Origin: Pyropia yezoensis
Lineage: Eukaryota; Rhodophyta; Bangiophyceae; Bangiales; Bangiaceae
DNA length: 64,000 nucleotides
NCBI GenBank assembly: GCA_009829735.1
Contig: CM020620.1
Location: 21,984,020-22,048,019 of the forward strand
Direction: 5' to 3'
Below, piece after piece: positions 1-64,000 of this stretch. Each line of letters starts with the position of its first letter. Within the stretch, counting starts at the first letter, position 1. A model generated the notes under the pieces. It did no database searches. It was given only the letters and a program-made list of their open reading frames with translations, and was not told the DNA's origin. Made by a program: the position numbers and the translations under genes.

Positions 1-551
1 CCCTGGCGGCTGCCACCGCGGCGGCACGCCCCCCGGCGGCGTCCCCTACCCCTACCGGTTTGTCAGCAAGAGCGATGGCGAAGATGAGAAGCGTAGCTAC
101 CCACCCTCCCCTTGGTGTCCTTGTATGCCGTCGCATTGGCCACCGCGCTGCGCACGGTGGCCAGCCGGCCTTCCGTACGGTTTGGGATGCTCCCCTCCCC
201 TCTAACCCCGCATCGTCGCCGCTGCCACTGCGTGACGGGCCACTGCTCCAGTACGGAGGCCGCGGCGGGTGGAAAGCAGCGGGGAGGACGCCGGCACGCG
301 TCCGCACGGGGGGGGGGTGCCACTGAGGGACAGCAGAGAAAAAGCAGAAGGCCGGGAGAGGGGCGGGTTCGGCTGGCAAAGGTACGGGGGGGGGCTGGTG
401 AGGGGAGTAAGGACGGGAGCAGCGAGTGGGTGGTAATCGTACAAAAAAGCGCCCGTCAAACACCAAGAGCCCGCCCAATCTACAAAGGTGGACCAAGCCG
501 AGCGGCTGCAAGTGCACCCTTTGCCCCACCCCCCGAGCCACTCCGGTTTCT
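1..551. other. No gene recognised (downstream of AsnRS)
   Basis: This stretch lies 3' of the AsnRS gene, which runs on the minus strand. Overlapping open frames exist on both strands but they are short, rich in Arg/Pro/Gly and show no domain. I see nothing I can name here; it probably contains the AsnRS 3' UTR. Confidence 0.5.
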
Positions 552-2336
552 CTACGGCTCGATGCGCCCGCGGTAGCGAGGGTACAGACACGCGTCGCGA
601 ATGTGGTGGATGCCCAGCACAAAGCACACAAACCGCTCCAGGCCGAGCCCGTACCCCCCGTGCGGACACGTCCCGTACTTGCGCTGGTCCGTGTACCAGT
701 AGTAGGGCGCCGGGTCCATCTTCTCCCTCTCGTACGCGGCGGCCAGCTCCTCTTCTTTCCACATCCGCATGCTGCCGCCAACAACCTCACCGACGCCAGG
801 GACAAGCAGGTCCACCGACTCAGTTACCTCCCGGTCGTCGTCGCACTTTTGCATGTAAAAAGACTTGAGGGCAGCGGGGAACCGGTGGAGGAGGATCGGC
901 TCCCCAATCTGGTCGGTCATCTTGCGTTCGGGGCCCTCGGGGATGTCATCGCCAAACTCAAAGTGCGTCGACGTCTCCTCGTCCTTGTAAATGAGGTGCT
1001 CCCGGCAGTAGGTCAGGGCGTCGCGGTAGGTCATGCGCTTGAAGGGCCGGCGCATGCGGGCGAGGCCCGGGTTCACCGACGCAAGAAGAGCACCCCCGCG
1101 GGCCATTACCCGGTCTACCACGTCGACGACCAGGTCCTCCACCCGGTCGAGAAGGTCTTCAAAGGTGATGAAAGGGCACTCGGCTTCAAGATGGTGAAAC
1201 TCCGCCAGATGCCGCCGCGTTGAGGACTTCTCCGCCCGGTAAGAGGGAAGGAGGCAGAAGCAGTCGCCCACCGCGGGGATGCCCGTCTCCAGATACATCT
1301 GCGACGACTGGGTGAGGTAGGCCGGCTCCCCAAAATAGTCGAGGTGGAAAAGGGTAGAGCCGCCCTCACACATGGTGTTGACCAGCGTCGGCGGGGTGAG
1401 CTCCACGTAGCCACGGTCAAATAGGTGCTCCCGGAAGCACTGTGTGATGATCGATCGCATGCGGAGGATGCTCGACGCGCGCGTGCCGCGCACGACCAGA
1501 TGACGCTGCCGCAGCAGGATGTCCGGTCCACTGTCGTGGGACAGGACCTCCTCAATCTCCGCGGGGGACCGGCCGACCAGCTCCCAATAGTCTGTCCGCA
1601 GCTCCAGGCCCCCCTTGGCACGGACGTCGGACGAGAGGGTGCCCCAGAGAGTAACCGCGGACTCGCGGTGGAGGTTAATTGCATCCGTCGTCTGACACTG
1701 GGTGCCGGTGAGGACGGCCTGAAGGAAGCCCGTGCCATCACGGAGCTCAATAAAGAGCAGCTTTGCGCCCTCCCAGCGGATGCGGTGCACCCATCCGCTC
1801 ACCTTGACGCGGGTGCCCACCAGCGGGTGACCGTCGGATGAGGGAGCAGACGCCGCCGCCGCAGCGGGCGCATCCGTCCCACCCTCTGCAACCGCCGGCG
1901 GTGGCGCCGCCGCCGCCCCCACCTTATCTTGCCCACCAGCAGCCGCCGCTGACGTCGCCACCGCAGCCACTGCCGCAGCCACGCTTAGGTCACGAATCTT
2001 GACCGTCCGCGGCGGCGGCAGGCTGGCGTCCATCTCCAGGACCACCGCCGCAGCCCGCTCTGCCCGGGCGGCCGACTCCTCTGCCGCGCGGGCGGCCATC
2101 TCGGCCGCCTTGGCCAGCTTCTTCTTGTGGCCCTGCTCCGTCTTGAGCATCTTCTTAAGCCGCGCCTTCGGCAGCGCCCCCCGCGCCGCGTCGTCCATGA
2201 CAAGAAACTCCTCGAGCGTCACCGCCAGCGCATCGGTGGCGGGGGGCTCCGCGGGATCGACCGCGGCGGACACTGCCGCGTCTGGCACTGCCGCGTTAGG
2301 AGGGACACCCGCGTCGATGCCCCCGGGGGTGGCCAT
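552..2336 (-). CDS. NARS1: Cytosolic asparaginyl-tRNA synthetase (class IIb)
   Basis: The 594-residue protein charges tRNA-Asn with asparagine. Residues 1-170 form an Ala/Lys/Glu-rich extension that is probably helical and binds tRNA. An OB-fold anticodon-binding domain follows (about 178-270, starting at VKVSGWVHRIRW). Then comes the class II catalytic core: motif 1 around FREHLFDRGYVEL, motif 2 YRAEKSSTRRHLAEF near residue 365, and motif 3 GGYGLGLERF near 560. GEVVGGSMR before motif 3 is typical of AsnRS and argues against AspRS. The C-terminus (YPRYRGRIEP) is the usual end of the family. The gene has no intron, and the chosen ATG gives a length usual for cytosolic eukaryotic AsnRS with an N-terminal extension. 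No plastid or mitochondrial transit peptide is obvious. Confidence 0.96.
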   Translation of the reverse strand: MATPGGIDAGVPPNAAVPDAAVSAAVDPAEPPATDALAVTLEEFLVMDDAARGALPKARLKKMLKTEQGHKKKLAKAAEMAARAAEESAARAERAAAVVLEMDASLPPPRTVKIRDLSVAAAVAAVATSAAAAGGQDKVGAAAAPPPAVAEGGTDAPAAAAASAPSSDGHPLVGTRVKVSGWVHRIRWEGAKLLFIELRDGTGFLQAVLTGTQCQTTDAINLHRESAVTLWGTLSSDVRAKGGLELRTDYWELVGRSPAEIEEVLSHDSGPDILLRQRHLVVRGTRASSILRMRSIITQCFREHLFDRGYVELTPPTLVNTMCEGGSTLFHLDYFGEPAYLTQSSQMYLETGIPAVGDCFCLLPSYRAEKSSTRRHLAEFHHLEAECPFITFEDLLDRVEDLVVDVVDRVMARGGALLASVNPGLARMRRPFKRMTYRDALTYCREHLIYKDEETSTHFEFGDDIPEGPERKMTDQIGEPILLHRFPAALKSFYMQKCDDDREVTESVDLLVPGVGEVVGGSMRMWKEEELAAAYEREKMDPAPYYWYTDQRKYGTCPHGGYGLGLERFVCFVLGIHHIRDACLYPRYRGRIEP

Positions 2337-2701
2337 GTCAACAGGTTTCGCAGCGAGGAGAGAGGAGAGGGGCGTGGGGAGTCAGGCAGCGTGTATGCCG
2401 GGGGCAGCAACGGGGCAAAGTGGCAGATAGGAAGGGATGGGCGGGGGGGGAGAAGGGTGCGCCGCGGCCGGGCTGCCGCGCCCAAGAAAACCCCGGCGAC
2501 CAAGTCCCAGGCGAGGCCGTGGGGGCGATAGCCGAGGAGCGCCGGCGGGCCGGTGCTGTCAAACAGTGTCAGGAGTCATGATGAGCTGTGACACGGATGA
2601 AGGTAGGGTTGTCAAGATATCCAACGTAGTCGGACAATCGGACCCGCCTCCGCTTAGGGATGGAAAAAAGTATACGTTTTTATCCAGGGGTCTCATTATT
2701 A
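2337..2701. other. Upstream region of AsnRS; no gene
   Basis: This is the presumed promoter and 5' UTR side of the minus-strand AsnRS gene. It is GC-rich for the first 200 bases and then becomes AT-richer towards the inverted-repeat element at 2702. I could not pick out a convincing TATA box or tRNA. Confidence 0.4.
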
Positions 2702-4051
2702 GAGAGCTTCGGCATGGCAAATATCATCAGCAAGTGCGACATGGGTACCAAAAGTGGGTGAAATGTGGGTAGTCGACCCACGGGCAGCGACCCATATTTG
2801 TACCCACAATGAGCATCAGCATGTCGGGAAAAAACGGTGTGACTGCGAATGGCCTCCCTTGAGGAGTTCTCGCTGGAGTTTCTCCTCGGTCTTCCCGCGC
2901 TATTTCTCATTTGCAAGGAATCGCTGTTCTGAGGGAGCGCGACCGGCCGATCTGCCGCATCCACTCGCCATCCCCGCGTTGTCCTCGGGGTTGAGGGTAC
3001 GGGAGCCGTGTGCGCTTCCTGTCATCGACCGAGCAGCTCTATCTGCAGGCATGGCGGCCATCGGGACTTCGCGCTTGGAGTGCTGCGACAGCGTCGCACG
3101 CGGCTGCGACGCATACTCTTGGTCCACATTCTCATGGACCATCGGAGGGAGTGAGGGTGCCACGGGGCGCGGAGGTTGCCATGATGGGTGGGATAATAAA
3201 AGGGAGCACGGCCGGGTATAGTGGTAGGAGCGAGAGGCGAGTGGGTGGATGTGAGGTGGGGGAGGAGGGTCGGCGAGTGAGAGGGGGATGGTTGTCGCTG
3301 TATAAGAACGGCGCACGCGGCAGGGCAGGCGCTGCCCCACCGCGCGGGCCGTGCGAGCACTATGAGGCGGGCTGAGGGTCTGTAGGAGCACAGGGCGGGC
3401 CCTGCGGGGCGGGGCGGGGCGGGTGCACAGGGCGGGCACCGCGAGGCGGAGCTGGCGTGGCGCCCTCGGCGCGCCAGCCGCCGGCGGGTGCCATAAGGCT
3501 GTGTCGGACGGTTACGAGATCGGTCCATACTCAAGAACAACTGCTCGCAGCCTGTCACGTGGCACACTTGAGCGCATCTGACGGTCAGGCCATACTGGTT
3601 TTTGACATGGGTACGCAGGGGTACATAGCCATTCATAGCATGCCAATCGTGGGTCGGGGGGCGTTATCCGGGCGAAACGTGTCCCCGACCCACGCCACCG
3701 ACCCATATTAGAGAGTATCAGCAACTCGAATGTGGGTCGGAGGCGTGGGTCGGGGACACGTTTCGGCCACGTTAGGCCTCCGACCCACATCAGACGACCC
3801 ATATATGGCTATCCACCCCTCCGTACCCACGTCAGATACCGGACGGAGAGGGCATCCCGCGGGCGCTTCACGCTACAATATGGCGCAATTATTTGAAGGG
3901 CTCTCGCTGACACGTCGATACTTGCGAGCCAACAACGGCATGCAAGCGGCGGTTATGCTCGACGTGGGTATCAATGAGGGTACCTCCACGTGGTTCGCCG
4001 ATCCACATTTTATCCAAGTTTGGTACCCACGTCGCAGTTGCCGAAGCTCTC
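2702..4051. mobile_element. Inverted-repeat DNA element (MITE-like), TA-flanked
   Basis: The left end GAGAGCTTCGGCA (2702-2714) is matched exactly by its reverse complement at 4039-4051. Both ends are bounded by the dinucleotide TA (2700-2701 and 4052-4053), the duplication typical of Tc1/mariner-type insertion. Similarity continues inward for about 100 bases: both ends carry a near-identical GCGAC(A/G)TGGGTACC block followed by an AAATGTGG block. No transposase frame is present, so the element would be non-autonomous. A second palindromic structure sits inside it (3603-3834). The family is not recognised, and the TA duplication is weak evidence by itself. Confidence 0.55.
3603..3834. repeat. 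Foldback palindrome with GTGGGTCG motifs
   Basis: An inner stem of 33-base arms (3673-3705 pairing with 3733-3765) surrounds a loop of about 27 bases. Weaker pairing extends outwards to 3603 and 3834, where both arms carry GACRTGGGTAC. The loop contains TTAGAGAG, the same word that begins the flanking 2702-4051 element, which suggests nesting of related elements. It would form a long cruciform or RNA hairpin. Confidence 0.7.
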
Positions 4052-4053
4052 TA

Positions 4054-5707
4054 ATGCATAGATTAATCTGGTACATTTTTGTATTTTTGCATTTTTGATG
4101 CATTCTATTATATATTACCATAATGTGTACTTACGTGGACATTCTCCCACACTACGACATTTGCCAAGCCGACTGCCGCAGTTTCAGGTCGCTGACGTCC
4201 GCCAGCCACGGCGTCGGCAGGTGCCGTTCTGTAAGCCGGGCAACACCTAGAGGTATATCTCATGCTATCAGGCGCGTCATATTGTTGTTGTGCAGCTGTG
4301 AGGACCCACCCGCAACCGGGGAGCCCTCAACGTACTCGTGGGGGTGTCAGCGGGCCCCGCCAGCCAATAGAGCGGCAGGGTACGGGAAAGAGGACGGTGG
4401 TCGTGACGGGGGTGGGTCTGGGGAGCAAGATGGTCGCGACGTCGGTGGAGATCGAGGGTACAAATAGTAAACGGTGTCTTTCGTCTGTGTATATGGTTGC
4501 CCCTCGGTCTCCCCCGGTGGCGCCGACATCCACGCACTATATTCTCGCGTCGGGGCACCCGAGGTGCCCCAAATCATGCGTTTCCCCGTCGCGCCGCCGG
4601 TAGGCACAGAACGGCCCAAAAACAAAGCATGGCTCTCAGAACAAAGCATGGGCGGGCGTGCGCACTAAAGGAGTGCAGCCCCAGTTTGCCCGACACCAAG
4701 GGGGTCCCGCCAGCAGGGCCAAAATTCAATCAATCCCGTGGCCGGCCACTCAGTCATCAGCCAGCTGGCCGAATTCAGTCAATCCAAAAGCCGGCGAGCC
4801 AGTCATATCTCACTCAGCCGCCAGCGAGGATACGTGGTCTCCTCGGTGCCGGTTAATCATGTGGCTCGTCCTTGATGCTAGCTTTCGACCAGCGCAGAGC
4901 ATAATCTGCTGGCAGCACAGACGGGGATGTCCGCCCGTGGTTGGTCGACGATGTCACTCGTTCCTCGTTGTCGAGTTTTGGACATCCATGACCAGGTTCC
5001 GACAGTGAGTTGACAACGGTCTTCGTGCGGCCAGCCCACGTTCGGAGAATGTCAGGGGGACAGCGCGGTGTCGCCCAGGGTAGTATGGAACTGATGTGTC
5101 TTGGGAGGAGTTAGCGGGGCAGGACATGTGAGGAGAGGTCCCAGAGGACGATTCACGGTTTCCTCAGATCTGTGTCGATCCCGCACCCTCGAAATAAGGC
5201 TGTGAGTGCACCCTGGCAAAAAGTTCAACAGGAGTACAGCCCTAAATGTTAGGAACCTTGAAGCTGATTCCCATGCGGCCACTTGAAAAGGGGGGCATTA
5301 GGTTGGCGCCAGTGCGCGCGTCGTTGGTCCTCGATGCCACCGCGCGGCGCGCCGGGATGCGCCCGCCACTTTTGTCCGCTGCTCCGACTCGCAGGCCGCT
5401 CCTTGGCCGCCGCTCCCCAAGAGGAGCGCGGGATACGCCCGCCACTTTTGGCCACTGCTCTAACTCGCCGGCCGCTCCTTTGCCGCCGCTCCACGAGAGG
5501 AGCGCGCCTTGGCCGCCGCGCCACGAGAGGAGCGCGCCTCGTCGGAGTGCCCGAGAGCTTAAGAGTAAACGTCGACGGGTGCTTTCCAGCTCGGTCGCCC
5601 TCCCACCACCACCATCCACCCCGTCGCAACCCACCGTCCACCCTACGCGCACTCTCCCACTCCCAATCCTCCCAACCCCACGCCCCCGCACCCCTTTCCG
5701 CCCAAGC
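4054..5707. other. No gene recognised
   Basis: The first kilobase is less GC-rich than its surroundings and has no long frame. From about 5340 there are short direct repeats containing GAGGAGCGCG and GCCGCTCC. The last 100 bases before 5708 are pyrimidine-rich and form the likely 5' leader of the following gene. No RNA gene was seen. Confidence 0.4.
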
Positions 5708-6745
5708 ATGTCGCCTGCTCGCTCCTCTCCGGCTGCGCCCTCTGCGGCCGAAGCCCTGGCGCGCCCGGGGAGCACCTCTGACACCGCACCCATGCCCACA
5801 AAACGCCCCTCAAGCCCACCCTCGATCCTCCCCTCCCCCCCTGGCCCGCCCTCGATCCCCCCCTCACCCCCCCGCCCGCCCGCGGCCCCGAACAAGACGC
5901 CCACTAGCAAGAAGGGGAAGCGCAAGACGCCCGCCAAGCCGCGCGTGCGCAACTGGACGCCGGGTGAGTGCTTTGGCTTTCTGACCGCCGGTGCCACGCA
6001 CTGGGCGGCGCTCCGGTCAAGCCGTACGGCTCTCGGCAAGACCCAGGCAGCGTCGGCGATGCTGAAGGCGTTTGCCGAGGCGACGCCGGCCAAGGACAGG
6101 GCTGGGGCACGCACGCGTGACATCGAGCAGGTCGAGCGCAAGGTCAAGAGCTTGCGCGCGAAATACATCGCCACGCGCATCGCGCTCCTCCAGTCGGGCG
6201 CGAGCACGGCCGAGCGCGAGGACGCGCTGCTCGGCTTTGGCGGATCGGTGCTCTACGAGCTTGCCTGCGGGGCGTTTAAGAAATGCTCTGTCTCCAATGA
6301 GCAGACGGTGCGTGAGCCTGTGGTCGTGGGTGGCTCCCCCCCCCCCCTTCCGCCCTCTGCTCCGCTCCCCTCCTCTGCCCCCGCGCGTACTGGGACGGCT
6401 CGTCAGCGCGCAGCGGCGGCCCTCGAGGAGGGCAGCGATCAAGAAGATGGCAGCGCGAGCGACGTGAGCACCGATGATGGGGTGGTCCCTACGTCGGCGG
6501 TTGGGGTGCTTGCTGCTGCGGAGGCCGCCAAGCCGGCCAAGAAGAAGAAGAAGGAGACTGCGGCCGGGGTCCTGCGGGATTACATCAAGAGCAAGATTAA
6601 CCAGGACCAGACGGGCGGGGTGGCCGCCGAGCAGGCCGGGCTGTCGTCCGGTGGGGCTGACGGCGATGGCGTGTCAGACGGGGTGATTCGCCAGGCAGTC
6701 CTCGACATGATTGTAGCCTACGCGGAGAAGGCGCGCCGTACCTGA
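5708..6745 (+). CDS. Putative DNA-binding protein, trihelix/SANT-like, unnamed family
   Basis: The protein is 345 residues long from the ATG at 5708. I chose this start because the paralogue at 32852 begins at the same place relative to the conserved domain and both follow a pyrimidine-rich leader. Residues 1-80 are Pro/Ser/Ala-rich with a basic patch. A conserved block starts at NWTPGECFGFLTAGATHW and ends in a basic helix (ERKVKSLRAKYIATR), resembling a trihelix/SANT-like DNA-binding fold. An acidic Ser/Asp linker follows, then a Lys-rich stretch and a C-terminal helical block (VLRDYIKSK, then AYAEKARR). It is convergent with the Harbinger-type transposase at 7503-9273. Harbinger elements often encode a Myb-like partner protein, so this could be one; equally it may be a host gene family. 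The fold assignment is inference. Confidence 0.6.
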   Translation: MSPARSSPAAPSAAEALARPGSTSDTAPMPTKRPSSPPSILPSPPGPPSIPPSPPRPPAAPNKTPTSKKGKRKTPAKPRVRNWTPGECFGFLTAGATHWAALRSSRTALGKTQAASAMLKAFAEATPAKDRAGARTRDIEQVERKVKSLRAKYIATRIALLQSGASTAEREDALLGFGGSVLYELACGAFKKCSVSNEQTVREPVVVGGSPPPLPPSAPLPSSAPARTGTARQRAAAALEEGSDQEDGSASDVSTDDGVVPTSAVGVLAAAEAAKPAKKKKKETAAGVLRDYIKSKINQDQTGGVAAEQAGLSSGGADGDGVSDGVIRQAVLDMIVAYAEKARRT

Positions 6746-7502
6746 GCTGCCTACAAATGTTTTGAAAAGGTGTCTCGCTGATAGGAGGGGGCAAACGTAA
6801 AAGAAACGCTCTCACAACTGTCTCTTCAGCAATGCCCGGTCCCTCCCCCGCCCGCCTCCCCCCCCCCCCCCCCCGCCTCCCCCCACCCCGCCCCCGCCTC
6901 TTCCCACCTCACCCCCGCCTCCCCCCACCCCGCCCCGGCCTCCCCCCACCCCTCCCCCGAGCCTCCGCCGCGAGGCCCTGGGGTCAGCTCAGTCCGCCGC
7001 GCCCAGCCCCCGCTTACGCGGTCGTGCAAGCCTCGTCCCCTGGCCCCCCCGGAACAGCACCCGTGGTCGGTGCTGCCACCACCCTCTTCCCACTCCCGGA
7101 GCAGTTGCAATCGCTCAAGAGGGCCCCTACGTTCCACCCAACGCGCTAGTGCCGCCCGCGTCCGCTCTTCCCGGCCTCAACCGACCGAGGTGCGCCACCC
7201 TCGTCCAACGCCGCCCCCCCCTCCCGCGAAAAAAACTCGTTCCCAGCCCAGCCGGCGCCGCCCCCCCCACCCCCCGCGAGCATTGGTACGCGCTCACAAG
7301 CTCCCCCACCGCCAAACTAAGGCACTGGTTCCCGTCTACAAGCACCCTGCCCAACTCACGGCACAGGCGGCTGCACAAGCTCCCCGCCGTCCCCCCCCTC
7401 CAGCAGGGGTGCACCCCCTCGTCCCACTCCTCGCCTTGTCGAGCCCTGCTCTCTTTCTCCTCCCCCCCCCCCTTGCACAACTCAGTTTGTCAACTCAGTT
7501 TG
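6746..7502. repeat. C-rich low-complexity spacer
   Basis: From about 6840 to 7480 the plus strand consists of runs of C with interspersed CCG/CCT words. These give Pro/Arg-rich frames that I judge non-coding. It separates two convergent genes and may contain both 3' UTRs. Confidence 0.6.
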
Positions 7503-9273
7503 TCACTCCTCGTCCACCCAAGGCAGACCGAGCGCCTTCAGAATGGCGATGCGGCGCTGGGAGCCCAAAGAGAGGGCGGATTCTCCGCCCTCCACCGCTT
7601 TTCCCATGCCCTCGGGCCGTTCCGCCTCCTCCTCCACACTCTCGTCATATGCGCCGTCGCGGGCCTCCAAAAAGTTGTGGAGCGCCGCCGCCACCTCTTG
7701 GATGGAGGAGGCCAGTGTAGGATGGGCACATATCATGCGGAGCACGTTCCACCTCCCTTTCAGACGGCCAAAGGCGTTCTCTACCACCACTCGCATTTTG
7801 GCGTGTTGGTGGTTGAACCGCCCCATGGAGCTGACGATAGGACCGTGCATGTCTGCCTCGCGAAAGGGAGTAATCTATAAAGCATGTAATGCGAAAAGAA
7901 AGAAACAGACAGACGCCAGGAAAAAAATGTGGCCAATAAACTGGCTGTCAAAGCCCTTGTCAGAACCAGTCTTCACGGGGCACAGGGACGAAGACCCGTC
8001 GCGCAGCTCGTGCTCTACCCTTGGACGCCAGTTGATGAGGTGTGGTAACTCGATGGCGGCGAGCGCTTGGCACGTGGCGCAGAGGGACACGGGGGGGGGG
8101 CCGGGGGGGGGGGTGGCGACAGTGGGGGGGAAGGTTCTACGACAACGTACCAAAAACGACGTCAGGGCAAAGCCTGAGTCCCCGAGAATAAACTCGCCGT
8201 CTAACATTGGCCGTAGCGGGGCATCGAGGTCCTCCATAGAGGAGCACCACGACCTGGCGCGGAACGCCAAAGAGTCCCCCCGCGAGCCTGGGAACCTGCC
8301 GACAAAAAAACGGATGCGGCGCATGTCGGTGATGGCAATGAGGAGCATTGAGCGCCGCGCCTTTCGGTCGGAGTAGTCCTCCTTGTGCTCTCCGAAAGGC
8401 GTCATAAAGGGGGTGAGACATCCGTCCACAGCTCCGCATCTGTTGCCAGACATGTAAAACACAATCACACACAAGGAAAGATAGAGGGGGTAGCACAGGC
8501 AGTGATGAGCACGCGCGGAAGCAGAGATCCGGTCAGGACACTGAAAAAAGAAAACGGGGCACCTGTGGGACTGGCCTCGGCTGTCGATCGTCAAAAAACA
8601 ATGGCAGGCATCGGCTGGCTCCAGAGGCACGTGACGGCATGGTCAACCCCACGTGCTTCGCAGTCAACGCCCCCCCCCCGCCCCGCCCACCAAGAACAGA
8701 TGCGTGACCAAAATTCCCAACGATGGGGTCAAAGACGGACGCGCTCCCCGCGCGCAGCATGAAAACGTACAGGCCAGACCACCCGGAGGCGTTTCCGCCC
8801 GTTAGAGCCGCAAAGTCGCGCCCAATGCGTTTACGCTCAGCCGCGCCGGGCCATTCTGGCTTGGGCAGGCCTGCCAGCATGGCGGCATCAACGGGTGCAC
8901 AGTGGTTAGAAAACGTCGACTCAGCGACGTCCACTGCACGCGCAATCACCCTCTGCCTCCCGCCCTGGGCCAACCAAAACAATGTCGCAAATATACGATA
9001 CGTCGGGTGGATAGGGCTGGGGCCGCGCGCGGGCACTGGCAGATGAGGGGTGGCCAGAGCGACCAACTCATCAAAGTGCTGCGGGGTCATCCTCACATCG
9101 CCAAAAAACCGGCCTGTCTTCAGGCTCTTCCGGTAAAAGCGGCCCACCAGGTCCCTCGCGTGCGGCGCCGCGCGGTTGCCCTGGGCACAAATTTCAACCA
9201 GGTCGGCCAGCTCCACAAGCTCCATCAGCTCCGTTGGGTGCCACATGATTTCCCCTCCATCGCGGGTGCTCAC
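7503..9273 (-). CDS. HARBI1/PIF-Harbinger transposase, three exons
   Basis: The exons are 9273-8771, 8439-8151 and 7874-7503; phases agree and give 387 residues. Both introns start with GTACGT and end with AG. Intron 1 is 331 bases and intron 2 is 276. Joining exons 1 and 2 brings the first catalytic Asp into GAVDG. Exon 2 also has PGSRGDS and the second Asp in ILGDSGF. Joining exon 3 makes the family block FLITPFRE, followed by the last catalytic residue, Glu, in VVVENAFGRLKGRW. So the whole DDE_Tnp_4 nuclease core is present and open, as in HARBI1 (about 350 residues). I see no terminal inverted repeats around it, so it may be an immobile, domesticated copy. A well-formed hydrophobic frame just upstream (about 9520-9286, minus) could be a further 5' exon, but I could not find a splice that keeps frame. 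Confidence 0.85.
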
Positions 9274-10708
9274 GACAGAAGAAGGGCGCGCCGCGCAACC
9301 GCCCAGCCGTCCAAGCCCTGGGGCTCAAGCGCCGCAAGCAGGGCGATCACATCGGCCGCCCACTCAAGAATGCCGCCAGAGGTCGACGATTGATGCGTCA
9401 GTCCGCCGGCCGCCTCGGCCGACGAGAGGGCTAAAGCGATCGACTCCAATGCGGGCTCGACGGTTCCCGCCAGGCGCAACGAGTCAACAACAGCTGGAGG
9501 AAGACGAGACTTATCTGCTAAGGGGTTTACCAGAGTTTGTGTGTGGGCACTATGAAACACAATGGGTCTGCATGCAACACCATAAGAAAGGAGGAGAAAT
9601 GGTTGGGACAGCCGGCAAGTGAGGCGATAAGAAACGTAGCACATCAAGGCGGACCTCGTGGCGAGGGAAGCAGAGCGAGGTGCAAGTGGGTGGGTGTCAC
9701 AGGCAAAGCGGAAAAGGCATGAGTACTGGAGGGGGCGCGACCATCGAGATGCCCTCGCAGAGGCGAGTTGCACGCGCAGCATTGAAAACGAAGAAGAGGG
9801 AGAGACGCAGGGGGGGCGGAGGCACACAGATGAGACGGAGGGCGGGGGGAGGCACGCAGACGAGAAGCAGGGGGGGGGGAGGCACGCAGATGAAACCCAG
9901 GGGGGGGTAGGCCCGCAGATGAGAAGCAGGGGGGGGCCAGGCACGCAGATGTGACGCATGGGGGGAGGAGGCACGCAGATGAACGGGGAGGGGGGGGGAG
10001 ATGACGCAGAGGTTTGGAAAACAAAACGGAGGGAAGAGGCACGTCAGACATGCAGGAAGCCGAACAGAAGTCAATAAGACACAGACAAAGGCGAGGTGGC
10101 ACTGGTGAGAACTATGGAAATCAGGGACATAACAGTGCTATACGTCGCGGAACTGCACATCACGGAGCGTCGCAGTTGCGTATGAAAAAGGAAACCCCGA
10201 GAATGGTCGACGGAATGCCACGATGCCAGCGTACGTACACAGAGTGAAGCTCCAGGTGGCGGTGGGCAGTGGTGGTAGGTGGTGGTGGTCGCAGGTACCG
10301 CCTAGGGAAAGAGGAGAGAAGGAAACGGACGCGTGGACGCGGGCGGGTCGGTTGACCACGTCGCGGGTAGGTGCCGGAACGACGACGCGACGCCGCGCGC
10401 GGCGGCGAGCGCGCGCAGCGCCGATTGTACGACGCACGCATCCGCCCGCTTTGGGATCTGCCACGGAATAGGAAGACCACGGAGTACTTGATTCATGTTC
10501 ACATCCCAACTGCGCCTGAGATGTTGCAGCCGCTACAGATCCTGGGAGACCTCCCCGAGGTCTCTCAGAAGATGACACAGCTCTGTGTCGATTCTCCCCT
10601 CGTTGGGTCATGAGGGGCGGTTTTGCCTAGCAAGTACTCGGAATCGTGAATAGGGCTCAGTCCATATCCCCTGGGTTCCAGGCGTTGATTAAAGGGGCTA
10701 ATCCTTAC
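9274..10708. other. Upstream region, minisatellite and probable LTR; no gene
   Basis: The stretch holds the presumed transposase promoter, a G-rich minisatellite (9806-9990) and, from 10708 downwards, what is probably the LTR of the decayed gypsy element at 10748-11556. Nothing else was recognised. Confidence 0.45.
9806..9990. repeat. G-rich minisatellite, ~30-bp unit, about 6 copies
   Basis: Units follow the pattern of a G7-G9 run, then AGGCACGCAGATGA and a short variable tail. The G-runs on the plus strand could form G-quadruplexes. Copies differ by substitutions and run length. Confidence 0.8.
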
Positions 10709-10709
10709 A
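10250..10709 (-). repeat. Probable 3' LTR of decayed gypsy element (outer end not determined)
   Basis: On the minus strand, 38 bases after the integrase/chromodomain stop, there is a purine tract (10720-10710, GGGGTGGGAGG). It is followed at 10709 by TGTAAGGATTAGC, the TG start expected of an LTR. The far end is a guess because no second LTR is available for comparison. Confidence 0.4.
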
Positions 10710-10747
10710 CCTCCCACCCCTTAAAACGCGCGTCGAAGAAAAGCATT

Positions 10748-11556
10748 TTAAACTTCAGGGGCGTGCGCAAGGTCTTGCTTCGTCAGCCAAGAGTTCTCGC
10801 TGCGGTTGCAGCCTTTGCACTTGAAGAGGTACTGCAGTGGTCCACGGCGCTTTCGTGACCGTACAATGGAGTCCACTTCATACTCGACCGAGCCATCCGG
10901 AAATGCAACCGGGGGTGGAACGGGAGGAAGTCGACCATACGGATCAGCGCGGTACGGCTTCAGGAGGCTGGCATGGAAGGCGCTGTGTACTTTGCGATCA
11001 AGGACAGCTTGAGGAAGATCGAGACGGAACGTGACGTCATTGATGCTCTCCGTGCCTTGATAGAGTCCGGAGTATTTGGGCATCAGCTTGCGAGCGCCTT
11101 GAAAGACGTCGGGCAAAAGGTTCTTGGTGCTAACGAGCACGAGGTCGCCCACAGTGATTGTGCATGGTCGGCGATGACGGTTTGCGTACGCCGAGCGCGA
11201 CTCATTGGCGCTCTGTATGGCTGCGATAGCCGTTTTTTGAGCATCGTTGAGGCTGGTTAGCCAATCCGACACGGCAGGTAGATTTGAGTCCCTGCTGTCG
11301 AGAATGTGCATAGGCACGGTCCTTCGTTCGAACCCGTAGTTCAAGAAGAATGGAGAGCACGTGGTTACGGCATTAGGCGACTGGTTGTACGCAACTTCCG
11401 CGGCAACGAGAACGAGATCCCAGTCGCCTCGATGATGGTTGACGAAGTTTCTGAGAATTTCTTCAATCTTCTTGTTCTTAATCTCAGTTTGGCCGTCCGT
11501 CTGCGGGTGGTAGGCCGAGGAGGCCTTGATCTTGACCTTGAGAATTTCCGCCAGTG
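10748..11556 (-). pseudogene. Ty3/gypsy integrase C-terminus with chromodomain, 5'-truncated
   Basis: The minus-strand frame holds the end of a gypsy integrase. It includes AYHPQTDGQTE with the final catalytic Glu, the AYNQSPN region, the GDLVLVSTKNL C-terminal domain and a degenerate chromodomain (EYEVDSIV ... YLFKCKG). RT, RNase H and the first two catalytic Asp residues are missing: similarity begins at LAEILKVKIKASSAYHPQ near 11556. Upstream the same frame stays open through a tandem array that is not integrase. This is a third gypsy family, clearly different from Elements 1 and 2. Confidence 0.85.
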
Positions 11557-11819
11557 TCGGGGCTGGGCTCAGCTCTGGTAGTGGCGATAGGCAGCTGTCG
11601 TCGGCGGCGTGTTCGCGGCGGTGGTGGCCGGCGCGCGCTGCCAGCCGCCGGCAGGTTGCGTCTGTGGGGAAGTTTTGCGTGCGCTGGTAGTTGTAGCAGT
11701 GTTGGAAGGAGTGCCTGGCGTCGAAATGACAGGCCGGTGTCGCCTTTGGGGCAGCGGCTGCAAGGGGCACTGGCGGTCTACCCGGTGGGGCAGTGAGTCT
11801 TGTTGCGACCGCAGAGCCG

Positions 11820-12560
11820 GTGGCAACACTGCTGCACCGGTTGACCGACGTTACTCTGACGGTGCGGCTGGGGGTGACGGCACAGCGGGGCATTTCCCTG
11901 GTACTGGTGTAGAATCTGGTGCCGCAGTGGTCGCGGCTGACCGTCGTCGCGATTGTGGCGGACCGGGCTCCGCTGCTGCACCGGTTGACCACCGTGACGC
12001 TGGCAGTGCGGCTGGGGGCGACGGCACAGCCTCTCCCGCCGCCGGTGCACGGATGCGCCGCCGTGGCGCTGGTGTAGCACGTAATGGGCGTGGCGCTGGT
12101 GGCTGACCTGGCGCGGCTGCTGCACCGGTTGAGCTCCCTGAGGCGGGGGGTGCGGCTGGGGGTGCGGCTGGAGGCGACGGCACAGCCAGTGCCGCCGCCG
12201 GGGCACGGATGCGCCGCCGGGGCGGTGGTGCAGCAGGTAATGGGCGTGGCGCTGGTGGCGGACCTGGCGCCGCTGCTGCACCGGTTGAGCTCCGTGACGC
12301 TGGCGGTGCGGCTGGGGGTTGCGGTACAGCCAGTGCTGCCGCCGGTGCACGTGTGCATCGCCGTTGCACGTGTGCACCGCCGTTGCGCTTGTGGAGCCGG
12401 TATTGGGTGTAGCGCTGGTGGCGGACCAGGCGCCGCTGCTGCACCGGGTGAGCTCCGTGACGCTGGGGGTGCGGCTGGGATTGCGACTGGGGGCGACGGC
12501 ACAGCCAGTGCCGCCGCCGGTGCACGTGTGCACCGCCGTGGCGCTTGTGCAGCACGTAAT
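11820..12560. repeat. Tandem array, ~145-165-bp unit, about 5 copies
   Basis: The word CTGCTGCACCGG recurs at about 11826, 11977, 12121, 12276 and 12437. It is followed each time by GTGCGGCTGGGG and then a GCCGCCGGTGCACG block. Units vary in length by some 20 bases. The array is open in all minus-strand frames, but the translations look like compositional artefacts. It abuts the truncated integrase. Confidence 0.75.
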
Positions 12561-13853
12561 GGGCCGACGGGCGGCTGTCAGCTCTGTATGGGTGGCGGAG
12601 GTGAGCGCAGTGGCGTCGAAAGAGTTCCTGGCGGCAGTCGCTTGCGAGTTGATGGCGGAGGTGACCGCAGTGATACTGGCGATTGCGTCGTCAGTGGCGC
12701 GACGGCTCTGCTGTCGGCACGTAACAGACGGCGGCGTCGCGGGGTCGTTCGTGGTGGTGACCTGCCGCGATCACTGCCGAGATGGTGGCTTTGGAAGTTG
12801 CAGAGCTGGCGGCGCTGAGGAGGGTCGGCCGTGGTGATGACCGGCGGCCCTCAAGGCTCAATTGGTTGCCGTGGCAAACGGAGAGCTGGTGGTGCGATTG
12901 TGCCGGACGTGAGCGCAGTGGTGCTGACTGCGGACCTGGCCGGGCGGAGGAGGTGTGCGCGACCGCACAGGCTGTGCCTTCATCGATTGCGGTACTGATT
13001 GCAGTGTCGCTGGCGGTGGGACTGGTGGGAGCGAATACACAGCACGTGGCGCCGATGGTGCTGGGGGCGACAGCAATGACGCTTGAGGCGGACCTCGTGG
13101 CGTGGTGCGTTGGAGGCAGTAACCCCATCGTGCCGATGCGGACGCGGCTTATGGGTGACGCAGTTTAACGCAGTGGTGGTGCCGCAGCGGGTGCACACGC
13201 TGTCCTGAACATCAATGAGGACGACCGCGGCGACGTGGATTGGCGGGAAGACTGGGTCGTGCTGGGTGGCCGACAATGACGGGCAGCAGGCAGCTGACGG
13301 TGTTTCACGCCCGCCTCATTCAGCACCGATTGAATGAAGAGGTCGTGACAGAACGAGGGGTGGAAATACAAGGAAAAAACGCACGGTAGCATTGTGAGCG
13401 CACAGGCAATCCAGAGACATGACCAGATGCCAGAACGGTTGCTCTTCCATTGGTTCCCGCGATTATGTGCAAGCACGTGGCATCCCATTTCTGACCGGGA
13501 GGGGCTCCCCATGACCATCCCTGAGCGCATTGCTCGCCATAAAAGGCCGTGCTCTCGTCCACTCTGGTTTCTGTCGGCAGCTCATCCGTCCGCCCTCCCT
13601 CTCCTCCACGGTCGACGTTGTCGGAAACTGTGGTGCTCTCACGCATCGTATTCCCTTCGTGCCGCCACTCTCCTCCTCAGCTACCCCTCTTCTCCCCCCT
13701 CTCCGCCTCAGGTGCCCCCCTCCGTAGTTGCGCCCCCCTCCCCCCGTCCCTGTCGTGTAGCACGCCGTCTTCCCCACCACCGTGTCTCCCGTCTTTCCCA
13801 CCCCCTCGCCATTCCACGTCCCCGTATCGTTGGGGTCGCGCTCCGCGGCCAGC
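12561..13853. other. No gene recognised; upstream region of the H3 variant
   Basis: The region 12561-13280 contains further degenerate GTGGCGCTGG-type repeats related in style to the array before it. The region from 13300 to 13853 is the likely promoter and pyrimidine-rich leader of the H3-like gene. Confidence 0.4.
13539..13544 (+). promoter_or_regulatory. Possible TATA element (ATAAAA)
   Basis: CATAAAAGG lies about 310 bases upstream of the H3-like ATG at 13854, in otherwise GC-rich DNA. Position and context are suggestive only. Confidence 0.25.
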
Positions 13854-14267
13854 ATGGGCCGCGTCAATAACGCCACGCCGGTGCGATGCCCCCCACTCGT
13901 GCCCAAGGCCAAGCGCAAGGTCACCTGCGCCCGGCGTATGCAGGCGACCAAGATTGGTGTGCGTCTCCCTGTTCATCGCTCTCGCCCTGGCACCGTGGTC
14001 ATTCGTGAAGCGCGGTACTACCAGAAGAACGTGGGGCTGCTTGTGCCTCCAACGCCTTTCCGTCGTCTTGTGCGTGAGATTAGTGCGAATGTTGCCTTCG
14101 TTGGCGTACGCTTTCAGAAGGACGCCTTCTCCGCGCTGCAGGAGGCGGCCGAGGACCACATCGTCCAGCTCTTCGAGGACGCTTTACTGTGCGCGCGTCT
14201 CGCGAAGCGAGTGACAGTCACACCCAAGGACTTTGAGCCGGCGCGCCGCATCCGCGGCGGGAAGTAG
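13854..14267 (+). CDS. Divergent histone H3; candidate centromeric H3 (CENP-A/CenH3)
   Basis: The protein has 137 residues and no intron. From RPGTVVIREARYYQKN (about residue 44) to the end it aligns along the whole H3 fold: PFRRLVREI, ALQEAAEDHIVQLFEDA, KRVTVTPKDF, ARRIRG. It departs from canonical H3 as centromeric variants do. The tail lacks the ARTKQTARKS start and most modifiable Lys/Arg sites. Loop 1 (REISANVAFVGVRFQ) is one residue longer than in H3. LFEDA replaces LFEDT, as in CENP-A. QEAAED and KDFEPARR recall plant CenH3. I chose the ATG at 13854 because it gives H3 length; an upstream in-frame ATG at 13782 would add 24 Ser/Pro-rich residues. The H3 fold is certain. The centromeric role is inference, and another divergent H3 variant is possible. 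Confidence 0.8.
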   Translation: MGRVNNATPVRCPPLVPKAKRKVTCARRMQATKIGVRLPVHRSRPGTVVIREARYYQKNVGLLVPPTPFRRLVREISANVAFVGVRFQKDAFSALQEAAEDHIVQLFEDALLCARLAKRVTVTPKDFEPARRIRGGK

Positions 14268-14989
14268 TGGGTCTGGGGGTGTGCGACTGGGGTGGAGGCG
14301 TGGGACTAGGTGTGAATGATTTAACTATGACTTTTACCGTCATGTTCGCGTCCGCACAGCTGCCGTCCTGTTCTCACTCATGACCATGAAGAGGGCTGTG
14401 CCGGCGTACCTCCTACCAGTCACCCCTATTCCCCCCTTCCAAGTCGACGCCGCCATCTTGGTCGTGGTGGCGGTGACAGTAGTACGCGAAGTTGAGGGCG
14501 CGGACGGAAAGGGTTGGCACCCGCCGCACATTGCTACCATCGCCTTCACCCCGTGTGCCCCTAGGGCGTAGGGCATCCACCCGTCCGCGCTACCGCCGCC
14601 GCCAAAGCCATGCCACGGCGACGGACCGCCGGCGGCCGACAGGGGGAACGCGTGCACCATCGGGTGGTGAGGCCCGCCCTCCCGCCGCAGCAGTCGCCGT
14701 GGCCGCGCTCCCCCGGTTCGGCGCCGGCGGCAACAGCGGCAGCGGCAGCGGCATTGTGGGCTTTGTGCGTCGCGGTGGGGCTCAATGAAAGCCCCTTGGG
14801 GGGGGGGGGGTGGGAAATGGGAGTGGTGTACTGGTGGGCGGCGAGAAAGACCACCTTTAATACCAGGTCGGTTGAGGGACAGGCCATATGAGCAGCCATC
14901 GCCAACAACGCTACAGCGGTGCCCACCCGCACAAGCACCAGGAGCCGCCGACGTCAACAGAAGCACGTCCGCTTGCAGAGGGGGCAACA

Positions 14990-15355
14990 CGCGCACACAC
15001 ACTGAGTCGTCGACGTGCGCAAACACCGGCGAAAACAGCACCAACCGCACCAACCGCAGCTGTCGTCGACGAGCGCCACCACCGGAAGCCGACCGTACCT
15101 ACGACACCAGCAGCCGACGCGGCGGCGCGGGCCCGCAGACCGTGCGGCCACACACACCTGCACGTACAGCGCTCAGCAGCTGAGGAAAATGAAGATCACC
15201 AGCACGGGCGTCAACGGAAGCACCTCCACGAGCAGGAGGAGCACGCCCAACGCAGAACCCAGCTGTCGTCGACGTGCGCCACCACCAGCACCGACCACAC
15301 CTACGACACCAACCGCCGCCGCAGCCACGCGGGCCCACAGACCGTGTAACACACC
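14990..15355. repeat. Duplicated ~200-bp unit
   Basis: CAGCTGTCGTCGACG followed by GCGCCACCACC and CCTACGACACCA begins near 15058 and again near 15261. Both copies end in CGGGCCC(G/A)CAGACCGTG. A partial related unit (GTCGTCGACGTGCGC) lies at about 15006. Confidence 0.7.
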
Positions 15356-15484
15356 GAAACGCGCACCCCCAGAACACAGCAGCGGCAGGAGAAGGCGCTT
15401 GTTACCAACGCCAAGCGATCGGCGTGGTGCATGAACACGAACACCCGCCAAAGCACAGGCAACAGCAGAGAATGCGCCCCTCAG

Positions 15485-15690
15485 AGCTCCCCCACCGTGG
15501 GGGGGACACCACCGGCGCCGCATGCAGCCTGGGGAGGACGGTAATGGGGAAGAGGGGCCACAACACCGTGGTGGGAGGACAGCACCGGCGCCGCACACAG
15601 CCGGGGGGTTGTGGCGGAGGAGATGCGGCAAACCACTGCCGTGCGAGGGACACCACCGGGTGCCGCACACAGACAGGGGGTGGTGATGGG
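15485..15690. repeat. ~80-95-bp direct repeat, three copies
   Basis: The block ACCACCGG(C/G)(G/T)CCGCA(T/C)(A/G)CAG followed by a G-run occurs near 15508, 15582 and 15651, with shared flanks. Confidence 0.6.
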
Positions 15691-16825
15691 GGCGTCGCGT
15701 CGCCCACAGAGCCACAGCAGCCGCACAAAATGGGGCAGAACGACAGGGAAACTGTGTCGCTCCCCACGCGCGAGCAGGGACACCCGCGCGAGCTGGGAGA
15801 TAACAGTGCGGTGAGGCGCAGCGACCAAGATGGAGACGGGGCGACGCACATGGACACCGGCGGTCGTGGTGGCCGGTGCGTGCTGAACGCACGGTACAAT
15901 GTGGACGCAGAGCGAAACGGACTGCGGACGACGAGGGAAATTCAGCACCAACGAGAGCGGCCACACGCAGTCTATCACAGTGGAAGTCAGTTGCGATCTG
16001 CGCTCTCTACTGCCTGTTATTGGTCGATTTGAATTGGGACCAGTCGCGCGATTCAGTGGGCCACCAAGCTTTGCGGGTTGCGACCAGCTTTGCGGTTCCG
16101 CCCATGTGGCCATTTTTCGGAAAAGCACTCTACCAGCAGTTCAAAGACGCGCCGCTCGCATGAAGAACACAACAAAACTCAACCGTACACCATTAAGAGC
16201 ACGCGTCGGCGCGCACACGCGCCGCGCGGCCACGGCGGGGGCGCCGCCCATGTGGGGTGGCGCGCCGCAGTGGCGACCGTCCAGGCGAGGCAATGGGGTA
16301 TGAGAGGGCGGCAGCGGCAGCCCCGGCCCCCACACCGGGTACAGTACAGCTCAACAACGGCGGTCACGCAGAGGAGTCACGCGCCGGCAGCGCCCACCAC
16401 CACTGGGCGTCGCGGCGCGGCCCACGCTTCTCAGAGGCCACCCCACCCTCCAAGCGGGCGGGAGAGGGGAGGGGGGGGGGGGGGGGGGGTAGAGGAGGGG
16501 ATTGAGCGTCACGGGGCGCGGCCGCTACGAAGTGCCGCCGCCGGCGCCCGTCCCTGGCGCTGCGGCCCAGCCGCCAACCGGCGTGCCGCCGAGACGGCCG
16601 CGCTGCGTCAGGGGCGGAAGCGGCGGCGGGCGACGGCCGGCGGCAGTCGTGACCAAAGCGACGGCGCCCTGGGGGCGCCGCCCTCTCCTCCGACGCTACT
16701 GCCACCTTGCCATCGTCGACGGGCGCAGCGGGGTGCGCTCACAGCAGTCGACGCAGAAAGGGGGCAGTGTCGTTGGAGCAGACCGCGTTGAGGGTGGTTG
16801 CGGGCCCGACAACAGCACGGCGGCG

Positions 16826-16912
16826 GCGGCGCCGGCGCCGGCGCCGACGCCGGCGCCGGCAGCAGCACCGGCGCCGGCAGCAGCACCGGCGCCGGCAGCA
16901 CTGGCGCCGGAT
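16826..16912. repeat. GCCGGCGCC-type minisatellite
   Basis: Tandem CAGCAGCACCGGCGCCGG units with a GCCGGC core are self-complementary and would fold readily. Confidence 0.75.
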
Positions 16913-18043
16913 GCGGCGGTAGTGGGAACAAACATGAAGGGGCCGCAGGGGCGGCGGGCGCACCCCCGCGACCTCGACACCGTCCCCGTGGGGCCCCCCG
17001 CCAACCACATGAAACCACATGACGTGGCCAGCGGCGGGCGCCAAACATGGAAGGCCACTGGTGGGGGCAGTGGCAGGAGCGGTAGCAGCAGCTACTTCAG
17101 CAGCAGCGGCAGGAGTGGCAGAGGCAGCAGCAACGGCAGCAAAGTCAGTCAGCGATTAGTGGCGCCCCGGCGGGGTGGGCGGTCCCATCCTGGCCGCCCT
17201 CCCCACCGTGGCGCCGCCGCTCCCACCGCGGCCGCCACCGTCGTCGCCGTCCCCGTCGCTGCTGCCTGCCCATCCATCTCCCTGCTACCCTGCCTCAGGG
17301 CTTCCGCGAGCGGCGGCGGCTGAAAGCGTGCCGCGTGGGGCACGGTCCTCGCTCTGGGGTGCCATCAGCGTGCGCGCCATGCGTCGTTCCCACCACGGCC
17401 GGCCAATGGCCGCTGCGCGCCCAGTCGTTCCACTCCCATACATACTCCTCAACACAGACGCCCCACAGGCCCGGGCGTCCTGTGGACGTTGCGCAGGTGC
17501 GCCCCGCCAGAGGACCCGCGGGTGCGTGACGCAGCCGCGCACACATTTGAAGCCACCCCCCTTTGGCGCACCCTCCCTCATGCACGTCACGGGGAATGCT
17601 GCTCGTCGCGTTTGTGCCGCCTCCCCCTGCCCCTCCACCCATCCCCCCGCGCTCCCGCCCCCCGGCGTCGAGTCCACTGCCGCCTACGGTGTGCGCGTGG
17701 TGGGGGCCGCCGTGGCCCGCCCCACCCAGTCCGGCGTTGCGGCGGCGCCCGCCGGCACCAGGGCGGTCGCCGTCGTGGCGCCCGCAGCCACCGCCACCGC
17801 CACCACAACCGCCCTCGCCCTCCACGACAGACTACCGCCGCGGCTGCCAACCAACCCCACCTCATCGCTACCGACGGGGAACGGCCGCCGCCCGTCGCAG
17901 CAAGGCGGGGTCTCCCCCGTGGCACGGTCCCACTCACAGCAGCTGCCCGCCGCGGTGGCCCTCAAACAACCATGTCCCCCCCCTCGGGACGCTATCGACA
18001 CCCATGCCCGCGAGGGGGTGGGCGGCCCCCTGCCACCCCCCCC

Positions 18044-20539
18044 TCACACGTCGGCGACTTGCTCCACCAGCGGCTCCAGCACCACCGTCCGCAGCAGCCG
18101 GCGCGCGAGGACGTGGCGGAGGGCGTAGCCGCCGAGCTCGCCAATGGCCCGCTCGCCCAGCACCCCCCCCCCTCCCCCGCCGTCGACGCCACCACCGCCC
18201 CCTCCTTCCGTGGCCGCCGTCACCACAGCAGCGGCGGCGGCGGCCACCCCCCCGCCACTGCCGCCGCCCCCCCCCCCCCCCCCCGCCGCGGACCAGAGGG
18301 CCCCCCACCCGCCCCCCCCCCCCTCCCCCGCGGTAGCCGCCGCGCGCTCCACCGCCGTTGCCACCAGCGACGCCACCCCTTCCACCGTCGCCGCGTAGTC
18401 GGCCGCCGACAGGGCGGTCGCCACAATGGCGGCCAAGGCCAGGCCAACAAGCGTCGCCACCTCCCATAGGCGGCCGTCCCTGCCCTCCGGCAACGACAAC
18501 GCCGTGCCGGTCCCCGGCGCGGCCGCCGCGGCGGACACTGCGACACCCTCCCCCGGCGGGGCCCCCACTGGCGGCGCCGCCGCGTCGAGCGCGGCGGCCA
18601 CATCCGCCCAGCCGGCCGTGCGGGCAGCGTCACCCGCCGTCTCGTGCGCGCCGGGGGTGCCCCCCCCCGGGGGCGCCGCGCCCGCGCCGGCAGAGTCGCC
18701 CAACAAGGCACTCCAGGCTGCCCACCAGCGGACCGCCACCCCCCCCTGCGCGAGGGTCCACGCGGGCAGCCAAGCGACGCCCACCGCCTCCATCCCAAAG
18801 CCATCCTCCAGCCTCCGCGCTAGCGACGCCCCGTGGTTGACCCCATACATGAGCGCCACCACGGGGCCACCCCCGTCGTCGTCGGCGGCGCCGTCCACAC
18901 CGCCGGCGGTGGTGCTCCCCCCCGCAGCACCACCAGGTGCGGACCCACCGGCTGGCGTCGCCCCCCGCTCTGCCGCCCCCCCCCCGCGCTTGCCCCAGCC
19001 GGGCGCGCTGCAGCCGCGCAGGACCGCCGCGACCGCCGCGCTGTTCCGCGCGCCAATCGTCAGCGACGGCTGGGAGGCGGCCGCCACGGCCGCACCCGCC
19101 AAGAGGGTCTGCGCAAAGAGCGCCCGGCGGGCGCCGGCCAGGTCCCAGCGGGCGGCGGCGAGCACCACCACCGGCAGCAGCGGGGAGACCCCCACCGTGC
19201 CGCCCACCGCCGGCCGGCCCGTCACTGTCGACGCACCGGCCGTCGCCCGCGACGCGGGCGTCGCGCCCCCCGACGCCGCCGGGCCGGTGCGTGGCGCCGC
19301 CGCGGGGGTGGCCCAGTCGGTGAGGAGGAGGGCCAGCTCCGGGAGGGGCACCAGCCACAGGGCGCAGCGGAGGAGGGCGGCGCCCAGCCGCGCCGCCGCC
19401 GCCCGTGACCGCCGTGCCGCGGCCGCCGCACCCGCGGCGGCGGCCATCCCCCCAGGCCTGTGGTCGGCGGGGGGGGTGCCCCCCGGTGCTCCCCCCTGCT
19501 GCCTCAGCGCGTCGGCGCGCACGTCGGCAACGAGCCACCCCCGGCGCGCGTGGGGGGGCAGCGCGTCCAGCTGGGCAACGAGCCCGACCGACGAGGCCAA
19601 CCGCCGGCAGCTGCCCGTCGGGACCAGCGGGGTGGACACCGTGTACCCGCGGCGGGTGGGGTCCCAGGAGAGGCACGACGGCTCGGTGACGAGCTCGGTA
19701 AAGACGGCCGCAAACGGACCGTCGGCGGCACGGTCGCCGCGGCTGTGGCCGCCAATGCCGCCGCCCCCGCCGCCGTCACCGCCCCTGTTGATACCGCCCA
19801 GCAGCGCGTCAAGGGCGGCATAGTACCGGGTGTCGGCGACGTGGAGGAGGGAGACAAGGGCCAGCCGCGGGGGCAGCCACGGGTGATGGTCGTCCGTCAT
19901 AGGCAGGGGGCGGCTGGCAGGCGGCGGCTGCCCCACGACGGCCTCCCCGGGTGGGGTGGCTGCGGCGGCGGCGGCAGAAGCGGCGGCTGCCGCCGCGCCG
20001 GTGCCCCCCCCATCCCCCCCGCCCTGGTCGACGCTGCCGCGGCGGCGGTAGAGTGTCACCGCCGTCTGCAGCTGGAGGGCGGTGCCGCAGGGCGACACGC
20101 CGACGCGGAGGAACCGGCGCGCCCGCCGGCGGCGGACAGGTGGAGGGGGAGGCGCACGGGGGGGGGGGGGCGCGCCACCGCCCCCACGACCGCCCCCCCC
20201 CGCCACCCCCCTGGCCGCGTTGGTCGACGTCAGTGGGGGAGGGTACACCCATGGTGGCAGCGACGCCGCTGGCCCGCCTCCGCCCGCCGACGTCGACGAT
20301 ACCGCCGCGGTCGGCCCACCCCAACGCCACTGCCTGCCGCAACCGCGACCGCCGCTGCCGCAGGCACCGCCGCCGCCGCCACCACCACCACCGGCCGCGC
20401 GTCGCGGCCGCCGCTGGCGGCCGCCCCAGAGGGGGACCCCAGCAGGGCGCAACGCCCCCGCCGCAGCGGCCGCCGCGGCGGCGGCTGGCGGCAGCGGCGG
20501 ACAGAAAGCGGGCGACGGCGGTGGCACCTGCGAAAGCAT
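18044..20539 (-). CDS. TraB/PrgY-GumN-like membrane protein with low-complexity inserts
   Basis: The protein has 831 residues from the ATG at 20539. It matches the arrangement of the TraB/GumN-like family of uncharacterised bacterial and algal proteins: VGVSPCGTALQLQTAVTLYR, then LVSLLHVADTRYYAAL (about 220-235), FTELVTEP, SCRRLASSVGLVAQLDAL, IGARNSAAVAAVL and VALMYGVNHGASLARRL. Several hydrophobic segments follow or separate these blocks, for example around LLRCALWLVPLPELALLL, VSPLLPVVVLAAA and EVATLVGLALAAIVATAL, suggesting an integral membrane protein. Long Gly/Ala/Pro runs interrupt the conserved blocks. Its reaction is not known; members of the wider fold are proposed metal-dependent hydrolases or proteases. 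It is divergent from the SDR gene at 21663. The family call is inference from motifs. Confidence 0.6.
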   Translation of the reverse strand: MLSQVPPPSPAFCPPLPPAAAAAAAAAGALRPAGVPLWGGRQRRPRRAAGGGGGGGGGACGSGGRGCGRQWRWGGPTAAVSSTSAGGGGPAASLPPWVYPPPLTSTNAARGVAGGGGRGGGGAPPPPRAPPPPPVRRRRARRFLRVGVSPCGTALQLQTAVTLYRRRGSVDQGGGDGGGTGAAAAAASAAAAAATPPGEAVVGQPPPASRPLPMTDDHHPWLPPRLALVSLLHVADTRYYAALDALLGGINRGGDGGGGGGIGGHSRGDRAADGPFAAVFTELVTEPSCLSWDPTRRGYTVSTPLVPTGSCRRLASSVGLVAQLDALPPHARRGWLVADVRADALRQQGGAPGGTPPADHRPGGMAAAAGAAAAARRSRAAAARLGAALLRCALWLVPLPELALLLTDWATPAAAPRTGPAASGGATPASRATAGASTVTGRPAVGGTVGVSPLLPVVVLAAARWDLAGARRALFAQTLLAGAAVAAASQPSLTIGARNSAAVAAVLRGCSAPGWGKRGGGAAERGATPAGGSAPGGAAGGSTTAGGVDGAADDDGGGPVVALMYGVNHGASLARRLEDGFGMEAVGVAWLPAWTLAQGGVAVRWWAAWSALLGDSAGAGAAPPGGGTPGAHETAGDAARTAGWADVAAALDAAAPPVGAPPGEGVAVSAAAAAPGTGTALSLPEGRDGRLWEVATLVGLALAAIVATALSAADYAATVEGVASLVATAVERAAATAGEGGGGGWGALWSAAGGGGGGGGSGGGVAAAAAAVVTAATEGGGGGGVDGGGGGGVLGERAIGELGGYALRHVLARRLLRTVVLEPLVEQVADV

Positions 20540-21662
20540 AGCGACGAGCGGGCGCCCGTCCCCACCCCTACCCCCTCCCGCCCGCCCCCTTCCCCTCCCG
20601 CCCGCCCCCTTCCCCCCCCACACCAAAAAAAAACGGCCGTGCTGCACTGGACAAGAAGCCCACTGCTGCCCGGCGGGCGGGGCGGGCGGCGCGGAGGGTT
20701 GGGGTGGGGTGGGGGCGACGCGACAGAGGGGCGCCCTCCGTGAGGGCTTTCCAATACAGCAGTGCAGCGCAGGGGCGGTGGCAAGAGAGGGGGCCGGTGA
20801 GCGAGGGGGGCGCCGCCCGCCGCGGGGAGCGATGCGCCCGTGTCGGGGACGCTGCGTGGGGGTGGGGCACGCGGCGCTGGCAGGGAGAATGCAAGGTGGA
20901 GTGGGGAGGGGGATGGCGTGGGGGGGGCGACGGGAAGCTAAGTGGATGGGGGGGGGGGGGGGGGAGGGAAGTCGTGGGGGGAGGGGGGGAGCGACGCGGG
21001 GGAGAGAGGGTGACGCACCGGCAGCCGCAGGGGAGGTCAACGGCAGCCGCAGGGAGGTGACCACCAGCAGGTGGAGCCGCAGGGGGAGGTGAACAGCCGC
21101 AGGCGAGATGGACAGTCCCAGGGGAGGTGAGCAGCAGCTGGGGAGGTGAGCAGCAGCTCTGGGGAGGTGAGCAGCAGCTCTGGGGAGGTGAGTGGCACAC
21201 GCCAGTGCGTGGAGGCTGACACCCTCCTCTGTCGCAGCTGTGGGATCCTACCAAGGAGGATCGTGCGTGACACGGCTCGCCCCGGATTTCAACGTCGGTA
21301 CGACCGCGACCGCCGCTCTGCCTCCCGCGCCTCCCCGCGCCCGCATCATCAGCGCGATCCACCCCCACGGCAGCGGACCCCGTCTCCATTGCCGACCCCC
21401 CTCCCTCCCCCATTGCGCCTGTCTTTGCATCGGCCACCATCTTTGCGTCGGCCCCCGTCTTCTGCTCGGCACCCTTCTCCGCTTCGGCTCGGCTCCCTGA
21501 CCTTGCCCGTCGTGGATTGTGCGGCACGTCGCCACCCACGTCGGTGGGGGGCTTGCGCCGCCCGGCGCCGTCGTGTCTCTCCCGCACCCCCATTTCTCCG
21601 CCCGACACGCCCTCCCTCAAGGCGTTACCCGGCGCCTCCCCCGCTGTTAGGGGGTACCTACC
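20540..21662. other. Divergent intergenic region
   Basis: The region separates the minus-strand TraB-like gene from the plus-strand SDR gene and should contain both promoters. It is purine-rich with long G runs (20947-20963) and holds the minisatellite at about 21033-21193. No gene was recognised. Confidence 0.45.
21033..21193. repeat. AGGGGAGGTGA-type minisatellite, ~20-bp unit
   Basis: GGGGAGGTGA recurs about eight times. The last three or four copies are regular GCAGCAGCTCTGGGGAGGTG A units, and the first copies are looser. Confidence 0.8.
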
Positions 21663-22727
21663 ATGGAGCCCCCCCCCCCCCCCCCCGTCACCGCCTCCCC
21701 CACCAACACCCTCCTCACTGCCGCCATCGTGGCTGCCTCCTACTGGCTCCTCCGCCGCCTGGCCACCCTCCTCACCGCCGACGCGGATGTGCCAACGGCG
21801 GGCACCCCCCCCGCGGGACGGACTGGCCTCTCCAACCGGGTGGTGTGGGTGACGGGCGCCTCATCGGGCATTGGCGCCGCCACCGCCGAGGCGGTCGTTG
21901 CCGCCGGCGGGCGCGTAGTCCTCACCGCTCGCCGGGGGGAGCTGCTGACGGCAGCAGCGGACCGGCTGGGCGGCTCGTCCAAGGTGGTGGTCGCCGACGT
22001 GGCGGACATTGCCGCCGCGCCGGCCACCGTCGCCGCGGCGGTTGCCGCGTTTGGCACCGTCGACGTGCTGATCAATAACGCGGGCGTGTCAACGCGCGAG
22101 ACGGGCGCCGCGCTGGGCGCGGCCGCCATTGATACGGTCGTGGGGGTCAACTTTACGGGTCCCATCGCGCTCTCCCGGGAGCTGCTCGCCGTCTGGGCAG
22201 CCGAGCGGAGGGGCGAGGGGAGCACCCCCAGCCCGGCTGCGGCGAGTGTTCTGGCGGCCCACCGCCGCACCGTCCGCCCCACCCTCATGTTTGTGTCCTC
22301 GGTCGCGGCGGTGCTGCACGTGCCGCTGCGGTCGGCCTACTGCGGAGCCAAGGCGGCGTTGGTGGCGTGGGCCAACGTAGTCCGCCTGGAGGAGCCCACC
22401 ACGCGCGTCGTCAACGTCCTCCCCGGCAGCGTGCGGACGGGCCTCGGCATCACCGCCCTGACTGCTACGGGCACGTATGGCGTTACGGACCGGCGGCTGG
22501 CGGCGGGCCTGCCGCCGTCGCGCGTCGCGGAACGGATGGTGGCGGTGCTCGCCGACGAGGCGGGGGGAGTGGAGGAGGTGTGGCTCGGCCACAAGTGGCC
22601 AGAGCTGGCCCTCTTGTACGTGGCCACCTACGCGCGGCCGTTGTGGGGGGCGGTCGCGCGGCGGTTGGCGGGGCGGTACCAGCGGGAGCTCCAGGAAGAC
22701 GGCGCGGCCGCCCGCAGCACGTCCTAA
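21663..22727 (+). CDS. Short-chain dehydrogenase/reductase (classical SDR)
   Basis: The protein has 354 residues and no intron. After a Pro-rich start, a hydrophobic segment (TLLTAAIVAASYWLL, about 18-35) probably anchors it in a membrane, as in DHRS7/11-beta-HSD-like SDRs. The Rossmann fold follows with the cofactor motif TGASSGIG (about 64), the structural NNAG (about 136), the catalytic Ser in FVSSVAAV (about 210) and the catalytic YCGAK (about 226). LPGSVRTGL is the usual segment after the active site. ARR after the second strand favours NADP(H). The substrate cannot be read from the sequence. The ATG at 21663 lies in CTACCATGGAG. Confidence 0.92.
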   Translation: MEPPPPPPVTASPTNTLLTAAIVAASYWLLRRLATLLTADADVPTAGTPPAGRTGLSNRVVWVTGASSGIGAATAEAVVAAGGRVVLTARRGELLTAAADRLGGSSKVVVADVADIAAAPATVAAAVAAFGTVDVLINNAGVSTRETGAALGAAAIDTVVGVNFTGPIALSRELLAVWAAERRGEGSTPSPAAASVLAAHRRTVRPTLMFVSSVAAVLHVPLRSAYCGAKAALVAWANVVRLEEPTTRVVNVLPGSVRTGLGITALTATGTYGVTDRRLAAGLPPSRVAERMVAVLADEAGGVEEVWLGHKWPELALLYVATYARPLWGAVARRLAGRYQRELQEDGAAARSTS

Positions 22728-23014
22728 GCTTTGGATACCCATGGACAGCGCGGGGGCGGGAGGGGACAATGCACCGCAGGGGGGACGGCGCTGGAGGGTA
22801 CGAGCCAAGCAAGCGCGCTGCACGGGGCACTGAGGCACAGACAAAAGAAAACCTCGCCAGGCAAACAGTCGTGACCATCGCGAGGAGGGGGGGGGGGGGC
22901 TCACGGCGACGCTCACCTGCTGCCCGGTGCCCACCGACCCCGCCTCTTCCCCCCCCCCCCCCCCCCCCCCCCGCATGCCTCCCCGACCAAGGGGCGCACC
23001 CCCCCCCCCTTCCC
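22728..23014. other. Convergent intergenic region
   Basis: This short region lies between the stops of the SDR gene and the ABC transporter gene. It includes G and C homopolymers (about 22886-22899 and 22950-22972) and no gene. Confidence 0.5.
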
Positions 23015-26000
23015 TCACGCATCCATCTCTTGGTCCCGCACGAGCCCCGCGTACACCCCCCCCCGGGCAATTAGGTCAGCGTGGCGGCCAACCTCGGCGA
23101 CTGCCCCCCCCACCACCACCACAATCGCGTCGGCATCCTTGACCGTTGCCAGCCGGTGGGCGACGAGGAGGGTGGTGCGGCCGTACCCGCCCCCCCCCTC
23201 GAGCGCGGCCGCGACGACCGCCTCTGAGGCGCTGTCCAGCGCTGACGTTGCCTCGTCCGACAGCAGCACCGCAGGCCGGCGGATGAGCGCCCGCGCGACG
23301 GCGACGCGCTGCCGTTGGCCGCCGCTGAGGCCGGCGCCCCGCTGGCCGACGGCCGCGTCGAGGCCGCCCGCGGCGGCGATAAAGTCGGCGGCGCCAGCCG
23401 CGGCGGCGGCCGCCTCTACCGCCTCGTCCGTAACGACGGGCGGCGCGCCGTCCGCGGTGGACGGCCCGTGCGGCAGTCCGTAAGCAATGTTGTCGCGGAA
23501 CGTGGTGGTAAAGAGCTCTGGCTCTTGGGGGATGACCGACAGGCGCGCCCGAAGCGCGGCGGGGTGGACGGCATCCAGGGGGATGCCCCCGTGGGATACC
23601 AAGCCCCCCGTCGGGTCGTACAGCCGCTGCAGCAGCGCTAGGGTGCTCGACTTGCCGCACCCCGACGAACCAACGAGCCCTACTGTTGAGCCTGGCGGCG
23701 CCAGCACCGACAAACCTGTAAGGACGGGCGCGTCCGGCCGGGAGGGGTACGTAAACGCCACGTCGGACAGCCGCTGTTCATTGGATGCCCACGCCGGCTC
23801 GACGGGGGGGAGCGGCGCCATTGCGTCAATGGCGCTGAGGCGGTCGACGAGGGAGAAGACCTTGGCCGCCGCGGTGATCGATGCGGCCAGGTCGGGCATG
23901 GCCGTGGCGGCTTGGCCAATCTGTGAGCCAGACAAAGAAGAGGGGGGGGGGGAGGCAAGGGGGGAGGGAGCGTAGAGGATAGCAAGAGAACAGGGGAGTG
24001 GGGGGCGGGGGGTGAGGCGAGGGCGGAGAAACAGTGGAAAGAAGCACGTGGGACGGGCAAGGCCACGTGGAGGGAGGGAGGTTCCAAGAGGCAGTCCATC
24101 AGCAAACAACAAGGAGGTCGGTGAGTGGTCGCCCAGCTGCAGTGCCCCCGCGATCCAGGGGGGCAACCCATGCGAGACGCGGCCCCCAACAGCGCACCCG
24201 AAGAGCTCCTGCGGGTGGTGAACCTCTGCCCTCCAAGAAACAAAGAGCCGCTGACCGGATGGAGTCGCAGCACCCCCACCCCCGGCCATCACTTACCATC
24301 ATGAAGGAAAAAATGATCACAGTGAGCGCTTTGAGGGAGCCCAAGAAGTCGCAATCACCATCCACCCCCAGCTTCGCGCCATACCACAAGGCCACAGCCC
24401 AGATGGCAAAAGTACAAGCCTCTGAGGGGTGAGTGGAAGGGGGGGGGGGAGGGGGAGGGAGTAGCCATGGAGCACGGCGGAATTCAGCGACGCAGTGTCA
24501 GTCCCCCCACACCAACACTCACGCAGGGGTGAGCACTCCACACCCCATACACCGCACACAAACATAGACCCCCAGTACACAGGGCAGTACGGCAGCCAGC
24601 TCCCACAAAGCACATACGGGGACACCAGGCAGAACCACTGCGCCGGACAAGGCCCACAACAAGGAGCAACCCCGCTCCCAACATACCCGATAGGCCTGTA
24701 CCAACACCCGAGGTGATGGCCATCTTGCGGCCCTGTGTGATGGGCGCCCGGAGCTTGTCCTCAAAGCGGCGGAGGAACTCGCGCTGCACCCCCAGTGTCG
24801 TCACGGTACGGATGTTGTCAACCGTCTCAGACAGCACCGCGCCTGCCCCCTGGTAGGCCTCCTTCACCTCCGCGTCAGAAGTGGTAAGGCGGCGCATCTC
24901 GAGAGCGCCGCCCACGGCGACACCGGGAGTGAAAGCCAGGGTCACCAGCGCCACCCGCCAGCAGCTCAAAAACGCCACGACCAGCCCCGTGCCAATGGAA
25001 GCCGCCACCATGAGCAGGTTGCCCGTAGTCTCCCCGGTCAGGCCCTTGACAAGCGGCACCTGCGCAGCCAGCTGGGTGGACAGCGCTCCGACCGAGTGAT
25101 CGGGGGAGTCAAAGAACGCCACCTCCTGCCGCAGCATGGCGCGGAATGCGGCAATGCGCAACTTGACCGTCAGCCGCTCGCCCGCAACCGACAGCATGGC
25201 AACCTGTAGGTACATGACCAGCGCCATGCACCCGCCGAGCGCCACAAAGGCAGCTGCGTAGCGGTTGACTGGCCCCGCCGCCCCGTCCGACGTGTCGCCA
25301 AGCAGCACAATCACCTGCGAGTAGATAATTGCCATGATCGGCCACGCCGCACCCGAGCCCATGGCGCCCAATATGCCAAGAGCCAGGTAAGGGGCCTCCC
25401 GACGGTTCCAGACCAGTGCCCGCCACGCAACGGCCCGAGCAGTGGCAATGTCCACTTTCTTGCGGGGGGATTCGTCGTCAGAGCTCCCCAAGGACCCGCC
25501 AGCGCCACTCGTCGATGCCTCTTCGGTCAAGCTTTCCTTATCCACAGCCGCTTTAGCATCAGCTGCCGCCAGCGGTGCCGCCTCCCCCACCTCCCCCTCG
25601 TCGTCGCCGCGGGCAGCGCCAGCGTCGGTATCGGCAGTGGTCGTGGTGGCACCGCCCCCCTCCTCCTGCAGCTTGCGCACGCGCTTCCGGCGGTCCTCCC
25701 CCCGGCGGGCGCGGTCGGCGGGGGACTCGTCGGTGAGGGTTTGGCGCTCCACCATCTGGCGGTACCGCCCGCCTGGTCGGGCCACCAGCTCCGCATGAGT
25801 GCCCGTCTCGACGACGCGGCCGCCCTCCCCCACCACCGCAATTGCGTCGGCGGCCTGCACCGTGGACAGCCGGTGGGCAATCACCACAGTCGTGCGGGAG
25901 GCGGCGGCGCGGGCGAGCGCGTCTTGCACCACCCGCTCCGAGGCGGTGTCCAGGCTCGCCGTCGCCTCGTCAGCCAACAGGAACGCGGGGTTACCCACTA

Positions 26001-28105
26001 GCGCCCGCGCGATGCACACGCGCTGCCGCTGGCCACCGCTCAGTTGGCCACCCTTGGTGCCCACCTGCGTGTCAAAGCCGTCGGGGAGGGCGGATATGAA
26101 GTCGTATGCGTTGGCCGCCTTGGCCGCCGCCACAACGTCGGCGTCGGTCACCACCCGGGGACTGACGCGCCGGCGGGGGGTGGTGCCGGCAGCACTAGAA
26201 GGGGCTGCCGCGTCGGCTGCCACATCCTCAACCACGCACCCCCCGCCGAGCGCAATATTGTCGCGGATCGTTCCGGAAAACAGGACCGGTGACTGGGAGA
26301 CGAAGCCAATCTGCGAGCGCAACCACTGAACGCTGATGTCCCGCACGTTGACGCCCCCAACCTCTACCGCCCCTGTGTCCGCGTCGTACAGCCGCTCCAG
26401 CAGCTGCACCACCGTCGTCTGTAAACCCACACGTACGCCAAGCCTCAAGTCACGCATCAACGCCACAGCGACGACCACAGCCCGGAGTGATCAGGTACAG
26501 AACGCCAACCAGAACCCAATGCCCGCGGCAAAGACACACGGAGAACAAGAAAGAATCAGGAAGCGCGAGCGCTCGATGAGAGCGGGAGCCCGGTGAAGAG
26601 TCGTCCAACTGTACCTTGCCGCAGCCGCTGGCACCCACCAGTGCCAGCGTTTGACCCTTGCCCACCGCCACGCTCGTACCGGTCAGCACCTGCCGGTCTG
26701 GGTGGGAGGGGTAGGCAAAGCCCACATCGCGCAGCGCGAGGCGGCCGTCCACCGCCGGCGGTACAACCCCCGCCGCGTCGTCCAGCGGGTCAATCGCACT
26801 GGTGCGCTCAATCACCTCAAAGACGCGAGGCGCGGCGCCCCGCGCGGCGTGCACCGCCGAGATGCCCGGCGCGGTCTGGCCCAGCCCCATAGCACCAATG
26901 ATAATGGCGAAAAAGACGGTCACCACCGCGCCGGACGTGACATCCCCGTCGCGGACCAACTTGCCGCCGTACCAAAAACTCAACCCGTAGACCGAGAGCA
27001 TGATGAACATGGAGATGCCAATGGATATGCCCATCAGATGGGAGCGCCGCTCCTCGTCCCGCGCCGCCCGCAGCAACAGGCGCTCGTACTTGGCCGCCTC
27101 GGTCGCCTCCCCCCCATATGCAACGACCGTTCGGAAGAGCGTGAGGGCCTCCTCCGCCACCGCCCCAGCGGCGGCGTACGACTTTTGGCCCCGCACGGTC
27201 GCCTCGGCGGCGAATTTCCCAAACAACCCGCCCACTACCGCGAGTGCCGGGGCGGTAGAGAGGACGACCAGCGTCAGCTTCCACGAACCCACAAATGCAA
27301 TGGCGAACCCCGCAATCGCCGTGGACGCCTGCTGAATGATGGTGGCAATCTTGTCGCCCATCCCCGCCTGGATGACCGCCACGTCGCCCGTCACGTGAGC
27401 GGTGAGAGTGCCGCTGGAGAGGCCGTCGTAGTAGCCCATCTCTTGGCGCAATAGGCTGGCCGTGAAGAGGGTGCGCATTCGCACCGCCTGCCGCTGGGAG
27501 CTTGTCATCCAGCAGGTGACCTGCAAAAAAGAGAGGGCGCCCGACACGCCGCCCAGAAGGAGCAACTTCCATGCTGCCGTAGCCGTGGCGTCAAGTGCCG
27601 CCGTCGGGGAGAGGGTGTCGGTGCTATTCCCCGCGTCAATGAGGTCCCCAAAGAGGAGGGCAAAGATGGGGAGCATCGCCCCATGGCCAACGGCGGCGAC
27701 CGTGCCAGCTACCAGCAGCGCCTTGTCTACAGGGGTGGCGTAGCGGAAGAGCGCCAAAAAGGATACGGGCGGCAACGGGGGGGGGCCGCCGCAGTCGTCG
27801 GCTTCGTCCCCGCCGCAGGCCAGCCGCGCGCCTTCGGTCGCAGCCGCCGTCGCCGCCGACTTCACGTCCCCCGAAGGCGCCGCGCCACTGCCGCTGCTGC
27901 TGCCGTCGCTGCCGTTGCCACCGCTGTCGCTGCCGCTGTCGCCGCCGCCGCCACCGCCAGCCCCGCCACCGCGGTGGCGGCCCGCCGCTGCAGCCGCCGG
28001 GTCGCTGGCGGCGGCGGGCGTTGGGGGCAGCCGCCTCAGCAGCCGTCGCAGGCGCGACGGGGCAGGCGGGGGCCCCACGGCAGGCGTCGACGCGTCCGCC
28101 TCCAT
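23015..28105 (-). CDS. Full-length ABCB (P-glycoprotein/MDR-type) transporter, four exons
   Basis: The exons are 28105-26615, 26418-24687, 24421-24297 and 23920-23015. Phases agree and give 1417 residues. Layout is TMD1-NBD1-TMD2-NBD2 after a Gly/Ser/Asp-rich N-terminal extension of about 105 residues. NBD1 has Walker A GASGCGKT (about 491-498), LSGGQRQRV (about 623) and Walker B FLLADEATASLD. NBD2 has GSSGCGKSS (about 1200), LSGGQRQRVAVARAL (about 1315), VLLSDEATSALD and the H-loop AHRLATV. Donors are GTACAG, GTATGT and GTAAGT. Intron 1 cuts Walker A of NBD1 between Lys and Thr. The 125-base third exon supplies the AIWAVALWYG helix of TMD2, which is needed for a complete fold. All catalytic elements are present, so it should export lipophilic substrates using ATP. 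The substrate and membrane are not evident. Confidence 0.93.
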
Positions 28106-31041
28106 CCTCACACGGTGTTCTGGGCAGAGGGAGTAGCGGGAGAGAGGACGAGACCACGTCCACCACCCGAGGACCGTGGGTGACCAGGCGCTGCGCAGTC
28201 CGTCGTGTGTGCGACTGGGGGGGGGAGGGGGGGGGGGGCGGGCACAGCCGTACAGTACGGACAGCGCCCTCCGCGACGCACCGGCCGAAGGCGCCTCTTT
28301 ACGTAGGACGGACGGTGCCCGCCACCACACTGGGCGAACCGCCGCGACGGGCTCTGCGGGCCGGAAGATGGTGCCGTACAGCCCTGCCGAGGTGGGGTGC
28401 TTGCCCGTCCAGACAGGGGCACCGCTGATTGGGCGCGAGCAGCAGGTATGGTCACCATACATTACATAGCACCGGATACGTCCTGTGGACAGCAATCTCG
28501 TCATGCAGAAGTATCCGGGATATGGCAGGCTCCCAGAGCCGGATCAACGGTGAAGGCAACACTCCTGGAATAAGACCCATGACATACGTGACGTGACGGC
28601 GGGGTTTCGGAATGAGGTAATTACGGGCGATTGCAGACTGGCTGATCTGAGACTGGCCCATGTCCAAGTCATGTCAAACACATCTGGCCATAGTTGTCAC
28701 GAAAAACGTACAGTACATGTAATCGAATATCACGTCCTGTATTCAGACCTATCCACGTGTTCTGGGAGCGTGCTCCGGCCCTCGCTTCAGCCTAGCTGCA
28801 CGAAGATGGGTTGAGGCGCAGCCTGTGCTGGGAGACGCCCCCCCTCTCACCCGTTCCCTCGGAAGGGGATCAGAGAGCAGGCTGCTTGGGTCTTGGGTAC
28901 ATACAAACCGGGATATCCCCTGGGGATACCATTCATGCGCGTAAAAAACCTGCGCCAGCAGCGCAGGTCTGGCGACTGGTTGGGCTGGCCCACTCTTGCT
29001 CTGCTGCCATTGGCCGTGGGATTGGTCAGGGGGCCCCCCGGGGACTTCGACTGCTGCACGGGCGTATTGAGAGGGGGGGAGCGCCGGCTAAAGCCAGCCT
29101 CCGCACGCAAGCGGCTGACCTGGGCCCCCGTTTACCGTCCACCATGCCGCTACCAACGGCAGTCGGTCTCACCGGCGAGATGGCTGCTATGGCCGTGGCC
29201 GTTGGCGGTGGGGGTGTGGGCAGTGCCAGCAGGGGGGATGTGGTCGGCGGTGGTGAAGGGCGTGGTGACAGTGGTCGGGGCAATGACGGGTGCGCGGGTG
29301 GTGGCAGTGGCGGCAGCGGTGACGGTGGTGGTAGCGGCGGTACGATTGGCTGTGGTGACGGAGGGAACACTGCCCGCGACGGGTGTGACACGGTCGCGGC
29401 GGCAGCGGCGGCGGAACCCCTGGGAACGCCGGTGGCATTGCTTGCGACACCCACCCGCCTCCCTCCCCCGCCCGCGGGGCTGGACAACCACGTGGTGGGG
29501 GAGGTGCGTGTCGAGCGTGGGGGCGTGACCCCGTTGCTTGATGTGGCATAGATGATTTATGTGGCGCATTTGTCGTGTGGGGGGCGGGGGGGTGGGGCGG
29601 TGTGTGGGCGGGACTTTGCTGCGTGGGTGTGTGCTGCGGCCATGGGCATGCATGGTGACGTGGGCGGCAGTGTTGGGGAATCTGAGGCGAAGGGAGGCCA
29701 CGGTGCCTGTGGTGGGTTCCTGACGACGCTTCTTGGTGGTCTGGGACCGCCACCCTGTCGGTCGCCCCTGGCTACGCTGCATTGGTAGGACCCCCTGCTC
29801 CCTTTTTTTTGTGTTCCCGCGGGTTGACCACCCTTTTGTGCTGCTACCCACAGACGCGGCCACCATCTACGACGGCATTGCCGTTGTCATCCCCCCCGGC
29901 GTCGGCTGCCTCGGAGCGAGACGTTTCGGGCTGCAAAGCCACCGACTCCCGCTCCTCCCCGCCCACCGGCGCCACGTCTGCCACCGCCATGTGTGTTGCC
30001 GCGACCTCCAGGGGCTCCGACTACCCTGGTGGCGGTCAAAGCAACGCCCCCTCCTCTCGTATGGTCTCGCCAGCCACTGGCGAGAGTCACGCCGGCGGGT
30101 CCACTGTCACCGACGGGGACGCATCCAGCCGTGAGCGGCGGGAGCAGCGGCTGGAAGAGAACCGGCAGCGGCGGCGGCAGGAGCGTGGGCGGCAAGAGGC
30201 GGAGCCACGAGCGCGGACGGGCCCTCCACGCGGGGGTGGAGCCGCCCCTCCGCCGCCAAGGACCCCGCCTCCCTCGTCCCCACCCCTCCGCAACTCATCC
30301 TTCACGGCGAGCCCGCCGTGGCCCCCCCCCCTGTCGTCTTCCCCCCCCAGCTCCTACACCTGCGCGCCCCCGTCAGCCGAGGCAGACGCAGGTGGCGGCT
30401 CGTCAGTGGCACCACCGACGCTACCTCCACACCTGCGACTGCCTTCTATGCGGGCAGGGGTCACCACCGGGTGCTCGACGGCGCCGACGGGACCGCGGGG
30501 GAGTGGTCTTGGTTTTGTTCGGGTCGACCACCTATTTATCGCTCTGCCCCACACAGGAGTGTGCGTGGTGGGGGTGGTGCGTCGCGTCCGTGGGGGGAAA
30601 CGCGTGACCGCTCTGGTGTACCTGCCAGAAGACCTGGAATGACGTGGTGGGGAAGGGGACGACGACACGGAGGAAGATGCCTTTGGTTATGTGAAAGTGG
30701 CAGCGCAATTTCCGGCCTGGCAAGGGTCGAGCGAGGTTGGATATGCAAGCACGTGCCGGCCCCCCTCTCGCTCGCGCCCCTCGTTCCATTTTGCTTCCCT
30801 ACTACTTGTTTTCTTGATTCTGTTGATTCTGTTTTATGAGCGGGTGTTCCTATGCACGTCCGCTGGTGTGTCCGGGTCTGTATCGATAGTACGTAGCTGC
30901 ATTCAGTCCTCCGAAAGGGTATCTGCTTCTTTGTATGGGTCTCAACCATGACGAGGTGACGGAAGACGCCTCTGGTCCGGCTGCTGATGCGCCACCTAAG
31001 GCCACTTGAGCACAGTGAGGCCCCGTCGCGTACTCCCGGGC
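28106..31041. other. Mostly unassigned; ABCB promoter side and a possible gene
   Basis: From 28106 to 28800 I see the ABCB upstream region, AT-richer after 28440 and without a gene. From 28810 to 30642 the plus strand has overlapping frames, some hydrophobic (about 29190-29360), that might be exons of a membrane protein (next entry). From 30643 to 31041 nothing is recognised apart from the DPM2 3' side. Confidence 0.35.
29854..30642 (+). CDS. Hypothetical protein, possible 3' exon
   Basis: An open plus-strand frame follows a good acceptor (CTGCTACCCACAG ending at 29853) and ends at 30642. It is Ser/Thr/Pro-rich, then has a strongly charged helical segment (RERREQRLEENRQRRRQERG), a Pro-rich linker and a hydrophobic tail (HTGVCVVGVVRRVRGGKR). 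A candidate upstream exon with a hydrophobic segment lies around 29100-29510, with a GTGCGT donor near 29508, but I cannot prove the join. No family is recognised and it may be a chance frame in GC-rich DNA. Confidence 0.22.
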   Translation, partial: TRPPSTTALPLSSPPASAASERDVSGCKATDSRSSPPTGATSATAMCVAATSRGSDYPGGGQSNAPSSRMVSPATGESHAGGSTVTDGDASSRERREQRLEENRQRRRQERGRQEAEPRARTGPPRGGGAAPPPPRTPPPSSPPLRNSSFTASPPWPPPLSSSPPSSYTCAPPSAEADAGGGSSVAPPTLPPHLRLPSMRAGVTTGCSTAPTGPRGSGLGFVRVDHLFIALPHTGVCVVGVVRRVRGGKRVTALVYLPEDLE

Positions 31042-31840
31042 CTACGACCGAGCGCTCCGCCTCTGAATCCCGATGAAGGCAGTGATGCCCACAGTGAGAA
31101 ACACGACCCCCGCCGTGGGGAGCGCGTGTAGCCAAAAGCGAGGAGGGAAGAGAGCTTGAATGGACGGCGACAAGACCTGCCGACATGGGAGCAACAGAGA
31201 GAAATAACAAAAACAGGGAAGAATTTGTAGTGAAGCATAGACACCTCACGCTGGCAACAACGCACCACGTTAGTGCCGCGGGTCGCAGAGATACGAGCAA
31301 AGAATGACTACGCATGGAGTGCGTGCAAACCAGAACAGGTGCTCTAACAAGCAAGTGACGGAGCACGCACAAAGCCATACGTTGAAGAGAGCAATACTGT
31401 CACCAACACCGCACGTCACGAACGATTGGGTGTCTGGCCTCTCAAAAACGTACGGGTGCCAGCAGCCAGGTCGTGAAGAAGATGAAAACGGCGACGGCAA
31501 ATGCGATGCACGCCGTACCAAGCGCGACGGCCGCAAGGCGGTCTCTGGCGTTGCTGCCACTGCACACAGCTTGAGTAGGCACGCCACAGCAAACAGAAGA
31601 GCATTAGTGTCGCATGTGATGTCAACAATCAGACAGGAGCACAATAGAACGAGCTCATAGGGCATGTGTCGTGCCCATAGCCGGGCAGTCGGCCCGGCGT
31701 GCCCATAGCCGGGCAGACGGCCCGGCGTGCCCATAGCTGGACCGTCGGCCCGGCGGGAAACGAACAGGCAAGCCCGGGTCGGCAGCGGGTGCGCCTCGCA
31801 CGGGCTGATCACCACACCGAGGCAAAACTTACCCCGTCAT
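31042..31840 (-). CDS. DPM2: Dolichol-phosphate mannosyltransferase subunit 2
   Basis: The exons are 31840-31833, 31559-31454 and 31176-31042, encoding 82 residues (human DPM2 has 84). Exon 1 carries only 8 coding bases (ATG ACG GG) before GTAAGT. Exon 2 ends at GTACGT and exon 3 follows TCGGCAG. Phases (2, 0) fit exactly. The product has the two-helix hairpin of DPM2: AVAVFIFFTTWLLAPVL matches the human helix with YYTAWVILLPF, then SPSIQALFPPRFWLHALP and helix 2 GVVFLTVGITAFIGI, ending in basic residues. DPM2 sits in the ER membrane and stabilises the DPM synthase that makes Dol-P-Man for N-glycans, GPI anchors and O-mannosylation. Intron 1 holds a 28-30-bp triplicated repeat. Confidence 0.88.
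31663..31765. repeat. ~30-bp direct repeat, three copies, in DPM2 intron 1
   Basis: GTGCCCATAGCCGGGCAG followed by TCGGCCCGGC occurs three times; the third copy has GCTGGACC instead of GCCGGGCAG. Each unit contains an internal short inverted repeat (GCCGGGC/GGCCCGGC). Confidence 0.85.
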
Positions 31841-32684
31841 GATACTGGCCCCACGAACACAAACAGGGGCACACATAGCACCGACCGCATCATGCGCTGC
31901 TGCTGTCGGCATCCCAGCGCCCTCAAGGCGCGAAGGCAGACTGGAGTGTGTGGAGGGACTGTCCACGCCAAAACTGTGGATGTCAGCGGATCAAAACGGT
32001 GCCGTCAAAACCCCGGTGCCGTCAAAACCCCAGTGCCGTCAAAACCCCGGTCGTGTCAAAACCCCGGTGCCGTCAAAACCCGTGTAGCGTCAAAACCCTT
32101 GTGCCGTCAAAATCCCGTTGCCGTCAAAACCCGTGTAGCGTCAAAACCCCTGTGCCGTCAAAACCCCGTTGCCGTCAAAACCCGTGTAGCGTCAAAACCC
32201 CTGTGCCGTCAAAACCCCGTTGCCGCCAAAACCGCTGTGGCGTCAAAGCCCCGGTGCCGTCAAAACCCCGGCGCCGGAAGGCCACACGGACTTGATCACC
32301 TGCATGTGCCTGAGGACGATTCACGGAAAAGGGCGGCTTAAGTCGGGTCTCAACACTCGTCTCAGATGGCAACTCCTACTTACTGGAGTTTACGTAGTGT
32401 CCTTATGAGAGCTGTTCACCTCTCGCTGTGCATTCTCTCGTCTGGTTTTTTGTCAACCTGTGGCGCGCCAAGCATAAGGTCCTGCGCCCTTCGCCGCAAC
32501 CGGATGTGGGCGCGCCACCCTACTTTGCGCGTGTGGCGCGCGCGCCGTGCGAGGCGCGCGCGCCTGTTTTCTTTTACTCGGCGGGAAGCGACTTTTTGCC
32601 GCTTGTGAGGGCGGAGGTGAGGCGCGTGTGTTGGCCGCTCCTGGAGGTACGCGCACCTCGCCTTTGAGGGGGGGCGGTAACCCT
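31841..32684. other. Intergenic region with tandem array
   Basis: This contains the DPM2 upstream side, the CAAAACCCC minisatellite (31995-32276) and the upstream region of the interrupted gene at 32852. No further gene was recognised. Confidence 0.45.
31995..32276. repeat. 17-bp minisatellite (GTGCCGTCAAAACCCCG), about 16 copies
   Basis: Units are 16-18 bases around GCCGTCAAAACCCC. In the middle of the array they group into a 51-base higher-order unit made of three variants (GTTGCC..., GTGTAGC..., TGTGCC...) repeated at least twice. The CAAAACCCC core resembles a ciliate C4A4 telomere word, but spacing and position argue for an ordinary internal minisatellite. Confidence 0.9.
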
Positions 32685-32690
32685 TATAAA
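32685..32690 (+). promoter_or_regulatory. Probable TATA box (TATAAA)
   Basis: CTTATAAAC lies in GC-rich DNA about 165 bases upstream of the ATG at 32852 and is followed by a pyrimidine-rich leader. Confidence 0.5.
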
Positions 32691-33566
32691 CAGCCTCACG
32701 TGCTCCTCACGCCCTCATTCCTATGTCTTCGAGCGGTACCTTCCCACCGCACTCTGTACTCCTACCCACGCCTTCCTAACTTGATCGCCGCCCCCTTCTC
32801 GTACCCCAACCCCCTCCGTTGCTGTCTCCCTTAGTGACCATCCCAAGCAGTATGGCGGCAGAGCGCGGCGCGGGCTCTAGCCAGAGCGGCGAGGGGCGCA
32901 AGCGCAAGGCGGCAGGTGGCGCGGCCACTATCAACCGCTCGAAGAACTTCACTCCGGGCGAGTGCGTGGGAATCCTCACCGCGGCGGCCACCCACTGGGC
33001 GGCCTACCGCGCCAGCCGTACCGGCGATATGAAGCGCCGAACGGGCCGCGCCATGCTGGACGCTTTTGTCATCGCGACTCCCACCGTCAACCAGTCGCCG
33101 GCGCGCACCCGCGAGGCGGTGGCAGTGGACAAGAAAATCAAAAACATGCGCACGCGGTACGCCGACACGTGTCTAAAGCTGAAGTCAACCGGCATGAGCG
33201 CGGCGCAGCGCGAGGACCTCATTATCAAGTTTGGCGGCGCGATTCTGTTTGACCTCGCCCGGGAGGCGTTCAAGAAGTCGCACGTGTCAACGGAGCTCAC
33301 CGTCCGCAAGCCCGTGGACCTCACGGTGGCCGCGCAGGCGCGCTCTGGCAAGGCGGGTGGGGCACGGGGGCGTCCTCAGCGGGAGCGGCAAGCGTGGAGG
33401 GGAGAGCGCTCGTGGAGGAGGCGTCAGCGAGCCGCGCGGTGACGCCAGCGGCTTAGCGGCCGCCATCATCGACGCTCCCCGTGAAGACCACGAGGAGGGC
33501 CCTGAGTCGGATGGGGACGGAGGAAGCTCGGCGAGTGGTGGGGAAGAGGACTCGGATGTCCCTGCT

Positions 33567-33571
33567 GAGAG
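33567..33571 (+). repeat. Target-site duplication of Element 1, left (GAGAG)
   Basis: Five bases immediately before the 5' LTR, identical to 43959-43963. Confidence 0.92.
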
Positions 33572-34110
33572 TGTGGGAGATTGGACCGGAATTCGGTACC
33601 AATACTTTGGAGATTCGGGTCAAGTGGACCTGACCGGAAGTCGAAATTCACCCGACCCACGATGGTGAAACTTCTGACTTCTGGACGGAAATTCGACTAG
33701 GACTTCCGACATACTAGAGCAGGGTAATGCTGCTGGTATTTGTTTCTTGGGATTTTTGCACGGGAGCCAGACGGATTTCTACGCTTTGAGTGCTTTGCAT
33801 GTGGAGTGATATGATTGGTTTGTTTGAGGGTTCATTTTCTGAGTGTTTTGAGGGGTTGCGTGAGCGTGTGAGGAGGGTTGATAAGGAGGGACAGCAAGGC
33901 GGGGAGGACCCACCTTGGCTGGCCAAGCAAGTAAACACCGTCTGGCTCCGACACATCTTGTTCGTGCCTTGGTGAGCTGACCCGTTCACCACACGCAAGT
34001 TCCGTGTTTGGCTGTGTGGAGGTGCTTGCTTCCGGTGTCCCAAGTTGGGATATCGGCAATACTCCTCTTCCTTCCCTGACTCGGGGTTGGTGGTTGGGAG
34101 TACTGCTACA
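33572..34110 (+). repeat. Element 1 5' LTR
   Basis: It starts TGTGGGAGATT and ends TACTGCTACA, with 539 bases. It differs from the 3' LTR at about 33587 (A/G), 33825 (G/T) and 33907 (A/G). Confidence 0.95.
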
Positions 34111-34112
34111 GT

Positions 34113-34130
34113 TGGTGGATGAGCGGGGGA
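34113..34130 (+). other. Element 1 primer-binding site
   Basis: TGGTGGATGAGCGGGGGA starts 2 bases after the LTR. It begins TGG, the complement of a tRNA CCA end, and would pair with a tRNA whose acceptor stem starts GGATGAG. The tRNA is not identified. Confidence 0.65.
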
Positions 34131-34427
34131 GAGGATATCGACTTTGGTACCTCCCTTGACCGGAGACGGGACCAAGTTGGCCCCTCTCCCCCTTCGGCAC
34201 CGAGACTTCCGGTGACACGATCGACTCGCCTACGTTCCCAGCGTTCGCTGGGTGACGAGGTTGGCCACCGTGAGTCTTGGTGGGAGACCCGGAGTTTCGG
34301 GAAACCTCACCGCCTTCCTTGAGGTAGGTGGAGGGGTGGAACGTGCTCTAGGAACTCCCTAGCTGACGATCCCCGACTCTGGACACCGTTTGGTCGTTTT
34401 GGTTGACTCCACGTGACTCTTGTGGAG

Positions 34428-36191
34428 ATGGCTGGTGAGGGAGACCCCCCCATTGCGCCGAGTGTACCTGGGGAGGGGGAGCGTAGTCCTCCCCCGACGG
34501 GCGGAGTACCACCCAGGCCGGGCAGTGCGGATGTGGTGGGTCCAGAGGTTGGACCCCGACGGCGGTCGGCCAGGTTCCTTCCCAGGCCGTCCCCGGAAGA
34601 GACGGGCGGAGTTCGCCTTTCTCCGGTGGGAGCGCCGAGCCAGCGTCAGGCTCCGGCAACCTCTTCGGGGAGTGACGACACTCACTTCGGCATGGGACCG
34701 CCGACCGGCAGAGGTGACGGGACGGGGAGTTCCGTACCCCGGGTTGGTGGGTCCGCGCCACGACTGGTGCCGGAAGGACCGGGTGGGAGCTCGAGTCAAG
34801 CTCCACCTGGCTCATCCGGTATCGTGGATGACTCGGTGATGACTGCCATCGCACAAGTCGTGCGAGAGGAGGTGGGGAAGGCGTTGAAGGGGAACACCCC
34901 TCCGCCTGAGCAGGCCTCGAGGCGTCAGAAGCGACGGGAGATTCGACGTACTCTCCGTCGTGAGGTGGACTCAGAGTCTGAGTCCTCTACAAGTGGCAAG
35001 TCGGGTGAAGAGGATCTTACCCGACGTGGTCGTGTGACTCACACGGACCGTCTTGGGACTAGAGTCGTCCCAGGAAAGATAGTGGTGAATAATCCATTGT
35101 TCAAGGATGTCTTCGACTGTAAGACATATGGGTTGGTCAACAAGTCGTTGACCTACTCGAATAGTCAGGCCCGTACCCTGGGCCGGCGCAAGAAACACGT
35201 TGCGCAATCCTTCGGGGTCCGTTCAGAATGGGACGGGACTCCACCCCTGAAGGTCTTCCAGTTTTTGCGGAAGTTCGCAAAAGCCTGCGATGACAATGAT
35301 GTCTCTGAAGCTGAAGCGTTTTTCATGCTTCAGGACTTCACCAAGGAGCCACTCCGCTCCGAGGTGATGAACGTCATGCCAAGTCGGCATGGTGGGAACC
35401 CGGGTGAGGTGACCTCCTACCTGGAGTTGGTTAATTGGATCCTTCGTCTTCACGCAGACGAGGCTTCCTTGGCTGCGCAGGTTGAAGAGTTCAACCGCGC
35501 CACCCAGAGTAAGGGTGAAGAGGAACGGGAGTTCGCTGAACGACTCCGTCAGCTGAACATCCTCTGTGGATTCCTATATCCCCAAGGAGTCATTAAGGGA
35601 CGCTTTGTGGAGGGTGTCCACCGAGCAGCTCGAGCGACTGTGCGAGAGCGTAATACTCCGACCATGACTCTGGCGGAGTTGGCACGCATCGCCCAGACTA
35701 AGGGTGATGAGTACCGCTGGCTCGTGTCTGAGCAGCGGAAGGAACGAGAGAAAGAAGCTAAGGGAGTGGAAGCAAGTCGCTTCCGCAGAACTGCAAGGGT
35801 GCCTTCCTACACGCGGACGTACCCTGCAGTACCTTCGTCCTCAACTCGAGAGACGGAAGGTATGGTGGCCGCTATCCCTGATAAGTCACAGGGAAAAGCG
35901 GGGCCATCGGCGTCAATGAGTGATCGGCCGTGTTGGCAGTGTTCCAAGTCGGGACACTGGGCAGCCCAATGCCCCACTCTGGACGTTCGACTGAGAGCCC
36001 TGTTGGCTCGTATTGGGAAGCTCGGTATTCCGAGGACTGATTCGGATACCCGGCCGCGCACCACACGGGTGACGGCCATGACTCAACCTAAGTCAGAGGA
36101 TGAGTCCACGCTTGAGAAGGGGGAAACCTCTTCCCCCAGCTCAAGTGGCAAGGATACTCCATCATCCGAGTCGGATGAGGGAAACGCCTAG
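34428..36191 (+). CDS. Element 1 gag (capsid/nucleocapsid)
   Basis: 587 residues from the ATG at 34428. The N-terminal 190 residues are Pro/Gly/Ser-rich and then basic. The middle is a gypsy-type capsid region (VFQFLRKFAKACDDND, then MLQDFTKEPLRSEV, then LVNWILRLHADEASLAA) homologous to Element 2 gag. Near residue 501 is an intact CCHC zinc knuckle, CWQCSKSGHWAAQC, for RNA packaging. The C-terminus is Ser/Asp/Glu-rich and ends in the slippery codons GGA AAC, then GCC and TAG. The frame is fully open. Confidence 0.93.
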   Translation: MAGEGDPPIAPSVPGEGERSPPPTGGVPPRPGSADVVGPEVGPRRRSARFLPRPSPEETGGVRLSPVGAPSQRQAPATSSGSDDTHFGMGPPTGRGDGTGSSVPRVGGSAPRLVPEGPGGSSSQAPPGSSGIVDDSVMTAIAQVVREEVGKALKGNTPPPEQASRRQKRREIRRTLRREVDSESESSTSGKSGEEDLTRRGRVTHTDRLGTRVVPGKIVVNNPLFKDVFDCKTYGLVNKSLTYSNSQARTLGRRKKHVAQSFGVRSEWDGTPPLKVFQFLRKFAKACDDNDVSEAEAFFMLQDFTKEPLRSEVMNVMPSRHGGNPGEVTSYLELVNWILRLHADEASLAAQVEEFNRATQSKGEEEREFAERLRQLNILCGFLYPQGVIKGRFVEGVHRAARATVRERNTPTMTLAELARIAQTKGDEYRWLVSEQRKEREKEAKGVEASRFRRTARVPSYTRTYPAVPSSSTRETEGMVAAIPDKSQGKAGPSASMSDRPCWQCSKSGHWAAQCPTLDVRLRALLARIGKLGIPRTDSDTRPRTTRVTAMTQPKSEDESTLEKGETSSPSSSGKDTPSSESDEGNA

Positions 36192-36227
36192 CCGCTGGGA
36201 CTAAGACTGACCCAAAGGCTCCAGCGG
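36179..36227 (+). promoter_or_regulatory. -1 ribosomal frameshift site with stem (gag to protease)
   Basis: G-GGA-AAC (36179-36185) is in exact gag-frame register, one codon before TAG. Six bases later a perfect 7-bp stem begins, CCGCTGG (36192-36198) with CCAGCGG (36221-36227), around a 22-base loop. Slipping -1 enters the protease frame, which is open from 36179 on. Heptamer, 6-base spacer and stem fit the known pattern of -1 frameshift signals. Confidence 0.78.
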
Positions 36228-37138
36228 TAATGAAGCGGGTTGCTTCACACTCACCGACCCATGGGAGAGTGAAGGTCCTGACTCGACCTCGAGGGGTGAG
36301 GCCGAGAGACAAGGTCCCTCCTCAGAAGCACGACCCGAGTCGGATTGTGTCAGTGCTGGTAGGGAGTAACTACCAGGTCGCAGCTCGACTCTGGCTGCAG
36401 GATGGATATGAGTTTACCTCTCGTGTCATAGTCGACACAGGCTCTGCTGCCTCTCTCATTAGGCAAGACTTATTGCCAGAGGGGACGGATGTGAGTCCCG
36501 CCGGCTCACCCGAGTGGCGTATGTTTGATGTCAATGGGGGACTCCTCCCCATTGTTGAGTCTATTGCATTGACTGTTTGCATTGGGTTCTACCAGACGCA
36601 GGTGAACTTTGGAGTAGTCTCCAATATGTCAGTTCCCGTACTCCTGGGAACTGACTATCTGGACCTCCATGTCCCGGCCGTCTGTGGACCGGAAGGGGTA
36701 ATCCGAATGCGTAATAAAGAGACTGTCCCCATATTGCGTAAAGGGAGGACTATTTCCCCTACGACTCATCAACCTAGGGAAAACTCTCCCAAGGGTGGAG
36801 GCTCTACGACCCATGTACGAGTATGTAAGGGTACGGTAGTCCCGCCCCAATCAAGGACCTTTGTGCGAGTACGCACACGGTTTCGAGGGAATGGACTCGT
36901 TTCCCCCGTGGACCGAGTCTATCATACTCACCAAGTGCAAGTTGCCTGGGGCCCCATGACTTGTGGGGATGACCAAACTTGGTGGGTGGAGGTCCTCAAC
37001 ACGTCGGAGGAACCTCGACGACTCCCCGGAGGCATGAAGATTGCGTCGATCTCTACCTTTGAGGGGAATGTCGTTGCTGTGACTCAACAGCAATGGAAGG
37101 ATATTGGAACGGCAGGCTCTGCCGACCAATCGAGTTAA
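36182..37138 (+). CDS. Element 1 retropepsin-type protease
   Basis: Read in the -1 frame from the slippery site; an internal ATG is at 36230. The catalytic Asp is in VIVDTGSAASLI and the flap-to-end region has VPVLLGTDYLDLHV, the usual partner motif of gypsy proteases. A 150-residue C-terminal extension follows and ends in TAA (37136-37138). Pol continues in the SAME frame after this stop, so the join would need stop readthrough; alternatively the TAA is a mutation. In Element 2 the two frames differ. Confidence 0.85.
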   Translation, partial: KRLAAGTKTDPKAPAVMKRVASHSPTHGRVKVLTRPRGVRPRDKVPPQKHDPSRIVSVLVGSNYQVAARLWLQDGYEFTSRVIVDTGSAASLIRQDLLPEGTDVSPAGSPEWRMFDVNGGLLPIVESIALTVCIGFYQTQVNFGVVSNMSVPVLLGTDYLDLHVPAVCGPEGVIRMRNKETVPILRKGRTISPTTHQPRENSPKGGGSTTHVRVCKGTVVPPQSRTFVRVRTRFRGNGLVSPVDRVYHTHQVQVAWGPMTCGDDQTWWVEVLNTSEEPRRLPGGMKIASISTFEGNVVAVTQQQWKDIGTAGSADQSS

Positions 37139-40100
37139 TCGACGGCTAAATCGCCGACGGTACATCGGGAGAACATCCCGGAGTGTTTACATGGACGACT
37201 GGATGAGTTAATCCAGAAGCATCACAAGTTGTGGAATGGTGACCTTGGGCTCATCAAGGCCACCGAACACAGAATCGTGTTGAAGCCAGGGGCTAGGCCA
37301 GTTCGCCTGAGTCCCTACCGTATGGGACCAGACTCACGGGAACTCACCCGAGAGCAGGTCCAACGGATGCAAGACATGGGTGTCGTTGAGCCTTGCTCAA
37401 GTGAGTGGGCCAGTCCCATAGTCTTGGTGCCCAAGTCAGACGGCACGATGCGGTTCTGCATCGATTATCGTAAGCTAAACGAGCGGACGGTAAGGGATAG
37501 TTACCCCTTACCCCGTATGGACGATTGCCTCGACTCACTCGGTGAGGCACAGTACTTTTCCACGTTGGACTGCAACGCGGGGTACTGGCAGATGCCCATC
37601 CGCAAGGAGGACAGACACTTGACCACCTTCACGTGTCACTGTGGAGTTTATCAGTGTACACGGCTCCCTTTCGGGCTTTGCAATGCACCTGCGACTTTCC
37701 AGCGTGCTATTGACTTGATACTTGCCGGAGTCAAGTGGCAGATCGCCCTGGTGTATCTGGACGATATCATTGTGTTCTCCGGGACTGCCGAAGAACACCT
37801 GTCCCACTTGGACAGAGTGTTTATCCTGTTGGGTGAAGCAGGAGTAACACTCAAACCTACGAAGTGTCACCTCTTTAGTAATGAGGTGGAGTACCTCGGC
37901 CATATAGTCCGGCCAGGTCGCATTCTGGTCAATGAGAAGAACCTCATGGCCATCCGTCGGGCGAAGTTCCCCCAGACGCAGACACAACTCAGGAGCTTCC
38001 TGGGTATGTGTAACGTATACAGACGCTTTGTGGCAAACTATGCCAAAGTGTCTGCACCGTTGAACCACTTGGTAAGTTCCAAGATGCCCAAGCGCTTGGA
38101 TGCTCCCAAACCCCCGGAGCAAGAAGCGTTTGATAGGTTGCGAGAGCTCCTCTGCAACCCACCGGTGTTAGCGATCCCCAGACCGGGGGCTCACTACATC
38201 GTTGATGTGGACGCAAGTTACGACCAACTTGGTTGTTGCTTACTCCAACAACAGCCTTCGGGGGAGTATTTACCCGTTGGCTACTTTAGCAAAGGACTCT
38301 CACCGGCCCAGAAGAACTATTCTGTGACGGAGGTAGAGGGCCTTGGCGTAGTATGGGCAGTCTCCATGCTACGGCCATACATCGAAGGAAGGAAGTTCCT
38401 CATTCGATGTGACCACAAGGCTTTGAAGTGGATACTCACCACTACAGCCTGTACGAATAACCGGCTCAATCGATGGCGACTCTGCCTCGCTGAGTTCGAT
38501 CATGACGTTGAATATCGGCCAGGCCCGAAGCATGCGGTTGCGAACGCGTTGTCTCGCATACCGACGGATGGGAAAGACTCTTCCCCCATCCCTGAGGAAC
38601 TCCCTCATGTGGCAGTGACCACTCGCTCCGGAACTGTCCTCGACCCGAGGATGCCTGGCACGGCCAAGCTATTACCCGTGTCTCTGGATGAGTTTGTCCA
38701 GGCACAGGAGAGCGACAAACTTTGTCGACGACTCAGGAAGGAGCTCGACCAGGCTCAACCGACTCGGTTCTTCCTGAATGACAACGGCATACTCTGCCGT
38801 AAGGGATATACCCAGGGGGACAAGCAAGTCGTCGTCCCCAAGGAGTTACGCAAGAGTATCCTCCAACGGGAGCACTCCTCACCGTTGGGTGGACACCCAG
38901 GGTCTACGAGGATGTATCAGACCCTACGCAAGAAGTACTATTGGCCATCACTCGTGGCTGATGTGTACGGGTATGTAGCCGCATGCGCGACTTGCGCAAA
39001 GAATAGACTCATGGAGTCCGGGCAGACTTCTTCCATGAGACTCTTTCCTGCAACAGAGCCGTTTGCAGCGATAGCAGTGGACTTACTCGGTCCACTACCA
39101 CGAACACCTGAAGCATATGAGTAACTTCTGGTGATGTGTGATCGCTTTACTAAGCTCACACGGGTATCCCCACTCAAGGATATCACAGCCGTGGACGTTC
39201 TGAGTGAGTTACTCGACGTCTGGGTTGCCAGTTATGGCATCCCCGACTCTATCCTTTCGGATAACGGACCACAGTTTGCGTCCGTCCTGTATCAGGGAGT
39301 CATGAAGATGTTGGGGGTGCAGACGAATTTCGCAACCCCTTACCACCCCCAGACTAATGGGCAGGTGGAACGATTCAACAGGACTCTAGTGCGCCAGTTG
39401 CGTCACTATGTCCATGACCATGTAGTCACATGGGCTCGTTATGCGTCACTACTCGTGACAGCATACAACTCCCAGGTACAAAGTAGTACGGGAGAGGCAC
39501 CGTTTGCCTTCGTCTGCCCCCGACGACTTCCGTCAGTAGCTGTGGAGCGTCTCACCCAGACAGAGGGTGAGACTTCGACTCAAACACCGAGTCAGGCGAA
39601 AGCCTCCCTACTCCAGAGACTGGAGGAGATGATACCCCTTGTCCGGGCTACTATGGAGAAGGCCCAAGCTCGTTACAAGAGGTACTTCGATGTCCGAGTC
39701 AGACATCGTCGCGATCCGCTCCGAGTTGGAGATTGGATTTATGTCAACTCCCACGACAATAAGGGAGGGAAATTGGTCTTCAAAACTCTGGGACCATATC
39801 ACATCCTTAAGACGGATGGACGGCGGTTAACCATCGAGAGTGATGATGGTATCCGGACGATAAATGGGAATCACGCGACTCGCGCACCCGAACCCCCAGA
39901 GGGAGATCCGCTTGGGAAAGGGCCTTGCAAGCATGGAAAGTCCCATTCTTGCCGACCTCCTCCAATAAACCGTTAGAGGCGGTGTTCGACAAGTTTGTCG
40001 GACACAGATACGATGAGTCGGGGCGACTCATGCTCCGAGTCAGGTGGTTCGGGTATGGACCAACTTCCGACACATGGGAGTTTGTAGAGGACCTACCAGT

Positions 40101-40218
40101 AGAGAAGGTCCGTAGATACTGCCAGGCTGCGGGCATATCTACACGCCGACGTAGCACTCGTACGTCGAGGGATGAAGTCCTTGCTCCAAGTCAGAGCAGA
40201 GCGGCAAGCCAACCATGA
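37139..40218 (+). pseudogene. Element 1 pol: RT, RNase H, integrase, chromodomain (disrupted)
   Basis: Homology to Element 2 pol starts at RENIPECL near 37178. RT has FCIDYRKLNERT and YLDDIIVFS, RNase H has VDVDASYDQLGC and CDHKALKWIL, and the integrase zinc finger ends in CATCAKNR. A TAA at 39122-39124 interrupts the integrase core between the first catalytic Asp (AVDLLGPLP) and ILSDNGPQF; Element 2 has a Tyr codon there. A frameshift around 39920-39940 then puts the chromodomain (LRVRWFGYGPTSDTWE, to 40218) in another frame from the integrase, whose frame ends at 39976. With both lesions this copy cannot make a full integrase. Confidence 0.9.
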
Positions 40219-40346
40219 GTACAAACGCATACCATGGTTCTTCAAAGATTCTCTACTAACAAAGCCGACTATGGCACAATACAAAACGAGAAGAACACAC
40301 ACCACTCTTCTCGCCAAGAAAAGAACAAGTCGTTCGACCGCTGACT

Positions 40347-42263
40347 CTAGCGTTCCATATGCCCACCCCCACCACTATAGGGACCGCCCGACCACGAACC
40401 CCCAGGGTCGTAGGCCGGTAGCGGAGGGGCGTAACCCACTCGGGAGGGCCCCGGAGTGGAAGAACTGGGAGGGGCCCGCCGACTCGCGGACCCATCCCCG
40501 TCGTAAGAGAGATGTCCGGAGGTACTCCCTCCGTGACGCGGAAGCTGCTGCTGAGTCGACAGCAGCCGTTGGACAAACTCGTGTCCAACCGCGAGGCGAG
40601 TGACCTCAGCTGCCAATGACTGTCGCGCCGTGGCTGAGTCGCCCGACGCGAGGAAGTGACTGACGCGCCGGGTGACCCAAGCCAACGTGTCAAGAGAGGC
40701 CACGAGTGAGGCCTCCACCGTGGCGTCATACATGATGGCTCCCAAGTTGGGAAGCATCTCGCCGACGCCACGCGCAATCGGCATCGGGACCGGAGTTCGG
40801 ACCCGTAGCGAACCCAACGCCACGTCGGGGAAGGGTTCGAGGAACTGGAAGGGTGGAGCCTGAGTGGGCTCCACACCCCCCGAGGTCAGAGTCGCGACCC
40901 GCGGGGAAGACGTCGGCACAGCTCGCCCGCGGCTTCGAGGGGCTCCTCGATGAGCACCACGACGAGTCGTCGCCGATGACGTCGCCCACCCAGAGCCAGG
41001 GGGCGACGTAGAGGGAGTAACCCCCTCCGCGTAGGGAAGGGAAGGGTCCCCCAACCCCTCACGCAGGAGCAGCTGCCCCTGCACCAGAGTATGGGTGACA
41101 TGGACGAACTCCCGGGGTGGCTCACTCTCCAACCCCGGCTCTGAACGCTTGTTGCGGCGGAGGAAGGGGTCCAGCTGCGCCCAATCGAGTCGATTGTGCA
41201 GGGTGACCATACCCTTGAGGAGGAACGGAGCCAGGTCCCCCGCGCCCAAGGCTAACCACTGGAAGCCAAGGGTTTCCATACCCTCCACCAGAGCCGGTGG
41301 GAGGTGCCACAGGTAATCCCGATGGACTACATCGGAGTACCAGCCCCGAGCCACCACGACCACCCAGTGCGTGGCGAGGTAGGCGAAGACCCGGTTGCCC
41401 TCCGAGCTGGAGCGTAGCACGGAGCCAAAGTAGGCAACGAGGAGGGGGATCCGAGCCGGAAACCCACAAGGTACCTCCACTGACTCCCACCACCCTGGGA
41501 GAAGAGGGTACTGTTGCTCACGCTCCTCCAGAGGTACGTGGGTGAACTCCACCCGCGACCCGTGGATGAGGAAGCCCGAGGAGCCCCGGAGTCGGAACTC
41601 CTCTCGCACCACACCGTGTTGGGCGTGGGCGTCCTCTCCGCCCAAGTAGGGACGAGGAAGGGCACACCACTCGGTAGACACCACCGCGTGGGTGTCGTCG
41701 ATCTCCACGTCGCCCGACCCCATGGCGAGGGAGGTTGACAACGCCTGGACTTCAGGCGCGTCCGCCAGGCAGAGTAGCGCTGGTAGGTCGCAGACCACCC
41801 CATCAGGTAGAGTCACCTGGTTGGGGTACCGACGAGTCCGGCGGTACCATACGTCGGTCCGCCGTGGCTCGGGGATGATCAAGTAGACATCCTTGAGCTT
41901 GCAGTCGGGAAGCTCCCCGACTGACTTGGGGGGCGCCCAGGCTCGGGGCCCCATAGGAGGACGGGGCCGCGGCGGGAGTAGCAGACGCGACTCAGGAAGG
42001 CGGGGGATGGGAGTCACATCCCCTTCCGCCACCGGGTTGGAAGACCCATCCCCCGGTGGGACCACAGCCGAGGGGGCAGTAGGAGGTGATGGAGCGGGGA
42101 CGGCTGAGGCGGCCGCCTCCGACCCTCGCCCGGGACGAGTCGTCTTCATGGCCGACCCCCGGCTGAGAGACTCCTCAGTCCCGAGGGCCTCCTCTCCCGC
42201 CCGTCGCTTGTCCGACAGAGACGTCGGGGACGGGGACAAGGGCCGACTCGGCCCACCCGCCAT
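40347..42263 (-). CDS. Element 1 antisense protein, unknown family
   Basis: A 638-residue frame with an ATG start at 42263 runs opposite to gag-pol and ends 128 bases from the chromodomain stop. I do not recognise it. It has a Pro/Ser-rich N-terminus, then a globular part with VEVPCGFPARIPLLVAYF (about 261), LATHWVVVVA (about 297), WHLPPALVEGMETL (about 321) and LHNRLDWAQL (about 357). A Pro/Ser/Thr linker and a helical part (ASLDTLAWVTRRV, about 525) follow. The same blocks occur in the same order and at nearly the same positions in the antisense frame of Element 2. It is intact although pol of this copy is broken. No signal peptide or catalytic motif is seen. Confidence 0.72.
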   Translation of the reverse strand: MAGGPSRPLSPSPTSLSDKRRAGEEALGTEESLSRGSAMKTTRPGRGSEAAASAVPAPSPPTAPSAVVPPGDGSSNPVAEGDVTPIPRLPESRLLLPPRPRPPMGPRAWAPPKSVGELPDCKLKDVYLIIPEPRRTDVWYRRTRRYPNQVTLPDGVVCDLPALLCLADAPEVQALSTSLAMGSGDVEIDDTHAVVSTEWCALPRPYLGGEDAHAQHGVVREEFRLRGSSGFLIHGSRVEFTHVPLEEREQQYPLLPGWWESVEVPCGFPARIPLLVAYFGSVLRSSSEGNRVFAYLATHWVVVVARGWYSDVVHRDYLWHLPPALVEGMETLGFQWLALGAGDLAPFLLKGMVTLHNRLDWAQLDPFLRRNKRSEPGLESEPPREFVHVTHTLVQGQLLLREGLGDPSLPYAEGVTPSTSPPGSGWATSSATTRRGAHRGAPRSRGRAVPTSSPRVATLTSGGVEPTQAPPFQFLEPFPDVALGSLRVRTPVPMPIARGVGEMLPNLGAIMYDATVEASLVASLDTLAWVTRRVSHFLASGDSATARQSLAAEVTRLAVGHEFVQRLLSTQQQLPRHGGSTSGHLSYDGDGSASRRAPPSSSTPGPSRVGYAPPLPAYDPGGSWSGGPYSGGGGHMER

Positions 42264-42369
42264 CTTGAATAACCTTGACCAACTCGGTGAGGTTGAGCAC
42301 GGGGGGGGGATACGACCCGCTCCCCCTCCTTGACCGCCACCAGGTTAACTCAACCTGGGCCTTGAACAA

Positions 42370-42690
42370 CAGGGGGGGGACACGACCCACACCCCCCAAC
42401 GACAACAAGAAGCCCGACACAAGGGGCAGCGCGGGGAAAACACAACCCCGCCGACGAAGAGCAACAAGGGGGGGACACAACCCACGCCCCCACCGACAAC
42501 GAAGACGCCCGACACAGGGGCAGGGAGGGGGAAGACACACCCCCCAACGACAACAAAGAAGCCCGACACAAGGGGCAGCGCGGGGAAAACACAACCCCGC
42601 CGACGAAGAGCAACAAGGGGGGGACACAACCCACGCCCCCACCGACAACGAAGACGCCCGACACAGGGGCAGGGGAGGGGAAGACACCAC
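42370..42690. repeat. 151-bp tandem duplication in the Element 1 3' region
   Basis: GGGGCAGCGCGGGGAAAACA occurs at about 42422 and 42573. The following block, with CGACGAAGAGCAACAAGG and ACCGACAACGAAGACGCCC, is repeated almost unchanged, with a partial third unit upstream. It lies between the antisense gene start and the 3' LTR. Confidence 0.85.
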
Positions 42691-43406
42691 CCCAAGCGGC
42701 GACACAAACCGCACGGCGGGAAGAGACAGACCCGCCGACGCGAGGGAGCAGCGGCGGGAAGACACACACCCGCCCGCACACACGAAGGGGAGAGAAGACC
42801 CCGCACCGGCGGCCGAGTACCACCGCCGGCGACCAAAAGCAACACCCCCAAATCGGGGTGCGCACACCCCTCAACCCTGACTAGAAGGGGGGGGGAAAGG
42901 AGTGAGGAACACCCCGCAGAGAGCCAGCTGGGGGTGCATCGAGCTCTAAGGGGGGGACACAACCCGACCCCCCGAGAGCAACCGTACCCCAACTGAAGGG
43001 GCAGGTGCAGGTCGACGTTCCGAGTGAGAACGTCGACGCCCTACTCCTCCAGTTGAGGGGCAGGCGGTGTGGCGGAGGAACGCCGACACCCAGGTTAGGG
43101 GGCCCACCCACACAGGAGTCCACCCGTGGAGCACCCTGACCAGGAGGGGGACGACTTTCCCCCACACCTGTTTCGCGTGGAGGGGGCTCCTCTACCCAGG
43201 TTAGGGCAGAGAGCGCACCCCACGGAGAGGGACTGCCTCTCCCGGAGGGCTCCGCCGGACGCGAGTGCAACCCCGGCGTAACCCTGGTGCACGCTAGACG
43301 CCAGCGATGCACCGTACTTTGCATCCCGACTCGGGAATTGCATCCTCCTCTCCCGGTCACTGCGACTCGCGGCTGATTGGACGTCCACCGGGACGGCTGG
43401 ACTTTT

Positions 43407-43419
43407 GAGAAGGGGAAAA
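43407..43419 (+). other. Element 1 polypurine tract
   Basis: GAGAAGGGGAAAA directly precedes the 3' LTR and would prime plus-strand DNA synthesis. Confidence 0.9.
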
Positions 43420-43958
43420 TGTGGGAGATTGGGCCGGAATTCGGTACCAATACTTTGGAGATTCGGGTCAAGTGGACCTGACCGGAAGTCGAAATTCACC
43501 CGACCCACGATGGTGAAACTTCTGACTTCTGGACGGAAATTCGACTAGGACTTCCGACATACTAGAGCAGGGTAATGCTGCTGGTATTTGTTTCTTGGGA
43601 TTTTTGCACGGGAGCCAGACGGATTTCTACGCTTTGAGTGCTTTGCATGTGGAGTGATATGATTTGTTTGTTTGAGGGTTCATTTTCTGAGTGTTTTGAG
43701 GGGTTGCGTGAGCGTGTGAGGAGGGTTGATAAGGAGGGACAGCAAGGCGGGGAGGGCCCACCTTGGCTGGCCAAGCAAGTAAACACCGTCTGGCTCCGAC
43801 ACATCTTGTTCGTGCCTTGGTGAGCTGACCCGTTCACCACACGCAAGTTCCGTGTTTGGCTGTGTGGAGGTGCTTGCTTCCGGTGTCCCAAGTTGGGATA
43901 TCGGCAATACTCCTCTTCCTTCCCTGACTCGGGGTTGGTGGTTGGGAGTACTGCTACA
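43420..43958 (+). repeat. Element 1 3' LTR
   Basis: 539 bases, TG to CA, nearly identical to 33572-34110. It is followed at 43959-43963 by the GAGAG duplication. Confidence 0.95.
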
Positions 43959-44253
43959 GAGAGCCCCCCCGCCCCTGCGACTGCTGCTCCTGTCCGCGAC
44001 ATCTCTTCCACGGCCACTGCAGCCCAGATTGCTGCACGCACACCGGAGCGCAAGAAGGCCAAGAAGGATACTGCCGTGGGGCTCCTCCGCGACTACCTGG
44101 AGAGCAAGCGCCACGCGGAACAGACTAGCGGGGAAGAGGGTGGGACGTCCGCCACTGATGTGCGCGAAGCGCTCGTCAATATGATGAACGCGTACGCAGA
44201 GATGGCGCGTCGTGGTCTGTGTGTGGGTAACTGGATTTGATGGCGGGGCGCAC

Positions 44254-44824
44254 TGTAGCATCCCTGGCCCCGACTTGGCGCCGACCCGGGACTACAACCA
44301 GAGGGCACCAGGTGCCAGAACACGCCCGCCGTGTGGTGATGGTTGGCGGCCGTGGCCCGTGCCCGGCACTGGGATGCGGTGGACTACGCTATCCACACGT
44401 GAGAGAGGGATTGCTGATGGGTTTTTGCATACTTGTGAGGGACTTGATTTGAGAGAATTTGAGTGTGAGATTAGTGAGTGGGAATAGAATTAGTAGTGAT
44501 AGTGGCCCCCGACCTGACGAGGTTAGACTCGGGTCGGGGCCACTCGGGGTTATGGGGGGGCTACCTGGCCAACGTGCCGAGGCTCCCCCAGATGCACGTT
44601 AAGAGGGACAGCGAGGCGCCCTTGGCCCGCGCCCTCAGGAAAAAGACAACTGCGCGTGTGCTTTCCTCTTCCCCGTGTGCACTACCGTGCGTATCTGTTT
44701 GCTCTGCGAGCAGGCACGTGAGGCAACAGGCATACCATTCTCGTAGTTCCCCTTTCTATGTTACCTGTCCCTTTCCCCCGAGGGATATTGACACGTGTCT
44801 GAGAGGATCGAGTTTTATACCACA
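44254..44824 (+). repeat. Element 2 5' LTR
   Basis: 571 bases, TGTAGCATCCC to TATACCACA. It differs from the 3' LTR by about four substitutions and one T-run length change. It begins 13 bases after the stop codon of the interrupted gene. Confidence 0.93.
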
Positions 44825-44828
44825 TATT

Positions 44829-44845
44829 TGGTGGAGCAGCAGGGG
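44829..44845 (+). other. Element 2 primer-binding site
   Basis: TGGTGGAGCAGCAGGGG begins 4 bases after the LTR. It starts TGG as expected for a tRNA 3' end; the tRNA is not identified. Confidence 0.6.
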
Positions 44846-45036
44846 ATGATTGGAGTGTTTGAGAAGAGACATTTGGGAGCAGCGGTTGGGTTGTTCCTGT
44901 TCTGTCTTTTTCTGTGGTTTGGGAATTATTTGCACCCGTTTACGGGAATCCCATTCCTGGCTCTCCAACCCCTCTCTTGTGGTCTGGCGATCTTTGGACA
45001 CGCAGGCAACTGGACTGTGGCTGTCAAGAGACCAAC

Positions 45037-46797
45037 ATGGCTACCCTCCCTGGCACGACGGTGCCCGAAGGGGTAGACCCCGCGTCCCTTGACGCATCCC
45101 TGGTCACCGCGGGGGACGGTGCCCAACCCGGCGTTCTCCCTACGGGTGAAGCAGACCTGGGTGTGACATCCGGTAGCGGACTGGAGTCCACAGGCGGCCA
45201 AGCACCACCTGCTCCCGTTCCTCCGGCCTTTCCTCCTGTGGGAGCCACCCCGGGGTCAACGGCGTTTGAGTCCGCTCGCAGCAGACGTCTCCCTCCTGTC
45301 GGTTCTACTCCTCAACATCCAGGGATAGCCCCTGGTGTGTTTACTCCTGGACACACACATGGCAGTTGGGTGTATACACCTCTTCCTGTGGGCACTAGCG
45401 ATGCCAGAGGCACCGTTGTGACTGGTTCTACGGGTCTCCCTGAGACCTCGACTCCTGGGACCGGCCAAGCTTTTCCTCCCCTTGCATCCTATGGGGCGGG
45501 GAGCTCCAAGACCGGTATCCGGAGCAGCCGAAGGCGTCGGCGTCATCGCCGTCGCTCTAGCACCAGCGAGACCAGTTCCTCCAGCTCTGAGGAGGGATAT
45601 GATTGGGATGCATCTCCCGGTCCCACCCGGCGCAGGCTAGTCGAGTTTGACTTCCCTGCCCACCAAGTGGGAGATGCCACCCTGAACAAGGTCACGTATT
45701 GGGGTAACTACCGGCTGGAGAACCAAGACCAAGGTTACACCCGGAAGATGGCCAAGAAGATGGCGTCCCTGAACCGGCGAATGCAGCCGAGCTTCGGGGG
45801 ACATCCTAAGTTTTCCGGGAAGAGACCGGCGCTTATCTTTGCCTTCCTGCGCCGGTTTGTCAAGGCATGCAATGACAACGATGTGTCCGAGGGCAAGGCT
45901 CTCTACCTCCTGGTTAACTTCATGACCGGAGAAGCGGAACAGCGGTTTGCACAGGTTCTACCAGACTCTACCGGACACATTGTCGGACGTACCGTCGCGA
46001 GTTATCCTGAGGCGGTCAACTGGCTCCTGTCCAACTACGCTGACGCGGACTCTCTGCGTAAAGCAGTCGGCAGGCTGAACCGGGCAACCATGGAAAGACA
46101 AGAGACTCCAGAGGCGTTCGCCCGTCGTGTCCGGGAGATGAGCGATGCTTGTGGCAACGTTTACCCTGAGGACAGGCTCAAGATGATCTTCTCGGAAGGG
46201 CTTCCTGAATATCTTCAAGTGGATGCGGAGAACTACAACCAGGAACATCAAGAACATACCTTCCAGCAATTGATGGCCTACACCCAGGGCAAGTACCGGC
46301 AAGCCAGGGCCCTCCAAGCTCCCATGGTATCATCTCCCAAGCCGTTGTCGCGAGTTCGACCCGGACCCGACAAGTATAAGGGAGGTGATAGCCCTGTACC
46401 AGTACTCGCAGTTGGGGAGGCCTCACCCATGGGGTCAGGGGACAAGTGGGGCGGCTTCGTTTCTGAGGAGCAACCATCCCTGGTCGCCCCCAAGCAAGTC
46501 AAGAACCAGCGGTTCCGGTCTTGTTGGCTGCGCCAGAAGGAGGATCACATGTCCTACCAGTGCCCGACCATTCCCAAGGACCTCCAGGAGAAACTCAAGC
46601 GTCAAGGACTGGTGTTTGCAAAGGCGGTCAACTGGGCTGACCGGCGGGCGCCCTCCAAGATGGACAAGGCACAGGTACATGCAATCCGAGTGGCAACCTT
46701 ACAGGGCATCACGAAGGCTCTGGCAAGGGAAGCTCCTACGGACTTAGACCTGGAGACCGAAACCTCTAAGGACTCCTCGGACCCGGGAAACGAGTAG
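45037..46797 (+). CDS. Element 2 gag, with altered zinc knuckle
   Basis: 586 residues from the ATG at 45037 (CCAACATGGCT). A Pro/Thr/Gly-rich N-terminus, an Arg-rich patch (RRRRHRRRS) and the capsid region (IFAFLRRFVKACNDND, then LLVNFMTGEAEQRF, then AVNWLLSNYADADSL) parallel Element 1 gag. The nucleocapsid knuckle near residue 497 reads CWLRQKEDHMSYQC: the second of three Cys is Arg (CGC at the TGC position). This single change should weaken zinc binding in this copy. The C-terminus ends GGA AAC GAG TAG. Confidence 0.92.
   Translation: MATLPGTTVPEGVDPASLDASLVTAGDGAQPGVLPTGEADLGVTSGSGLESTGGQAPPAPVPPAFPPVGATPGSTAFESARSRRLPPVGSTPQHPGIAPGVFTPGHTHGSWVYTPLPVGTSDARGTVVTGSTGLPETSTPGTGQAFPPLASYGAGSSKTGIRSSRRRRRHRRRSSTSETSSSSSEEGYDWDASPGPTRRRLVEFDFPAHQVGDATLNKVTYWGNYRLENQDQGYTRKMAKKMASLNRRMQPSFGGHPKFSGKRPALIFAFLRRFVKACNDNDVSEGKALYLLVNFMTGEAEQRFAQVLPDSTGHIVGRTVASYPEAVNWLLSNYADADSLRKAVGRLNRATMERQETPEAFARRVREMSDACGNVYPEDRLKMIFSEGLPEYLQVDAENYNQEHQEHTFQQLMAYTQGKYRQARALQAPMVSSPKPLSRVRPGPDKYKGGDSPVPVLAVGEASPMGSGDKWGGFVSEEQPSLVAPKQVKNQRFRSCWLRQKEDHMSYQCPTIPKDLQEKLKRQGLVFAKAVNWADRRAPSKMDKAQVHAIRVATLQGITKALAREAPTDLDLETETSKDSSDPGNE
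46785..46791 (+). promoter_or_regulatory. -1 ribosomal frameshift heptamer GGGAAAC (gag to protease)
   Basis: G-GGA-AAC is in exact gag register, one codon before TAG, the same place as in Element 1. Slipping -1 leads into the protease frame, which is open with no stop from 46791 to 47936. No close stem is obvious; a stronger hairpin (CTCCC/GGGAG) lies about 65 bases downstream. Confidence 0.72.
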
Positions 46798-47936
46798 GGC
46801 AGGCGCTCTCCCCAAGTGTCTTCCCGAATCTCCGACGGCAGGGTACTTCTACCCGTTCTCCCCTTGCGTACCGGGAGAAAGGACGGCGGTTACCTGCTCA
46901 ACCGGTAGCCGCCTGGACACCCTGTGTGTTCGAGGGGACATTGCTCGTCCTGCGTAAAGAAAACCTCAAGATTAATGCTCGTATGCGTGTGGGGGATAGC
47001 CTCCCCCAAGCTGTTACGCCGGTGGTTGACACGGGAGCCGGACCAAGCGTCATCACTGAGAACCTGTTACCTCCGGGCTGGCGTCGACATGCCTGGAGAG
47101 CGCCTACCCGGACCCATATCGTCGACGCTTCGGGTCAAACCCTACGACCGCTTGGCCGTCTTCCTGTCGCCATCTATGTCAACAATGAACCAATGCTTTT
47201 TCCCTTTCTAGTAGTCAAGACCCTATCAGTCCCTCTCATCCTAGGCTGGGACTTCCAGAAGCAGCATGTCAAGAGCATCCTACCCGGAGAAGGGAAGGTC
47301 CAGTTCAACCATGGGTTTGTGTCACCGGTATTGGAACATCTGGACGCCAAGGTTCGTGTAGCCAAGAGCAAGAGGGAACGCATCCCACCCTCTACCTTGA
47401 CTCTCTTCAAACCGGTGCTCCTACCTCCTCGCTCGGAGACCAAGGTTCAAGTAACGACCCGGATTGCAGGTCAATACCTGATCTACGGACGTAAGGAATT
47501 TCTGGCGAAACACCGGTTATACTTGGCCCACGGACATCACAAGAAGGTAGAAAGGCACACCCCGTTCTCGGTGCTAATCGTCAACGTGAGCCGGAAGCCA
47601 ATAACCCTCGCCAAGGGCACCCGAGTTGGTACAGCAGAGCCTTACCGGGGATCCGCCCGTGCTATGAGCAAGGAAGACCTCCTGAACCTGCAACAAGAAC
47701 TGGCATCCAACTTGACGGCCTTAAGACGTACCTCCGAAACAAGAGCAGGCTGGCAGCGCTACTCCGAAACCCGAACAAGCACCACCCGGGATGCCGAAGG
47801 TCAAGCAAGAAAATGTCCCTCCCGACTTGAAGGAGGCACTGGAGAAGCTTCTCCAGGAATATCGGCACCTGTGGTCGGGAGAGCTGGGCAAGATGGACGC
47901 CACTCTACACCGGATTCAACTCAAGCCGGAAGCTAA
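46791..47936 (+). CDS. Element 2 retropepsin-type protease
   Basis: Read in the -1 frame after the slippery heptamer. The catalytic motif is PVVDTGAGPSVI (about residue 78 of the frame) and VPLILGWDF is the downstream protease motif. A long Lys/Arg-rich extension follows. It overlaps pol by 146 bases in another frame, so pol needs either a second frameshift or initiation at its own ATG (47791). Confidence 0.87.
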   Translation, partial: RVGQALSPSVFPNLRRQGTSTRSPLAYREKGRRLPAQPVAAWTPCVFEGTLLVLRKENLKINARMRVGDSLPQAVTPVVDTGAGPSVITENLLPPGWRRHAWRAPTRTHIVDASGQTLRPLGRLPVAIYVNNEPMLFPFLVVKTLSVPLILGWDFQKQHVKSILPGEGKVQFNHGFVSPVLEHLDAKVRVAKSKRERIPPSTLTLFKPVLLPPRSETKVQVTTRIAGQYLIYGRKEFLAKHRLYLAHGHHKKVERHTPFSVLIVNVSRKPITLAKGTRVGTAEPYRGSARAMSKEDLLNLQQELASNLTALRRTSETRAGWQRYSETRTSTTRDAEGQARKCPSRLEGGTGEASPGISAPVVGRAGQDGRHSTPDSTQAGS

Positions 47937-50886
47937 GCCAGTGCACATGCGACCATATCGGGCCGGACCTCATCGCCGGGATGAGATTGAGAAGCAGGTT
48001 AACAAGATGCTCAAGATGGATGTTATCGAGCCGTCTGATGGCGAGTGGGCTTTCCCGGTGGTAGTCGTCCCGAAAACCGGCGGTCACTTCCGTTTCTGCG
48101 TTGACTACCGGCGCCTGAACGAGATGACAGTCAAGGACGTATACCCGATACCCCGGATGGATGATTGCCTCGACTTTCTTGGTGATGCCACCCTCTTCTC
48201 GACGCTGGATTGTAATGCCGGTTACTGGCAGATCCCTCTGGCTGACGAGGACAAGGACAAGACCACCTTCACGTGCCACCTGGGACTATTCCGGTGCAAG
48301 CGTCTTCCTTTTGGTTTCACCAATGCTCCGGCGACCTTCCAAAGAGCCATCGACATCATCCTGTCCGGGCTAAGGTGGAGAACATGTTTGGTCTACCTGG
48401 ATGACATTATCGTTTTCTCCAAGACCCCAGCGGAACACCTGGAGCACCTTCGGGAGGTCCTGGCCCTCCTGTCCAAGGCTGGAGTTACCCTCAAGGCCGA
48501 GAAGTGCCACCTGTTTGAGAATGAGGTGGAGTATCTGGGGCACGTGCTGAGTCCGGGGGAGCTCCGAGTCAATGAGAAGAACATCAAGGGCCTCCGGCAT
48601 GCACGGCAACCCAAAACCCAGACGGAACTCAAGAGCTTCCTGGGTATGTGCAACGTCTATCGCCGGTTCGTACGGGACTATGCTCTGATTGCCCGGCCAC
48701 TGACCAAGCTGACCAGCAAGAAGCTTCCCGCACAACTCCCGGTGTTCGACGAGAAGCAGACCGCGGCCTTCGAAGAGCTCAAGAAGCGCCTGACCACCAC
48801 TCCAGTACTGGCGTTACCCAAGCGGGAGGGCCAGTTTGTTCTGGAGACGGATGCCTGTGGCGTCCAGGTGGGGTGCTCACTACTCCAGCAGCAACCTGAT
48901 GGGCACTTTCTCCCGATAGGCTACTACAGTCGCGTCTTGACTCCAGCTGAGAAGAACTATTCCACGACCGAGCGCGAGTGCTTGGCAGTCGTCTGGGCTT
49001 GCTTCCTGTTACGGCCATATCTTGAAGGACAAGGGTTCCTCATCCGGACGGACCACGCCAGCCTAAGGTGGCTGCTATGTATGGACAGCAGTCAAGGAAG
49101 GGTCGCCCGGTGGCGCCTACGCCTTTCGGAGTTCAAGTACAAGGTGTGCACCAGAGCAGGGAGGGAGCACCACTGCGCCGACACCATGTCCCGGCTGGAG
49201 ACTCCTGCAGCCGATACCGGTCCTATCCCGGAGGAAATACCTTGCTTCATCCTCCCGAATGTCGGACGTGGCTGGCACGCTCCCCTGTATGAGACACCTG
49301 AAGCTCATCAACCGGTGACCATTCACCGGATGCTGGAGGCACAACTGACGGACCCTCAATGCTTGGAGCTTCGCCACCAAGTGGACCTGAACCGGAACAG
49401 TCGTTTCTCCGAGTCTACGGACGGACTCCTAGTACGGGTGTCACCCTTCGATGGGGCCACTCAAGTCTACGTACCCCGGGGCCTACGAGCTGACATCCTA
49501 CGCCTGGAGCACTCGTCTCCCCAGGCCGGACATCCTGGTATCAATCGGATGTATGCTTCCATGAGACGACACTATTACTGGGAAACCATGGCCAGTGACG
49601 TCCATAAGTACCTGGAGGCTTGTGTTTCTTGTGCAAGGAACCGGTTGTCCCAGAGGCAGAAGACTTCTAAGCTACGCCTATTCCCTGCGGCGGAGCCCTT
49701 TGCAAGCTTAAGCATGGACATCCTGGGGCCCCTACCTGAAACATCCAGTGGCAACATATACCTGCTCATCATTTGTAACCGGTTCTCCAAGTTCACTCGA
49801 GCAATCCCGCTGAGGACCATCACGGCTCTGGATGTCACGTCAGCCTTCTGCGAGTACTGGATAGCTGCCTACGGCCCTCCAGACTCCGTCTTAACCGACA
49901 ACGGTCCCCAGTTTGCATCCCTGTTCTTCCAAGGAGTCTGTGACCTGATGGGCATCAAGAACTTGTACACTACGACGTACCACCCTCAAACGAACGGCCA
50001 GGTGGAACGATTCAACCGGACCCTAGTAGACATGCTACGGCACCACGTGGAGGAGCACCAAGAAGACTGGGACGAGCTCCTGGCTGTCCTCACTCTAGCC
50101 TACAACTCCCGAGTTCACCGGACAACGGGGCTCGCTCCACTCGACTTTGTCACCCCAAGGCGGCTGACCAACTTCTCCCTGGAAAGGATACCAGACGGTC
50201 TCCAGCCTGCACTGAAGTCAGGTCCCAAGGCAAAGGATGAGTTCTTGGAACAACTGAAGCTCCTGCTCCCAACAGTCAAGGAGTCAATCTCGAAGACCCA
50301 GGAGCGATACAAGCGGGGCTATGACAAGGGCGTTCGGGAAAAGAACAAGGAACTGGGTGGTGGCGACTGGGTTCTTGTGGACAACCATAGCAAGACCCGG
50401 GGGAAGCTGGACTCGAAGACGGATGGACCTTATGAGATCCTGAATACGGACGGTTGGACCTTTCTTCTAGACGTGGATGGCTCCCCGTACCGCGTGAGCA
50501 GCGACCATGTCACCCGAGCTCCACCGCCAAGCCAACGGGACTTGACCCGGCGCAAGCGGGCCGCAGTACCCTGGCTATCCCAAGAAGCAGGTCGGGAATA
50601 TGTCTACGTCAAGTTTGTGGACCATGCCTGGAGAGACGGACGCCTGTACCTGCGAGTACGCTGGTTCGGTTTTAACCCGGCAGATGATACCTGGGAACCC
50701 TCAAACCGGCTACCCATCGCGGATGTCTGTGCCTACACGCGACGGAACGGGATAGAGGGCACTCCAGTGGCCAGAGCCGGCAAGATTCTGGAGTCGGACT
50801 CGGAGGAGTACCAAGAGGATGGGGCCAACCAAGACCCTCGGGACGAGCCGAGTTCATCCGCAACGGATGCGGAACAAGAGGATTGA
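47791..50886 (+). CDS. Element 2 pol: RT, RNase H, integrase, chromodomain (intact)
   Basis: 1031 residues. RT at about 70-260, with FCVDYRRLNEMT and the catalytic YLDDIIVF near 203. RNase H at about 345-465 (LETDACGVQVGC, TERECLAVVW, RTDHASLRWLL). The integrase HHCC finger starts at LEHSS near 572 and ends CVSCARNR near 610. The DDE core has MDILGPLP (about 641), LTDNGPQFAS (about 701) and NGQVERFNRTL (about 737). A C-terminal chromodomain (FVDHAWRDGRLYLRVRWFG, then DDTWEP, about 938-985) could steer integration to marked chromatin. All catalytic residues are present. Confidence 0.96.
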   Translation: MPKVKQENVPPDLKEALEKLLQEYRHLWSGELGKMDATLHRIQLKPEAKPVHMRPYRAGPHRRDEIEKQVNKMLKMDVIEPSDGEWAFPVVVVPKTGGHFRFCVDYRRLNEMTVKDVYPIPRMDDCLDFLGDATLFSTLDCNAGYWQIPLADEDKDKTTFTCHLGLFRCKRLPFGFTNAPATFQRAIDIILSGLRWRTCLVYLDDIIVFSKTPAEHLEHLREVLALLSKAGVTLKAEKCHLFENEVEYLGHVLSPGELRVNEKNIKGLRHARQPKTQTELKSFLGMCNVYRRFVRDYALIARPLTKLTSKKLPAQLPVFDEKQTAAFEELKKRLTTTPVLALPKREGQFVLETDACGVQVGCSLLQQQPDGHFLPIGYYSRVLTPAEKNYSTTERECLAVVWACFLLRPYLEGQGFLIRTDHASLRWLLCMDSSQGRVARWRLRLSEFKYKVCTRAGREHHCADTMSRLETPAADTGPIPEEIPCFILPNVGRGWHAPLYETPEAHQPVTIHRMLEAQLTDPQCLELRHQVDLNRNSRFSESTDGLLVRVSPFDGATQVYVPRGLRADILRLEHSSPQAGHPGINRMYASMRRHYYWETMASDVHKYLEACVSCARNRLSQRQKTSKLRLFPAAEPFASLSMDILGPLPETSSGNIYLLIICNRFSKFTRAIPLRTITALDVTSAFCEYWIAAYGPPDSVLTDNGPQFASLFFQGVCDLMGIKNLYTTTYHPQTNGQVERFNRTLVDMLRHHVEEHQEDWDELLAVLTLAYNSRVHRTTGLAPLDFVTPRRLTNFSLERIPDGLQPALKSGPKAKDEFLEQLKLLLPTVKESISKTQERYKRGYDKGVREKNKELGGGDWVLVDNHSKTRGKLDSKTDGPYEILNTDGWTFLLDVDGSPYRVSSDHVTRAPPPSQRDLTRRKRAAVPWLSQEAGREYVYVKFVDHAWRDGRLYLRVRWFGFNPADDTWEPSNRLPIADVCAYTRRNGIEGTPVARAGKILESDSEEYQEDGANQDPRDEPSSSATDAEQED

Positions 50887-51031
50887 GAAGAAGGGAACGG
50901 GTATATCAAGGAGAACACGCAATACAAGCATGGAACAATCAAGGAAAACAAGCACCCGCTCGGGCAACCCTTCTCTCCGCCTCTTCCCTCCTCGCTTCTC
51001 CCAAGACCCTCACCCTCCTTGCCTCCAACTA

Positions 51032-53149
51032 CTACTCCCGGCGCGGACGCTGAGCCGCGGGAGTGTCCTCCAGCGCTGCCTCCGCGGCACGACGGGAACC
51101 GGAGGAAGACGGGATGACGTAGTGCTGTGGACGCGGTGCATCCCGGTATGACGCCATCGGAGTAGTACCGGTAGTTGCCGGGGGCTCCCGCTCATCCAGA
51201 TATGCCCGTCGGTGCCCCTGGAAGCCAGTGAAGGTTTCTGACCACTGCTGGGCCAAGCCATGCCGCGTCAAGGTCGCCAGAAGTTCGCCAACCACCGGGC
51301 TGTTCGACATCTGGCCGCTGTCCGCGCAAGCAAACACCCGGTCGACCACGTTGTTCAAGACGCTGGCGTAAGTACCCAGCACCAAGGAGGACCCAACGCC
51401 TTCAACCTGCACCGGAAGACGACCCAGCTGGTCTTCAATCATACCGACGTCGTACTGGTCGCATGTCGGACCACCTTGGATCAGGTACCAGTCAGGCACC
51501 CGGAAGCGGGTAAGGCGCAGAGTCGGCGCCGGAATCTCGAACCGCCCCGAGGATGACACCACCGGACGGTCCACAACGGCCCCCGAAACCGGAGTACGCA
51601 ACTCCAGCGGAGGCACAGCGCCGCCGGCGTTGGAAGAAGGCGTCCGAGGCGGAGCGGCCGGAGTGGTAGGCGACCGCACGGTCACCCCCAGACTCGCCGC
51701 AGACAGGCGCGGGGCCGGAGGAGCTTGAAGTGCCGGCACAGCCGGAACAGGGCGTGAACGCGCCGGCGACGGTTCAGGCGAGGCCACCGGGGCGACAGGT
51801 GCAACAGGAGGAAGCGGAGCCGCCGCAGACGCCTGACCGACCGCCGCGGCCCATCCCGACTCCTGCACCGGCGGCCCAACTGGCAGAAGATCAAGGGCGG
51901 CCGGGGCAGGAAAGCTACCTAGCTGCGGCCACGCCGGAAGCGGCGTCGCCAGCTGCACCTTGGCCGGAGAAGACTGGTAGACCACCTGCGCCCAACCGAA
52001 GCCATCCCGACGCGGGCGGTTCTGGTCGGCAATCGCGTTCAAGAAGTTCCGGTCATGCACCGGCACCAGACGCCGGAAGTCAATCATCGCCTGGAAGAGC
52101 CCCTTGTACTCTTCGTCCTGGCTGCACAGGAAGTCGACGGTCAACTTGTCGACAATCCAGACCATCAGGAGGTCAGGGAGAAACCAAAGCCGGTTGGACA
52201 CCAAGACCTCGTGAAGCCAGTGGTTGGCCGCCAAGACTGTCATCTCGGACGTGTACATCATGTATGGGATCGAGTGGAAGAAGCCCTTGATTGACGCCTG
52301 AGTCAAGGCGTCCAAGAAGTACCAGGTGAAGGGGATGCTGGAAGGAGCAAACCCGACCGGGATCTCGACTTCCTGCTGCTGCGGGATGACCTTGGGGTAG
52401 TACGCCGCCCGGTTAGCCTTATCCAGCTTCCAGAACTCCTGATGGTTGCAGCTCACGAGGAAGTCACGCTGACGGCCGCGTCGCTCGCCTTGCTCCCGTG
52501 CCGGTGACAACTTGGAGTACTTCCGGGTCAGGAAAGGCGGCTCCAGAGCGACCATGCTCGGACGGGGGTCGCAGTTCAGGCTCCCCGACCCCTTGAGCGC
52601 CTCGTCCCAGACCTTGAGCGCCCGGTGGACGTACCCTTCCTCCTCCGGCCACCGGAGAACGGACGCGGACACGCGACGCTCGGTCAAGGGCAGATCCAGC
52701 TCCAGCGCGAAGGGGAGATCCTCCAGACGAGCAACCCAAGAGGAACCCGAGAAGCTCTGGGAGCGGTCTTGTGCCAGGCGCATCTGGTCCGCCGTGTGAA
52801 GACGAGCCTTATCCATCTCTGTCAGGACCCCGCGCTGGAGTTCCTTGCGCCAGAGGTCCAAGCAATCCTGCTGGCACTGGGCCGCGCCGGCGTTGCCGAC
52901 CACCGTGGAGTAACGCCGGGCCGCCAGAGGGTCCTGCCCAAGAAGCATCTCCGGGAGACCCACCGGGGGGGTCTCGACCGGGTGCATCACAGAAGCCGGG
53001 GGAACCCGATCCGTCCCCGCCGTGGCGACCGGCGCCGACATCGACACCCGAGGAACCGGAGGCAGGAGAGGGGCGCGACTACCCGAGTTCTCCTCCGCAA
53101 CACTCGCCGCCGGAACCACGGGCCCAGCTTGGATCTCGGAACTGGACAT
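51032..53149 (-). CDS. Element 2 antisense protein, unknown family
   Basis: 705 residues from the ATG at 53149 (MSSSEIQAG), opposite to gag-pol and ending 145 bases from the pol stop. It is not recognised. It has a mixed N-terminal domain (CLDLWRKELQRGV, LPFALELDLPLTERRV), then VEIPVGFAPSSIPFTWYF (about 260), LAANHWLHEVL (about 305), WFLPDLLMVWIVDKL (about 323) and LVPVHDRNFL (about 360). A long Ala/Pro linker and a C-terminal helical block (YASVLNNVVDRV) follow. These blocks are collinear with the antisense protein of Element 1. A near-identical copy is at 61476-63593. The frame is open further upstream in the second copy but not here, owing to a small indel near 53200. Confidence 0.75.
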   Translation of the reverse strand: MSSSEIQAGPVVPAASVAEENSGSRAPLLPPVPRVSMSAPVATAGTDRVPPASVMHPVETPPVGLPEMLLGQDPLAARRYSTVVGNAGAAQCQQDCLDLWRKELQRGVLTEMDKARLHTADQMRLAQDRSQSFSGSSWVARLEDLPFALELDLPLTERRVSASVLRWPEEEGYVHRALKVWDEALKGSGSLNCDPRPSMVALEPPFLTRKYSKLSPAREQGERRGRQRDFLVSCNHQEFWKLDKANRAAYYPKVIPQQQEVEIPVGFAPSSIPFTWYFLDALTQASIKGFFHSIPYMMYTSEMTVLAANHWLHEVLVSNRLWFLPDLLMVWIVDKLTVDFLCSQDEEYKGLFQAMIDFRRLVPVHDRNFLNAIADQNRPRRDGFGWAQVVYQSSPAKVQLATPLPAWPQLGSFPAPAALDLLPVGPPVQESGWAAAVGQASAAAPLPPVAPVAPVASPEPSPARSRPVPAVPALQAPPAPRLSAASLGVTVRSPTTPAAPPRTPSSNAGGAVPPLELRTPVSGAVVDRPVVSSSGRFEIPAPTLRLTRFRVPDWYLIQGGPTCDQYDVGMIEDQLGRLPVQVEGVGSSLVLGTYASVLNNVVDRVFACADSGQMSNSPVVGELLATLTRHGLAQQWSETFTGFQGHRRAYLDEREPPATTGTTPMASYRDAPRPQHYVIPSSSGSRRAAEAALEDTPAAQRPRRE

Positions 53150-53320
53150 GACGTCCAGACTCCGGGGGAACGAGAGGGCCAAGGTGAAGGAGAGAAGGGG
53201 GGGCAGAAACGGAGCAGGTGATCGTGACCGGGGTGAAGACGCTCGACCTCGGCACCGGTGTGGACGTGCTCGAGGCTGTGCACGGTGGCACCTGGTTCGG
53301 CCCGAGGACGTGCCGGACTA

Positions 53321-53332
53321 GGGAGGGAGCTA
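53321..53332 (+). other. Element 2 polypurine tract
   Basis: GGGAGGGAGCTA directly precedes the TG of the 3' LTR. Confidence 0.8.
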
Positions 53333-53904
53333 TGTAGCATCCCTGGCCCCGACTTGGCGCCGACCCGGGACTACAACCAGAGGGCACCAGGTGCCAGAAC
53401 ACGCCCGCCGTGTGGTGATGGTTGGCGGCCGTGGCCCGTGCCCGGCACTGGGATGCGGTGGACTACGCTATCCACACGTGAGAGAGGGATTTCTGATGGG
53501 TTTTTGCATACTTGTGAGGGACTTGATTTGAGAGAATTTGAGTGTGAGATTAGTGAGTGGGAATAGAATTAGTAGTGATAGTGGCCCCCGACCTGACGAG
53601 GTTAGACTCGGGTCGGGGCCACTCGGGGTTATGGGGGGGCTACCTGGCCAACGTGCCGAGGCTCCCCCAGATGCACGTTAAGAGGGACAGCGAGGCGCCC
53701 TTGGCCCGCGCCCTCAGGAAAAAGACAACTGCGCGTTTGCTTTCCTCTTCCCCGTGTGCACTACCGTGCGTCTCTGTTTGCTCTGCGAGCAGGCACGTGA
53801 GGCAACAGGCATACCATTCTCGTAGTTCCCCTTTCTGTGTTACCTGTCCCTTTCCCCCGAGGGATATTGACACGTGTCTGAGAGGATCGAGTTTTTATAC
53901 CACA
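53333..53904 (+). repeat. Element 2 3' LTR
   Basis: 572 bases, matching 44254-44824. It is followed directly by inverted Element 1 sequence and not by a copy of the 5' flank. Confidence 0.93.
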
Positions 53905-54821
53905 AGGACTACGCTCCCCCTCCCAGGTACACTCGGCGCAATGGGGGGGTCTCCCTCACCAGCCATCTCCACAAGAGTCACGTGGAGTCAACCAAAAATA
54001 CCAAACGGTGTCCAGAGTCGGGGATCGTCAGCTAGGGAGTTCCTAGAGCACGTTCCACCCATCCACCTACCTCAAGGAAGCGGTGAGGTTTCCCGAAACT
54101 CCGGGTCTCCCACCAAGACTCACGGTGGCCAACCTCGTCACCCAGCGAACGCTCGGAACGTAGGCGAGTCGATCGTGTCACCGGAAGTCTCGGTGCCGAA
54201 GGGGGAGAGGGGCCAACTTGGTCCCGTCTCCGGTCAAGGGAGGTACCAAAGTCGATATCCTCTCCCCCGCTGATCCACCAACTGTAGCAGTACTCCCAAC
54301 CACCAACCCCGAGTCAGGGAAGGAAGAGGAGTATTGCCGATATCCCAACTTGGGACACCGGAAGCAAGCACCTCCAAACAGCCGAACACGGAACTTGCGT
54401 GTGGTGAACGGGTCAGCTCACCAAGGCACGAACAAGATGTGTCGGAGCCAGACGGTGTTTACTTGCTTGGCCAGCCAAAGTGGGCCCTCCCCGCCTTGCT
54501 GTCCCTCCTTATCAACCCTCCTCACACGCTCACGCAACCCCTCAAAACACTCAGAAAATGAACCCTCAAACAAACCAATCATATCACTCCACATGCAAAG
54601 CACTCAAAGCGTAGAAATCCGTCTGGCTCCCGTGCAAAAATCCCAAGAAACAAATACCAGCAGCATTACCCTGCTCTAGTATGTCGGAAGTCCTAGTCGA
54701 ATTTCCGTCCAGAAGTCAGAAGTTTCACCATCGTGGGTCGGGTGAATTTCGACTTCTGGTCAGGACCACTTGACCCGAATCTCCAAAGTATTGGTACCGA
54801 ATTCCGGCCCAATCTCCCACA
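53905..54821 (-). mobile_element. Truncated inverted copy of Element 1 (LTR, leader, start of gag)
   Basis: On the minus strand, 54821-54283 is a 539-base Element 1 LTR. It is followed by the primer site and leader and by the first part of gag, matching 33572-34490. The copy stops at 53905, exactly where the Element 2 LTR ends. Its 5' flank is the piggyBac-like reading frame, so it was once an insertion there; its other end is lost. Confidence 0.93.
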
Positions 54822-55787
54822 ATGATCACACCGAAAAACTTGAGCAGCTCCCCCCTGGTAGTCGGCCGCGAGCCTTGCGCCTCCAACTTGGACGAGGTCA
54901 GGCGGGCCATGCGCGTGAGCTGTGGCATGGGGAACATGGCCAGGAAGTAGTCGTAGGCAGAGCGCGTCCTTCCGTCACCCACCGAGTCACCGTCCTCGAT
55001 GATGACCTCGCCAGACAAGGTCCGCACCGACCAAGTGCGACGCGCCACGGGACCACCGATGGGTTCCAACACCGACCCCGCAGTCCAGGTCACCCCATGA
55101 ACAGTTGCCGTGGCAGGGCGGCCGCCGGCGCCGCTAACACCGCCGGGGACGCACTCGACGGAGCCACAGAGGGAGAGGGGGGGGGGGGTGAGGGCCCGTG
55201 GTGCTTGAGGGCGGGAGAGGGGGAGGTCGGTGGCCTCACTCGGCAGAGAGATGCTCGACTGAGACTGCTGCGCCGCGCGTGCGCCTCCCCTCACGACGGA
55301 GGGACTTGGACCATGGATGGGCGCGGGGGGGGGGCCAGCCTTGACGGTCCCCAAAGCCAGCGTCTTGACCACAGTGCTTGTCTTCACCGTCCACAGCACC
55401 CGTAGATTTGTTTTGCGGCGACCCTCCTTGTGGAAGCCCGCCACGACCTCCTGCACGCGCCCGCCCAGCAGCTTCTCGGATGCCAAGGACCCAAACAGGC
55501 GCGAAACACTCGGCAAAGCTGGTCACGTTGGTAGCCTTGGTGTGCACTTCCGCGCCCACATCCAGGCGAGGGTCCTTGCCAGGACCCAGAGAACGTCGGC
55601 GACGACGGGGGGGATTGCAGAGGGAGCAACGGTGGCACCGGGGGAGGGGTAACCGGCCGGGCAAGCGCAGAGGGACCGGCAGAGTCAGCCATGGGGGGCG
55701 GTAGGGGGTTGAAGAGAGGGCCACGGTGCAGCGGGGGAGGGGGTAACCGGCCGGGCAAGCGCAGAGGGACCGGCAGAGTCAGCCATG
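54822..55787 (-). pseudogene. PiggyBac-like transposase N-terminal fragment
   Basis: On the minus strand the frame carries AYDYFLAMFPMPQLTRMARL and TTRGELLKFFGVII, which resemble the start of the DDE_Tnp_1_7 domain of piggyBac/PGBD transposases. It ends abruptly at the Element 1 LTR, so the catalytic Asp residues are absent. Upstream, a one-base shift near 55480 separates FAECFAPVWVLG from KLLGGRVQEVVAGFHKEG, which look like one continuous protein. The likely start MADSAGPSALARPV occurs twice (ATGs at about 55692 and 55787) because of a 95-bp duplication. The family call rests on a short stretch. Confidence 0.6.
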
Positions 55788-55791
55788 GGGG
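55640..55791. repeat. 95-bp tandem duplication at the pseudogene start
   Basis: GTAACCGGCCGGGCAAGCGC followed by AGAGGGACCGGCAGAGTCAGC is identical at about 55649-55696 and 55744-55791. Confidence 0.9.
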
Positions 55792-58129
55792 CCAACGTGG
55801 TCGACCCGCCAGCGGTCGGCCGCTCGTCCATAGTAAAAGAGATTGAGCTAAACAGGGGGGGGGGTGGGGGGGGAACCCCACGCGAAGGCAGGCACAAGAC
55901 AAAAGAGAGACGGTGCAGGGACGGGTGCGTCGTCGGCCGGTGCGCGACAGTGCAGAGGTGGACGACGGGAACCAGGCATGGAACGGGCGCATGCGCGGCC
56001 GCTGCTGGGACCTGCTTGCGGCTCGGGTCGCGGCGCGGCAGTCCAAACGAAGAGAAGCGCGCGCGCGCCATCAGCCGGAGCCTCTACAGGTCGGGCACTT
56101 CGGTCTCTGAGCGCTCTGGGGCGCGGTTCGGGCGGTTGCTGCATCGCAGGAACCGTTCCGTGGCGCCGGAAGAAAAGGCGCCAACCGATGGCCGTCCATC
56201 GTCGTTGGACGCACTCCGTTTCCCAAGGACAAACAGACTGCGCTGAGTCCGTTTCTGGCGTCAGAATCCTCGTCTGACGAGCGGAAGACCTTGAAAAAGG
56301 GCACCCAAAAACCGCCTCAAATGAGGCGAATCGCCTCAAATGAGGCGGTCAGTAGAATAGACACTAGCAACGCCCCAAGAACACCCGCTGGTGTGGGGGG
56401 GTTTTCTGCGGACGAGCGGCGCGGCAGCCGCCGCCGCCGCGACCACCCGGGCGGCGGCGGCGCCCGTCCCGCCCGCCCGCCGGCGGGTGGCGTCGCCAGC
56501 GGGGCGACCGCCCCTGCCGCGTGCTTCCCCCCTCCCCTCGCGGTGCGGGCGCGGCGTCCCCCCCCCCCCCCCCCCCCCGCCGCCACCTTCCCCCCTCGAG
56601 GCCCGCTGCGGCGACACACAACAACCCGCCGGGTCTACCACTGCGGGCTCTCATTGCGCGCCACTCCTCGCGCCCTGTCACCAGACGCCGCCGGCAAGGG
56701 CGGCGATGGGGGGAGGGGGGGGGGGAACAGGCTGCTGGCAGTGGACGCCCGTGGGCCGCGGCCCGACGAGCGCCCGCCCACCGAGGTGCGCCGAGCGCGG
56801 AGGTCCTCCTCGCCGGGGGTGCACCGCTCCCCAACGCGCGTTCTCCCCCCCTCCCCCCCGCTCAGCTCCCACCCGGGCCACCCTCCCCTGGCGGTGCGCT
56901 TTGCAGCGCGCGGGCACGCCTGCCAAGGACGCTGCCCGCACCGTACGGGGGTGGTCGGCCGCGGTGCAGGCCTGGCCCGCCCCACGCGGCAGTGGGCGCG
57001 CCCAGGCCGTCCCCGGCCCTGCCCGCGCTCCCACACCCGCGCTGTCATGGCCGTCGTCGGGGGCGGTGCGGACGACGACGGGGCCCCCCGGTCTTCGCAC
57101 CGGCGCCCGCGCGCGGCGCGTACGGTACGTACGCGTTTGGCCATGCGCGGCACGTCTTGGCCGTCGCCCGCGCGCGCGCAAAGGCTCCGCTGTGCCTCTG
57201 CCCGTCGTCCGTGGTGCGGCAGTCCGCGTCGTCCAGCCGGCGCGTCTGCCACTGCCGCTGCCGCAGCCGCCGCCACTGCCAATGGCCACCAGTCCCCCGC
57301 CCCCGAGACGCGCCGCGACGTACCTCCCGCGGGTGTGCGCACCGCCGCCGCGGCGGTCCTTACCGGCAGGGCCGACGGCGGCACTGCCAACCACCCCCTC
57401 CGCCCCACACGGTGGCCCCATCCCGAGCCGTCTGCCACGCGCCGCGGCGGCACCACGCTTTCCGTGCGCCGCCCGTCACCCCGCTAGTGGCTTCGCTGGT
57501 CTACTTTTTTTTCGGCCCCCCCCCCCTCCGTCTACGACGCTGCTCGGTACTGAGCAGCGTGCTGCGGCGCCCCGTGGGACCCACCCGTCGGCGGTGAGCG
57601 GCGCCTGTCTGGGCCTCTTTTGTGCCGCCCAAACCACCCCTACGCCGCCTGCGTCGTCAACGCCCCGTGCCGCAAAACGGCCTTCCCCGCCCCTGCTGCA
57701 TCTCGCGGCGGGCCACTGTGGCTGGCGACGGGTGGGCTCTGACGGGCTGACGACGTCCCGTTCTGTGAGATTGCATGCTGCGCATGGGAGCGGTGCGCGC
57801 GAGACGACAGCCTGGTCATCGCTCGTCTCCCCTCCAGCTCCGCCTTGATAAGGGGATTTTCGCACCGTCGAAGCGCTTCGTCTCGTATTTGTATCTGTAT
57901 GTATTTACAAGCAGCATCACAACGAGCGCGGCTGTTTAGTGAGCAATATTCGCCGGTGGCAGACGACCGAGAAGCCTCTTCACAGCGTGCCTTCGTACAG
58001 TACATACGTATTCTACGCTACTCTCTGCTCTTGTGTGCACCCTTTGCTCGCGTTGAAGAGCTGGGTGCACGTCGGTTCTGGAGTGTTAAAGTTGGTATCG
58101 AACTTTAGCCACCAAAGTTTAGGCTTCAA
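55792..58129. other. No gene recognised; GC-rich then AT-richer
   Basis: From 55850 to 57840 the sequence is low-complexity with long G or C runs; several long frames lack domains. The 56307-56349 palindrome lies here. From 57840 to 58130 the DNA becomes clearly AT-richer and includes an inverted repeat (AACTTTAGCCACCAAAGTTT, 58099-58118); it may be the promoter of the next gene. Confidence 0.4.
56307..56349. repeat. Palindrome of repeated CGCCTCAAATGAGGCG
   Basis: Two direct copies of the palindrome CGCCTCAAATGAGGCG are separated by AAT and flanked by ACC and GGT. The whole forms a near-perfect ~40-base palindrome. Confidence 0.85.
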
Positions 58130-59155
58130 ATGATGCCACCGACCGCTGTTCGAGTCGATATCTATTCAATGGAAATTAACACGTGGGAGCGGGAAGCACT
58201 GTCCCCGCCCTCGCCTCCCCCTCCCGCGCTGGCAATGCCCTCCTCCCCGCCCGCCATGCCCTCCCCCAAGCGGCTGGAAGACACCGCCGCCTGGACGGCA
58301 CTCGTCCACGTCACCTACCTCGCACCGCGGGCGGTGCTGGCCACCCTTGCCGCCGTTGTACTGCACATTGTGGCGGCCGGGGGGGGTGGCAGCGGGTGGC
58401 TGCCACCGCCCGTCCCCCCGGTCGCCACCGGCACCGGCGCCGGCACCGGCCCGCGCGCCGCGCCGGGCACGCGCTGCTGCGGGCTGACAAGGACGTCCTC
58501 CCCGCAGACCCGTTCCGCACTCTGGCGAGGTGGGGCAGAGGTGGCCGCCCAGCTGAACGCTGCCAACGTCACCCACTGGCTCCTGCCGGGCGCATCCTTG
58601 TTGCCGCCCGAGCCCCCGTCGTGGCGTCGCCGTCGGCCGCCGCTGCCGCCGCCGCCGCCACCGCCGCCGCCGACGCCGCGTCCTCTGCTGCCGCTGCCGC
58701 CACAGACGTGGCCGCCGCCGGGTCGTCCCCCCCGCCCCTCATTGGTCGTCTGGGCCGCCACAAGAGGTGCTGGACGTGGCCCTCCCCGCGCGCACCTGCC
58801 CCGCGTGCTCGCGCGGGCGCCCGACCTGGCCGCGCCGTCGGCCTGGAGCTCCTCGAGACCCACCACGGTTGGGGCCGTGTGCACCCGCCCCGCCGCCGGC
58901 GACGCCGCCTCTGCCGCCGCCGCCGGGCGCCGCCGCCGCGGGGCATCCCCGACGTCCGCGCCGCGTGTGGGCTGCCGTCGGTGGCACTGTTCCCACTCAC
59001 CCGCGACGCCGCCCGCCGGTGGGTGGCTGGCTGCTGTGACTGCGGTCCGACCGTCCTGTCGGCGTGTACAAAGACGCTTTGTGCATGTGTGGTGTGTGTG
59101 TGGGAGGAGGGGGAGGTGCTGCCGCTCCGGCAAGTACGGGTGGGGGGGGTGGAGA
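58130..59155 (+). pseudogene. Frame-broken membrane protein, possibly LicD/fukutin-like
   Basis: The N-terminal frame has a short Pro-rich tail and one hydrophobic segment (LVHVTYLAPRAVLATLAAVV), a type II membrane layout. Conserved-looking pieces then appear in alternating frames: ADKDVLPADPFRTLARW, then AEVAAQLNAANVTHWLLPGA, then VLDVALPA, then GLELLETHHGWGRVH and ALFPLTRD. Their order recalls LicD/fukutin-type phosphotransferases (helix, then THWLLPGASLL in place of YWLDGGTLLG). At least one junction is explained by a single extra G in a GGGG run near 58528. It ends at the assembly gap, so this may be sequence error and not decay. The family is tentative. Confidence 0.3.
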
Positions 59156-59655
59156 NNNNNNNNNNNNNNNNNNNNNNNNNNNNNNNNNNNNNNNNNNNNN
59201 NNNNNNNNNNNNNNNNNNNNNNNNNNNNNNNNNNNNNNNNNNNNNNNNNNNNNNNNNNNNNNNNNNNNNNNNNNNNNNNNNNNNNNNNNNNNNNNNNNNN
59301 NNNNNNNNNNNNNNNNNNNNNNNNNNNNNNNNNNNNNNNNNNNNNNNNNNNNNNNNNNNNNNNNNNNNNNNNNNNNNNNNNNNNNNNNNNNNNNNNNNNN
59401 NNNNNNNNNNNNNNNNNNNNNNNNNNNNNNNNNNNNNNNNNNNNNNNNNNNNNNNNNNNNNNNNNNNNNNNNNNNNNNNNNNNNNNNNNNNNNNNNNNNN
59501 NNNNNNNNNNNNNNNNNNNNNNNNNNNNNNNNNNNNNNNNNNNNNNNNNNNNNNNNNNNNNNNNNNNNNNNNNNNNNNNNNNNNNNNNNNNNNNNNNNNN
59601 NNNNNNNNNNNNNNNNNNNNNNNNNNNNNNNNNNNNNNNNNNNNNNNNNNNNNNN
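59156..59655. other. Assembly gap, exactly 500 N
   Basis: A fixed-length run of N marks a scaffold join of unknown true size. The right side starts in the middle of Element 2 pol. Confidence 0.99.
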
Positions 59656-61330
59656 CGATACCGGTCCTATCCCGGAGGAAATACCTTGCTTCATCCTCCC
59701 GAATGTCGGACGTGGCTGGCACGCTCCCCTGTATGAGACACCTGAAGCTCATCAACCGGTGACCATTCACCGGATGCTGGAGGCACAACTGACGGACCCT
59801 CAATGCTTGGAGCTTCGCCACCAAGTGGACCTGAACCGGAACAGTCGTTTCTCCGAGTCTACGGACGGACTCCTAGTACGGGTGTCACCCTTCGATGGGG
59901 CCACTCAAGTCTACGTACCCCGGGGCCTACGAGCTGACATCCTACGCCTGGAGCACTCGTCTCCCCAGGCCGGACATCCTGGTATCAATCGGATGTATGC
60001 TTCCATGAGACGACACTATTACTGGGAAACCATGGCCAGTGACGTCCATAAGTACCTGGAGGCTTGTGTTTCTTGTGCAAGGAACCGGTTGTCCCAGAGG
60101 CAGAAGACTTCTAAGCTACGCCTATTCCCTGCGGCGGAGCCCTTTGCAAGCTTAAGCATGGACATCCTGGGGCCCCTACCTGAAACATCCAGTGGCAACA
60201 TATACCTGCTCATCATTTGTAACCGGTTCTCCAAGTTCACTCGAGCAATCCCGCTGAGGACCATCACGGCTCTGGATGTCACGTCAGCCTTCTGCGAGTA
60301 CTGGATAGCTGCCTACGGCCCTCCAGACTCCGTCTTAACCGACAACGGTCCCCAGTTTGCATCCCTGTTCTTCCAAGGAGTCTGTGACCTGATGGGCATC
60401 AAGAACTTGTACACTACGACGTACCACCCTCAAACGAACGGCCAGGTGGAACGATTCAACCGGACCCTAGTAGACATGCTACGGCACCACGTGGAGGAGC
60501 ACCAAGAAGACTGGGACGAGCTCCTGGCTGTCCTCACTCTAGCCTACAACTCCCGAGTTCACCGGACAACGGGGCTCGCTCCACTCGACTTTGTCACCCC
60601 AAGGCGGCTGACCAACTTCTCCCTGGAAAGGATACCAGACGGTCTCCAGCCTGCACTGAAGTCAGGTCCCAAGGCAAAGGATGAGTTCTTGGAACAACTG
60701 AAGCTCCTGCTCCCAACAGTCAAGGAGTCAATCTCGAAGACCCAGGAGCGATACAAGCGGGGCTATGACAAGGGCGTTCGGGAAAAGAACAAGGAACTGG
60801 GTGGTGGCGACTGGGTTCTTGTGGACAACCATAGCAAGACCCGGGGGAAGCTGGACTCGAAGACGGATGGACCTTATGAGATCCTGAATACGGACGGTTG
60901 GACCTTTCTTCTAGACGTGGATGGCTCCCCGTACCGCGTGAGCAGCGACCATGTCACCCGAGCTCCACCGCCAAGCCAACGGGACTTGACCCGGCGCAAG
61001 CGGGCCGCAGTACCCTGGCTATCCCAAGAAGCAGGTCGGGAATATGTCTACGTCAAGTTTGTGGACCATGCCTGGAGAGACGGACGCCTGTACCTGCGAG
61101 TACGCTGGTTCGGTTTTAACCCGGCAGATGATACCTGGGAACCCTCAAACCGGCTACCCATCGCGGATGTCTGTGCCTACACGCGACGGAACGGGATAGA
61201 GGGCACTCCAGTGGCCAGAGCCGGCAAGATTCTGGAGTCGGACTCGGAGGAGTACCAAGAGGATGGGGCCAACCAAGACCCTCGGGACGAGCCGAGTTCA
61301 TCCGCAACGGATGCGGAACAAGAGGATTGA
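59656..61330 (+). CDS. Element 2 copy: pol C-terminal part (partial)
   Basis: This covers the end of RNase H, the integrase finger and DDE core (MDILGPLP, LTDNGPQFAS, NGQVERFNRTL) and the chromodomain. It appears identical to residues 475-1031 of the first copy. The start is missing in the gap. Confidence 0.95.
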
Positions 61331-61475
61331 GAAGAAGGGAACGGGTATATCAAGGAGAACACGCAATACAAGCATGGAACAATCAAGGAAAACAAGCACC
61401 CGCTCGGGCAACCCTTCTCTCCGCCTCTTCCCTCCTCGCTTCTCCCAAGACCCTCACCCTCCTTGCCTCCAACTA

Positions 61476-63785
61476 CTACTCCCGGCGCGGACGCTGAGCC
61501 GCGGGAGTGTCCTCCAGCGCTGCCTCCGCGGCACGACGGGAACCGGAGGAAGACGGGATGACGTAGTGCTGTGGACGCGGTGCATCCCGGTATGACGCCA
61601 TCGGAGTAGTACCGGTAGTTGCCGGGGGCTCCCGCTCATCCAGATATGCCCGTCGGTGCCCCTGGAAGCCAGTGAAGGTTTCTGACCACTGCTGGGCCAA
61701 GCCATGCCGCGTCAAGGTCGCCAGAAGTTCGCCAACCACCGGGCTGTTCGACATCTGGCCGCTGTCCGCGCAAGCAAACACCCGGTCGACCACGTTGTTC
61801 AAGACGCTGGCGTAAGTACCCAGCACCAAGGAGGACCCAACGCCTTCAACCTGCACCGGAAGACGACCCAGCTGGTCTTCAATCATACCGACGTCGTACT
61901 GGTCGCATGTCGGACCACCTTGGATCAGGTACCAGTCAGGCACCCGGAAGCGGGTAAGGCGCAGAGTCGGCGCCGGAATCTCGAACCGCCCCGAGGATGA
62001 CACCACCGGACGGTCCACAACGGCCCCCGAAACCGGAGTACGCAACTCCAGCGGAGGCACAGCGCCGCCGGCGTTGGAAGAAGGCGTCCGAGGCGGAGCG
62101 GCCGGAGTGGTAGGCGACCGCACGGTCACCCCCAGACTCGCCGCAGACAGGCGCGGGGCCGGAGGAGCTTGAAGTGCCGGCACAGCCGGAACAGGGCGTG
62201 AACGCGCCGGCGACGGTTCAGGCGAGGCCACCGGGGCGACAGGTGCAACAGGAGGAAGCGGAGCCGCCGCAGACGCCTGACCGACCGCCGCGGCCCATCC
62301 CGACTCCTGCACCGGCGGCCCAACTGGCAGAAGATCAAGGGCGGCCGGGGCAGGAAAGCTACCTAGCTGCGGCCACGCCGGAAGCGGCGTCGCCAGCTGC
62401 ACCTTGGCCGGAGAAGACTGGTAGACCACCTGCGCCCAACCGAAGCCATCCCGACGCGGGCGGTTCTGGTCGGCAATCGCGTTCAAGAAGTTCCGGTCAT
62501 GCACCGGCACCAGACGCCGGAAGTCAATCATCGCCTGGAAGAGCCCCTTGTACTCTTCGTCCTGGCTGCACAGGAAGTCGACGGTCAACTTGTCGACAAT
62601 CCAGACCATCAGGAGGTCAGGGAGAAACCAAAGCCGGTTGGACACCAAGACCTCGTGAAGCCAGTGGTTGGCCGCCAAGACTGTCATCTCGGACGTGTAC
62701 ATCATGTATGGGATCGAGTGGAAGAAGCCCTTGATTGACGCCTGAGTCAAGGCGTCCAAGAAGTACCAGGTGAAGGGGATGCTGGAAGGAGCAAACCCGA
62801 CCGGGATCTCGACTTCCTGCTGCTGCGGGATGACCTTGGGGTAGTACGCCGCCCGGTTAGCCTTATCCAGCTTCCAGAACTCCTGATGGTTGCAGCTCAC
62901 GAGGAAGTCACGCTGACGGCCGCGTCGCTCGCCTTGCTCCCGTGCCGGTGACAACTTGGAGTACTTCCGGGTCAGGAAAGGCGGCTCCAGAGCGACCATG
63001 CTCGGACGGGGGTCGCAGTTCAGGCTCCCCGACCCCTTGAGCGCCTCGTCCCAGACCTTGAGCGCCCGGTGGACGTACCCTTCCTCCTCCGGCCACCGGA
63101 GAACGGACGCGGACACGCGACGCTCGGTCAAGGGCAGATCCAGCTCCAGCGCGAAGGGGAGATCCTCCAGACGAGCAACCCAAGAGGAACCCGAGAAGCT
63201 CTGGGAGCGGTCTTGTGCCAGGCGCATCTGGTCCGCCGTGTGAAGACGAGCCTTATCCATCTCGGTCAGGACCCCGCGCTGGAGTTCCTTGCGCCAGAGG
63301 TCCAAGCAATCCTGCTGGCACTGGGCCGCGCCGGCGTTGCCGACCACCGTGGAGTAACGCCGGGCCGCCAGAGGGTCCTGCCCAAGAAGCATCTCCGGGA
63401 GACCCACCGGGGGGGTCTCGACCGGGTGCATCACAGAAGCCGGGGGAACCCGATCCGTCCCCGCCGTGGCGACCGGCGCCGACATCGACACCCGAGGAAC
63501 CGGAGGCAGGAGAGGGGCGCGACTACCCGAGTTCTCCTCCGCAACACTCGCCGCCGGAACCACGGGCCCAGCTTGGATCTCGGAACTGGACATGACGTCC
63601 AGACTCCGGGGGAACGAGAGGGCCAAGGTGAAGGAGAGAAGGGGGGCAGAGAACCGGAGCAGGTGATCGTGACCAGGGTGAAGACGCTCGAACTCGGCAC
63701 CGGTGTGGACGTGCTCGAGGCTGTGCACGGTGGCACCTGGTTCGGCCCGAGGACGTGCCGGACTAGGGAGGGAGCTATGTAGCAT
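61476..63785 (-). CDS. Element 2 copy: antisense protein, longer form
   Basis: The same antisense protein as at 51032-53149 (that start corresponds to 63593). Here the frame is open for another 64 residues to an ATG at 63785, which lies within the first 8 bases of the 3' LTR. The antisense reading frame therefore begins inside the LTR, and an antisense promoter in the LTR could drive it. In the first copy a small indel near 53200 breaks this extension, so the conserved start may be the inner Met (63593). Confidence 0.72.
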   Translation of the reverse strand: MLHSSLPSPARPRAEPGATVHSLEHVHTGAEFERLHPGHDHLLRFSAPLLSFTLALSFPRSLDVMSSSEIQAGPVVPAASVAEENSGSRAPLLPPVPRVSMSAPVATAGTDRVPPASVMHPVETPPVGLPEMLLGQDPLAARRYSTVVGNAGAAQCQQDCLDLWRKELQRGVLTEMDKARLHTADQMRLAQDRSQSFSGSSWVARLEDLPFALELDLPLTERRVSASVLRWPEEEGYVHRALKVWDEALKGSGSLNCDPRPSMVALEPPFLTRKYSKLSPAREQGERRGRQRDFLVSCNHQEFWKLDKANRAAYYPKVIPQQQEVEIPVGFAPSSIPFTWYFLDALTQASIKGFFHSIPYMMYTSEMTVLAANHWLHEVLVSNRLWFLPDLLMVWIVDKLTVDFLCSQDEEYKGLFQAMIDFRRLVPVHDRNFLNAIADQNRPRRDGFGWAQVVYQSSPAKVQLATPLPAWPQLGSFPAPAALDLLPVGPPVQESGWAAAVGQASAAAPLPPVAPVAPVASPEPSPARSRPVPAVPALQAPPAPRLSAASLGVTVRSPTTPAAPPRTPSSNAGGAVPPLELRTPVSGAVVDRPVVSSSGRFEIPAPTLRLTRFRVPDWYLIQGGPTCDQYDVGMIEDQLGRLPVQVEGVGSSLVLGTYASVLNNVVDRVFACADSGQMSNSPVVGELLATLTRHGLAQQWSETFTGFQGHRRAYLDEREPPATTGTTPMASYRDAPRPQHYVIPSSSGSRRAAEAALEDTPAAQRPRRE

Positions 63786-64000
63786 CCCTGGCCCCGACTT
63801 GGCGCCGACCCGGGACTACAACCAGAGGGCACCAGGTGCCAGAACACGCCCGCCGTGTGGTGATGGTTGGCGGCCGTGGCCCGTGCCCGGCACTGGGATG
63901 CGGTGGACTACGCTATCCACACGTGAGAGAGGGATTGCTGATGGGTTTTTGCATACTTGTGAGGGACTTGATTTGAGAGAACTTGAGTGTGAGATTAGTG
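63778..64000 (+). repeat. Element 2 copy: 3' LTR, cut by window end
   Basis: It begins TGTAGCATCCC and matches 44254-44476. In GGATTGCTG it agrees with the 5' LTR at 44254 and not with the 3' LTR at 53333. Confidence 0.95.

What the first reader, a model, noticed from the sequence alone, without database searches (positions are those of the whole stretch)
40347..53149. Conserved antisense gene in two different Ty3/gypsy chromovirus families
Both Element 1 (40347-42263) and Element 2 (51032-53149, copy 61476-63785) carry a long minus-strand frame between pol and the 3' LTR, convergent with pol and separated from it by 128-145 bases. The sense proteins and LTRs have diverged strongly, yet the antisense proteins share blocks in the same order at about the same residue numbers: VEVPCGF/VEIPVGF at 260, HW at 297/305, WHLP/WFLP at 321/323, LHNR/VHDR at 357/360, then a variable Pro-rich linker and a helical end. 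I do not recognise the family. A conserved accessory antisense protein in chromoviruses of this lineage would be a new retrotransposon component: a movement, capsid or regulatory protein, or an antisense control of gag-pol.
Basis: partly seen in the sequence, partly recalled or inferred. Interest (0 to 1): 0.88.

Follow-up and report, generated by a model that had tools for sequence, protein, structure and literature searches.

The report
Antisense accessory gene in algal retrotransposons
Several families of jumping genes in what is probably the nori seaweed genome carry an extra gene on the opposite strand, kept by natural selection, that makes a protein of unknown kind and probably helps or controls their copying.

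Summary
Both Ty3/gypsy elements in the window carry a long open antisense frame between pol and the 3' LTR, convergent with pol, and the two proteins are homologous. In the same genome I found two further families with an antisense frame convergent with pol, making at least four chromovirus-like families (A-D), each with tens to over a hundred copies. Relatives are encoded in Pyropia vietnamensis and in unnamed public contigs. Variants shared between copies are mainly synonymous, about as in pol; variants seen in one copy are near neutral in two of three copy sets. So the protein, not only an antisense RNA, appears selected in copies that transpose, though over all variants less strictly than pol. 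Only a core of about 130-210 residues is conserved across families. It matches nothing in Pfam, NCBIfam or PDB sequences and shows no similarity to the elements' Gag. The architecture is known: antisense accessory ORFs occur in plant Retand/Grande elements and in a fungal element. The plant TRP28 domain was not detected here. Verdict: a new variant of a known kind, a separate, old, selected antisense gene of red-algal chromovirus-like elements. Best reading: a soluble nuclear accessory or regulatory protein; the nuclear and regulatory parts are inferred by analogy.

The parts
33572..34111 (+). 5' LTR of element 1 (family A)
   Evidence: BLASTN self-match to 43420-43959, 540 bp, 99.4%; a 5-bp GAGAG flank is seen by eye on both sides of the element
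34413..36191 (+). element 1 gag
   Evidence: ORF 592 aa; zinc knuckle PF00098 just below its cut-off
36230..40218 (+). element 1 protease-RT-RNaseH-integrase-chromodomain region; in this copy there are in-frame stops (between protease and RT, and in the integrase core) and a later frame change
   Evidence: ORFs 36230-37138, 37229-39124, 39131-39976; RVT_1, RNaseH and H2C2 hits; frame survey
40347..42263 (-). element 1 antisense accessory ORF (aORF), 638 aa; conserved core about residues 180-385
42364..42695 (+). tandem repeat array (about 149-bp period, 2.1 copies) between the aORF start and the 3' LTR of element 1
43420..43959 (+). 3' LTR of element 1
44246..44824 (+). 5' LTR of element 2 (family B)
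   Evidence: BLASTN self-match to 53325-53904, 98.6%; TG start at 44254
44914..46797 (+). element 2 gag, 627 aa
   Evidence: 31% identical to E1 gag over the alignment; no Pfam hit at E<=0.01
46926..50886 (+). element 2 protease, RT, RNaseH, integrase, chromodomain-like end
   Evidence: RVP; RVT_1, RNaseH, H2C2, rve; Chromo below its cut-off
51032..53149 (-). element 2 antisense accessory ORF, 705 aa; conserved core about residues 185-375
53325..53904 (+). 3' LTR of element 2; the aORF ATG lies about 180 bp inside it
61476..63785 (-). aORF of a second, partly assembled element 2 copy (open frame extends into the LTR)
   Evidence: 500 bases of N at 59156-59655

Best explanation
It is a protein-coding antisense accessory gene (aORF-3R type) of a lineage of chromovirus-like Ty3/gypsy elements in a red alga. 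Shown: an antisense ORF convergent with pol in four families, mapped between pol and the 3' LTR in E1 and E2; proteins of 638-789 aa with a conserved core, Pro-rich low-complexity N-terminus or linker and no membrane segment; selection on the reading frame among variants shared by copies. Inferred: it is transcribed from its own antisense promoter in or just inside the 3' LTR, translated separately from gag-pol, and works in trans in the nucleus, binding element DNA/RNA or host chromatin factors to regulate sense-strand expression or the handling of the cDNA/pre-integration complex, much as is proposed for Grande GENE23 and Retand TRP28 proteins.
For: Core homology: A-B, A-C, B-C and C-D beat all 1000 shuffles; A-D p=0.002, B-D p=0.009; profiles. 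Convergent layout in D locus L048 and C locus L043. Copies, as lower bounds: 63 scored (B), 137 matches to the A core including fragments and 12 of family C, 102 (D), 116 (C). Among these best-scoring copies, no stop inside the matched stretch in 47 of 63 B, 91 of 102 D, 116 of 116 C; frame changes are not counted there. In 16 E2 copies picked by 117 bases of intergenic DNA, not by protein, shared variants are 14 N:17 S against a neutral 21.4:9.6 (ratio 0.37, P=0.005); pol 0.39; single-copy aORF variants 0.92. Protein-ranked sets: shared ratios 0.19 (20 B) and 0.37 (20 A). dN/dS between subfamily members 0.14-0.40. A and C are closest both in integrase (62%) and aORF (40%). Maximum 19-residue hydropathy 1.23-1.54. 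Precedents: GENE23 is reported nuclear with its own promoter; TRP28 is predicted to bind DNA.
Against: No transcript, promoter, localisation or structure evidence was obtained (structure jobs failed). Over all variants the aORF is less constrained than pol in the unbiased set (0.74, P=0.048, against 0.41), and pol single-copy variants are also constrained (0.43), so aORF function may be less strict or not needed in every copy. Single-copy aORF variants in the B set are not neutral (0.61), which the protein ranking of that set could cause. Three of four proteins have pI 6.3-6.8 and few basic runs; only family C has clear basic clusters, so a nuclear role is not written in the sequence. No known DNA-binding domain was found. 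B and D cores do not match in direct profile comparison. The nuclear and regulatory step rests on analogy with plant proteins to which no homology was shown.
Confidence: 0.5

Rival explanations
1. The antisense transcript, not the protein, is the functional product: convergent transcription or dsRNA limits sense expression (copy-number control); the ORF is incidental.
For: Convergent layout in the four families read; antisense RNA control is proposed for other elements.
Against: Shared substitutions follow the aORF reading frame (0.37 of neutral N/S, P=0.005 in the unbiased set); protein-level homology persists between families; open frames of 638-789 codons in GC 0.64-0.68 DNA where other frames have 7-24 stops. 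An RNA role in addition to the protein is not excluded.
Confidence: 0.08
2. A structural protein: a second capsid or particle component, or an envelope/movement-like protein made from an antisense message.
For: Size, Pro-rich linkers and conserved core would fit a particle protein; the position before the 3' LTR is where env-like genes sit.
Against: Profile comparison with the elements' Gag (two sequences) gives probability 0.10 and 0.24 of 100; no zinc-knuckle pattern or transmembrane-strength stretch; no Pfam match. Without a fold a diverged capsid is not excluded.
Confidence: 0.15
3. A captured host gene or a nested second element that happens to be carried along.
For: Gene capture is known for LTR elements.
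Against: Same orientation next to pol in four families, with A and C closest in both integrase and aORF. The own-genome matches come in multicopy sets, but few were read and the lists are capped, so a single-copy host homologue is not excluded. The origin stays open.
Confidence: 0.07
4. A nuclear accessory protein homologous to the plant TRP28 domain, so diverged that profile search misses it: one ancient antisense gene of archaeplastid Ty3 elements.
For: Same position and orientation; [quoted passage not shown] A resemblance around GFP...FG...L, recalled from memory of TRP28 proteins, is a lead only.
Against: No PF04195 match at E<=10 in 8 full proteins and 5 core pieces (the filters drop most weak matches); TRP28 is reported only in flowering plants, in non-chromovirus elements. 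The whole-genome PF04195 search is uninformative because its control rang nowhere.
Confidence: 0.12

Closest known systems
Retand-lineage antisense ORF with TRP28 domain (PF04195), plants (PMC11963269, passages seen)
   [quoted passage not shown] tandem repeats in the same region in about half; presumed regulatory role
   Different: Retand is a non-chromovirus lineage of flowering plants; TRP28 is not detectable here; the host here is probably a red alga and integrases of A, B and C end in a chromodomain-like region
Grande gene23 (maize) and RIRE2 aORF-3R (PMC7264820, parts 1-2 of 3 seen)
   Same: Antisense gene between pol and 3' LTR, conserved across copies; GENE23 is reported nuclear and driven by its own promoter
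   Different: No sequence comparison was made (no sequence in hand); different host; promoter and localisation not tested here
Boty of Botrytis cinerea (named in PMC7264820)
   Same: Antisense ORF between pol and 3' LTR outside plants
   Different: Protein not compared; paper on Boty itself not seen
Retroviral antisense genes such as HBZ of HTLV-1 (as summarised in PMC11963269)
   Same: Antisense gene of an integrated element; nuclear protein
   Different: No homology tested; analogy of layout only

Membership tests
aORF-3R class (antisense accessory ORF between pol and 3' LTR) | Long ORF antisense to gag-pol, between pol and 3' LTR | tested here: met
   E1 and E2. D: ORF order in L048, homology between two D copies ends at L048:6133, LTR itself not mapped. 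C: convergent next to integrase in L043, LTR not mapped
aORF-3R class (antisense accessory ORF between pol and 3' LTR) | Present and conserved in most copies of the family | tested here: met
   Of 16 E2 copies chosen by intergenic DNA (16 of 40 listed), 16 keep homologous aORF sequence next to pol, 13 over the whole 488-codon part, and 8 of 16 have that part without stop or frame change; the 500-codon pol part is without stop or frame change in 10 of 16. A: 16 of 20 whole ORFs intact; B: 18 of 20, both chosen by aORF rank
aORF-3R class (antisense accessory ORF between pol and 3' LTR) | Antisense transcription | not testable with these tools
   no RNA data reachable
Retand / TRP28 (PF04195) | TRP28 domain in the antisense ORF | tested here: not met
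   0 of 8 proteins and 0 of 5 core pieces match at E<=10; own-genome search uninformative, control silent
Retand / TRP28 (PF04195) | Non-chromovirus Ty3/gypsy element of flowering plants | tested here: inconclusive
   Against: chromodomain-like end in A, B and C (below cut-off) and the only named relative is Pyropia vietnamensis.
Chromovirus (Ty3/gypsy with chromodomain) | RT, RNaseH, integrase order and integrase C-terminal chromodomain | tested here: inconclusive
   RT-RNaseH-IN met in E2. Chromo PF00385 hits at E 0.0005 (B), 0.0001 (C), 0.0036 (A), all below the curated cut-off of 25.1 bits; D part searched has no hit at E<=0.05. No RT tree made
Env-like accessory ORF | Sense orientation and transmembrane segments | tested here: not met
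   antisense; maximum 19-residue hydropathy 1.23-1.54
Gag/capsid | Similarity to Ty3/gypsy Gag or zinc knuckle | tested here: not met
   hhalign probability 0.10 and 0.24; no CCHC-type pattern; fold not compared

The most novel reading that the evidence does not exclude
The antisense protein is a third essential gene of a whole clade of red-algal chromoviruses, founding a protein family with no known relative, expressed from its own antisense promoter and needed in the nucleus for successful transposition. Antisense accessory genes would then have arisen, or been kept, independently in at least two deep lineages of Ty3/gypsy elements, pointing to a general two-strand gene programme in LTR retrotransposons.
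Probability: 0.35. Interest if true: 0.75.

Novelty: new variant of a known kind. Interest (0 to 1): 0.55.

Why it matters
Antisense accessory genes of LTR retrotransposons are described mainly in flowering-plant elements and their function is unknown. A second, apparently unrelated family in chromovirus-like elements of what is probably a red alga, with codon changes showing selection on the protein during transposition, argues that such genes do a real and repeatedly useful job. Several young, high-copy families in one compact genome make the question testable by strand-specific RNA and protein localisation.

Tried and rejected
Pfam, NCBIfam and PDB-sequence searches of the aORF proteins: empty. 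Homologue searches in the large protein set: one relative of the E2 aORF, four of the E1 aORF, six with an eight-member profile; in each only about 8000 word-sharing candidates were scored, and only one hit is named (Pyropia vietnamensis). tblastn of the E2 aORF in phages: none. Structure prediction failed for reasons of the service, so no fold comparison was made. The PF04195 whole-genome search was uninformative. A bacterial-type promoter scan of the 3' LTR found 0 and is not relevant to a eukaryote. Similarity of C-terminal regions between families: not significant in 5 of 6 pairs. The first pol control for E1 against L047 (dN/dS 0.97) ran into a frame change and was replaced by the in-frame part: 12 N and 3 S in 223 codons, ratio 1.36, no sign of constraint in that pair; E1's pol carries stops. 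The C pair gave 0.18 in integrase against 0.14 in the aORF part. The first count on the 16 unbiased E2 copies (aORF pN/pS 0.91, pol 0.55) included non-homologous flanks in 4 copies; those stretches were masked (identity under 80% to the window in 60-base windows) and the count repeated (0.44 and 0.29). The mirrored sense frame gives nearly the same pN/pS as the aORF (0.45), because codon positions mirror; it is excluded as coding by its 13-24 stops in four families. Copies L001-L040 were chosen by aORF protein rank, which favours low N, and include the window's own copies; the conclusion rests on the unbiased set and on shared variants. Two of those 16 (L058, L062) lie in loci of the first set and L061 matches one of them over the stretch compared. 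Literature: the rows listed (part of the hits in most) show no paper on antisense genes in red-algal LTR elements; the library lacks most subscription journals. Seen: PMC11963269 passages; PMC7264820 parts 1-2 of 3; PMC6317226 term search only, no hits; all others as search listings.
Full report
What is there. The window holds two adjacent LTR retrotransposons. Element 1 runs between LTRs 33572-34111 and 43420-43959; element 2 between LTRs 44246-44824 and 53325-53904 (TG starts of the E2 LTRs at 44254 and 53333). A second element 2 copy is cut by a run of N at 59156-59655. Element 2 encodes protease, RT, RNaseH and integrase with a weak chromodomain match. Each element carries one long minus-strand ORF after pol: 40347-42263 and 51032-53149, with a copy at 61476-63785. 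The pol-to-aORF gap is 128 bases in E1 and 145 in E2. In this E1 copy the pol region has an in-frame stop between protease and RT, one in the integrase core, and a later frame change, while the antisense frame is open.

Is it more than chance? The two proteins align by BLASTP at E=7e-10; with masking 47.0 bits against a best of 28.9 bits in 200 shuffles. Core-to-core scores exceed all 1000 shuffles for A-B, A-C, B-C and C-D, with p=0.002 for A-D and p=0.009 for B-D. Profile comparisons give probability 93.8 (A+C against B) and 86.7 (A+C against D). B against D directly gives no profile match in the core, only a Pro-rich stretch at probability 3. In one element of each of four families the aORF frame has no stop while the five other frames have 7-24.

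How widespread. The genome that holds the window is 107.5 Mb in 11 contigs, three of 43.6, 34.3 and 29.4 Mb. From memory this fits Neopyropia (Pyropia) yezoensis; no call names it. Family B: 63 scored copies, 47 of 63 with no stop inside the match. The E1 core finds 137 matches, some of them fragments: most at 94-98%, others at 74-92%, one at 69%, one at 52%, and twelve at 34-37%; three of the twelve were read and form a third family, C. A search with C gives 116 scored copies, 116 of 116 without a stop in the 350 residues matched. A fourth, D: 102 scored copies, 91 of 102 without a stop in the 410 residues matched. Only the best candidates are scored, so counts are lower bounds and favour intact copies; frame changes are not counted. 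L048 shows a D element with pol, then the convergent aORF (825 codons open, 789 aa from its ATG); homology between two D copies ends at L048:6133. L043 shows C with integrase and convergent aORF. LTRs of C and D were not mapped. Elsewhere: P0002 (97%), P0003 (59%), P0004 from Pyropia vietnamensis (57%), P0005 (50%), P0006 (55%) and P0007 (96%). Whether those relatives lie in elements was not checked.

Is the protein selected? I compared codon changes among copies. To avoid choosing copies by protein similarity, 16 E2 copies were taken by a 117-base intergenic stretch (16 fetched of 40 listed). After masking non-homologous stretches in 4 of 16 copies, pN/pS is 0.44 for the aORF part (488 codons) and 0.29 for the pol part (500 codons). 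The other frames of the aORF region lie at 1.07-1.31, except the mirrored sense frame (0.45), which has 13-24 stops in the four families. Against a neutral placement of the same substitutions, variants shared by two or more copies are 14 N:17 S (expected 21.4:9.6; ratio 0.37; P=0.005); pol gives 0.39. Single-copy variants give 0.92 for the aORF and 0.43 for pol. The protein-ranked sets (20 B, 20 A copies) give shared ratios 0.19 and 0.37, and single-copy ratios 0.61 and 0.92. Between subfamily members dN/dS is 0.36, 0.24 and 0.32 (three A pairs; 0.40 for the core of one), 0.14 (C, part of the ORF) and 0.38 (D). So changes that passed through transposition are filtered at the protein level, and single-copy changes are close to neutral in two of three sets. 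Over all variants the aORF is less constrained than pol (0.74, P=0.048, against 0.41). In the unbiased set the aORF part is free of stops and frame changes in 8 of 16 copies and the pol part in 10 of 16.

What the protein is. Four proteins of 638, 705, 647 and 789 aa have Pro-rich N-termini or linkers and no stretch of transmembrane strength; pI is 6.8, 6.5, 9.5 and 6.3, and only family C has basic runs that look like a nuclear signal. The shared part is a core of about 130-210 residues; the C-terminal parts are not significantly alike except B-D at p=0.013. An LLPPxPR motif before the core is seen by eye in A, B and D. Nothing known matches, and it shows no profile similarity to the elements' Gag. 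No fold could be predicted.

How it most likely works. Shown: an antisense protein gene next to pol in four families, selected. The simplest history is that it predates their split: integrase identities are A-C 62%, B-C 50%, A-B 43%, D 32-37%, and A-C is also the closest aORF pair (40%); the other aORF pairs are 24-26%, or too short to rank (B-D, 28 residues), so the rest of the order is not tested. Inferred: transcription from an antisense promoter in or just inside the 3' LTR (the E2 start codon lies about 180 bases from the LTR, the E1 start about 1.16 kb away with a tandem array between), and action in trans as a nuclear accessory protein that regulates sense expression or the fate of the cDNA. 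The inference leans on Grande GENE23 (nuclear, own promoter) and Retand TRP28 (predicted DNA binding) as reported in PMC7264820 and PMC11963269.

Known or new. [quoted passage not shown] This protein family and its presence in chromovirus-like elements of a red alga were not found in the listings of the searches made. The TRP28 domain was sought and not found. Hence: new variant of a known kind. Chromodomain assignment rests on hits below Pfam's cut-off, and no RT tree was made.

An oddity. E1 and L047 differ little in integrase (12 N, 3 S in 223 codons) but strongly in the aORF (64 N, 66 S, dS 0.13), as if the 3' region had been exchanged between subfamilies by recombination.

Noticed in passing
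window 39131-42263 against L047: Family A copies E1 and L047 are much closer in integrase (15 changes in 223 codons) than in the aORF (130 changes in about 637 codons), suggesting exchange of the 3' region between subfamilies.
   Followed up: partly
L045 (own genome C2:31242900-31246600): A family A aORF lies beside an integrase that looks by eye like that of family D, with a run of N between them: recombinant element or assembly join.
   Followed up: no
window 10748-12502 (-): ORF with Tf2-1-like SH3 and (just below cut-off) chromodomain matches: another Ty3/gypsy family, with internal repeats at 11829-12564; whether it carries an antisense gene was not examined.
   Followed up: partly
window 54725-55516 (-): 263-aa ORF with a weak match to the transposase family DDE_Tnp_1_7 (E=0.02, below cut-off); a PiggyBac-like origin is recalled, not tested.
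   Followed up: partly
window 5246-6745 (+): 499-aa ORF that looks by eye like a Myb/SANT-type protein; no Pfam match at E<=0.05.
   Followed up: partly
family C copies: Dozens of copies with the same bit score to the query across all three large contigs, as after a very recent burst of transposition.
   Followed up: no
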